From Thioalkalivibrio sp. (GTDB taxonomy: Bacteria; Pseudomonadota; Gammaproteobacteria; Ectothiorhodospirales; Ectothiorhodospiraceae), in contig NZ_REBW01000144.1 in assembly GCF_007692535.1 (NCBI RefSeq), forward strand, positions 1 to 46,439: a DNA stretch of 46,439 bases. Direction: 5' to 3'. Made by a program: the position numbers and the translations under genes. The notes beneath the pieces are model-generated. The model saw only the letters and a program-made list of their open reading frames with translations. It had not been told where the DNA came from and did not search any database. This document shows positions 1 to 46,439 of this stretch, piece after piece; position 1 is the stretch's first letter, and every line of letters starts with the position of its first letter.

Positions 1-91
1 TTTTTGCCTGGCGCGCCGATGACGCACGATCCCACTCTCGGTGGAAGGTCTGCCGGGATCCCGATGACCAACGACAGCACCGGAGACCCAG

Positions 92-3000
92 ATGTTCGAA
101 GAGGCGAAATTCCGGTCAAAGGTGAAGGCCGTGCTGTTCGATATGGACGGGGTGGTGACGGACACCGCGCGCGCGCACGCCGCTGCATGGAAACGCCTGT
201 TCGACGAATTTCTCGAGGCGCGCGCAAACCGCCTCGGCGAGGAGTTTCGACCGTTCGATCCCCGCGATGACTATCGCCGGTTTGTCGACGGAAAACCGCG
301 CGCCGACGGCATCAGGAGCTTTCTCGCTTCGCGGGGTATCGAACTGCCGGCCGGCAGCAGGGACGACGGCCCGGATGACGACACCGTTGCTGGTCTTGGC
401 AATCGCAAGAACCGGTATTTCCGCGCCTGGCTGGACGAAAATCGTGTCGAAGCTTACCCGGGAACCCTGAGGCTGCTCGAGGCCCTGCGCGATGGGGGTG
501 TGGCGACGGCTGTGTTCTCCTCGAGCCGCAATGCCGAGGCGGTGCTGGAAAGCGCCGCCTTGCTCGATCGCTTCGCTGCCCGGGTCGATGGTAACGATCT
601 GCTCCGGTTGGACATCCCCGGCAAGCCGGACCCTGCGATGTTGCTGGAGGCGGCCCGGCAACTGGAGGTCGCGCCGGCGGAGTGTGCGGTCTTCGAGGAC
701 GCCGGCATCGGTATCGAGGCCGGTGTCGAGGGCGGGTTCCACCCGGTGATCGGTGTCGCCCGCAACGATCACGGCGATCGATTGAAGGAGGCAGGTGCCG
801 ACCTCGTGATTCGCGATCTGGCCCAACTTCGCTTCACCCCCGCGGACGGTCTGACTCTGCGCACGCTCGACAATCTGCCCTCGGCCCTGGATCGTGAGAA
901 CGACATTCGCAGCCGTCTGAAAACCAGCGATCCCGCGGTGTTTCTGGATTACGACGGCACTCTGACACCGATCGTCGATGACCACACGAAGGCGCTCCTG
1001 GCCGACGATATGCGGGCGACGGTGGCGGCTCTTGCCCGACGTTGCACGGTGGTGATCGTGAGCGGCCGTGATCTGGCGAAACTGCGTGAGCTGGTTGGGC
1101 TGGATTCCGTGTGGTTTGCGGGCAGCCATGGTTTCGAGATCGTCGGCCCAGAAGGTGCTTCCCGGGGCCTGGAGAAAGGCGAAGAATTTCTCCCGGAACT
1201 CGATGAACTGGAGCGCGGCTTGAAGGATCAACTGGCCGGCATCGACGGGCATTCGCTGGAACGGAAGAAGTTCTCGATCGCGGTGCACTATCGCGGTGTC
1301 GCGTCCACGGACGTGGAGTCCCTGAAGTCCATCGTTGACAAGGTGTTGCAGGAACACCCGAGCCTGCGCCTGGGCCGTGGGAAGAAGGTCCTGGAGATCG
1401 GCCCCGATATCCATTGGAACAAGGGCGAAGCGGTGCGCTGGGTGCTGCAGGAACTGGAGGCAGACAACCCGGACCTGGTTCCGGTCTACGTCGGCGACGA
1501 CATCACCGATGAGGATGCGTTTCAGGCGCTTGCGGGGCAGGGGATCTGCATTGCCGTGCGCCACGACGAAGCCCGGGCGACCGCAGCCGACTACGCCGTG
1601 GATGACACGCTGGGTGTGAAACGCCTTCTCCAGTCATTGACCGGCGTCATTGCCGCGCGGGAGCAGGGTGCCGCTGCGATGCGCGAAACGGGTGCATGGT
1701 CGCTGACCTACTCGGGTTACCGGCCGACACAGGAAGGTCTGCGCGAGGCCCTGTGCACGCTCGGTAACGGCTACTGCGCCACCCGAGGCGCCTCGCCCGA
1801 TGCGCGGGCGGACGACGTGCATTACCCGGGGACGTATCTGGCTGGCGGCTACAATCGGCTGATCAGCGAAGTGGCCGGACGGAAGGTCGAAAACGAGGAC
1901 CTGGTCAATCTGCCGAACTGGCTGCCGCTGACCTTCCGCATCGATGACGGTGACTGGTTCCGGCTCGACGATGTGGAAATTCTGGCGCTGGACCAGGAAC
2001 TCGATGTCGTCCACGGCCTGCTGCACCGTAGCCTGCGCTTTCGCGACGCCGAAGGTCGCACGACCCACTGGCGGGAACAGCGACTGGTCAGCATGGACAC
2101 CCCTCACATTGCCGGTCTTTGCGTGGAGCTCACGGCGGAGGACTGGTCAGGTCGGATGACAGTGCGTTCGTCCCTCGACGGCAACGTGGTCAATGACGGC
2201 GTCGCCCGCTACCGCGGTCTGGCGAACCGTCATCTCGAGGTTCTGGCCGCGGAGCATCGGGGCGAGGATACGATCTTTCTTCATTCGCGCACCAACCAAT
2301 CCGTGCTCGGGATCGCCCAGGCGGCACGGACCCGCGTGTATCGGGGCGGCACCGAGATGGCCGCAGAGCGTCGGACGATCAGCGAAGAAGCGGGCATCGC
2401 CCAGGAGATTGCCTTTGCCCTGGCCGAGGGCGAAGCGGCCCGGGTGGAGAAGATCGTCGCATTGTACTCGTCGCGCGACTGGGCGATCTCCGAACCGGGG
2501 CTGGAGGCATTGCGGGGACTCGGCCGCACCGGTCGCTTCGATGTGATGCGTGCGCGGCACGAAAGAGCCTGGGCACACCTGTGGAACGAATGCGACATCG
2601 CCCTCGACGATGACGGGGCGCCAACGACGGAACTCAAGCTGCGCGTACACATCTTCCACCTGCTGCAGACGGCGTCGCGGCACTCGGTCGATCTCGACAC
2701 CGGTGTACCCGCACGCGGCTGGCACGGCGAGGCCTACCGCGGTCACATCTTCTGGGACGAACTGTTCATCTTTCCCTTCCTGAGCCTGCGCATGCCCACG
2801 CTGACCCGTGCCCTGTTGCGTTACCGCCATCGTCGCCTCGGCGAGGCAAGGCAGGCGGCTGCGGATGCCGGCTACCGGGGAGCCATGTATCCCTGGCAAA
2901 GCGGCAGTGATGGCCGGGAAGAGACCCAGCGGCTGCACCTCAACCCGAAGTCGGGCCGCTGGCTCCCGGACACCTCGCACCGGCAACGGCACATCAACTC

Positions 3001-4177
3001 GGCGATTGCCTACAACGTCTGGCAGTACTACCAGACCTCCGATGACCAGGAGTTCATGCACTTCTACGGCGCGGAGATGCTGCTGGAGATCGCACGCTTC
3101 TGGGCCAGTGCCTCGGTGTACAACCCGGGACTGGATCGCTACGAGATCAGGGGTGTGATGGGACCGGACGAATATCACACCGCCTATCCGGATACCGACC
3201 CGGAGGCTGCTGGGGGTGTGGACAACAACGCCTACACCAATGTGATGGCGGCCTGGGTGCTGACACGGGCACGGGACGTCATCGACCTGCTTCCCGAGAT
3301 GCGCTGGCGGCATCTGCGCGAGCGCATGGAACTGAGCGACGAAGAACTCGAGCTCTGGTACGACATCAGCCGGAAGCTCCGCGTGCCTATCCAGGACGAT
3401 GGCATCATCAGCCAGTTCGAGGGCTATGAGGATCTCGAAGAGTTCGACTGGGACGGCTATCGCAAGAAGTACGGCGACATCCATCGCCTGGACCGCATCC
3501 TCGAGGCCGAGGACGACACGCCGAACCGGTACAAGGTCTCGAAGCAGGCAGACGTGCTGATGCTGTTCTTTCTCTTCTCGGCGGAGGAGTTGGCGATGCT
3601 CTTCGAGCAGCTCGGCTACCCGTTCGATCCAGAGACGATTCCGCGGAATGTCGAATACTATCTTGCGCGCACCTCGCATGGCTCAACCCTGAGCCAGGTC
3701 GTGCATTCGTGGGTATTGGCGCGATCGGACCGTTCGCATTCGTGGAATCTCTTCCAAAGGGTCCTGGACAGCGATATCGCCGACATTCAGGGTGGCACGA
3801 CGCCCGAGGGCATTCATGTCGGTGCGATGGCCGGTAGCATCGACCTGGTCCAGCGTTGCTACCTGGGCATCGGGATGCGCGGCAATGTGCTGCACTTCGA
3901 TCCGGCATTCCCTTCCGAGCTGCATTGCGTCAAGGTACGGTTGCACTATCGCAACCAGACGCTGGAAGTGGAAGCCAACCACGATACGCTGCAGATCCGC
4001 AGCGGGGCATACACAACGAGGGCGATCACCGTTGCGTATCGCGGGCATTATCGTGAGATGGCACCCGGCGACAGCTGCCAGTTCCGTTTGCTCAAGCCGG
4101 AAGAGCGTGTGCGTGACGAAAATCGTCGCGCAGGAGAGCACTCGGAGGCACCGGCTCTTGAGCAGCCATCGCCATGA
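92..4177 (+). CDS. Three-domain fusion: beta-phosphoglucomutase-like HAD, trehalose-6-phosphate phosphatase, GH65 disaccharide phosphorylase
   Basis: The 1361-residue protein has three catalytic units. Residues ~10-250 are a beta-PGM-like HAD domain with 'FDMDGVVTDTA' (nucleophile and acid/base Asp), 'GKPDP' (Lys) and 'FEDAG'. Residues ~275-530 are an OtsB-type phosphatase with 'FLDYDGTLTPI' near 284 and 'GDDITDEDAF' near 468. Residues ~560-1340 are GH65, with 'GHIFWDELF', the catalytic acid in 'GPDEYH' near 1024, 'KQAD' near 1151 and the phosphate-binding 'HGST' near 1195. All signature residues are present. The architecture matches that known for mycobacterial OtsB1 (Rv2006). Inferred chemistry: T6P to trehalose, phosphorolysis to beta-glucose-1-P, then glucose-6-P. 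The GH65 substrate (trehalose, T6P, maltose or kojibiose) cannot be read from motifs. The start follows 'ggag'. It heads the glycogen/trehalose operon. Confidence 0.93.
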   Translation: MFEEAKFRSKVKAVLFDMDGVVTDTARAHAAAWKRLFDEFLEARANRLGEEFRPFDPRDDYRRFVDGKPRADGIRSFLASRGIELPAGSRDDGPDDDTVAGLGNRKNRYFRAWLDENRVEAYPGTLRLLEALRDGGVATAVFSSSRNAEAVLESAALLDRFAARVDGNDLLRLDIPGKPDPAMLLEAARQLEVAPAECAVFEDAGIGIEAGVEGGFHPVIGVARNDHGDRLKEAGADLVIRDLAQLRFTPADGLTLRTLDNLPSALDRENDIRSRLKTSDPAVFLDYDGTLTPIVDDHTKALLADDMRATVAALARRCTVVIVSGRDLAKLRELVGLDSVWFAGSHGFEIVGPEGASRGLEKGEEFLPELDELERGLKDQLAGIDGHSLERKKFSIAVHYRGVASTDVESLKSIVDKVLQEHPSLRLGRGKKVLEIGPDIHWNKGEAVRWVLQELEADNPDLVPVYVGDDITDEDAFQALAGQGICIAVRHDEARATAADYAVDDTLGVKRLLQSLTGVIAAREQGAAAMRETGAWSLTYSGYRPTQEGLREALCTLGNGYCATRGASPDARADDVHYPGTYLAGGYNRLISEVAGRKVENEDLVNLPNWLPLTFRIDDGDWFRLDDVEILALDQELDVVHGLLHRSLRFRDAEGRTTHWREQRLVSMDTPHIAGLCVELTAEDWSGRMTVRSSLDGNVVNDGVARYRGLANRHLEVLAAEHRGEDTIFLHSRTNQSVLGIAQAARTRVYRGGTEMAAERRTISEEAGIAQEIAFALAEGEAARVEKIVALYSSRDWAISEPGLEALRGLGRTGRFDVMRARHERAWAHLWNECDIALDDDGAPTTELKLRVHIFHLLQTASRHSVDLDTGVPARGWHGEAYRGHIFWDELFIFPFLSLRMPTLTRALLRYRHRRLGEARQAAADAGYRGAMYPWQSGSDGREETQRLHLNPKSGRWLPDTSHRQRHINSAIAYNVWQYYQTSDDQEFMHFYGAEMLLEIARFWASASVYNPGLDRYEIRGVMGPDEYHTAYPDTDPEAAGGVDNNAYTNVMAAWVLTRARDVIDLLPEMRWRHLRERMELSDEELELWYDISRKLRVPIQDDGIISQFEGYEDLEEFDWDGYRKKYGDIHRLDRILEAEDDTPNRYKVSKQADVLMLFFLFSAEELAMLFEQLGYPFDPETIPRNVEYYLARTSHGSTLSQVVHSWVLARSDRSHSWNLFQRVLDSDIADIQGGTTPEGIHVGAMAGSIDLVQRCYLGIGMRGNVLHFDPAFPSELHCVKVRLHYRNQTLEVEANHDTLQIRSGAYTTRAITVAYRGHYREMAPGDSCQFRLLKPEERVRDENRRAGEHSEAPALEQPSP

Positions 4178-4246
4178 CGCCTGTGTGAACGGCAATTGGA
4201 TCGCGGGCACCCCTAATGGATGGTAACGAGGAAGAGGATAAGACTC

Positions 4247-4564
4247 ATGGAAAATGGAGTGACTGTGATCGTCTGGCTGGTCTGGCTGGCCATTTTTCTG
4301 CTTGCCATACCGCTGGTTTTGCGAATCCGCCATCCTGAACAGAGGGCATTCGCTGCCTATCTGATCTTCGTCAGCATCTTTACCGTCGTGGCTGGCGTGC
4401 TGTTCTGGCTGTTGTCCTGGCTGGCCCTTGCCTTGGGGCTTGCGCCGATGCTGGAACGGGTCATTCCCGCGATCGTATTTCTGCTGCTGATCTTTGTCCC
4501 CGCGTTCGCACTCGCTTTCTGGCAGGCGCGCAAGCCGCGGTGGAGGAAAGCGCCGCCCCCTTGA
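4247..4564 (+). CDS. Small integral membrane protein, unknown function
   Basis: This 105-residue protein is mostly hydrophobic, with three likely membrane segments (roughly residues 4-26, 36-62 and 71-95) and a basic tail '[11 protein letters not shown]'. I chose the ATG at 4247 rather than the 4220 start because 'gaggaagagg' lies at the right distance upstream and the nine-residue extension is charged and unconserved-looking. I do not recognise the family. It lies between the trehalose fusion gene and glgB in the same orientation, so it is probably co-transcribed, but nothing in it points to a role in glycan metabolism. Confidence 0.75.
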
Positions 4565-4682
4565 ACGTTCGCTGGCGCCGCGATGGACTGCATACGGCCT
4601 CCGTTCTGGCGGGGGCGTGCCCTCCAATCCGCCATCTGCGCCGCTCCGAGCAATGAAAGACAGGCAAACCCGAGAGCGACCG

Positions 4683-6611
4683 ATGAAAAACCCTGCGCAA
4701 TCCGTCAAGCATGACGTCCCGATGCTGACCGAGCACGATGTCTATCTGTTCAAACAGGGCCGGCACACCAGGCTTTACGAAAAGCTGGGTGCCCATGTTC
4801 GGGAGGTCGGCGGCGTCGCGGGCGTGGGCTTCGGGGTATGGGCGCCCAATGCCAGGGAGGTTTCGGTCATCGGTGATTTCAACCAATGGCGTGCCGGCAG
4901 CCATCCGCTGCAGATCCGCGAGGACGACTCCGGGATCTGGGAGGGCTTCATTCCGGACCTCATGCCAGGGACTCAGTACAAATTCCATATCGCGTCCCGG
5001 CTCGAGGATTACGCGGCGGACAAGGGGGACCCCTTCGCGTTCTCCTGGGAGGAGCCCCCGGCGACTGCGTGCCGGGTCCGGGAACTGGATTACTCGTGGG
5101 ACGATGCCGCATGGATGGAACGGCGCCATCGGGCCAACGGCCTGGATGCCCCCTGGTCCGTCTACGAGATGCATCCGGGCTCCTGGCGGCGAGTGGCGGA
5201 GGAGGGCAATCGGGTGCCCACGTACCGTGAATTGGCGGAATGGCTGCCCGCCTATCTGGGCGAACTTGGCTACACCCACGTGGAATTGATGCCAATCACC
5301 GAACATCCCTTCTACGGGTCATGGGGTTACCAGACCACCGGCTATTTCGCGCCGACCGCCCGTTATGGAACGCCGCAGGACTTCATGCACCTGGTGGACC
5401 GCCTGCATCAGTCGGGAATAGGGGTGATCGTCGACTGGGTGCCTTCGCATTTTCCGGACGACGAACACGGGCTGCGGTATTTCGACGGCACCCACCTCTT
5501 CGAACACGCTGATCCCAAGAGCGGCTTCCACCCCGAGTGGCAGAGCTACATCTTCAACTACGGGCGTCACGAGGTTCGGTCCTTTCTGCTCAGCAGTGCG
5601 CTGTTCTGGCTGAAGCAGTACCACCTGGATGGGCTGCGCGTGGACGCGGTGGCCTCGATGCTCTACCTCGACTACGGCCGGCAGGAGGGCGAATGGATAC
5701 CCAACGAGCACGGCGGCAACGAAAACCTGGCGGCGGTGGATTTTCTGCGCGACCTGAACGAGGCGGTCTACCGGGATCTGCCCGGCACCCAGACCATCGC
5801 CGAGGAGTCCACTGCGTGGCCCATGGTCTCGAGACCAACGTACCTGGGCGGCCTGGGTTTCGGCATGAAATGGAACATGGGCTGGATGCACGACACGCTG
5901 GCCTATTTTGCGAACGACCCGCTGTACCGCAAGTATCATCACGACCAGCTGACCTTCAGCCTGGCCTACGCCTTCAACGAGAATTTCATGCTCGCCCTCT
6001 CCCACGACGAGGTGGTGCACGGCAAGGGCTCCCTGATCAACAAGATGCCGGGCGACGACTGGCAGAAGTTCGCCAACCTGCGGGCATTGTTCGGATACAT
6101 GTACGGACACCCGGGGAAGAAGCTGACGTTCATGGGTGACGAGTTCGGCCAGTGGCGCGAGTGGAGCCACGATCGCGGGTTGGACTGGGAACTGCTGGAG
6201 CAGCCAGCGCATCGTGGCCTCCGGCATTGGGTCGGCGATCTGAATCACTTCTACCGGAACCAGCCCGCGCTGTTCGAGCAGGACTTCGTCGCGGCCGGCT
6301 TCGAGTGGATCGACCGGCAGGACGTCGAGGAGAGCACCCTGAGCTTCCTGCGGAAGGCCAGAAACCCGGACGACATGATTCTCGTGATCTGCAACCTGAC
6401 GCCGGTGCCGCGTGACAACTACCGCATTGGGGTCCCGAGAGGCGGGTGGTGGCAGGAGATGCTGAACAGCGATGCCCAGACCTACGGCGGCAGCGGGCGC
6501 GGCAATCGGGGCGGCGTGGAGAGCGCGCCGGTGGGCGCGCACGGCCACTACCATTCGCTGGTCCTCGACCTGCCGCCGCTGGCGGTGCTGTTTCTGAAGC
6601 CGGGAGGTTGA
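4683..6611 (+). CDS. glgB: 1,4-alpha-glucan branching enzyme
   Basis: GlgB cuts alpha-1,4 chains and rejoins them through alpha-1,6 links. In this context it branches the polymer made by GlgE. The protein has an N-terminal CBM48-like region ('[19 protein letters not shown]') and a GH13 barrel with '[10 protein letters not shown]', '[15 protein letters not shown]' (nucleophile Asp ~321), 'AEEST' (acid/base Glu ~374) and '[10 protein letters not shown]' (Asp ~442), the diagnostic GlgB set. At 642 residues it is of the shorter form without an extra N-terminal module. The ORF track's 4494 start adds an implausible Arg/Ser/Pro-rich leader. ATG 4683 or, ten codons upstream, ATG 4653 are both possible, and neither has a strong Shine-Dalgarno. 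glgE follows after 6 nt. Confidence 0.96.
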
Positions 6612-6617
6612 GAGCGC

Positions 6618-8615
6618 ATGGCACGCATCTTTCCCGAAGAAGGCAGGCAGCGGGTGATGATCGAAGCGGTCAGCCCGCAGGTGGATGGCGGACGCTTTCC
6701 CATCAAGCGAACGGTGGGTGAATCGGTGGTGGTCGAGGCCCGTGCTTTCGCCGATGGACATGATCGTCTCCGGTGTCTGCTGCGGCATCGACGGGAGGAT
6801 GGCGCGCTGTGGCACGAGACGCCGATGCTGCCGATGATCAACGATCGCTGGCGCGCCGAGTTCACGGTTCCGGATCTGGGCCGCTATCTCTATACCGTGA
6901 CCGGCTGGGTCGATGGCTTCCTCTCCTGGCTCCACGATCTGGAACGTCGCACCGAGCCGGAGGATATACGCGTGGCCCTCGTGATGGGCGCGGAACTGGT
7001 GGCTCGGGCGGGTGACCGTGCGGTCGGCGATGATGCTGAAACCCTGGTCCGTCTGGCCGAAGCGCTGCGCTCGGAAGATGATCTGCAGACACGCGTTGCG
7101 GTGGCCATGAGCACCGAGTTGGGTGATTTGATGGAGCGCTATCCCGACCGCAGCCTGGCCAGCGTCGACGAGCGCGAGCTGGTGGTGACGGTGGAGCCGG
7201 AACGGGCCCGTTTCAGCGCCTGGTACGAGGTCTTTCCCCGCTCCTGCAGCATGACCCCAGGAGTCCATGGGACCTTCAGGGATTGCGAGAAGTGGCTTCC
7301 GTACATTGCCGGGATGGGTTTTGACGTCCTCTACCTTCCGCCGATCCACCCCATCGGGCGCAGCAGACGCAAGGGACCCAACAACGCGCTCACAGCGGAC
7401 GCCGATGACCCGGGGAGTCCCTGGGCGATTGGCTCCGCGGAGGGTGGACATCTCAGCGTTCATCCGGAATTGGGAACGCTGGAAGACTTCCGCAGCCTCG
7501 TCGCCGGCGCACGCGACCATGGTCTGGAGGTCGCCCTCGACATTGCCTTTCAGTGTGCGCCCGACCACCCCTATGTGGCGGAGCATCCGGCGTGGTTCCG
7601 CCACCGACCCGATGGCAGCGTGCAGTACGCGGAGAATCCACCGAAGAAATACCAGGACATCTATCCCTTCGATTTCGAGACCGCCGACTGGCAGGGTCTT
7701 TGGACCGAGCTCGAGGGCATCTTCCGGTTCTGGATCGAGCAGGGCGTGCAGATTTTCCGGGTGGACAATCCTCACACCAAGAGCTTCGCGTTCTGGGAGT
7801 GGGTCATCGCCGAAATCAAGCGGGATTTTCCCGGGACCATCTTCCTGGCCGAAGCATTCGCGCGTCCCGCCGTGCTGCACGGGCTTGCCAAGCGCGGCTT
7901 CAGCCAGTCCTACAACTACTTCCCGTGGCGCAATACCAAGCAGGAACTGACCGCGTATTTCACCGAACTCACCCGAGGCGAGGGGAGGGAATACCTGCGG
8001 CCCAATCTCTGGCCCGCCACGCCGGACATCCTGCCCGAATACCTGCAGTTCGGAGGCCGGCCTGCGTTCATGATCCGCGCGACGCTGGCGGCGACCCTGG
8101 GCGCGAGTTACGGCATTTACGGCCCCGCCTTCGAGCTGATCGAGAACAGGCCCCGATGGCCGGGAACCGAAGAATATCTCGATTCCGAGAAATACCAGAT
8201 CAGGCACTGGGATCTCAGGCGGCCGGACAGCCTCAGAGACTACCTCGCACGCCTGAACCGCATCCGTCGCGAGAATCCCGCGTTGCAGTACGACGGAAAC
8301 CTGCGCTTCCACGTAGTGGACAACGACGAAATCCTCTGTTTCAGCAAGAGGACGGACGACGGAGTCAATGTCGTGCTGGTGGTGGTCAACCTCGATCCGG
8401 TGCATGTGCAGTCGGGATACGTGCAGCTCCCGGTCGAGGAATTCGGCCTGGATCCGGGGCATCCCTACCAGGTCCACGACTTGCTGAGCAACTCCCGGCA
8501 TCTGTGGCACGGAACGCGCAACTACGTAGCGCTCGATCCGCAGGCCGGTCCGGCGCACATCTTCCGTCTGCGACGCCGGCTGCGGTCCGAGCACGACTTC
8601 GACTATTACCTGTAA
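6618..8615 (+). CDS. glgE: Alpha-1,4-glucan:maltose-1-phosphate maltosyltransferase (GH13_3)
   Basis: GlgE extends alpha-1,4-glucan with maltosyl units from maltose-1-phosphate. The 665-residue protein has the family N-terminal domain, then a GH13 barrel with 'LPPIHPIGRSRRKGPNN', 'DIAFQCAPDHPYV', 'NPPKKYQDIYP', 'FRVDNPHTKSFAFWEW' (nucleophile Asp ~383) and 'FLAEAFARP' (acid/base Glu ~412). The 29-residue spacing of the catalytic pair equals that reported for Streptomyces GlgE1 (D394/E423). 'gggagg', at the glgB stop, serves as the ribosome site. Its donor would be produced by the maltokinase domain of the next gene, 12 nt downstream, and its product branched by GlgB upstream. That is the standard GlgE-pathway grouping. 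Confidence 0.97.
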   Translation: MARIFPEEGRQRVMIEAVSPQVDGGRFPIKRTVGESVVVEARAFADGHDRLRCLLRHRREDGALWHETPMLPMINDRWRAEFTVPDLGRYLYTVTGWVDGFLSWLHDLERRTEPEDIRVALVMGAELVARAGDRAVGDDAETLVRLAEALRSEDDLQTRVAVAMSTELGDLMERYPDRSLASVDERELVVTVEPERARFSAWYEVFPRSCSMTPGVHGTFRDCEKWLPYIAGMGFDVLYLPPIHPIGRSRRKGPNNALTADADDPGSPWAIGSAEGGHLSVHPELGTLEDFRSLVAGARDHGLEVALDIAFQCAPDHPYVAEHPAWFRHRPDGSVQYAENPPKKYQDIYPFDFETADWQGLWTELEGIFRFWIEQGVQIFRVDNPHTKSFAFWEWVIAEIKRDFPGTIFLAEAFARPAVLHGLAKRGFSQSYNYFPWRNTKQELTAYFTELTRGEGREYLRPNLWPATPDILPEYLQFGGRPAFMIRATLAATLGASYGIYGPAFELIENRPRWPGTEEYLDSEKYQIRHWDLRRPDSLRDYLARLNRIRRENPALQYDGNLRFHVVDNDEILCFSKRTDDGVNVVLVVVNLDPVHVQSGYVQLPVEEFGLDPGHPYQVHDLLSNSRHLWHGTRNYVALDPQAGPAHIFRLRRRLRSEHDFDYYL

Positions 8616-8627
8616 CAAGGGGGCGGT

Positions 8628-11959
<3,332 letters not shown>

Positions 11960-11963
<4 letters not shown>

Positions 11964-12028
11964 GGCTGCACAGCACCGAATGGGGCACGTGGTTGCGGCC
12001 GTTGTCTTTCTGCGCGGTTCTTGCATGA
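11960..12028 (+). CDS. Possible 22-codon leader ORF coupling treS-mak to malQ
   Basis: An ATG at 11960 overlaps the treS-mak stop as ATGA and is preceded by a G-run ('cgggggggcg') that could bind the ribosome. It reads 22 codons ('MRLHSTEWGTWL..') to a TGA at 12026-12028, which overlaps the likely malQ ATG at 12025, again as ATGA. malQ itself has no convincing Shine-Dalgarno, so stop-start reinitiation through this mini-ORF is a reasonable reading. No peptide family is recognised. It could simply be chance. The call rests on junction geometry, not conservation. Confidence 0.3.
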
Positions 12029-14238
12029 GCCACCCGGAACTCCTCGATCGATTGTCGGAGCGCTACCACATAGCGCCCGAGTATCGCGATATCTGGGGCA
12101 ACCGCCAGCAGGTCTCCGAAGAAACCCAGCGCGCCCTGCTGGGTGTGATGGGTGTGGCTACAGACAGCGACCAACACATGCAGCAGGCCCTGGAGCGGGC
12201 CGAGGCCGAGGATTGGGGGCGTCCCCTGCCACCGGTACACGTGGCACGGGAGGGCGAGGGCTGCATCCGCCTGGACATCACGGTGCGCGCGGAAAGTGCC
12301 GGTCACTGGCACCGCTGGACGCTGACGGAAGAGGACGGTGGTCGCCGGGAGGGTCGGTTCCGGCCTTCGGATCTCGAGCAGGAGGGCCAGCGGATGCTGG
12401 ACGGCGAGGTCCGGGAGCGGCGCATACTCTCTCTGCCGGACGACCGGCCGGGCGGCTACCACCGCCTCGAACTCCAGGACCTCGAGATGCCTGGCGAGGG
12501 GATTTCGTCCATGTCGCTGATCGTGGTCCCGGCGGATTGTTACCGGCCGCAGGCGGTGTCGGGAGGGCAGCGGGTATGGGGGCTCAATATCCCGCTGTAC
12601 GCGCTGCGCTCGAGCCGGAACTGGGGCATCGGCGACTTCACGGACCTGATCCGGGTGCTGGAATTCGCGGCGCAGGCCGGGGTGGACCTGGTCGGCCTGA
12701 ATCCGCTGCATGCCCTGTTTCCGCACAATCCCTCCCACGCGAGTCCCTACAGTCCTTCAAGCCGGCAGTTCCTGAATGTGCTGTACCTGGACGTGGAGGC
12801 GTTGCCCGAATTCGCCGAGTGCGACGCGGCACAGCATCAGGTGCGGGACCGGGTCTTCCAGCAGCGGCTGGATCGGCTCCGGGGGTCTGAACTGGTCGAC
12901 TATCCCGGGGTTGCCGGGGCGAAGATGACGGTGCTGGAGACCCTGTACGGGCACTTTCAAAAGAAACATCTGGACCGTGGCGATGAACGTGCCGAGGCCT
13001 TTGCCCGGTTCCGGCGGTCACGGGGTGATGCGCTGCGTCTGCATGCGCTGTACGAGGCGATTCAGGAATCCCTGCATCGGGCGGATCCCTCGGTCTGGGG
13101 CTGGCCTGCATGGCCGGAGCCCTATCGACATCCGGAGTCCGAGGCCGTTGCGGCATTCGCGACCGAACACGCCGAACGAACGGGGTTTTACGAATACCTG
13201 CAATGGCAGGCCCATGCCCAGCTCAGGAGGGCCGGCCATCGTGCCTTCGAGCTGGGTCTTGCGCTGGGACTGTACCAGGACATTGCCGTCAGTGTGGATG
13301 TGGGCGGCGCGGAGACCTGGGCGAATCAGGAACTGTATGTACTCGAGGGCCGGATCGGTTCCCCGCCGGATGACTTCAACCTGGACGGCCAGGACTGGGG
13401 GCTTCCGCCCTGGAATCCCGAAATGCTGCGGGATTGTGGGTATGCGCCGTTCATCAAGACCCTGCGCGAGAACATGAGCACCGCCGGGGTTGTGCGCCTC
13501 GACCATGTGATGAGTCTGATGCGGCTCTTCTGGGTGCCGGCGGGGATGTCTCCGCGCGAAGGTGGCTACGTTTCGTATCCGTTTCAGGATCTGCTGGGCA
13601 TTCTCGCGCTGGAGAGTCACCGCAACCGCTGCCTCGTCGTCGGCGAGGATCTGGGCACGGTGCCCGACGAGGTGCGCGAGGCGTTGCGGCCGATGGGCGT
13701 GCTTTCTTACCGGCTGCTCTATTTCGAGAAAGCGGACGACGGCAATTTCAGAACGCCCGCGGATTTCGCCACGCAGGCCCTGATCGCCACCAGCACGCAT
13801 GACCTGCCCACGCTTTCCGGTTACTGGGAGGGTCTGGATCTGGAGTTGCGCGATCGTCTGCACCTTTTCCCAACCGCGAAACACCGCGAAGACCAGATCA
13901 TCGGGCGCGCGGAGGACCGGGCCCGTCTGCTCGTGGCGCTGGAAAAGGAGGGTCTGCTGCCCGCAGGCCTGAGCGTGCAGGCGGTTCCCGAGGGGGAAAT
14001 GACGGTGGACCTCGCGGTGAGTATCCACCGCTTCCTTGCCCGCACCCCCGCGATGGTGATGATGGCTCAGATGGAGGACGTACTCGGGCAGCGCGAACAG
14101 ATCAACCTTCCCGGAACCACCGACGAGCGTCCGAACTGGCGCCACAAGTTGAGGCTGGACCTGGAGCAGTGGGAACGGGAGCCGCGGGTCCTCGCCATCC
14201 TGAATGCGCTGAGGGAGGAGAGGGCTGTTATCACGTGA
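12025..14238 (+). CDS. malQ: 4-alpha-glucanotransferase (amylomaltase, GH77)
   Basis: MalQ transfers alpha-1,4-glucan segments between maltodextrins and glucose, recycling short chains. The 737-residue protein has an N-terminal extension (~residues 1-150, 'YRDIWGNRQQVSEETQRALL') as in long MalQ proteins, then GH77 motifs: 'NPSHASPYSPSSRQFLN', 'DIAVSVDVGGAETWANQ', 'VVRLDHVMSLMRLFWVP' (nucleophile Asp ~493), 'VVGEDLGTVP' (Glu ~541) and 'STHDLPT' (Asp ~593). The start at 12025 gives the standard N-terminus. The ORF track's 11980 start adds a hydrophobic 15-residue stub. The gene ends in a 4-nt overlap with the next one. Confidence 0.95.
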   Translation: MSHPELLDRLSERYHIAPEYRDIWGNRQQVSEETQRALLGVMGVATDSDQHMQQALERAEAEDWGRPLPPVHVAREGEGCIRLDITVRAESAGHWHRWTLTEEDGGRREGRFRPSDLEQEGQRMLDGEVRERRILSLPDDRPGGYHRLELQDLEMPGEGISSMSLIVVPADCYRPQAVSGGQRVWGLNIPLYALRSSRNWGIGDFTDLIRVLEFAAQAGVDLVGLNPLHALFPHNPSHASPYSPSSRQFLNVLYLDVEALPEFAECDAAQHQVRDRVFQQRLDRLRGSELVDYPGVAGAKMTVLETLYGHFQKKHLDRGDERAEAFARFRRSRGDALRLHALYEAIQESLHRADPSVWGWPAWPEPYRHPESEAVAAFATEHAERTGFYEYLQWQAHAQLRRAGHRAFELGLALGLYQDIAVSVDVGGAETWANQELYVLEGRIGSPPDDFNLDGQDWGLPPWNPEMLRDCGYAPFIKTLRENMSTAGVVRLDHVMSLMRLFWVPAGMSPREGGYVSYPFQDLLGILALESHRNRCLVVGEDLGTVPDEVREALRPMGVLSYRLLYFEKADDGNFRTPADFATQALIATSTHDLPTLSGYWEGLDLELRDRLHLFPTAKHREDQIIGRAEDRARLLVALEKEGLLPAGLSVQAVPEGEMTVDLAVSIHRFLARTPAMVMMAQMEDVLGQREQINLPGTTDERPNWRHKLRLDLEQWEREPRVLAILNALREERAVIT

Positions 14239-16205
14239 CGATGACCCAGAACATCGCCTCCAACCCCTTGCCTGATCCCGCGATCACGGAGGGGCTGCGC
14301 TTGCTCGGGAAACGGCGCTTGGCACTGGCCATCCATGACCGCTGCTTTCCGGGGCTGTCAGCCGAGGATGTCGGGCGGGGCTCGCCTTACAGTCGTGGCG
14401 CCAGGCAATTCGTCGCCTTTGTACGCAGCCTGGGTTTCGACACGATCCAGCTGGGGCCCATGGGGCAGACGCCCCGCGATGACCCTTCTCCCTACAACGG
14501 AACAGTGTTTTCCCGAAACGTCCTGAACCTCGATCTGGCAAGCCTGACGGGGGAAGGCGGCTCCAGTGATGTTTCCGGCGGCTTGCTGCATGCGGACACC
14601 CTCGAACGTCTGGTCGGGGAATGCCCGTGTGACGACGGCGCCCGCAGCGTGCATGGCTACGCTTTCGATGCCTGTCACATGGCCCTGGACGCGATCCATC
14701 AAAATTTCAAGGCGGCCCGCGCCCGAGGCGATCCCGGCGCCCTGAAACTCGATGCGGAGCTGGACCATTTCGCCGGACGCAATGGAGACTGGCTCGCACC
14801 CGACGCGCTGTACCACGCGCTGTCGGGGCATCATGGAGAACGGCATCACCGGCATTGGCCGGTAACCGATGCCGTCTGCCCCGATGCTGCACTGTACCGG
14901 CACATCGGCCAGCGACCGGATCCATGCACCTCGCGCCGGAGCGCGCTTTTCGATACATATCGCGATGAACTCGAACGCTATCGGCTGGGACAGTTCCTCG
15001 TCCACCGCCAGCACGCGGCGTTCCACGCCGAGACGAAGGGTCTGGGTTTGCGCCTTTACGGCGATCTCCAGGTGGGGCTCTCGGCATGCGATGAATGGAG
15101 CCGTGGCGGTATGCACCTGTCGGGTTACCGCATGGGTGCGCCACCCAGCCGCACCAATCGCGACGGACAACCCTGGGGCTACGGGGTGTATGACCCGGAC
15201 CAGTGCCTCGATGGTGACGGTGCGCCGGGGCCGGTGCTGCGTTTCATGCTCGCGCGGATCGAAAAGATGTTGGGAGAGTTCGATGGGCTGCGCATCGATC
15301 ACCCTCATGGTCTCGTGTGCCCGTGGGTATACCGTGGCGACGACCCCGACCCCAGTCATGCGGTGCAGCATGGTGCGCGGCTGTTCTCGTCGCCGCATCT
15401 CGCCGACCATCCGGACCTTGGTCGTTTTGCCATCGCCGGGGTGGAGCAGCTGAACCAGGCCGTTCCCCGCTATGCGGACGAATGGGTGCGGTGGCTGCGA
15501 CCGGATCAGGTCGGGCGCTACGCCCTGCTGCTGGACACGGTCGTGAGCGTGGTGCGGGAGCATGGGGGATCGAGCGAAGATATTCCCTGCGAGGTGTTGA
15601 GCACATTGCCTTATCCCGTGGCGAGTGCCATCAGGCGCCAGGGTCTGGGACGGTTTCGGGTGACGCAGAAGGCGGATCTCTTCAACCGTGATGACGTCTA
15701 CCGCAGTGAGAACGCCGAGGCCCGGGACTGGATCATGGTGGGCACGCACGACACGCCCCCGATCTGGCACCTGGCCCGCGAGTGGGTGGAGGAGGGTGAG
15801 CGGGCCCGGCAGGAGGCGGACTATCTTGCCGCGCGACTCGTCCCCGCCGGGGAACGTGAGGCATTCGCGCGCGAGTTGGCCGGGAATCGCAACAAACTGG
15901 TGCATGCCAAATTGGCGGATGTGTTCGCGAGTCCCGCAGAGCAGGTCATGGTGTTCTTCGCCGATCTCCTGGGTCAGGAACAGACATACAACCGGGCCGG
16001 CTTCGTCGATCTGGAAAACTGGACCCTGCGCGTGCCCCGCGACTATGCCACTTCGTTTCCGCGCGCGGTGGCGCGGGGCGACGCCCTGAACCTGCATTGC
16101 GTGCTGGCGCTGGCGTTGCGCGCGCGAGGCGATGATTTCGCGCGGCTCCACGGCGATCTGATCGGGCGTCTGCGCGAACAATCGGGGTGGTGGTGTGGTG
16201 AGTGA
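14235..16205 (+). CDS. Divergent second GH77 4-alpha-glucanotransferase-like protein
   Basis: This 656-residue protein looks like a remote MalQ homologue. It keeps 'LRLYGDLQVGLSACDEWS', 'FDGLRIDHPHGLV' (Asp355, nucleophile position), 'IPCEVLSTLP' (Glu453, in place of the usual 'EDLG..P' acid/base region) and 'MVGTHDTPPIW' (Asp506). The catalytic triad is therefore retained although the surrounding motifs differ, as does the N-terminal 'PSPYNGTVFSRNVLNLD', which corresponds to the usual 'SPY..SSR..NP' stretch. The GTG at 14235 overlaps the malQ stop (GTGA) and has 'ggaggagagg' upstream. ATG 14241 is the alternative. The activity is probably a glucan transferase, but acceptor or donor specificity may differ from MalQ. 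Confidence 0.85.
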   Translation: MTMTQNIASNPLPDPAITEGLRLLGKRRLALAIHDRCFPGLSAEDVGRGSPYSRGARQFVAFVRSLGFDTIQLGPMGQTPRDDPSPYNGTVFSRNVLNLDLASLTGEGGSSDVSGGLLHADTLERLVGECPCDDGARSVHGYAFDACHMALDAIHQNFKAARARGDPGALKLDAELDHFAGRNGDWLAPDALYHALSGHHGERHHRHWPVTDAVCPDAALYRHIGQRPDPCTSRRSALFDTYRDELERYRLGQFLVHRQHAAFHAETKGLGLRLYGDLQVGLSACDEWSRGGMHLSGYRMGAPPSRTNRDGQPWGYGVYDPDQCLDGDGAPGPVLRFMLARIEKMLGEFDGLRIDHPHGLVCPWVYRGDDPDPSHAVQHGARLFSSPHLADHPDLGRFAIAGVEQLNQAVPRYADEWVRWLRPDQVGRYALLLDTVVSVVREHGGSSEDIPCEVLSTLPYPVASAIRRQGLGRFRVTQKADLFNRDDVYRSENAEARDWIMVGTHDTPPIWHLAREWVEEGERARQEADYLAARLVPAGEREAFARELAGNRNKLVHAKLADVFASPAEQVMVFFADLLGQEQTYNRAGFVDLENWTLRVPRDYATSFPRAVARGDALNLHCVLALALRARGDDFARLHGDLIGRLREQSGWWCGE

Positions 16206-16208
16206 AAT

Positions 16209-16224
16209 GCGTCGTTTGCGACGC
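16209..16224 (+). terminator. Small hairpin after the second GH77 gene
   Basis: A perfect 6-bp stem (GCGTCG/CGACGC, loop TTTG) starts four bases past the stop codon. It lacks a T-tract, so it is at best a weak or Rho-assisted end of the glycan operon. Confidence 0.3.
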
Positions 16225-16325
16225 GCCTCCAGCGGTCGTGTGCGTCGACCGGCCTGGGGGGCGGGATCAGGTGATGCAGGGAAAGTCCATACTTAGGTAG
16301 TTACTTCTTCCGGAGGCGCCACGCT

Positions 16326-18983
16326 ATGAGTGCTGAAACCATCGAAGAACTCCTTTCTTCCCGGTCCGTATCGGAGGATCAGGCGGCTGTCGTGACGATG
16401 AGCCGCGACGACCTCGACACCACTTCGCGAGCGGATCTCCTCGCGCGTGCCGGACGCTTGACGGCTGGTCTGCAGGATGCCGGTCTGGAGAAGGGGGATC
16501 GGGTCTTGATTCTCGCGCCCAACAGCGCGGACTGGGTGGCATCGGCGCTGGGCGTGATGAATGCCGGCGCTGTAGTTGTGCCCCTGGATACCCAGATGCC
16601 GGGTGAGGATCTGGAACATGCCCTGTCGGATTCCGAGCCGCGATTCGTCTTCACGACCTCCTCGCTGAAGGATCGTCTTCCTGATGACCTGGACGACGTG
16701 CGGGTTTATCTGTTCGATGCCGAGTCGGATGCCTCGGACAGTTGGGTCGGCCTGCTTGCGGACGAACCGGCGTCGGCCGTGGCCGAGAAGGATGACGTGG
16801 CCGCGATCTTCTACACCTCCGGCACGACGGGGCCGCCCAAGGGGGTGCCGTTGACGCACAAGAACCTGAGCAGCAATGTGGAGGCTCTGTGCGCCCAGGA
16901 ACTCGCGGACGACAGCGACCGGGTCCTGGTTCCCCTGCCGTTTCATCACGTCTACCCCTTCACTGTGGGCATCCTGATCCCGCTGACGCTGGGAGCCCCG
17001 ATCATTGTGCCCTTCTCGCTGGTGGGCCCGCAGATCGTCCGGGGCCTTCGCGAAGGCGAGGCCACGGTGATGCTGGGCGTACCACGCCTCTATGAGGCTG
17101 TATGGAACGCACTGGAGGATCGCGTCGCCGGGCGAGGCCGGATCGCGGCGCTGCTGTTTCGGCAGACGCTGGGGGTCTCCAGGCTTGCGCGCCGGCGTCT
17201 CGGCCTGCGTCTGGGTCGGCGCCTGTTTGCCAGTCTGCATCGCCGTCTCGCACCGCGCCTGCGACTGGTCGTCGCTGGCGGTGCGGCGCTGGATCCCGAG
17301 CTGGGACGCAAGCTGCAGGCGCTGGGCTGGGAAGTGGCCACCGGCTACGGGCTCAGCGAAACCTCTCCGATTCTGACCTACAACCCGCCCGATCGCTTGC
17401 GGCTGGAGGCCGCGGGTCTGGCCCTGCCCGGCGTGGAACTCGCCATCGACGACTCCGATTCCTCCGATGGACGTGGAGAAGTAATGGCCCGGGGTCCGAA
17501 CGTTTTCGCCGGTTACCTGAATCTGCCGGATAAGACCAAAGAGGTCCTCGACGAGGACGGCTGGTTCCGTACCGGGGACACGGGTGAGCTGGACGACGAT
17601 GGCTATCTGCATCTGCACGGTCGCGAGTCGTCGATGATCCTTCTTTCCGGAGGCGAGAACGTCGATCCGGAACGCGTCGAGGATGCGTTGAAGGCCCTCG
17701 ACGAACTGCGGGAGGTCGGGGTCCTCGCGCATGACGATCGTCTTGCAGCCGTCGTCGTCCCGGAGTCGAAGCTGTTGCGCGAGGTGACCGGTGAAGACCT
17801 CGAGAAGCGGGTGAAAAATGCGGTGAAGGAGGCCGCGAAGAAACTGCCCAGCCACCATCGGCCGGGGACCGTCCGTATTGCGCTGGATCCGCTGCCGCGC
17901 ACGCGCCTGGGCAAGCTGCGCCGGCACAAACTGGAGGAGCTGTTCGAAAAACTGGGGGAAAGCGACGCCGTTTCCGAGGCGAAACCCGAACCCGTGTCGC
18001 CGGAATCCATGGCGCCCGAGGACCAGCAGCTGTTATCGGACCCCGGCGCGGAGCGTACCTGGAAGTACCTGGCGGAGCGTTTTCACGACCTGCGTCTCAC
18101 CCCGGACAGCAGCCTGGCGGAGGAGCTGGGAATCGATTCGCTCAGTTGGGTGGATCTGACGCTGGCACTGCAGGACCGTGCCGGCATCGACCTCGACGAC
18201 TCGGCGATCGAGCGGGTCGAGACCGTGCGCGATCTGCTACAGGAGGCGGCCGGCGCCTCCGAGGCCAAGGAGGGGCGCGGCGAACTGAAGGAACAGCTCA
18301 AGGAACCCGAATCACTGCTCGACGATGAACAGAAGCAGGATCTGGAGCCGCCTGGACCGGTACGCCGGATCCTGGGTCGGATCGTGCTGGGGCCGGCCCG
18401 GCTCGTGGGCCGGTTGCTGTTGCGCGTGGAGGTTCAGGGGCAGTTTCCGGACGACGGGCCGTATCTGATCGCACCGCGCCATCTGAGCTTCGTCGATCCC
18501 TTGGCGCTCCTGCCCGCCCTGAGTAGAAGGCAGCTCGAATCGCTTTACTGGGCCGGCCTCGAGGCCTACCTGTTTTCCAACCGCCTCACCCGTGCATTCA
18601 GCCGCACGGCCCGCATCCTGCCAATCGATCCGGGTTCTGCACCACGACGAAGCCTGGCCATTGCGGCGGCCTGCCTCGAACGCGGCCACAGTCTGATCTG
18701 GTTTCCCGAGGGTGAGCGTTCCCCGGACGGCAAGCTTCAGCGCCTGCGGCCCGGCATCGGGCTGGTCCTGGCGGCGCAGCCGGTGCCCGTGATTCCGGTG
18801 TGGATCGACGGCACATGGGAAGTGATGCCGCCGGGACAACGCTTCCCGCGCCCCGGGAAGGTGCGGTTGATCATTGGTGATCCGATTTCCCCCGATTCCT
18901 ACGGGACGGATGAGCGGGAGATCGTCGAGACCCTGCAATCCAGGCTGGAGGACCTGGACAAGGCGTCGAAGTCAGACGACTGA
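16326..18983 (+). CDS. Fused AMP-binding acyl ligase, acyl carrier domain and PlsC-type acyltransferase
   Basis: The 885-residue protein has an AMP-forming ligase at ~1-555 ('YTSGTTGPPKGVPLTHKN' at 163, 'GYGLSETSP', 'GWFRTGDTGELDDDGYLHL', C-terminal Lys in 'RLGKLRRHK'). A carrier domain at ~570-640 has the phosphopantetheine Ser605 in 'LGIDSLSW'. A 1-acylglycerol-phosphate acyltransferase domain at ~690-870 has 'HLSFVD' (H719, D724) and 'FPEGE' at 793. The inferred function is to activate a free fatty acid, hold it on the tethered carrier and pass it to a lysophospholipid or other acceptor, comparable to Aas-type lipid repair but with its own ACP. The start has 'cggagg' upstream. No signal peptide is seen, so it should act at the inner face of the membrane. 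Confidence 0.92.
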   Translation: MSAETIEELLSSRSVSEDQAAVVTMSRDDLDTTSRADLLARAGRLTAGLQDAGLEKGDRVLILAPNSADWVASALGVMNAGAVVVPLDTQMPGEDLEHALSDSEPRFVFTTSSLKDRLPDDLDDVRVYLFDAESDASDSWVGLLADEPASAVAEKDDVAAIFYTSGTTGPPKGVPLTHKNLSSNVEALCAQELADDSDRVLVPLPFHHVYPFTVGILIPLTLGAPIIVPFSLVGPQIVRGLREGEATVMLGVPRLYEAVWNALEDRVAGRGRIAALLFRQTLGVSRLARRRLGLRLGRRLFASLHRRLAPRLRLVVAGGAALDPELGRKLQALGWEVATGYGLSETSPILTYNPPDRLRLEAAGLALPGVELAIDDSDSSDGRGEVMARGPNVFAGYLNLPDKTKEVLDEDGWFRTGDTGELDDDGYLHLHGRESSMILLSGGENVDPERVEDALKALDELREVGVLAHDDRLAAVVVPESKLLREVTGEDLEKRVKNAVKEAAKKLPSHHRPGTVRIALDPLPRTRLGKLRRHKLEELFEKLGESDAVSEAKPEPVSPESMAPEDQQLLSDPGAERTWKYLAERFHDLRLTPDSSLAEELGIDSLSWVDLTLALQDRAGIDLDDSAIERVETVRDLLQEAAGASEAKEGRGELKEQLKEPESLLDDEQKQDLEPPGPVRRILGRIVLGPARLVGRLLLRVEVQGQFPDDGPYLIAPRHLSFVDPLALLPALSRRQLESLYWAGLEAYLFSNRLTRAFSRTARILPIDPGSAPRRSLAIAAACLERGHSLIWFPEGERSPDGKLQRLRPGIGLVLAAQPVPVIPVWIDGTWEVMPPGQRFPRPGKVRLIIGDPISPDSYGTDEREIVETLQSRLEDLDKASKSDD

Positions 18984-19070
18984 GGATTCGACAAACCGTA
19001 AACATCTGGGCGTCCGCGCCGCTTCTGGTGCGATCGCTGCCCATCGGAGAACGACAGGAGGACCTGCACA

Positions 19071-21497
19071 ATGAGCAAGGAACCGTTGACTCTGAGACTC
19101 TCGGAACTGACCAATGCGGACACTGCCATGGTCGGCGGGAAGAACGCCAGTCTGGGCGAGATGATCGCCACACTGGAGACGCGTGGCATCCGGGTGCCGG
19201 GTGGTTTTGCCACCACGGCGGCGGCCTACTGGCGCTTCATCGACGACAACGACCTGCGCGACCGCATCGAAAGCGCCATGGGCGAACTGAAATCCGACCA
19301 GTCCAATCTGAAGACCGTCGGTGCCAAGGTCCGGCGGATGATCGAGGGGGGGCGCTGGCCGGAGGATCTCGCGCACGCGATCGTCGAAGCCTACGACGAG
19401 ATGCGCCGTGAAACGGGAATGAAGGACCTGGACGTAGCGGTGCGTTCCTCGGCCACGGCGGAGGATCTGCCCACGGCCAGTTTCGCGGGCCAGCTCGAGA
19501 CGTTTCTCAACATCCGCGGGCACGATGCATTGCTCGACGCCTGCCGCAAATGCTACGCGTCGCTGTTCACGAACCGCGCCATCGCCTACCGTGAGCGACA
19601 GGGCTTCGATCATCTGCAGGTGGCCCTGTCGGTTGGCGTTCAGCGGATGGTGCGTTCCGACAAGGCCGGATCCGGGGTGATGTTCTCGCTGGACACGGAA
19701 ACCGGATATCCGGACGTCGTGCTGATCAATGCCGCCTGGGGACTGGGCGAGACGGTCGTCCAGGGCAGTGTCGATCCCGACGAGTACCACGTTTTCAAGC
19801 CACTACTGTCACAGGCGCAGCCGGACGGTCCGTTGCTCCCGATCATCGAGAAGCGCCGCGGGGGCAAGGACATCAAGATGGTCTATGCGAAGAAGAAAGG
19901 CGACGAAGGTACCGCGCGCACCGTTGAAACCTCGAAAAAGGAACAAGCCGCCTTCGTGCTCTCCGACGAGGAAATCCTCACGCTGGGTCGTTGGGGTGCG
20001 ATCATCGAGGCGCATTACGGCAAACCCATGGACATCGAATGGGCGAAGGATGGCGACAGCGGTGAACTGTTCATCGTCCAGGCGCGTCCCGAGACCGTGC
20101 ATTCCCAGAAGGCGAACGAGCCATTCCGGTCCTGGAAGCTGCTGTCCAAGGGCAGGAAGCTGGTCGAGGGAACGGCCATTGGGGATGCCGTGGCCACCGG
20201 GATCGTGCGGGTGCTGGAAAGCCCCGAGGAGAGCGACAAGCTGAAGGAAGGCGACGTGCTGGTCACCGGCATGACCGATCCCGACTGGGTGCCCGTGATG
20301 AAAAAGGCCGCCGCCATTGTGACCGATCACGGTGGACGTACCAGTCACGCGGCGATCGTGTCCCGTGAATTGGGCGTGACGGCAGTGGTCGGAGTCGGCA
20401 ATGCCAGCGCGGAGTTGAAGGACGGTCAGGAGGTGACGGTGTCCTGTGCGGAGGGGCAGCGGGGCTTTGTCTACGAAGGCGAGGCCGAGGTCGAGGTCAG
20501 CGAGACCGATCCCGACGAGATCGAGGACACGCAGACCGACATCATGATCAATCTCGCCAACCCCGGGGCGGCGTACCGCTGGTGGAGGCTGCCTGCCAAG
20601 GGGATCGGTCTGGCCCGAATCGAGTTCATCATCGGCAATGACATCAAGGTGCATCCGCTGGCCCTGATGCATCCGGACCGTGTCGACGACGATGCGGCGA
20701 AGAAGGAGATTGACGACCTCACCCAGGGCTACAAGGACGGAGCGGAGTTCTTCGTCGATCGAATGGCGCGAGGGATCGCGCGGTTGGCGGCGGCGCAGTG
20801 GCCAGAGCCAGCGATCGTCCGGCTGTCCGACTTCAAGACCAACGAGTATGCCGGGTTGATCGGGGGCCGGGGTTTCGAGCCCGAGGAGGCCAATCCAATG
20901 CTCGGTTGGCGCGGTGCCAGCCGTTATGTCGACGGTCCCTACGCCGAGGCCTTTGCGCTGGAGTGCGCCGCGCTGCGTCGTGCACGGGAAGAAATCGGGC
21001 TGGAGAACATCCGCGTGATGATTCCGTTCTGCCGGACCGTTGACGAGGCCGATCGCGTCCTGGCTACGATGGCCGAGCATGGGTTGGTCCGGGGCAAGGC
21101 AGGGCTTGAGATCTACATGATGGTGGAGATCCCGTCGAACGTGATCCTCGCTCGCGATTTCGGCGCGCGGGTCGATGGCTTTTCCATCGGCACCAACGAT
21201 CTGACGCAACTCGTACTGGGCGTCGATCGGGACAACGATCTTCTTTCATCGCAGTTCGACGCGCGCGATCCTGCGGTCAAGGCGTCGATCGCGGAGCTGC
21301 TGGAAAAGGCCCGCGATGTCGGCGTGAAGACCGGCCTGTGCGGTCAGGCCCCCAGCGATTACCCGGAGTTCGCGGGCTTTCTGGTCGAGCACCGGATCGA
21401 CAGCATTTCCGTCAGTCCCGACAGTTTCATCGCCGTGAAGCGGATCGTTGCCCAGGCCGAGCGCGAGCGGGATCTCGCGGATGCGAGTGCCCCCTGA
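19071..21497 (+). CDS. ppsA: Phosphoenolpyruvate synthase
   Basis: This 808-residue protein makes PEP from pyruvate and ATP, releasing AMP and Pi, the entry step of gluconeogenesis. It has the N-terminal ATP-binding domain ('VGGKNASLGEMI', 'VRSSATAEDLPTASFAGQ'), the phosphohistidine swivel domain 'GGRTSHAAIVSRELG' with His426, and the C-terminal PEP/pyruvate barrel ending in 'GLCGQAPSDYPEF' with Cys757. These match PpsA rather than PPDK (no PPDK-type spacing or length). 'acaggagg' lies upstream of ATG 19071. Its place beside the glycan genes suits carbon flow from three-carbon acids to storage sugar, though the link is only positional. Confidence 0.95.
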   Translation: MSKEPLTLRLSELTNADTAMVGGKNASLGEMIATLETRGIRVPGGFATTAAAYWRFIDDNDLRDRIESAMGELKSDQSNLKTVGAKVRRMIEGGRWPEDLAHAIVEAYDEMRRETGMKDLDVAVRSSATAEDLPTASFAGQLETFLNIRGHDALLDACRKCYASLFTNRAIAYRERQGFDHLQVALSVGVQRMVRSDKAGSGVMFSLDTETGYPDVVLINAAWGLGETVVQGSVDPDEYHVFKPLLSQAQPDGPLLPIIEKRRGGKDIKMVYAKKKGDEGTARTVETSKKEQAAFVLSDEEILTLGRWGAIIEAHYGKPMDIEWAKDGDSGELFIVQARPETVHSQKANEPFRSWKLLSKGRKLVEGTAIGDAVATGIVRVLESPEESDKLKEGDVLVTGMTDPDWVPVMKKAAAIVTDHGGRTSHAAIVSRELGVTAVVGVGNASAELKDGQEVTVSCAEGQRGFVYEGEAEVEVSETDPDEIEDTQTDIMINLANPGAAYRWWRLPAKGIGLARIEFIIGNDIKVHPLALMHPDRVDDDAAKKEIDDLTQGYKDGAEFFVDRMARGIARLAAAQWPEPAIVRLSDFKTNEYAGLIGGRGFEPEEANPMLGWRGASRYVDGPYAEAFALECAALRRAREEIGLENIRVMIPFCRTVDEADRVLATMAEHGLVRGKAGLEIYMMVEIPSNVILARDFGARVDGFSIGTNDLTQLVLGVDRDNDLLSSQFDARDPAVKASIAELLEKARDVGVKTGLCGQAPSDYPEFAGFLVEHRIDSISVSPDSFIAVKRIVAQAERERDLADASAP

Positions 21498-21598
21498 TCA
21501 CGGCTTTGCATGCAATGCCGGCGCAGGATCCGTTGCGGCATGGGGCTGTCAGTACAGGGATCACGTTGGCAACACGACGAGGAGGTAGAGTCACCACG

Positions 21599-23545
21599 AT
21601 GAAACAGGGACGCAAGCGCGACGCAGGCAAGGATTCGAGGAAGAAGCCGGGACGCGACTGGAGCAGTGGCACCGGCGACTCGAGAGGTGCGCCTGACGGC
21701 GTCTGGGAGAAGTGGCTGATCTTCGTCTGGCTGTCGCTCGCCCTTCTGTTCGCGTTTCATTTGATGGAGCAGTGGGAGGAACAGCCCCAGCACACGGTTT
21801 TGACCTACAGCGAATTTCTGCAGGCGCTCGAGGAGGGTCATGTCCGCGAGGTGGTCCTGCGGGGACAGGATGTCAGGGGCAACCTGACGGAAGCCGGCCG
21901 CGAAGCTCTGGACGTCGAGGAGCCTGGGTCATTCGAGACGGTCCGCCCGGAGCTGGCCGGCGAGTCCCTGTTGCAGAAGCTTCAGGAGTCTGAGGTGGAT
22001 ATCGCCGCGGAACCGGCCGAGCTGCCCTGGTGGCAACAGATGCTGATCCGTGCCTTGCCCTTTCTGCTGCTGCTGGGTCTGCTGGTGTGGTTCTGGTATC
22101 GCATGCAGCAGCGCACGATGGCCGGGGGCGGCGGCGCATTCGGTTTCGGCAAATCGACCGCCAAGCGGATTCGCAGCGAAGACAGCGACACGCGCATGGA
22201 TGACGTCGCCGGCGTCGAGAATGCGAAGAAGGAAATCATGGAAACGGTGGAATTCCTGAAGGACCCCGATCGCTTTCGGGAACTTGGTGCGCGAATCCCC
22301 CGCGGTATCCTGATGATGGGACCGCCCGGCACCGGCAAGACGCTTCTCGCACGAGCGGTGGCGGGTGAAGCAGGTGTGCCGTTCTTCAGCATCAGCGGTT
22401 CGGAATTCATCGAGATGTTCGTCGGCATGGGGGCCTCCCGCGTTCGTGACATGTTCAAGCGTGCCAAGGAGGAGGCGCCCTCGGTGGTCTTCATCGATGA
22501 GCTCGACGCGGTCGGTCGCTCCCGCGGCGCCGGCATGGGGGGTGGCCACGACGAGCGGGAGCAGACGCTGAACCAGATCCTGTCCGAGATGGATGGTTTC
22601 GAGGGCGAGGAATCAGTGGTGGTGCTGGCCGCGACCAACCGGCCCGACGTGCTGGACAAGGCGTTGCTCCGGCCTGGGCGGTTCGACCGCAAGATCACCC
22701 TGGAGAACCCCCATCGCGAGGCTCGGCGGGCCATCCTGAAAGTGCACACCAAGTCGATGCCGCTGGCGGATGACGTCGATCTCGACCGCATCGCCGCCGG
22801 GACCATCGGGTTCTCCGGTGCCGATCTGCGCAACCTGGCCAACGAGGCGGCGCTGTTTGCCGGGCGCCGTGGATTGGAACGGGTGGACGGGGCCTGCTTT
22901 TCCGATGCCCGCGACCGAATCATGCTGGGCGAGACGCGGGAACAGGGGCTTTCGGACCAGGATCGTCACATCGTCGCCTACCACGAGGCAGGGCATGCGC
23001 TGCTGGCCTATTTGTTGCCCAATGCCGATGCGCTAGAGAAGGTGACCGTGGTTCCCCGGGGGCGCGCCCTCGGCGTGACGGCCCAGGTGCCTGAAGAGGA
23101 GCGGTACAACTTCAGCGAGGCCTATCTGCGCGACAAGATTGCGGTGATGTTCGGCGGCCGGCTGGCGGAATCGATCATCTTCAACGAGGTGAGCAGCGGC
23201 GCGGAGAACGATCTCCGGCAGGCGACCCGCCTGGCGCGAAAAATGGTCGCGCACTGGGGCATGAGTGAACGGATTGGGCCGGTTTCCTTTCCCCAGAGTG
23301 AGCAGCAGGTCTTCCTCGGTCGGGAACTGGGCCAGGAGCGGGAACACAGTGAGACCACTGCGACCGCCATCGACGAAGAGATCAGGGCGCTGCTCGGTGC
23401 GATCGAACGCGGTGCGCGAGAGACACTGGAGGAAAACCGCGATGCGCTGGAGACGCTCGCGGAGGCATTGGAGGAGCGTGAAACGCTCGAAGTCGAGGAA
23501 ATTCGGGAGATCCTGAAAGGAAAGGTTCGGCAAGAAAAGGCCTGA
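21599..23545 (+). CDS. ftsH: ATP-dependent zinc metalloprotease FtsH
   Basis: FtsH is a membrane-anchored AAA+ protease that degrades misfolded membrane proteins and selected regulators. The 648-residue protein has a basic N-terminus, TM1 (~36-55), a periplasmic domain, TM2 (~148-166), Walker A 'GPPGTGKT' (241), Walker B 'VVFIDELDA' (Asp ~300), arginine-finger and 'RPGRFDR' motifs, and the zinc site 'HEAGH' (462-466). ATG 21599 ('acgaggaggtag' upstream) gives the normal FtsH N-terminus. The track's 21338 start runs back into ppsA. It is not next to rlmE/folP, the usual gammaproteobacterial setting, so it may be an additional paralogue. Confidence 0.95.
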
Positions 23546-23662
23546 TCTCCGCAAGCCCCCTGGACAGGGTGGTCGGCCGAATGCTTTCCCGTTGAACTCT
23601 CTGCCATCGCGAGTGGGCCATGAATCGGGCCCTTGTGAAATCCAACCCTTGGAGACTATGCC

Positions 23663-24178
23663 ATGAGCCTTGATGACAAACACGTCGCCATCCTGGTTGA
23701 GGACGATTACCAGGAGCTTGAACTGCATTACCCGCGCCTGCGGTTGCTGGAGGCCGGGGTGCGCGTCTCCGTGCTGGGCGCTGGCAAGCCCGGATACGCC
23801 AGTGCAAAGGGTTACACGGTGACGGCGGACGCAAGCGCCGATGACGTCGACCCCGCTGTTTTCGACGCGGTGATCATCCCGGGCGGAATGGCACCTGACA
23901 AGATGCGAAGGCACCGCGCGATGGTCGATCTGGTGCGGGCGATCCATGAGCAGGGCAAGCCGGTGGCATGGATCTGTCACGGTGGGTGGATGGCGGTGTC
24001 GGCCGGTATCCTGCGCGGAAAGCGGGCGACGTCCTTTCACTCGATCCGCGATGACATGGTCAATGCGGGGGCCGAGTGGTGTGACGAGGAGGTTGTGCGC
24101 GACGGCAATCTGATCAGCAGCCGCACCCCCGACGATCTGCCCGCCTTTTCCCGTACGTTCCTCGAGGCGTTGGGCTGA
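23663..24178 (+). CDS. DJ-1/PfpI family protein
   Basis: The 171-residue protein is a class I glutamine-amidotransferase-like fold of the PfpI/YhbO branch. It has the nucleophile elbow 'AWICHGGWMAVSAG' with Cys105, 'VIIPGGMAPDKMRR' upstream, and 'ISSRTPDDLPAFSRTFLEAL' at the C-terminus. Members are reported as stress-linked deglycase or glyoxalase-like enzymes or chaperones. The exact activity here is not decidable. 'ttggagactatgcc' supplies a good ribosome site. Placed next to a GNAT gene (7-nt gap), it probably forms a two-gene unit. Confidence 0.92.
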   Translation: MSLDDKHVAILVEDDYQELELHYPRLRLLEAGVRVSVLGAGKPGYASAKGYTVTADASADDVDPAVFDAVIIPGGMAPDKMRRHRAMVDLVRAIHEQGKPVAWICHGGWMAVSAGILRGKRATSFHSIRDDMVNAGAEWCDEEVVRDGNLISSRTPDDLPAFSRTFLEALG

Positions 24179-24185
24179 TCCGGTC

Positions 24186-24689
24186 ATGACGACGATCCGG
24201 TATGCGAACAGTGGGGACGCGGCCGCGATTGCGGCCATATGGAATCCGCAGATCCTCGACACCGCGTTCACCTTCGATCACCGGGTCTACTCGGTGGATG
24301 ACATCGCAGCCATGATCGTGCAGCGTCAGGCTGCCGGCCATGTCTGGTTTGTCGTGGAGCACGGGGGACAAGTTTCGGGCTTTGCCAGTTTTGCGCCGTT
24401 CCGTCAGGGCGATGGTTATGGCCGGACGATGGAGCACACCATCTTTCTGGATCCGGAGGCTGGAGGTGATGGCCTGGGTGAAACCCTGATGCAGGCCATC
24501 GAGCACGAGGCGCGGGCGCGGGGCGTGCATTCCCTGATCGCCTGTGTGACGGGCGAGAACGGCGTCGCCCTGAAGTTCCACCGGAATCTCGGGTTTGCGA
24601 CGGTCGGCATGATTCCGCAGGCTGGTTGCAAGTTCGGTCGCTGGATCGATCTGGTGATCCTGCAGAAAATGCTTCCTGATTCGAAATGA
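24186..24689 (+). CDS. GNAT N-acetyltransferase of the phosphinothricin acetyltransferase type
   Basis: This 167-residue single-domain GNAT protein starts 'MTTIRYANSGDAAAIAAIWN' and carries 'FASFAPFRQGDGYGRTMEHT', as in PAT/Bar and YncA (MnaT)-like enzymes. The acetyl-CoA loop region is 'DPEAGGDGLGETLMQAIE', followed by 'ENGVALKFHRNLGFATVG'. The family acetylates small amines such as phosphinothricin or methionine analogues. The native substrate is unknown. It lies 7 nt after the DJ-1-like gene and is probably translated from the same message. Confidence 0.9.
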   Translation: MTTIRYANSGDAAAIAAIWNPQILDTAFTFDHRVYSVDDIAAMIVQRQAAGHVWFVVEHGGQVSGFASFAPFRQGDGYGRTMEHTIFLDPEAGGDGLGETLMQAIEHEARARGVHSLIACVTGENGVALKFHRNLGFATVGMIPQAGCKFGRWIDLVILQKMLPDSK

Positions 24690-24763
24690 TGCGCTCCGAT
24701 CAGCAGCCCGAGTGCAGGCCGCCCGTGGTCGGATTCGTGTTGTTTGAAGGGGCGCGGATGGAT

Positions 24764-24829
24764 GTGGGAGGCCAGCCCCTGGCCGATGGGTTTTCCGGCC
24801 CCAGATCGGCGAGAGGGCTCGCCTCCTAC
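24764..24829. repeat. BIME-like inverted REP pair, copy A
   Basis: Two inward-facing arms ('gtgggaggccagcccc' and, on the other strand, 'gtaggaggcgagccct') each end in 'GCCGAT' and flank 'gggttttccggccccag'. A related copy lies at 35525-35591. It falls within the 328-bp gene-free stretch 24690-25017, which otherwise holds the promoter and hairpin listed next. Confidence 0.75.
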
Positions 24830-24853
24830 GGGCAATCAGGAACACGAAAGGCT

Positions 24854-24882
24854 TTGAAGATTTCGGTGTCGGCCTCTATACA
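24854..24882 (+). promoter_or_regulatory. Sigma-70-type promoter for the coiled-coil gene
   Basis: TTGAAG (24854-24859), a 17-nt spacer and TATACA (24877-24882) fit the consensus well. The -10 lies in the loop of an 8-bp inverted repeat (TCGGCCTC at 24869, GAGGCCGA at 24893), which could serve as an operator. The next gene on this strand starts 136 nt downstream. Confidence 0.45.
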
Positions 24883-24895
24883 TAAGGGAATCGAG

Positions 24896-24942
24896 GCCGA
24901 TCCACAGCACTGGGTTTGGCCTGGTGGCCTGTGTGGATCGGC
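24896..24942 (+). promoter_or_regulatory. Hairpin in the presumed 5' UTR of the coiled-coil gene
   Basis: A perfect 11-bp stem (GCCGATCCACA / TGTGGATCGGC) encloses a 25-nt loop between the promoter and the start codon. It shares bases with the preceding inverted repeat (GAGGCCGA), so two alternative pairings are possible. A regulatory function is inference. Confidence 0.4.
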
Positions 24943-25017
24943 TCGGACAGGTTCATGCCAAATCGGTCGTCGCAGCTGCGGCGGTCCGGTTTCCCCCTCG
25001 ACAAAAAGGAGATGACG

Positions 25018-25305
25018 ATGAGCGATCGCGATGCATATGTGAAAAAGATGCAGGCAAAAATCGAAGAGTGGAACGCGGATCTTGCCAAGCTGGAGGCACA
25101 GTCCAAGGAGGCCGAAGCCGACATGCGGGTGAAATACGACAAGCAGATCGAAGAACTGCGTGAGCAGCGCAATGAGGCCGAGGAACGGCTTCGGGAGATG
25201 CAGGAAGCGAGTGGAGACTCCTGGAAGCGGTTGCGTGACGGGATGGAATCGGCATGGGATGACATGACGAAGGCATTTCGGGACGCTGCGGATCGTTTCA
25301 GATGA
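25018..25305 (+). CDS. 95-aa charged coiled-coil protein (copy 1)
   Basis: The protein is almost entirely Glu/Lys/Arg/Ala/Gln-rich with heptad-like spacing ('KMQAKIEEWNADLAKLEAQ', 'KQIEELREQRNEAEERLRE') and an amphipathic end 'AWDDMTKAFRDAADRFR'. It has no signal peptide or membrane segment. It resembles small coiled-coil proteins sometimes labelled stress-response proteins, but I know of no firm function. ATG 25018 has 'aaaggag' at 6 nt spacing; ATG 25012 is too close to that site. A copy of equal length with about 73% identity (69/95 by hand count) is at 45974-46261. Confidence 0.88.
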   Translation: MSDRDAYVKKMQAKIEEWNADLAKLEAQSKEAEADMRVKYDKQIEELREQRNEAEERLREMQEASGDSWKRLRDGMESAWDDMTKAFRDAADRFR

Positions 25306-25314
25306 TCCGATGAT

Positions 25315-25360
25315 GCGGCGGGCGGATTCACCCTAGACGACGGGGTGGTCCGCGCCGCCG
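25315..25360. terminator. GC-rich hairpin between convergent genes
   Basis: Arms 'gcggcgggcggattcaccc' and 'ggggtggtccgcgccgccg' pair with small bulges around a ~9-nt loop, ten bases after the coiled-coil stop. There is no T-run on the + side. It may act as a bidirectional barrier between this gene and treZ. Confidence 0.4.
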
Positions 25361-25414
25361 TGTGATCCCGGTTGTCAGAACTTCCACTTGAATATAGAAA
25401 GAATCGCCAAGTCT

Positions 25415-25428
25415 TTTATATATATAAA
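25415..25428. other. 14-bp AT palindrome downstream of treZ
   Basis: TTTATATATATAAA is a perfect palindrome in an AT-rich patch (25385-25435) inside otherwise GC-rich DNA, between the convergent coiled-coil and treZ genes. It could aid transcription termination, be a protein-binding site, or be neutral. Confidence 0.4.
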
Positions 25429-25446
25429 GTATACCCTGTCAAGGGG

Positions 25447-27186
25447 CTACCGGCCGACACCCAGGACGGCGACCGATTCACCGGGAAGCACGAGGGTGTC
25501 GCCCTGCCAGTCGATGCCGGGGCCGGACCGCAACAGCAGCTGCTGCCCGCGGGCCTCAGGACACTCCACCGATTGCGGCTCGGGGTGAAGGTTGCAGGCG
25601 ATCGTCACTTCAGGGCGCACCAGGATCAGCCAGCGACGCTGTTCGTCAAACCGGACGTTAACCTCCTGCAGGCGGTCGTCGGCGAAGGCGGGGTCGCTGC
25701 GGCGCAACCCGATGAGTGCTCGGTGCCAATCCAGGATTTCCGCATGCGGTCCCTGCAAGCATTCATCCCAGTCGAGCCGGGAGCGTTCGTAGGTTTCCCG
25801 CGACTGGGGGTCGGGAATGCTCTCGGGATCCCAGCCGAAGGCCGCGAATTCCTCCCGACGGCCTTCGCGCACGGCAGCCGCCAGTTCCGGGTCGTGGTGA
25901 TCGGTGAAGTACAGGAACGGGCTCCTCGCGCCCCATTCCTCGCCCTGAAACAACATGGGTACGAACGGAGACGTCAGGACCAGCGCCGCGCCGACCTTGA
26001 GTAACCCTGGGGAGAGGAGGTGGCTGCTGCGCTCGCCAGTGGCGCGATTGCCGATCTGGTCGTGATTCTGCAGGCAGCCGACGAAGCGTCGGCCCGTCAA
26101 TCCGTTCGCCGGACGGCCATGGGTACGCCGCCGGTAGCGGGAGTAGATTCCGCCGTATGCGAATCCGCGCATCAGGACCCGCGCGAGCGGTTCCAGTTGG
26201 CCGAAGTCTGCGTAGTAGCCATCGGCTTCCCCGGTCAGGGCGGCATGCAGGGCGTGATGGAAGTCCTCGTTCCACTGCGCATCCAGGCCGTAGCCGCCGA
26301 CCTCGACCGGGCGTACCAGCCGCGGATCGTTCAGGTCACTCTCGGCGATCAGCACCAGGGGGCGCCCGGTACCAGCTTCGAGCCTTCGCACCTCGTCGGA
26401 CAGGGCCTCGAGGAAATGTATCGCCGAGGTGTCGACGATGGCGTGGACCGCATCGATGCGGAGCCCGTCGATATGATAGTCCCGCAGCCACATCAGGGCA
26501 TTGTCGATGAAAAAACGACGAACCTCGTCGCTGTAAGCACGGTCCAGGTTGACCGCGTCGCCCCAGGGCGTGCTATAGGCGTCGGTGAAGTAGGGGCCGA
26601 AACGGGCGAGATAGTTGCCGTCGGGGCCGAGGTGGTTGTAGACCACGTCGAGCAGCACGGCCAACCCGCGGCGATGGCAGGCATCGACGAGTCGCTTCAG
26701 CGCATCCGGCCCGCCGTAGGCGTGGTGGGGTGCGAACAGATCGACGCCATCGTAACCCCAGCCCTGCTCCCCGGGAAATTCCTGTACCGGCATCAGTTCC
26801 AGGTGCGTGATGCCCAGCTTGACCAGGTGGTCCAGCCTGTCGATCACCGCGTCGAAGCTGCCCTCGGCAGTGAAGGTGCCGACGTGAATTTCGATGATCA
26901 CGGCCGCGGAAAGGGGCGGCGCTCGCCAACCCGCATCGCTCCATTCGAAGGTGTCGTGTTCCACCCAGCGCGAGGGTCCGTGTACACCCAAGGGTTGCCA
27001 TGGCGAGCGCGGATCCGGGAAGGGCCCCTCTCCGTCGACATGGAACGCGTAGTCCACTCCATGCGCCAGGGCACCGGATTCGGCCGTCCACCAGTCGTCC
27101 TCCCGGCGCAGCATCGGCGTTTGGGACCCGGCACATTCGAGCACGACTTTCTCAGCGCTTGGTGCCCAGACCTTCAACAGGGTCAC
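25447..27186 (-). CDS. treZ: Malto-oligosyltrehalose trehalohydrolase
   Basis: TreZ releases free trehalose from the maltooligosyl-trehalose made by TreY. The 579-residue protein starts '[17 protein letters not shown]' (CBM48-like) and has 'DVVYNHLGPDGNYL', 'GLRIDAVHAI' (nucleophile Asp245), 'LIAESDLND' (acid/base Glu282) and 'LQNHDQIGNR' (Asp376). The first two lie at nearly the numbering reported for Sulfolobus TreZ (D252/E283). The ORF track extends 300 residues upstream into treY. The correct start is the GTG at 27186, which overlaps the treY stop as GTGA with 'gtggaggag' just before it. It is the third gene of a glgX-treY-treZ operon. Confidence 0.95.
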   Translation of the reverse strand: MTLLKVWAPSAEKVVLECAGSQTPMLRREDDWWTAESGALAHGVDYAFHVDGEGPFPDPRSPWQPLGVHGPSRWVEHDTFEWSDAGWRAPPLSAAVIIEIHVGTFTAEGSFDAVIDRLDHLVKLGITHLELMPVQEFPGEQGWGYDGVDLFAPHHAYGGPDALKRLVDACHRRGLAVLLDVVYNHLGPDGNYLARFGPYFTDAYSTPWGDAVNLDRAYSDEVRRFFIDNALMWLRDYHIDGLRIDAVHAIVDTSAIHFLEALSDEVRRLEAGTGRPLVLIAESDLNDPRLVRPVEVGGYGLDAQWNEDFHHALHAALTGEADGYYADFGQLEPLARVLMRGFAYGGIYSRYRRRTHGRPANGLTGRRFVGCLQNHDQIGNRATGERSSHLLSPGLLKVGAALVLTSPFVPMLFQGEEWGARSPFLYFTDHHDPELAAAVREGRREEFAAFGWDPESIPDPQSRETYERSRLDWDECLQGPHAEILDWHRALIGLRRSDPAFADDRLQEVNVRFDEQRRWLILVRPEVTIACNLHPEPQSVECPEARGQQLLLRSGPGIDWQGDTLVLPGESVAVLGVGR

Positions 27187-29840
27187 GGTTTCTCCTCCAC
27201 TCTTTCCAGCAGCGCCACGGGAAACGGCGCAAGGATCTCGGCGACCGATTGGTCCCCACCCTCGAGCAAAGCGCCGGAGAGGCGGTTGTTCCATCGCCCC
27301 GGCGGTAGCGGCAGCACGGTATCCTTCCAGTCGTCGTCCAGCCCCAGGACCAGCCGGGGTACCAGGACCAGCACGTCGCCACCGCGCAGGTAGGCAACCG
27401 CATGTGCGGCTTTTTCCCCTCGGGGCGCGATCGGCTCGTAGGCGCCTTCGGGACCGAATGCCTCCCGTCGCTTGCGGCGCAGCGCCAGCGCCTCGCGGAG
27501 GACCCATAACTTCGGAAGTCCCTCGTCCGCGCGCGCCAGGATCTGCGCGGGCGAGGGCGTGTCGAGTGCCGAGAGCAGGAGGCGCCGCCGTTCGAAATCC
27601 ACCGGCCTGCGATTGTCCGGATCCACGAGACTCAGATCCCAGAGCTCCATTCCCTGGTAGATGTCGGGAACACCAGGGGCAGTGCACTTGATCAGCGTCT
27701 GTGCGAGGCTGTTGACGCGGCCGGCGGAGACCAGCGGCGCCACAAAGGTTTCCATCTTCTCCCTGAATTCCGCATCGCTCAGCAGGCGGCTCGCGAACTC
27801 CTGTACCGCCCGTTCGTAGTCGGGGTTCTGTTGCGTCCAGCTGGTGTGGTGCTTGGCCTCGCGCACCGCCTTTTCCAGGTAAGCGGTCACGCGCTCGGTC
27901 TCGATGGGCCAGGTGCCCATCAGCGTCTGATACAGCAGGTATTCGGTCGCGGGATCGGGCCAGTCGCCCGAGCGATGGCGAGCATTGTGGTGAATCCAGT
28001 CCCGCACCGCCCGGCCCCAGAGCTGGGGAATCTCCGACAGCAGCAGCAGCCGTGCCCGTACGTCTTCGCTGCGCTTGGTGTCGTGCGTGGAGCTCGCGAG
28101 CATGGCCGTGGGATGCCGGCGACAGGAGTGCAGGCATGCCTGGTGAAAGTCGTCCACGGACATCCCGAATCGTTCGGGATCGCCTCCGACCTCGTTCAGC
28201 GCCGCCAGGCGATGAAACCGGTAAAACGCGGTGTCCTCCACGCCCTTGGCCATGGCCGGGCCTGTCAGCTGCTGAAAGCGCAGCGCGAATTCCGTCTCCA
28301 GGCCACCTTCCACACGCAGTAACAGGAGTGCCTGAAGGAAGTCCAGCAACTCGTCATCCAATTGCGACGATTGGCTCCGGGCCTGATCGATGGCCGTGGA
28401 GACATAGCCCGCGTCTGCTTCGGTAACGTCGCTGCCACTCGCCACGTAGGTCCGGTACACGGGGAAGCAAGTCGCGACCTCGAGGAGTGCCTGGTAGAGC
28501 TGTTCGCGCGAGTAGTCGCGGTGCCGACGGTGCCTTTCGCAGATCGTGACGAACAGCGAGGCCAGCCGTTGCAGTTCGCTGCCCAGCAGTTCGCGAAGGA
28601 CCTGGTGCTTGCTCTCGAGAACCAAGGCATGAAAATCCGCCGAATCACCCGAGATCTCTTCGTAAAGCCAGGTCAACGGCAACTCGCCCGATGGGTCGAC
28701 GAAGAGTCCCTGCAAGCGGTTCAGAAAGTCATAACCCGTACTGCCCGCAATGGACCAGTCCTCCCGCAGTTGCTCGCCCGTTTCGAGGATCTTCTCCGCA
28801 ACGATCCAGGCACCGGGGCAGGCCTCGCGCAGACGACGGAAATACTGGGCCGGGTCGCGTAGCCCATCGGGGTGATCGACGCGAAGGCCCTGTACCGTTC
28901 CGTCCCGGACCCAGCGGATCGGCAGGGCGTGGATGGCCTCGAAAACCTCGCGCCGTTCCACACGTAATCCCGCCAGGTCATTGATATCGAAAAACCTTCG
29001 ATAGCCGAGATCCTGGGCAGCGGTCTTCCACCAGGCGAGCCGGTAGTTCTGCCTGTCGATCAATGCATCCAGGGCATCGGCGTCGCCGTTGATCCAACCC
29101 AATTCGCTCTCGACCGCGGCACGGGCCTCGGCGTCCTTCCGGAACGATTCATCCAGGAGCCGGTGGATCACCTGCTGATCGCGTTGGCGTCTTTCCATCA
29201 AGTCAAGTGCGGTGACCTGGGGGCGTGGCAGGCGTGCGCAGGACTCCGCCAGGAAGCCGAGCAGTTCCAGACCGCTGCGGCGGTAAACGCGCTGCAGAAG
29301 GGTGCTGAGTGAGGAAGGGTCGATGGGGAAACGGTGTTCGTGATAGTGAAGAGTGAACAGGCCCTCGTTAAAACGGAGTTGCAGATCGCCCGCTTCAAGC
29401 ACCCGGCCGTAGTGGTCGCCCAGCACCGGCAGCAGGACCTTGTTCGGCCAGCGTTCCTCCGACGATTCCCAGTCCACGTCGAAGTAGAGCGCATAACGGC
29501 TGGAGGGACCGTTCTCGAGGACGTCCCACCACCAGGGATTCTGATCTCCGGCGATGGCCATATGATTGGGCACGATGTCCAGCACCTGACCCATCCCGGC
29601 GTTGTCCAGCGCGGCGGAGAGTCGCTGGCGTGCCTCTTCTCCACCCAGTTCCCGGTTCACGCGGGAGGGATCGACCACATCGTAGCCATGGGTGCTGCCG
29701 TGCGCCGCTTGCAGGAACGGGGAGAGGTAGACGTGACTGATGCCGAGTTGCGCGAGATAGGGGACGACGTCGGATGCGTCGTCCAGCGTGAAGCCGGGGT
29801 GGAGTTGCAGCCGGTAGGTGGCCAGCGGTTCAGCAGGCAC
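27183..29840 (-). CDS. treY: Malto-oligosyltrehalose synthase
   Basis: TreY converts the reducing-end alpha-1,4 bond of a linear glucan to the alpha,alpha-1,1 bond of trehalose. The 885-residue protein has '[16 protein letters not shown]', '[22 protein letters not shown]', '[20 protein letters not shown]', '[13 protein letters not shown]' (nucleophile Asp322), 'WIVAEKILE' (Glu349) and '[15 protein letters not shown]', all diagnostic. I chose the GTG at 29840 because the protein then begins just before the conserved 'ATYRLQ', and because it overlaps the glgX end by only 11 nt. The 29909 ATG would add a non-conserved stretch overlapping glgX by 80 nt. The Shine-Dalgarno is weak, which suggests coupling to glgX. 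Confidence 0.94.
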
Positions 29841-31971
29841 AGCGGAGCACCACGATGGAACGGGGCTGGACGCGTAGGGTGCTGCCAGCCTGCATTTTCT
29901 CCTCGTCATCGACCCAACCGGAATTCGTATCGAGTTCCTGGATCCACTGCTCCGCCCACTCGGCGCCGGGAAGCGCGAAGTCGAGCGCTTCGTGATGAGC
30001 GTTGAAGATGAGATAGAAGCCGTCGTCGAGTACGCGCTCGCCCTCGGGATCGGGAGTGGTGATCGAGCGCCCGTTGATGAAGACCCCTAGCGACTGGGCA
30101 GAGCCCTCGCCCCAGTGTTCTTCCGCCATCTGTACGCCATCGGGAGTGAACCAGGCGATGTCCTTGATATCATCCCCATGGATCGCGCGGCCCTGGAACC
30201 AGCGCCGGCGCCGAAACACCGGATGGTCCAGGCGCAATCGGATCAGGCGGCGCGTGAATGCCAGGAGATCTTCGTCCACGTTTTCCCAGTCGTACCAGGA
30301 GATCTCGTTATCCTGGCAGTAGACGTTGTTGTTGCCCTCCTGGGTGCGGCCGATTTCGTCTCCTCCGAGCAGCATGGGGACGCCCTGGGACAGCACCAGC
30401 GTGACCAGGAAATTGCGCTGCTGGCGCTGCCGCAGCGCGTTGATCTCCGGGTCGTCCGTCGGCCCCTCGGCGCCGCAGTTCCAGGAACGGTTGTGGCTCT
30501 CGCCGTCCCGATTGTCCTCACCGTTGGCCTCGTTGTGCTTCTCGTTGTAGGAGACGAGGTCGCGCAGGGTGAACCCGTCATGCGCGGTGACGAAGTTGAT
30601 GCTCGCGTGCGGCCAGCGTCCGGACAATTCGTACAGATCGGAACTGCCGGTGAGCCGGTAGGCGAATTCCCCGAGGGTCTGGTCCTCGCCGCGCCAGAAA
30701 TCGCGGACGGTATCGCGGTACTTGCCGTTCCACTCCGACCACAGGGGCGGAAAGTTGCCGACCTGGTAGCCGCCTTCTCCGAGGTCCCAGGGTTCCGCGA
30801 TCAGCTTCACCTGGCTGATGACCGGGTCCTGCTGGATGATGTCGAAGAACGCCGAGAGCCGGTCGACCTCGTGGAGTTCGCGGGCCAGCGTGGACGCCAG
30901 ATCGAAGCGAAAACCGTCGACATGCATCTCCAGCACCCAATAGCGCAGCGAGTCCATGATCAGTTGCAGCACGTGCGGGTGCCGCATGTTCAGGCTGTTG
31001 CCGGTCCCCGTGTAGTCCATGTAGTGGCGGGGATTCTCGTTGACCAAACGATAGTACGCTGCATTGTCGATTCCCTTCAGGCTCAGCATGGGGCCCAGGT
31101 GGTTGCCCTCGCTGGTGTGGTTGTAGACGACGTCCAGGATCACCTCGAGTCCGGCCCGATGCAGGGCCTTGACCATGGTCTTGAATTCCCGCACCTGGCC
31201 GCCATCCGACCCGTCGGCCGCGTATTCGTTGTGAGGGGCGAGGTAGGCGATGCTGCTGTATCCCCAGTAGTTGCGCAGGCCGCGTTCTTCGAGAAACGCG
31301 TAGTGGATGAACTGGTGGACCGGCATCAGTTCGACCGCGGTGATGCCGAGATCGGTCAGGTATTCGATCATGGCCGGATGCGCGAGGCCGGCGTAGGTGC
31401 CGCGCAGCTCCTCCGGAATTGCCGGGTGCTGGACGGTCAGCCCCTTCACATGGGTCTCGTAAATGATCGTCTCGTGCCAGGGGGTATGCGGATGCCGGTC
31501 GTGTTCCCAGTCGAATTCAGGATCAATGACCACCGACTTTGGAACGAACGGAGCACTGTCTGCGTCGTTGAAGGAGTCCTCCGGATCATCGAAATGATGC
31601 GGGAATACCGCTTCGTCCCATTCAACGGCGCCGTCCACCGCCTTTGCATAGGGATCGAGCAGAAGCTTCGCCGGGTTGCAGCGGTGGCCCTGCTCGGGAT
31701 CCCACGGGCCGTGCACACGGTACCCGTACCGCTGACCCACACCGACGCCGGGCAGGTAGCCGTGCCAGCAAAGAGCAGTGACCTCGGTGAGGTCGTGAGA
31801 TGCGGTCTGCCTGCCCTTGGCGTCGAAGAGACAGAGTTCCACCCGTTCCGCCACCTCGGAGAACAGTGAGAAGTTGGTGCCCTTGCCATCGAAGCTGGCA
31901 CCGAGGGGGTAGGGCTCTCCGGGCAATACGGCTGGGCTGTCGGGCGGACGGGTCGTGGATTTCCGTGACAC
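29830..31971 (-). CDS. glgX: Glycogen debranching enzyme (GlgX/TreX type)
   Basis: This enzyme hydrolyses alpha-1,6 branches to give linear maltodextrins for TreY. The 713-residue protein has an N-terminal CBM48 region ('[18 protein letters not shown]'), then '[17 protein letters not shown]', '[13 protein letters not shown]' (nucleophile Asp357), '[16 protein letters not shown]' (Glu393) and '[20 protein letters not shown]'. Start choice: the GTG at 31971 has 'aaggagg' 4 nt upstream and gives '[19 protein letters not shown]'. The ORF track's 32142 start adds 57 residues of low plausibility. Because it sits upstream of treY and treZ, it is more likely a TreX-like supplier of linear chains than a general glycogen mobiliser. 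Confidence 0.95.
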
Positions 31972-32419
31972 GCGGCCTCCTTGTGCCCGGTCGTGTATTC
32001 CGGGCGCGCTCAAGATGGTAAAAGCCGGCGGTTCGCGGTTCGGTGTCGCCTCCCCGCGGTAACCGCCCGGAACCAGAATACGCCTTGGGCCCATGGATTG
32101 GGAGTAGAGGCGGAAATGACCTGTCTCCCCATGGAGCGGCATCGGTGGTCGGTTGGCCTCAAGCCCATCGAACTCGCATTCCTGGACAATCAGAGCTTCA
32201 ATGCTCCACTCCGGGGTGTAGTCTTACCTATTTACAAAAATAGAAATCCAGATTTCATCCCCGGATTGTTGGGTCGTTTCACGACGCAGTTCGAACATAC
32301 TATAATTGAGGGAAACAATTCTGCGCAGGTCTGCCCAGCATGTGCGGCATTTTGGTGCGCGTCACGGTGCAGGCCGCAAATCACGGTTACGATACAATGT
32401 AACGAAAGCAGGAGTCGAT
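31972..32419. other. 448-bp divergent intergenic region glgX / ATP-grasp gene
   Basis: It holds the start sites for both flanking transcripts. It is less GC-rich from ~32190 on. A small A/T hairpin 'CTATTTacaaAAATAG' lies near 32228, enclosed by 'ccggggtg' and 'catccccgg' arms. I see no gene in it. ORF-track entries here are extensions or shadows. Confidence 0.6.
32278..32306 (+). promoter_or_regulatory. Sigma-70-type promoter for the ATP-grasp gene
   Basis: TTCACG (32278-32283), 17-nt spacer, then a perfect TATAAT (32301-32306). This leaves a ~105-nt 5' UTR before the GTG at 32420. A second -10-like TACAAT lies at 32393 without a good -35. Confidence 0.5.
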
Positions 32420-33745
32420 GTGTCACAAAACGTTTTTATTGTCGGCGCTGATCCCTTCAACATGCAGAAGATGAGAAGTGTCGAGATTGATGCCGATTAT
32501 CAACTCCACGAGCTGCTCAGCTTTGGGGAAGTAAAAGGAAAAGGCTTCTACCCGGTCGAGCAATGCCTTGAGAAGGCGCGGGAACGTCTTCAGGCCTTCG
32601 ACGGATCGATCGATGCCATCCTCGGGTATTGGGATTTTCCGGTCACCGCGATGATTCCGATTCTCTGCCGGGAATACGGGCTTCCGTCCCCTTCGCTCGA
32701 GAGCGTCCTGCGCTGCGAGCACAAATACTGGAGCCGTATCGAGCAGCGCAAGGTCATCCCTGACATGACCCCGCGCTTCGGTGCGGTGGATCCGTTCGAC
32801 GATGCATCGGTCAACGGCATCGACATCCCATTCCCCTTCTGGATCAAGCCGGTGAAGGGGACGGACTCGCTACTCGCCTTCAAGGTGCGGAACCGGCGTG
32901 AACTGGACCACAGCATCGGCAGGATTCGGGAACGGATCGACCGGATCGGAAGACCTTTTGACCAGATCCTCTCCCATGCCGACCTTCCGGAAGAGATTGC
33001 CGGCATCGGTGGTCACCATTGCATCATCGAGGAATCGGTTGGCGGTCGCCAGTGCACGATCGAGGGATATGTCTTCGACGGCGAACCGAGGCACCACGGG
33101 ATCATCGATTCGATCAACTATCCCAAGCGCTCGTCCTTTCTTCGCTACCAGTATCCGTCGTTTCTTCCGAAACGGGTGAAGGAGAGGATTCGCGAAGCGA
33201 CCGACACGCTCCTTCCTCATCTCGGGTACGACAACGCAACGTACAACGTGGAGTATTTTTACCAGCCGAAGACCGAGAAGCTCATGTTGCTGGAGATCAA
33301 CCCACGCCTGTCGCAATCGCACAGCGACATGTTCGAAAAGGTGGATGGGGCCTCCAATTTTCAGATCATGCTCGAACTTGCGCTGGGAAGAGAGCCCGAC
33401 TTTCCGTTGCGGCGTGGTCGCTTCGGGTGCGCCGCGAAGTTTCACGTCCGGGTGTTCGAGGATGGAGTCGTCACCCGTGTTCCCAACTTCGCCGATCTCC
33501 AGCAGATCCAGGAAGAGTTTCCGGAGACGCTGATCGAACTCAAGGTCGAACAGGGGACGCGTCTGTCCGAGATGCTCGAGCAGGACAGCTACAGCTACGA
33601 CATCGCCCATGTCCATACGGGCGCCCGGGACCAAAAGGCGCTGCTGGAGCAATACAACCGTATCCTGCAGGCGTTGCACTTCGAGTTCGGGCCCGTTCCC
33701 GACGAATCGCTGGAGGCACCGGAGGTGGAGGAAATCACATCCTGA
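32420..33745 (+). CDS. ATP-grasp carboxylate-amine/thiol ligase, substrate unknown
   Basis: The 441-residue protein has the ATP-grasp layout: an N-terminal Rossmann-like part ('NVFIVGADPFN', 'ILGYWDFPVTAMIPILCREYGLP'), an adenine-contact region 'CEHKYWSRIEQ', 'FPFWIKPVKGTDSLLAFKV' (nucleotide-binding Lys), 'CIIEESVGGRQCTIEGYV' and the metal-binding 'KLMLLEINPRLSQSHSDMF'. It resembles the biotin-carboxylase/carbamoyl-phosphate-like group but lacks a carrier or carboxyltransferase partner. The GTG start at 32420 has 'aggag' at 7-nt spacing. Such enzymes form an acyl-phosphate from a carboxylate and join it to an amine or other nucleophile. A lactate permease gene follows after 68 nt, so the acid could be lactate or a related 2-hydroxy acid. 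That is inference only. Confidence 0.85.
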   Translation: MSQNVFIVGADPFNMQKMRSVEIDADYQLHELLSFGEVKGKGFYPVEQCLEKARERLQAFDGSIDAILGYWDFPVTAMIPILCREYGLPSPSLESVLRCEHKYWSRIEQRKVIPDMTPRFGAVDPFDDASVNGIDIPFPFWIKPVKGTDSLLAFKVRNRRELDHSIGRIRERIDRIGRPFDQILSHADLPEEIAGIGGHHCIIEESVGGRQCTIEGYVFDGEPRHHGIIDSINYPKRSSFLRYQYPSFLPKRVKERIREATDTLLPHLGYDNATYNVEYFYQPKTEKLMLLEINPRLSQSHSDMFEKVDGASNFQIMLELALGREPDFPLRRGRFGCAAKFHVRVFEDGVVTRVPNFADLQQIQEEFPETLIELKVEQGTRLSEMLEQDSYSYDIAHVHTGARDQKALLEQYNRILQALHFEFGPVPDESLEAPEVEEITS

Positions 33746-33813
33746 ACCACGGCAAGCCTGCCGGCACGACCGGTCCACTGTATGTCCTCAGCCAAGCCTT
33801 GCGGGATCGCTGA

Positions 33814-35349
33814 GTGACATATTTCTGGATCACGCTGGTGCCTTTCGTCGCACTGTTCGGGCTGCTGGTGCCCCTGCGGCGGCCGGCCTACGAGGCGGCG
33901 CCGCTTGCGTATATCAGCACACTGGTGATTGCGCTGGTGGTGTGGCAGGTGTCGGGCGAGGTCGTCGCCGCGAGCCTGCTCGAGGCCCTGGTGGTCTTCG
34001 TGGAAGTCATGTTGATCGTGGCCCTGGCGTTGCTGGTCCTGAACGTCACCATCGAGACGGGGCAAATGGACGCGATCAAATCGCTGATCGGGGCGATCTC
34101 CCGGGACCAGCGTGTCCTGGCCATGCTTCTGGGGTGGGGGCTGGTCGGCTTCATCGAGGGTATCGCCGGGTTTGGGACTCCGGCGGTACTGGCAGCACCT
34201 TTGCTCGTGTATTTCGGAATGAAGCCGCTCAAGGCCGTCGCTGTTGCGTTGATCGGCAACAGCACGGCAGTTCCCTTTGGTGCAGCGGGAACGCCGGTGA
34301 TCATCGGGCTTGCGGGCCTGGGCCTGGAAGAAGACGCGGTGGCCGAGGCTGTCCTGATCGCTGCGGCGCTTCACGCGGTGTTTGCTTTGTTCATCACCGC
34401 GTTCATGATCTATGTCGTCACTCTGGACCACGAGAAGGGCCGTTTCCGGGAATTCCTGCCGTTCGCCATGTTCTCGGCTCTCGCTTTCGGGATCCCATAC
34501 CTTCTGGTGGCCTGGTTGGTCGGACCGGAATTGCCGGCGATCGTGGGGGGAGCGTCCGCGATTGTGGTCATCGCCTATGCCGCCCATCACGGATTCCTGC
34601 TCCCGGATTCCGCGCGCGCTGAAGCGAGGGAACGCAAGCCGATGAGCCGGGTCATGTACGCGTTCGTACCGTTCGCGGTGATGGCCGTTGCGCTGATTCT
34701 GTCCCGGACTGTGATGCCGTTACGGGAGATGCTGCAATCGGTCAGCCTCTCGCTGGACGACTTCCGGGGGGTGGAACTGAGTCAAAGCCTCACACCCTTG
34801 TACACGCCGTATTTCTATTTCGGCCTCGCGTTGATAACCGCTCTGCTTCTGTTTCAGGTCAGTCGTCAGACCCTGGGCAAGGCCGTGGCGTCGACGTGGC
34901 AGAAGCTCCGGGTCGCCGCGGTCGTGCTTTTGTTCATCATTGCGATGACCCAGCTTCTGCTGCTGTCTGGAAACAACGCCGCTGAACTGCCATCGATCCC
35001 GGAAGTGCTGGGGCAAGGGCTCGCAGGGATATTCAACGACACCTTCGTGCTCGTCAGCGCCTTCATCGGGGCCCTGGGTTCGTTCATGACCGGGAGCGCA
35101 ACGGTTTCCAACCTCCTGTTTGGCGGATTGCAACTGGATACGGCAACCGCGCTATCGATGGCGGTACCGTCGATTCTGGCCCTGCAACTCGTTGGCGCCG
35201 GAGTCGGCAACATGATCTCGTTGCAGAACATCGCCATGGCGGCAGGAGCGGCAGGGCTTGAGGCACGTGAGGGTCAGGTCATTCGAGAAACCATCATCCC
35301 GATGCTCGTGGTCTGTCTCGCGGCCGGGTTGCTGCTCCTGTTCTGGTAG
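33814..35349 (+). CDS. lldP: L-lactate permease family transporter
   Basis: This 511-residue polytopic protein has ~13 hydrophobic segments and the LldP/LctP signatures 'GFIEGIAGFGTPAVLAAPLLV', 'NSTAVPFGAAGTPVIIG' and 'GSFMTGSATVSNLLFG'. The family carries lactate and glycolate with protons across the inner membrane. It is about 40 residues shorter than E. coli LldP. The start is a GTG at 33814 with only a weak 'ggga' upstream, and it follows the ATP-grasp gene by 68 nt, so the two are probably co-transcribed. A D-lactate-type dehydrogenase gene converges on it from the other side. Confidence 0.9.
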   Translation: MTYFWITLVPFVALFGLLVPLRRPAYEAAPLAYISTLVIALVVWQVSGEVVAASLLEALVVFVEVMLIVALALLVLNVTIETGQMDAIKSLIGAISRDQRVLAMLLGWGLVGFIEGIAGFGTPAVLAAPLLVYFGMKPLKAVAVALIGNSTAVPFGAAGTPVIIGLAGLGLEEDAVAEAVLIAAALHAVFALFITAFMIYVVTLDHEKGRFREFLPFAMFSALAFGIPYLLVAWLVGPELPAIVGGASAIVVIAYAAHHGFLLPDSARAEARERKPMSRVMYAFVPFAVMAVALILSRTVMPLREMLQSVSLSLDDFRGVELSQSLTPLYTPYFYFGLALITALLLFQVSRQTLGKAVASTWQKLRVAAVVLLFIIAMTQLLLLSGNNAAELPSIPEVLGQGLAGIFNDTFVLVSAFIGALGSFMTGSATVSNLLFGGLQLDTATALSMAVPSILALQLVGAGVGNMISLQNIAMAAGAAGLEAREGQVIRETIIPMLVVCLAAGLLLLFW

Positions 35350-35392
35350 GCAACGAAGTGGATGTCCTTCCCCTACACAGCAGATCCCCACA

Positions 35393-35410
35393 GCGGCGGC
35401 AAGCCGCCGC
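35393..35410 (+). terminator. Perfect GC hairpin downstream of lldP
   Basis: An 8-bp stem GCGGCGGC/GCCGCCGC with a 2-nt loop lies 44 nt after the lldP stop. No T-run follows. Possible transcript end or 3'-protecting hairpin. Confidence 0.4.
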
Positions 35411-35453
35411 ACTCCATAGACGCTTCCGCTTCCATCATTCCTGACTTTCCTGG

Positions 35454-35481
35454 AAAAAACACTGCGCCCATAACAGCGCAG
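35454..35481 (-). terminator. Intrinsic terminator of the hydroxyacid dehydrogenase gene
   Basis: On the - strand: CTGCGC, an 8-nt loop, GCGCAG, then TG and six Ts (35459-35454). This is a standard Rho-independent terminator about 180 nt past the gene's stop, with a BIME copy in between. Confidence 0.65.
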
Positions 35482-35524
35482 GCGAGCTGCACGATAATCC
35501 GCCGGGGGCCGGATGCCCGCGGCC

Positions 35525-35591
35525 GTAGAAGGCCATTCCCTGGTCGATGGGATTTTCCGGCGCCGGATCGGCGAGAGGGCTCGCGTCCTAT
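35525..35591. repeat. BIME-like inverted REP pair, copy B
   Basis: It aligns with copy A at 24764-24829 along its whole length, including 'cggatcggcgagagggctcg' against 'cagatcggcgagagggctcg'. It lies in the 312-bp gap 35350-35661 between the convergent lldP and dehydrogenase genes, inside the transcribed 3' region of the latter. Nothing else coding is seen in that gap. Confidence 0.75.
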
Positions 35592-35661
35592 CGGGGAAGG
35601 CTAAGGCGGAGAGTGCATTCTGTACGACGGAACGGCCTGCGCAGCTTGCGTGACGATCCGG

Positions 35662-36675
35662 TCATTCCTTCGGGCTGACAACGCGGTTCTGTGCCTCTCC
35701 TTCGATGAAGGACACGATGTTTTCGCGGGTGGTCTGCAGAATGCGTTCCACCGCTTCCTTGGTGTTGAATGCCGTATGCGGGGTTACGATCACATTCCCC
35801 ACCCGTAGCAGAATGTGATCGGCCAGGATCGATTCCATTTTATGGGATTTGCGGTGATAGGAATGCAGCAGTTCTGCTTCCTCCCTCACAATCGGCTCCT
35901 CGTCCAGAACGTCGAGGCCGGCGGCACGCAGCGTCCCGTCTGCCAGCGCCCTCAGCATTGCGCGGGTATCGACAATATTGCCGCGCGCGGTGTTGATGAG
36001 GACCGACCCGTGCTTCATCTTCGCGAACTCCTCGGCCCCAATCAGGTTTTCCGTCTTTTCAGACCCTGGTACGTGCAGCGAAACGACGTCCGAGTTCGCG
36101 AGCAACTCCGCGAGCTCGACATACCGGAAGCCGATTTCGTCGGCGAGTTCGTCCCGCGGCTCGACGTCGTACGCCAGGACCTTCATGCCGAATCCTTTCG
36201 CAATTCTCGCCGTGTGCTGCCCGATGTCGCCGGTGCCGACCACGCCGAGGGTTCGCCCGGCCAGATCGAAACCGACAAGGCCCTGCTGCGAGAAATCTCC
36301 CCGGCGCGTTCGGTCCACTGCCTCGATCAGCTTGTGGCTGATCGCCAGAAGAAGCGCGAAGACGTGTTCGGCCACCGTGTGGGTGCCGTAATCGGGAACA
36401 CTGGCGACCGCGATTCCGTGTTCCCGGCAGTAATCGGCATCGATGTGATCCACGCCGGTCGAACGCGTCGTGATCAGCTTGAGTTGGGAAAACTGTTGCA
36501 GAACTTCTGCATCGAGAGACGAGTAAATGAACACCGATGCGATATCAAGATCTGCATACTCCTTTGCGATTTCGGCATCGAGTTCCCGCTCGTCGAAGAC
36601 CAGTTCGTGTTCCTGCGAGAGGTTCTCGAACGCCTCGCGCTCCCATGACTCAATCTCGAATACACCGATCTTCAT
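35662..36675 (-). CDS. ldhA: NAD-dependent D-2-hydroxyacid dehydrogenase, D-lactate dehydrogenase type
   Basis: The 337-residue protein reduces a 2-keto acid, most likely pyruvate, to the D-hydroxy acid with NADH. It has the N-terminal substrate domain, the NAD-binding 'GVVGTGDIGQHTARIAKGFG', 'LHVPGSEKTENLIG', the catalytic Arg in 'LINTARGNIVDT', Glu in 'LDVLDEEP' and the catalytic His in 'VTPHTAFNT'. The insertion 'LLHSYHRKSHKMESILADHI' is in the region where D-lactate dehydrogenases differ from phosphoglycerate dehydrogenases. 'ggggacagc' precedes the ATG. csp lies 82 nt upstream on the same strand. An intrinsic terminator lies downstream. Confidence 0.88.
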   Translation of the reverse strand: MKIGVFEIESWEREAFENLSQEHELVFDERELDAEIAKEYADLDIASVFIYSSLDAEVLQQFSQLKLITTRSTGVDHIDADYCREHGIAVASVPDYGTHTVAEHVFALLLAISHKLIEAVDRTRRGDFSQQGLVGFDLAGRTLGVVGTGDIGQHTARIAKGFGMKVLAYDVEPRDELADEIGFRYVELAELLANSDVVSLHVPGSEKTENLIGAEEFAKMKHGSVLINTARGNIVDTRAMLRALADGTLRAAGLDVLDEEPIVREEAELLHSYHRKSHKMESILADHILLRVGNVIVTPHTAFNTKEAVERILQTTRENIVSFIEGEAQNRVVSPKE

Positions 36676-36716
36676 GCTGTCCCCAGGGTGGACCCGGCGT
36701 CTGCGCGGATATACCT

Positions 36717-36735
36717 GGCCCGGTCAGGCCGGGCC
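36717..36735 (-). terminator. Hairpin between csp and the dehydrogenase gene
   Basis: A perfect 7-bp stem GGCCCGG/CCGGGCC with a 5-nt loop sits 23 nt after the csp stop. It lacks a T-tract, so it may only reduce read-through or stabilise the short csp message. Confidence 0.4.
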
Positions 36736-36757
36736 GTCCGTGTGAACGTGGTCTCCC

Positions 36758-36961
36758 TCACTGGGGGACGACATTCGCAGCGCTCGGGCCCTTCGGGCTC
36801 TGCTGGACCTCGAACGAAACTGTCTGACCCTCGGTCAGGGACTTGAAGCCTGATCCCTGTATTGCGCTGTGATGGACGAAAACGTCCTTCTCACCGCCAA
36901 CTGGGGTGATGAACCCAAACCCCTTCTCGTTACTGAACCATTTCACTGTGCCCGTCGTCAT
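36758..36961 (-). CDS. Cold-shock protein (CspA family)
   Basis: This 67-residue single OB-fold protein binds single-stranded RNA/DNA and acts as an RNA chaperone. RNP1 is 'KGFGFI' and RNP2 'VFVHHSAI'. The overall pattern '[18 protein letters not shown]' to '[10 protein letters not shown]' is fully standard. 'aaggag' lies upstream of the ATG. Whether it is cold-inducible or constitutive cannot be told from the sequence. Confidence 0.96.
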
Positions 36962-37085
36962 TTTTTCGAATCTCCTTCAGTTGGACCGTATGACAGCACG
37001 TATCCACACATCCATTCTGGCGGTGTCGCGCTAGGAAAAGAATTCACGAACAACCCGACCGGGGGCAAGGGGTGTCATTACCCAT

Positions 37086-37247
37086 CCTGATGATCACGGA
37101 AGCTCCGCAGAGCATCCCTTCGCGCGCAAGGCGCGCTCTTAACGGGTCTTTGCCGTTGTAGGAGCGCGCCTTGCGCGTGAAGATTTTGGCGGTTTCGCTG
37201 CGGTCAATGCGATTATCCTTGCCTGAGAAGGATTCGTGATCATCAGG
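37086..37247. repeat. 162-bp element bounded by 13-bp inverted repeats
   Basis: CCTGATGATCACG at 37086 is the exact reverse complement of CGTGATCATCAGG at 37235. The interior carries the REP hairpin listed next. It lies in the 469-bp gene-free interval 36962-37430 upstream of csp, in which I see no convincing gene. Mobility is inferred from structure only. Confidence 0.5.
37118..37182. repeat. REP-type inverted repeat
   Basis: Arms of 21 nt ('cttcgcgcgcaaggcgcgct..' and '..gcgcgccttgcgcgtgaag') match with one mismatch around a 23-nt loop. The 'tgtaggagcgcgccttgcgcg' core is of the kind of 'GTAGGAGC..' REP found in pseudomonads and other gammaproteobacteria. Confidence 0.75.
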
Positions 37248-37267
37248 TTGCTTATGTGGTCTCTTTG

Positions 37268-37313
37268 GCCGGCGTATTTGTACCCATGAGCCAAATAACC
37301 GGCGCTCGTTTTT
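37268..37313 (+). terminator. Orphan + strand terminator-like hairpin
   Basis: GCCGG-cg-TATTTG pairs with CAAATA-a-CCGGC, and TTTTT follows five bases later. No + strand gene lies upstream within this interval (csp and gpmA are both on the - strand), so it may end an unannotated small transcript or be fortuitous. Confidence 0.4.
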
Positions 37314-37430
37314 GGAGAAGGAATCGTCCGGATGGGCCATAGAAGATCGAGGGCGCGGTCCTGGTCCGCTTCATCCCGAGCCGGTTCCACCCGCTTGAAT
37401 CGGTCCTGACCGCACTGGCAAACGGATCAA

Positions 37431-38174
37431 TCAGCGTCGCATTCTTTCGGCGATTTCGCGCGGAAGCTCCACACCGTCCGGGACTTCGCCGAGGTAGCGG
37501 CTCGACCGCGGCCGCAAGTCTCCGTCGAGATCGTAGACGAGCGGGACGCCCACCGGGATCTCCACGTGAGGGATGACCTCGTCCGGGATGTCATCCAGAA
37601 GCTTGACCATGCCGCGGATCGAATTGCCGTGTGCCGAAACCAGCGGGGTGCGGCCCTTTTTCAGGGCCTGCATCACGGGGCCTTCCCAGGCTGGTTTCAT
37701 CCGCGACACGGTGTCCTGGAGACTCTCTCCGCGCGGCAGTTGTTTCCGGGGCACTTCCTCATACCGAGGATCCTTGCCGGGAAAACGTGGGTCTTCGGGA
37801 TCGAGCAGCGGTGGCCGGACGTCCCAGGAGCGGCGCCAGGCGTGGACCTGCTCCTTGCCTGCGAGATCCGCCATCTCCTGTTTGTCGAACCCTTGCAGCG
37901 CGCCGTAGTGGCGTTCATTCAGGCGCCAGTCGCGAACCACCGGCAGCCAGGCATGATGCATCTCGTCCAGCACGATCCACAGGGTTCGGATGGCCCGGAT
38001 CTGCACGGACGTGAAGCAAAGGTCTGGCGTCAGAGCCTCCGACGCCAGCGCAGCGGCGGCATCAGCAGCCTGTTGTCGGCCGGTGTCGGTCAGATCCACG
38101 TCAGTCCAGCCGGTGAACCGATTGGAGCGATTCCATGAACTTTCCCCGTGGCGGAGAAGGATCAGCTGCGGCAT
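37431..38174 (-). CDS. gpmA: 2,3-bisphosphoglycerate-dependent phosphoglycerate mutase
   Basis: GpmA interconverts 3- and 2-phosphoglycerate in glycolysis and gluconeogenesis. The 247-residue protein is of normal dPGM length with the phosphorylated His9 in 'LILLRHGESSWN', 'RFTGWTDVDLT', 'RLNERHYGALQG' (catalytic Glu) and 'LVSAHGNSIRGMVK' (second His). The ATG at 38174 is preceded by 'aggaggg' and gives the canonical 'MPQLILLRHGES'. The longer track start at 38216 adds 14 unneeded residues. It works on the same triose segment as PpsA, which would supply it with PEP via enolase. Confidence 0.96.
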   Translation of the reverse strand: MPQLILLRHGESSWNRSNRFTGWTDVDLTDTGRQQAADAAAALASEALTPDLCFTSVQIRAIRTLWIVLDEMHHAWLPVVRDWRLNERHYGALQGFDKQEMADLAGKEQVHAWRRSWDVRPPLLDPEDPRFPGKDPRYEEVPRKQLPRGESLQDTVSRMKPAWEGPVMQALKKGRTPLVSAHGNSIRGMVKLLDDIPDEVIPHVEIPVGVPLVYDLDGDLRPRSSRYLGEVPDGVELPREIAERMRR

Positions 38175-38301
38175 GGTGTTTCCCTCCTGTGCGATGTCAC
38201 CCAGGAATACCGGCATCGCGGGCGTGTCCGGCCGTCCTGAAAGTGCGCCCGAAGGCGGCGTCGATCGCAGACGAGAATAACTTCACGCGCACTGCGGCGC
38301 G

Positions 38302-38332
38302 AGACCGGTGCCCGTGACAGACCGGTGCCCGT
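38302..38332. repeat. Short tandem repeat, 17-bp unit
   Basis: 'AGACCGGTGCCCGT' occurs at 38302 and again at 38319. It lies between the gpmA start and the end of the DUF302 gene. Function unknown. Confidence 0.6.
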
Positions 38333-38357
38333 AGAGCGGAACGTCTAGCAGCCTGTC

Positions 38358-38840
38358 CTAGTCGCCGAGCACGGCGGCAAGGACCTCCTCCACCTCCTCC
38401 GTTGCTGCGGGCATGACTTCAGCAACCGTGCCGCCAAACATCTCTGCCATCATGCGGGTATTCATACGCGAAACGATCACGCGATCGTCCTCCGTCTCAT
38501 AGACCGATATCCGGCAGGGCATCATGGAAGTGACGACCTTGGCGCGGTCATCTGCCAGGATTTCGGCTGCGTGATGGGGCTGGCAGAGTTCGATGACAGC
38601 GACTCGCTGCACGTCGTACCCCTCAGCCCTCACAGGCTCGTGCAGCATATGCACATTGGGCACTGCCCAGCCCTTCTCTTCCGCATGGCTCTCGATCAAC
38701 TCGATCGTCTCATCGAAGCTGTGACGACTCTCGTCCTCGATGACCATCAGCTCGGGGGCGCCCGTGAAGGTGACGACCGACATGACGATGACGCCCAGGA
38801 TGAAGCCGCCCACGGCGGCGAGTGAAAGTTTTCCAGTCAT
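38358..38840 (-). CDS. DUF302 family protein with N-terminal membrane anchor
   Basis: The 160-residue protein begins with one hydrophobic segment ('LAAVGGFILGVIVMSVVTF', ~5-25), a signal anchor or signal peptide, followed by a DUF302 domain ('RVAVIELCQPHHAAEILADD', 'TSMMPCRISVYETEDDRVI', 'SRMNTRMMAEMFG'). The domain is therefore probably periplasmic. Its role is not established in general; the Cys/His pattern could suit metal or thiol chemistry, but that is speculation. 'aaggag' precedes the ATG. The gene is divergent from the MFS gene. Confidence 0.88.
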   Translation of the reverse strand: MTGKLSLAAVGGFILGVIVMSVVTFTGAPELMVIEDESRHSFDETIELIESHAEEKGWAVPNVHMLHEPVRAEGYDVQRVAVIELCQPHHAAEILADDRAKVVTSMMPCRISVYETEDDRVIVSRMNTRMMAEMFGGTVAEVMPAATEEVEEVLAAVLGD

Positions 38841-39311
38841 GCTTGGAGTCTCCTTGGGTCATGTTCGTGCATGGATGGGTGCTGGTGGGTTGTGCAACGG
38901 GCCTGGTCGGTGATGTCGGGAAAGCCCCTGAGCCACTTCGGCCGTGGTCAACCCTTTCCGCTGAAGCTGGAGATTGTGTTCCCCGCAACCAGGTGTTCGG
39001 CTGCAACTCAGCGGCAGTTGCGCAACGCTCGCGAAAGGCTGGTGACTGCATGTCGCTTTCGCGGATCTTTGCCAAAACCATAACAAAATGAAGTTGGGTT
39101 ATTCAATGACGGTTCGGGGGTCCCTGTGTCACCCGTCCAGTTGCGCCCGGCCGCGGCTTCCGGGCATCCTCAAGCTGGCGGAAGACGATGTCCCGCAGCC
39201 CGGTCATGCCAACTGCGGTGTCCTCGTTAGCCACCCGACCCCCGAGAAGGACACCGTCGGCGTCAGACGGCTGGCCTCTGTAAACCCGGAATAGGGTGAG
39301 GAGCGACTGGA
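38841..39311. other. 471-bp divergent spacer with paired 10-bp palindromes
   Basis: No gene is seen. GTTGTGCAAC (38889-38898) and GTTGCGCAAC (39017-39026) are near-identical palindromes that could be operators. A weak - strand promoter candidate (TTGAAT at 39106, 18-nt spacer, TATGGT at 39082) would read towards the DUF302 gene. ORFs listed here lack ribosome sites and family resemblance. Confidence 0.35.
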
Positions 39312-40550
39312 ATGAGCGGTTCCTCAGGCATCGCAACAAAGGGCTTCGTGGCCTTGATGATCACGGTGTTCATCAATGCGCTGAACGACAATTTCTTCCG
39401 GCTCGTCTTCCTCTTTCTCGCGCTACGCGTGTATGTCACCGAAGGGGATGGAACCTTCTACTACAGCCTGATCGGCTTCATCTTCCTGCTTCCATTCGTG
39501 CTGTTTTCCCCCTATGCGGGATATGTCGGTGATCGTTACAGCAAGAAGGCGGTGATCGTCAGCACCCGGGCGGCCGAGGCCGTGGTTCTGATGACCGCCG
39601 CGGTGATGCTGGTGCTGCAGAATATGCCCGGTCTGTTCATCGCCCTGTTTCTGATGGGGATGCAAAGCGCGTTCTTCAGCCCGGTGAAGTTCGGGATCCT
39701 GCCGGAGGTCGTTCGTGAGGAGGAACTGTCGCGAGCGAATGGCCACATGCAGCTGTGGACCTTCCTTGCGATCATCCTTGGCACGGCACTGGCCGGGTTC
39801 ATCATGGAATGGGCGGGTGACGCGTTGTGGATGCCTGCGACGGTGATCGTGGTCTTTTCCCTCCTGGGCCTGATCTCGAGCTTATTCGTGACCCGCACCG
39901 AGGCCGAGGGGGATCCGGCGCCCTTCCGCCTGAACGCGCTCGCCGATGTGGGGGCGGCGATTGGGGAGATTCACCGCTTCCGCGTGCTGTTTCTGGTCGT
40001 GTTGGGAATCGCCTGGTTCTGGGCGTTGGGAACCCTGTATCAGCTGAACGTGCCGATGTTCGCGGAACTCCAGTTACAGGTGGGCGAGATGCGGACCGGA
40101 ATCATCCTCACCCTGCTGGCGGTGGGGATCGGCGTCGGCAGCATCGCCGCGGGCCAGCTGGCCGGAGGCCGGATCGAGATGAGGCACGTACCCGCCGGAA
40201 TGCTTGCCGTGGGCGTGTTCAGCTCCCTCCTTTTCCTTGCGGGCGGCAGTTATGTCGCTACCCTCGTCCTGTCCTTTCTGCTGGGTGTCGGCGCGGGCTT
40301 TTTCATCGTGCCGATTTCCGCCTACCTCCAGAATGAAAGTCCGGCCAAGCGGCGCGCCCGGTTCATCGCTGCGAGCAATTTCTTGGCTTTTTCGGCGATG
40401 CTCATGGCGCCCGTGCTGTTCTGGATCCTGACCGGACCGCTGGGCGCCACCCCGGGCCACATCTTCGTTGTCTCGGGCCTGGCCTCGATCCTGGTCGGCG
40501 TCTACACGGTTCATCTCTTGCGAAGAGGCAGGCTGGATGACCGGTCATGA
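39312..40550 (+). CDS. MFS transporter, LplT-like (lysophospholipid carrier type)
   Basis: The 412-residue protein has ~12 membrane segments. The N-terminal 'VFINALNDNFFRLVFLFLAL' and the loop 'MQSAFFSPVKFGILPEVV' are characteristic of the LplT branch, which moves lysophospholipids across the inner membrane for re-acylation. In many bacteria LplT is fused or adjacent to Aas. Here the only acyltransferase/ligase fusion in the window is at 16326-18983, 20 kb away. 'gtgaggagcg' provides the ribosome site. No partner gene is seen immediately downstream. Confidence 0.85.
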   Translation: MSGSSGIATKGFVALMITVFINALNDNFFRLVFLFLALRVYVTEGDGTFYYSLIGFIFLLPFVLFSPYAGYVGDRYSKKAVIVSTRAAEAVVLMTAAVMLVLQNMPGLFIALFLMGMQSAFFSPVKFGILPEVVREEELSRANGHMQLWTFLAIILGTALAGFIMEWAGDALWMPATVIVVFSLLGLISSLFVTRTEAEGDPAPFRLNALADVGAAIGEIHRFRVLFLVVLGIAWFWALGTLYQLNVPMFAELQLQVGEMRTGIILTLLAVGIGVGSIAAGQLAGGRIEMRHVPAGMLAVGVFSSLLFLAGGSYVATLVLSFLLGVGAGFFIVPISAYLQNESPAKRRARFIAASNFLAFSAMLMAPVLFWILTGPLGATPGHIFVVSGLASILVGVYTVHLLRRGRLDDRS

Positions 40551-40859
40551 CGGCGGACCGCACATCACGCGCGTTCGGGTCTTGAAGGAGGCTTCGCTAT
40601 ACTCGCCGCAATTCCCTCATGCACAGGTGTTGGAAGATGACGTCAAGCGGCAAGCCATCAAAGGAGGAGTAAGCGGGCGGTCCTGGCGCGCTGAACCCAC
40701 TGACGAGACCGTCGAGGCCATGGCTGGCCTCGGATCGCGAGTCGGACCTGAGCGAGGAAAAAGCGGCCTGACCGAGCAGCCTGTGGGACTTGGGCTGCCA
40801 GTGTCGACCCTGGCCTTCTTCTGCCTGCGATGTTGAAGCCACTGCGCTCACGGGACGGT
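40551..40859. other. 309-bp spacer between convergent genes
   Basis: I see no supported gene, terminator with T-tract or repeat. A 'aaggaggagtaa' stretch near 40660 looks like a ribosome site but leads nowhere. The + strand ORF 40468-40836 is an Arg/Gly-rich shadow that starts inside the MFS gene. Confidence 0.4.
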
Positions 40860-42329
40860 TCAGAACGACGAAAGGCCCGTGGCTTCCATCAGCCGATAGC
40901 GCCAGTAGCGAAGGCGGGAGTCATCGGCATGCTCGCGGTAGGGAAGGCTGTGGATGCGGTCCGGCTCGTTGTTCCAGCGGGCGTCGAAAACGTCGGCGGC
41001 ATCGGCCATCACCGCCGTCTTCGCGTCGGCCCGGACCTGCACGTTGGTTTCCAGGTTGAAGTTGTCGAGGTTGCGCCGGGTGAAGTTGGCGGAGCCCGCG
41101 AGCAGCGTGGCGTCTCCATTGCGGGTGCGATGCAGGAGCATCTTGGCGTGGCACTGTTCGCCTTCGGTGTTGCACCAGCGTACCGGCACGCCGGCTCCAT
41201 GCAGCTCCCTGGCGACCGGCCGGTTGGGGATGCCCCGCTTTTCGCGACCGAACGCGTCTCGGTTCGGATCAAGAAGCAGCCGCAGTTCGACCCCGCGCTG
41301 CTGCGCGGCGACCAAGGCCCGGACGACGGCCCGGTGCGAGAGATAGAACATCCACAGGTCCAGTCGATCGCCGTCCCCGGCGGCTTCAATCATCTCGAGG
41401 GTGGCATCGCGAATCTGTGATTCCGTCAGAATGCGGACCCGGGTTTGCGCATCGACAGCGCCGTTGTCCGTGATGGGATCCGGAAAGGCGATTCGGGTAC
41501 CGTTCGAGAATGCGACGACCGCGCGTTCGGTATGCAACAGGTCGATTGCCGCGTCGCCTCGGAAGCGCACGGCGATATTGTCGTGCCGGCTGCTGGCGTC
41601 ATGCGGATTGCCCGAGGTCACCAAGCCGGTCCAGCCGTCCGGCCCGTCCGTAACCAGCGTCTTGCGGTGGTTCGCCTTGAAGTTCAGAAGCGCGAGATAG
41701 GTGCGGATGGTGACGGGCGTCTCGCCTACCGGGTTCGGCAGCCAGCCCCCATTCGAATCGTTACCGAACCACTGACAGCAGATGCGCCAGGCGGCGGACC
41801 ACAACGGATTGGAATCACGCAGGACCCGCAGATCGGTCTCGATCACGCGGATTCCATGCGCCTCCAGCCGCGAAAACAGCGGCTGCTTCACGCCGCCGTA
41901 GAGGGTATTGAACGGGTCAGTGATCAGGAGCACCTCAAGCTTCTCGGGTCCTTGTGCGCGACGCTCCGTCAAGCCATCCACGAGTTCGCTTGAGAGCGGG
42001 CGGTGCCCGTCATCGACAGTGCCGGCAAACTGATTGACGAGAAAGAAATCCGCGACCACCAGCGATTGTGCCCGCGCAACCATTTCCAGTGCGGCGTCGA
42101 AGATCTCATGGTGGGTATGCTGTTCGCCGCGGGTATCCAGCCAAGTGCTGTCGACCAGGAATTCCACGGCCTCAGCCGCTCGGTAGGGAGTCGCGACATC
42201 GAGCCCGTCAGGCAGGGGCTTGTAGACGTGGTACACGCCTGTCAGCACGTATGCAACGAGGAGCACCACCACGAACACGCGGTGCGGCCTATTGCGGAAC
42301 CAATCCCATACTGTCATGCCTGCGTCCAT
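40860..42329 (-). CDS. Membrane-anchored phospholipase D-like protein
   Basis: The 489-residue protein has one N-terminal membrane segment ('FVVVLLVAYVLTGVYHVY') and two PLD half-sites. The first is 'NHRKTLVTDGPDGWTG..SGNPHD' (HxK variant) and the second 'CHAKMLLHRTRNGDATLLAGSANF' (HxK with downstream GSANF). This places it in the PLD/cardiolipin-synthase-like superfamily, whose members hydrolyse or transfer phosphatidyl groups. The exact reaction is unclear. The first motif lacks the usual 'D(x)6GS' ending in full. The start is uncertain: ATG 42329 or 42317, both with weak ribosome sites; the track's 42371 start is less likely. Confidence 0.85.
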   Translation of the reverse strand: MDAGMTVWDWFRNRPHRVFVVVLLVAYVLTGVYHVYKPLPDGLDVATPYRAAEAVEFLVDSTWLDTRGEQHTHHEIFDAALEMVARAQSLVVADFFLVNQFAGTVDDGHRPLSSELVDGLTERRAQGPEKLEVLLITDPFNTLYGGVKQPLFSRLEAHGIRVIETDLRVLRDSNPLWSAAWRICCQWFGNDSNGGWLPNPVGETPVTIRTYLALLNFKANHRKTLVTDGPDGWTGLVTSGNPHDASSRHDNIAVRFRGDAAIDLLHTERAVVAFSNGTRIAFPDPITDNGAVDAQTRVRILTESQIRDATLEMIEAAGDGDRLDLWMFYLSHRAVVRALVAAQQRGVELRLLLDPNRDAFGREKRGIPNRPVARELHGAGVPVRWCNTEGEQCHAKMLLHRTRNGDATLLAGSANFTRRNLDNFNLETNVQVRADAKTAVMADAADVFDARWNNEPDRIHSLPYREHADDSRLRYWRYRLMEATGLSSF

Positions 42330-42705
42330 TAAAGTCTTGAGACAACCCGGATCTACAGGGTGCCGATGCATCCTTGCGGCGTCCAGACCGAAGTCCGGGA
42401 TTCACCGTTTGGCCTTCCTGCTCGCGTGCGCTCCTTGCGCGCGTACGCGTCTTGCGGGCATGCTCGTCGACTAAATGCCGGCGTGCAGGACGCGCTCGGG
42501 GTGCGTGTTTCGATGCTGCCCGATCTTCTGGATCGTACGGAGTCATTCAGTAGCAGACCATGCTGCGGCGCACTGGGTTGTAGACAGCTGGGTCGTGAAA
42601 ACGGGTTCCATGGGATGGATCCGTCCGCGGTTTTGCAGGCCATTGTGGCAGCCGGCGGGGAAGACGAAGCCAATGCTGCCAGTTGGACGTAATCAGGAGC
42701 GAACG
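42330..42705. other. 376-bp divergent spacer
   Basis: It contains the promoters of the PLD-like gene and of the 126-aa gene, but I could not pick out a convincing -35/-10 pair. No repeat of the families found elsewhere in the window is visible. Confidence 0.4.
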
Positions 42706-43086
42706 ATGAGCGACGAATTGAGCAATCTCGATCTCGTGAAGTGGTACTTCAATGTCTGCAATACAGCCCTGGCGACGCCGAATGCGAACCCGGTCATCAC
42801 TCTGGTCGAGTCGCTGGTGATCAAGGTGACGTCGAACCGGGTCATCACCCTGAGGCTGGTCGACGACTCGCAGGAAACGATTGGCTGGTACACCACCCGG
42901 TTCGTTGATGGCCAATTCGGACCCGTGGAAGAAGGCGAGTACGACCCGGACAGCCGATTTACAATGCGACGTTCCTTCCTGAGAAAAGTGGTCGAGGACA
43001 GTGACCAGTACATCGAGCACCCCGAACGACTCGACTGGTCATGGATGACACCCGCGGGGTCGGACCAAGCCAAGCCATTGAAATAA
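42706..43086 (+). CDS. Uncharacterised 126-aa soluble protein
   Basis: The start 'MSDELSNLDLVKWYFNVCNT' is preceded by 'caggagcgaacg', a good ribosome site. The track's 42475 start extends into spacer. The protein is acidic and soluble-looking, with a beta-rich centre ('LVIKVTSNRVITLRLVDD', 'TIGWYTTRFVDGQFGPVEEG') and several Trp residues near the C-terminus ('RLDWSWMTPAG'). There is no signal peptide or membrane segment. I do not recognise the family. It is monocistronic, flanked downstream by an A/T-rich hairpin region. Confidence 0.7.
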   Translation: MSDELSNLDLVKWYFNVCNTALATPNANPVITLVESLVIKVTSNRVITLRLVDDSQETIGWYTTRFVDGQFGPVEEGEYDPDSRFTMRRSFLRKVVEDSDQYIEHPERLDWSWMTPAGSDQAKPLK

Positions 43087-43182
43087 AATAAAAAAACGGT
43101 GTTTTTGGGCGGTTTTTCTGGCCTTATCGGGGTGTTTTTGGGGGCAAAAACGGGCTTCCAGGCGTGGTGTGCGTCAGAAGCC
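43087..43182 (+). other. G/T-rich spacer with A/T hairpins after the 126-aa gene
   Basis: Directly after the stop come an A-rich run, then GTTTTT motifs. AAAAAC-ggt-GTTTTT (from ~43092) and GTTTTTG-GGGG-CAAAAAC (43134-43151) are perfect small hairpins, and 'GGTGTTTTTGGG' occurs twice. It probably terminates the upstream gene, though it is not a textbook structure. Confidence 0.4.
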
Positions 43183-43346
43183 CTAGTGGTCCATGCGGAA
43201 AGTTCGGTATCAGATCGCGGCGCCAGACACGCCGGCGCTGCGTTGGGCAAGTTTGAAATAGAGTGGCTATTCCTGCACTTGCCCGCCTTGCTCCGGCGCG
43301 TCTGGCTGTGCTCCATAGTCATCGAACTTTCCGCATGGCCCACTAG
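43183..43346. mobile_element. MITE-like 164-bp foldback element
   Basis: The ends form an inverted repeat of 24 nt with one mismatch ('CTAGTGGTCCATGCGGAA..' and '..TTCCGCATGGCCCACTAG'). Inside, 'gccagacacgccgg' pairs with 'ccggcgcgtctggc' (one mismatch), and 'gggcaag' with 'cttgccc'. Nearly the whole element can fold on itself, with 'aatag..ctatt' at the tip. CTAG at each end could be a 4-bp target duplication. It has no coding capacity, so it would need a transposase in trans. Confidence 0.6.
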
Positions 43347-43373
43347 ACGGCTGTCGCCCGGATCCGTTGTTTG

Positions 43374-44639
43374 TCAAAGGAACACCCACCACGTCGTCAA
43401 GCCGGTAGCGATTACGAATAGTGTTGACGCACCAACGCGGCTGCCGAGACGCACTCCCCCGATTCCCCCCGCGAGCCCTGCCTTCACGCAGGCGTTGACG
43501 AACGCCGCGATCAGGATTGCGAGGGCGGCCGTGGAAGTGGCGAGATCTTCGCTCGCCATGTTGGCCAGCGACAGGGTGATCGCATCCACATCGGCGAGGC
43601 CCGAGACGGCCGACAACAGGTAGATGCCGGTGTCCCCGTATCGATCCGAGAGAGCCCTGGAAAGCACCATCAGCCCTGCGAGCAGGGCCGCGAACAGCAG
43701 GGCGGGCCGGAGTTCAAAGGGATTTTGCAGCCGCGCGTTTGCCGTTTTCGAACCCTGCACGCTCCAATGCCAGAAGAGCGCGGCTGCGAGATAGTTGACG
43801 ACGCTCATGGCCAGCATCGGCCAGAGCAGGGCGGTGGCCAATGACCAGTTGAAGATGCTGCTAAGCACAAGCATGCGGGGAAACATGGTCGCGCCGGCCA
43901 CGAGGATCCCGGCTGCCAGCAGGTTCTCGGCACCATGACTTCTGCGGGCGATGCGGGAGAGACTGACGGTGGCCGCCGTCGACGAAGCGAGTCCCGCAAA
44001 AAGCCCCGTGGCGACGATGCCCTTGCGCTCTCCGACGATCTTCATGGCGAAGTAGCCGACGAAAGAGATCCCGGTGATCAGGACAACCATCCACCAGATC
44101 CGGTACGGGTTCAGAGCCTCCCAGGGCCCATAGCCTTCGTTCGGCAGCAGAGGCAGGATCACGACCGAAATCACCAGCAGTTTCAGGGCCGCGTACAGTT
44201 CGCGTTCCTCCAGTCGGCTAACCCAGGCATGCAAGGTCGGCTTCACGCCGAGCAGGATGGTCGTGACCACCGCGCCGGCGGCAGCCAGTGCCCCATGCCC
44301 CAGACCCGCCATGGCCCCGAAGGCAAACGCGAGCAGAGCGGCAATAATGCCGGTGATGCCGATGTCAGGATCCTGAACGCGATGCTGTGTCAGGGCATAG
44401 GCGACCGCCAGGACCACTGCCAGGCTCGCAAACGCGACCGCGAGCATGGCTGTTCCGGTCTCGTGAGCCAGCAAACCCCAGGCGCCGCCGAGAAGACCGA
44501 TGAGCGCAAAGGTACGGATACCCGCGATCCGTTGTCCCTCTTCCTGCTCCCGTCCTTTCCAGCCACGCTCCAGGCCAATCACCAGGCCAAGACCCAGCGC
44601 GATGCCGAGGGCGTAGAATGCTGTGATATCGCCGTTGAT
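43374..44639 (-). CDS. MgtC/SapB and DUF4010 family membrane protein
   Basis: This ~421-residue polytopic protein begins 'INGDITAFYALGIALGLGLVIGLERGW', as in MgtC/DUF4010 proteins, and carries 'GIRTFALIGLLGGAWGLL', 'ISFVGYFAMKIVGERKGIVATGLFAGLASSTAATVSLS' split across two helices, and 'FVNACVKAGLAGG'. Function is unknown; ion or stress homeostasis is often assumed. There is no ATG/GTG/TTG at the natural start. 'ggagga' lies 6 nt before an ATC codon at 44639, which may be the initiator. The only canonical upstream choice, ATG 44729, adds 30 hydrophilic residues and lacks a ribosome site. Confidence 0.85.
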   Translation of the reverse strand: MNGDITAFYALGIALGLGLVIGLERGWKGREQEEGQRIAGIRTFALIGLLGGAWGLLAHETGTAMLAVAFASLAVVLAVAYALTQHRVQDPDIGITGIIAALLAFAFGAMAGLGHGALAAAGAVVTTILLGVKPTLHAWVSRLEERELYAALKLLVISVVILPLLPNEGYGPWEALNPYRIWWMVVLITGISFVGYFAMKIVGERKGIVATGLFAGLASSTAATVSLSRIARRSHGAENLLAAGILVAGATMFPRMLVLSSIFNWSLATALLWPMLAMSVVNYLAAALFWHWSVQGSKTANARLQNPFELRPALLFAALLAGLMVLSRALSDRYGDTGIYLLSAVSGLADVDAITLSLANMASEDLATSTAALAILIAAFVNACVKAGLAGGIGGVRLGSRVGASTLFVIATGLTTWWVFL

Positions 44640-44955
44640 CGTGGCTCCTCCAGGTAGGGTTTGCAGGCGGCTGCAGGGGTTCTTTCCTCGCTGTTGGCTC
44701 CCGGGGCCGTTTGCCGTGCCTGCGAGCATATCGCGTTGAGACCAAGGTTCGCAGCTTGCGCATCGAGCGGTGGGGTGACGGCTCCCGCGAGGAAACGCGA
44801 CAGTTCCCCCTGAGCGCCGTGAACGCGTTTGCGGCCTTCGTTGGATCGCGCAGGTGCGCGTGGATGGCGCCTTCTTCGAAGCAGTGGGGGGTGGCCTCCA
44901 GTATCGTGATGGCCTTTCTGTCGCCCCAGTTGTGGGCGCATTCCGAGGTGACCGG
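44640..44955. other. 316-bp divergent spacer
   Basis: It separates the DUF4010 gene (-) from the CNNM gene (+). An 82-codon + ORF (44711-44959) ends as ATGA on the CNNM start, but it has no ribosome site or recognisable family, so I do not call it. No promoter is convincing. Confidence 0.35.
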
Positions 44956-45987
44956 ATGACCCTGCTGACCTGGATCGGGATTCTGCTCTGCCTGTCGCAA
45001 TCGGCGATGCTTTCCGGGTTGAATCTCGGTCTGTTCTCGCTGGGGAAACTCGAACTCGAGGTCGCTGCACGCAAGGGGGATGAGCGCGCCGCGCGTGTGC
45101 TGAAGCTGCGCGAAGACGCCAACTTCGCGCTGGTGACGATTCTGTGGGGGAACGTCGCGGTCAATGTGCTGTTGGCCCTGCTTTCGGGCTCGGTGCTGAC
45201 CGGCGTGGCCGCGTTCCTGTTTTCGACCGTGGTGATCACGATCTTTGCAGAGATCATTCCGCAGTCCTATTTCACCCGCAATGCGCTGCGCATGGCGTCG
45301 ATGCTGACCCCCGTCCTGCGTTTCTACCAGGTGCTTCTGTACCCGGTCGCGCGGCCGACGGCCTGGGTGCTCGATGCGTGGCTCGGCGGCGAGAGCATCC
45401 GTTATTTTCCCGAGCGGGACCTGCGGCAACTGATCCAGTTGCACATGGAGTCTGCCGAGTCCGAAATTGCCCGTGTGGAGGGGCAGGGCGCGCTCAATTT
45501 TCTTGAGCTCGACGACGTGCCCCTGGACGAGGAGGGAGAGCTGATCGACAGGGAGAGTCTGCTGCGTCTGGAGTTCGATGGACCACACCCGGTATTTCCA
45601 GTGATCTCGCCCAGCCCGGAGGATCCGTTCCTCCAGGCGCTCAACCGTTCTGGCAAGACCTGGGCGGTCATCCTCGACCAGGCAGAGCGGCCGCGACTCG
45701 TGTTGAGTACCGACGATTTCATGCGCGAGGCGCTGTTCGATCCCGACCGGTTCAACCCCTTTCGACATTGCCATCGCCCAATCCTGGTGCGGCGCGGTGA
45801 CACCAAGCTGGGCGAGCTGATTCAGCATTTCCGTCTATATTCCGGACCTGAGGGCGACGATATCGTTGAGGATGACGTCGTCCTGTTGTGGGATGACCGG
45901 CCCCGTGTATTGACCGGCACGGACATCCTGGGCCGCCTGTTACGGGGAATAGCCACGAGGAGAGGAGTAAGCGATGAACGACCGTGA
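44956..45987 (+). CDS. CNNM/DUF21 domain membrane protein (CorC/HlyC-like group)
   Basis: The 343-residue protein has a DUF21 (CNNM) transmembrane domain at ~1-140: 'SAMLSGLNLGLFSLGKLELE', 'WGNVAVNVLLALLSGSVL' and 'TIFAEIIPQSYFTRNALRM'. A cytosolic part follows that probably contains degenerate CBS repeats ('HRPILVRRGDTKLGELIQHF', 'DDVVLLWDDRPRVLTGTDILGRLL'). Relatives are linked to Mg2+/cation transport or its control. 'gaggtgaccgg' precedes ATG 44956; the track's 44854 start is an extension. Its last 14 nt overlap the coiled-coil gene, so the two are coupled. Confidence 0.9.
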   Translation: MTLLTWIGILLCLSQSAMLSGLNLGLFSLGKLELEVAARKGDERAARVLKLREDANFALVTILWGNVAVNVLLALLSGSVLTGVAAFLFSTVVITIFAEIIPQSYFTRNALRMASMLTPVLRFYQVLLYPVARPTAWVLDAWLGGESIRYFPERDLRQLIQLHMESAESEIARVEGQGALNFLELDDVPLDEEGELIDRESLLRLEFDGPHPVFPVISPSPEDPFLQALNRSGKTWAVILDQAERPRLVLSTDDFMREALFDPDRFNPFRHCHRPILVRRGDTKLGELIQHFRLYSGPEGDDIVEDDVVLLWDDRPRVLTGTDILGRLLRGIATRRGVSDERP

Positions 45988-46261
45988 AAAATATGCCGAG
46001 AAGATGAAGGCCAAGCTGGATGAGTGGAATGCCGACCTGAACAAGCTGGAGGCGAAGTCCCGGGAGGCCGAAGCGGAGTGGCAGTTGAAATACGACGAGC
46101 AGATCCAGGAGTTGCGGGAGCAGCGCAACCAGGTCGAGGAACGCCTGCGCGAGTTGCAGAAAGCCAGCGATGAGTCCTGGAAACGACTGCGGGAAGGGAT
46201 GGAACTGGCGTGGGACGACATGGCCAAGGCATTTCGGGACGCGGCTGACCGCTTCCGGTGA
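45974..46261 (+). CDS. 95-aa charged coiled-coil protein (copy 2)
   Basis: Paralogue of 25018-25305: same length, gap-free alignment, about 73% identical by hand count, and identical in the C-terminal 'KAFRDAADRFR' and the central 'ELREQRN'. It is predicted cytosolic and largely helical. Unlike copy 1, which has its own promoter-like region, this copy starts inside the CNNM gene (14-nt overlap) with 'gaggagagg' upstream, so it is expected to be made together with that membrane protein. Function unknown. Confidence 0.88.
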   Translation: MNDREKYAEKMKAKLDEWNADLNKLEAKSREAEAEWQLKYDEQIQELREQRNQVEERLRELQKASDESWKRLREGMELAWDDMAKAFRDAADRFR

Positions 46262-46303
46262 TTGCGGCTGCCAGGCAGCATCGTCCCTGGCTGACCGCTG
46301 GCA

Positions 46304-46437
46304 CGTCGGGTTACGCTACGCTAACCCGACCTACAGAACTTTCACGCTAACTTTCATGCCGTTGGGGGGTGCGGCACCCCTGATGATGAAAAGCCGCAAA
46401 CTGTAGGTCGGGTTAGCCCAAAGGGCGTAACCCGACG
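46304..46437. repeat. Pair of facing REP-like repeats
   Basis: 'CGTCGGGTTACGCTACGCTA..' (46304-46335) and 'TGTAGGTCGGGTTAGCCCAA..' (46402-46437) are inverted copies of the same ~32-36-bp palindromic unit, separated by 66 bp. Each unit can itself form a hairpin (GTCGGGTTA/TAACCCGAC). The second ends at the window edge. Confidence 0.75.
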
Positions 46438-46439
46438 GG

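Follow-up and report, generated by a model that had tools for sequence, protein, structure and literature searches.

In the OtsA-OtsB pathway, trehalose 6-phosphate (T6P) is made from a nucleotide sugar by a GT20 enzyme and dephosphorylated by OtsB to trehalose, and the GlgE pathway (TreS-Mak-GlgE-GlgB) elsewhere draws its trehalose from OtsA. The GH65 phosphorylases and beta-phosphoglucomutase (bPGM) are reversible enzymes; the T6P phosphorylase of Lactococcus has a catabolic role, acting in PTS-linked catabolism beside a separate bPGM. Mycobacterial OtsB1 (Rv2006, 1327 aa) is a dormancy-regulon protein. Its function is unknown, and no enzyme data are available for it (PMC11046441, PMC12090744). 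In one review, T6P phosphorylase appears solely as a degrader of T6P (PMC12125463), and another presents its use in synthesis as engineered (PMC13121652).

The DNA analysed here (the window) is a whole contig of 46,439 nucleotides from Thioalkalivibrio sp., and the neighbourhood described below covers nothing 5' of its base 1. Close to that end, an ATG-initiated ORF of 1361 codons, with zero internal stops and a GGAGA a few bases 5' of the ATG, encodes a protein in which three domains follow one another:

92 to 4177, plus strand: bPGM-OtsB-GH65 fusion gene, three-domain, 1361 aa
116 to 841, plus strand: bPGM-like HAD domain, aa 9-250 (Pfam/NCBIfam HAD, TIGR02009)
932 to 1642, plus strand: T6P phosphatase (OtsB) domain, aa 281-517 (PF02358, TIGR00685)
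1685 to 4045, plus strand: GH65 domain of predicted T6P-phosphorylase type, aa 532-1318 (fingerprint, PDB match, clade)

Pfam and NCBIfam together placed the HAD domain at aa 11-216 (Pfam by itself at 11-214), and Pfam placed Trehalose_PPase (PF02358) at aa 284-505 (E 3e-52) and the N, m and C parts of GH65, all present, at aa 539-1318 (E 4e-69, 4e-134 and 2e-10). The order bPGM-OtsB-GH65 in one chain (Pfam) agrees with the OtsB1-like architecture claimed in an earlier, sequence-only reading of this DNA; the M. tuberculosis protein, compared by description alone, is alike in architecture and length, and its host has OtsA and OtsB2, unlike the Thioalkalivibrio genome, which lacks OtsA. The three-domain combination is not a chance one, because fused or adjacent copies recur in many phyla.

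That reading had also recognised three active sites with signature catalytic residues in the chain, and residue conservation confirmed all of them. The HAD domain contains every bPGM-type motif (DxDGVxT, H, R, S, K, ED), and its retained catalytic residues (D17, D19, T25, H29, R70, S145, K178, E202 and D203) are near-invariant across 93 relatives. It passed the cut-off of TIGR02009 (PGMB-YQAB subfamily, NCBIfam; 164.8 against 153), scored below that of the stricter bPGM equivalog TIGR01990 (106 against 189) and matched PDB 8h5s, 'Beta-phosphoglucomutase', with 204 bits (phmmer). The OtsB domain keeps D286, D288, S324, K444, D469, D470, D473 and E474, with near-invariant catalytic residues and the OtsB motifs in 73 of 73 relatives, and it exceeded the cut-off of the T6P phosphatase equivalog TIGR00685 (169.8 against 68 bits). 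A single-sequence structure prediction of the HAD-OtsB half was discarded (pLDDT 35), and the predicted GH65 model (pLDDT 73) was used for fold matching only. Separately, PDB 5gvx (M. tuberculosis OtsB2) aligned to aa 186-511 of the fusion, spanning the end of the bPGM domain plus OtsB; judging from the alignment, the extra N-terminal domain of that OtsB2 may be a bPGM relic.

De Beul et al. described six GH65 specificity positions, at which T6P phosphorylase reads DQGQDE, trehalose phosphorylase TRIGPP, kojibiose phosphorylase EEAPxx and maltose phosphorylase KV[MF]NES, and their assayed Caldithrix DQGQDE enzyme made T6P from beta-glucose-1-phosphate (beta-G1P) and glucose-6-phosphate (G6P) (PMC8537180). 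We read the fingerprint at CsKP positions 64/392/394/402/416/585. The window GH65 gave D603, Q936, G938, Q946, D960 and E1140, an exact T6P-phosphorylase match, and PDB 9lb6 gave DQGQDK at the same positions; as an internal control, second GH65 genes in two other loci (L105, L109) read EEAP. The comparison of specificity residues suggested in the sequence-only reading thus came out as T6P-phosphorylase type and not as trehalose phosphorylase (TRIGPP), and kojibiose (EEAPxx) and maltose phosphorylase were likewise rejected on the fingerprint. The catalytic acid E1027 and the phosphate site K1151/Q1152/H1196/S1198/T1199 form the set E-K-Q-H-S-T, as in T6P phosphorylase, and K-Q-H-S-T is shared with 9lb6. 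In GH65 hydrolases, the Lys, the His and both Ser of the phosphate site are replaced (PMC8626586); the window GH65 retains its phosphate-site residues, and a hydrolase was therefore rejected.

The best PDB match of the window GH65 by sequence was 9lb6 from Weissella ceti (484 bits, against 315 for kojibiose phosphorylase), which was also the closest solved structure by fold. Its depositors label it a T6P hydrolase or phosphatase; we take it to be the T6P phosphorylase of Feng 2025. In the GH65 tree, which contained no trehalose phosphorylase sequence, the window GH65, 9lb6 and a Latilactobacillus enzyme formed one clade (100/100) apart from other specificities, and 16 polar positions, including R915, R966 and R1132, were fixed in the T6P-phosphorylase clade and not elsewhere. 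On the strength of this conservation, R966 and R1132 are predicted to contribute to binding of the 6-phosphate. Fingerprint, acid, phosphate site, fold and clade are common to the window GH65 and the GH65 subgroup 22 T6P phosphorylases (Lactococcus TrePP, Caldithrix CaGP, Weissella 9lb6), and the window GH65 differs from the Lactococcus enzyme in being fused to bPGM and OtsB. Its residues and kinship suggest that the domain is very probably a T6P phosphorylase, and free trehalose is not likely to be its substrate. With the DQGQDE fingerprint and 9lb6 as nearest solved relative, all three sites would thus converge on T6P.

OtsA/GT20 was not found in the window genome (99.8% complete), and sugar-PTS EIIC was found neither there nor in 19 other module genomes. 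OtsB therefore lacks a known T6P supply unless the GH65 domain makes T6P in reverse. Since OtsB would have a known substrate supply only if GH65 made T6P, the net direction in this organism is rather more probably synthesis, and the earlier 'catabolic' label is doubtful. Against synthesis by the fusion, other trehalose and glycogen routes exist in the window genome, which carries TreY and GlgC; the fusion as its only trehalose source was rejected, TreY lying in the window. Among 274 genomes sampled from the class, strong OtsB (E <= 1e-20, a cut-off chosen after the table was seen, with the borderline G251, 2.7e-20 and with OtsA, counted in) was present in 32. All four OtsA-less genomes among them (the window genome G000, and G004, G069 and G242) carried the module, compared with 3 among the 28 in which OtsA was present (Fisher P = 0.00097, or 0.0044 when an 88%-complete genome is excluded). 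Below the cut-off, G008 (75% complete, partial match) and G051 (32 bits) had weak OtsB without OtsA and without the module. TreY, TreS and GlgC were also not found in G004 (97% complete), and the module is the sole trehalose candidate there among the enzymes searched.

We propose, leaning towards it with somewhat better than even confidence, that the fusion is a single-chain, nucleotide-sugar-independent trehalose synthase leading from G6P to trehalose. The bPGM domain would convert G6P to beta-G1P, the GH65 domain, working as a reverse T6P phosphorylase, would combine beta-G1P with a second G6P to give T6P and Pi, and the OtsB domain would turn T6P into trehalose and Pi in an irreversible step that pulls both reversible steps onward (net: 2 G6P + H2O -> trehalose + 2 Pi). 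A rough estimate from textbook values gave about -10 to -13 kJ/mol at millimolar G6P and turned unfavourable at low G6P or high trehalose. OtsB would dephosphorylate T6P just as in the OtsA-OtsB pathway, but a phosphorylase would take the place of GT20 in forming T6P, with beta-G1P and G6P as its substrates where GT20 uses a nucleotide sugar. According to the account of Taguchi 2020 given in PMC13121652, bPGM, T6P phosphorylase and maltose phosphorylase make T6P in vitro; as described there, that system resembles our proposal in running T6P phosphorylase synthetically with bPGM, but it is a designed cocktail of separate enzymes that starts from maltose and lacks OtsB.

The trehalose product would enter TreS-maltokinase-GlgE-GlgB glycogen synthesis or serve as a stress solute. 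A complete gene set for the GlgE pathway lies just downstream of the fusion, in these surroundings:

4247 to 4564, plus strand: unlisted, hydrophobic 105-aa membrane-protein ORF between the fusion and GlgB
4683 to 6611, plus strand: GlgB alpha-glucan branching enzyme (start revised from 4494 to ~4683)
6618 to 8615, plus strand: GlgE maltosyltransferase (PF11896, PF21702)
8628 to 11963, plus strand: TreS-maltokinase fusion, trehalose -> maltose -> maltose-1-phosphate (TIGR02456 and TIGR02457 over cut-off)
11980 to 14238, plus strand: MalQ 4-alpha-glucanotransferase (PF02446, TIGR00217)
14169 to 16205, plus strand: second, divergent GH77 gene overlapping the MalQ end (domain search)
27183 to 29909, minus strand: TreY, within a minus-strand set at 25447-32142

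The minus-strand set consists of TreY, a TreZ-like alpha-amylase/DUF3459 ORF and a GlgX/TreX-like CBM48/isoamylase gene. The claim that the fusion leads a GlgE-type operon held in part: GlgE-pathway genes follow on the same strand, but a gap of ~0.5 kb with the 105-aa ORF precedes GlgB and the window starts at the contig end. Terminator-like matches in the gap fall within that ORF, and a lead position is plausible. Here the fusion, and not OtsA, would provide the pathway with trehalose; we infer both this coupling to GlgE and the transfer of substrate between the domains.

All of the enzyme kinds are known, and OtsB1 provides a precedent for the architecture. Beyond this, we regard as evenly balanced the claim of a natural G6P-only trehalose route (bPGM, reverse T6P phosphorylase and OtsB), fused here and encoded by adjacent genes in many phyla, which, if coupled to GlgE, would permit glycogen formation without ADP- or UDP-glucose and would hint at a function for OtsB1. 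A search of openly readable literature found no bPGM/T6P phosphorylase/OtsB pathway and no natural T6P-phosphorylase synthesis route, and in the sources covered we found no assay of an enzyme of the OtsB-linked branch together with its OtsB partner. If true, the proposal would add a further natural trehalose route, widespread in bacteria, that dispenses with nucleotide sugars and spends less high-energy phosphate than the OtsA route. It would also account for OtsB genes in OtsA-less genomes, place proteins annotated 'trehalose-phosphatase' and 'GH65' in one pathway and open mycobacterial OtsB1 to a specific biochemical test.

The same GH65 type was present in 80 named loci from Pseudomonadota, Desulfobacterota, Nitrospirota, Bacteroidota, Actinomycetota, Campylobacterota and others. 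In 53 of these loci OtsB was fused to it or lay next to it, comprising 37 with HAD-OtsB then GH65, 6 fully fused, 9 with OtsB then GH65 and 1 truncated OtsB-GH65; this association favours the proposed synthesis. Among 41 OtsB-module genomes from named loci that were checked for GT20, 30 carry it (their completeness was not given), and the idea that the module always replaces OtsA was rejected on this count; where GT20 is present, the module may supplement OtsA or serve to remove T6P. GT20 in those genomes could supply T6P, and it adjoins the module at some loci (L034, L047, L072, L098 and L100), which, like the catabolic T6P phosphorylase/bPGM pair of Lactococcus, favours a branch-point or salvage role: GH65 would degrade T6P (T6P + Pi -> beta-G1P + G6P), bPGM would return beta-G1P to G6P and OtsB would offer an alternative exit, so that the fusion would set the split between trehalose and glycolysis. 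The window genome, however, has neither OtsA nor PTS EIIC as a known T6P supply, and two T6P sinks without a source in one chain make little sense in OtsA-less genomes; we consider this role unlikely.

Quite improbable, in our view, is that one domain is vestigial or has another substrate (e.g. OtsB on another sugar phosphate), the fusion being a two-enzyme or regulatory protein. Such decay is seen in an OtsB1-like Rhodococcus protein (L110), the N-terminal HAD of which is degenerate and capless, and in HAD-GH65 lineages that lost OtsB, but the three catalytic sets of the window protein are intact and near-invariant in relatives, and its OtsB domain lies over the T6P phosphatase equivalog cut-off. 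The order given in the sequence-only reading, T6P -> trehalose -> beta-G1P + glucose -> G6P with GH65 as trehalose phosphorylase, is highly improbable, because although all three domains look active and trehalose is available through TreY and TreS in the window genome, it needs trehalose phosphorolysis, while the fingerprint is DQGQDE and not TRIGPP, the nearest solved relative is the T6P enzyme 9lb6 and no T6P input is known.

In the tree, HAD-GH65 fusions without OtsB nest within the OtsB-bearing clade. GH65 of the T6P-phosphorylase type without adjacent OtsB was observed on a Nitrobacter plasmid (L116) and at L059, L060, L061, L063, L075, L037 and L049; these OtsB-less loci are mostly HAD-GH65 fusions, and the L049 and L059 genomes are also without GT20, which speaks against the proposed synthesis role. 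A HAD-IIB gene beside the Nitrobacter fusion was considered as a substitute OtsB and rejected, as a search next to other OtsB-less fusions gave no homologues. In Latilactobacillus, the Firmicute sister, pgmB adjoins the T6P phosphorylase gene and no OtsB lies beside it, which is likewise in line with the proposed synthesis in the OtsB-linked branch. The Rhodococcus OtsB1-like protein is encoded on the WAY2 plasmid (L110:5473-9531) among universal-stress, GAF, response-regulator and wax-ester-synthase genes, an arrangement that resembles a DosR-type dormancy locus. GH65 genes with the kojibiose-phosphorylase fingerprint were observed beside a HAD-OtsB gene (L105, 9657-12020, minus strand) and beside a T6P-phosphorylase fusion (L109, 15578-17956, minus strand).
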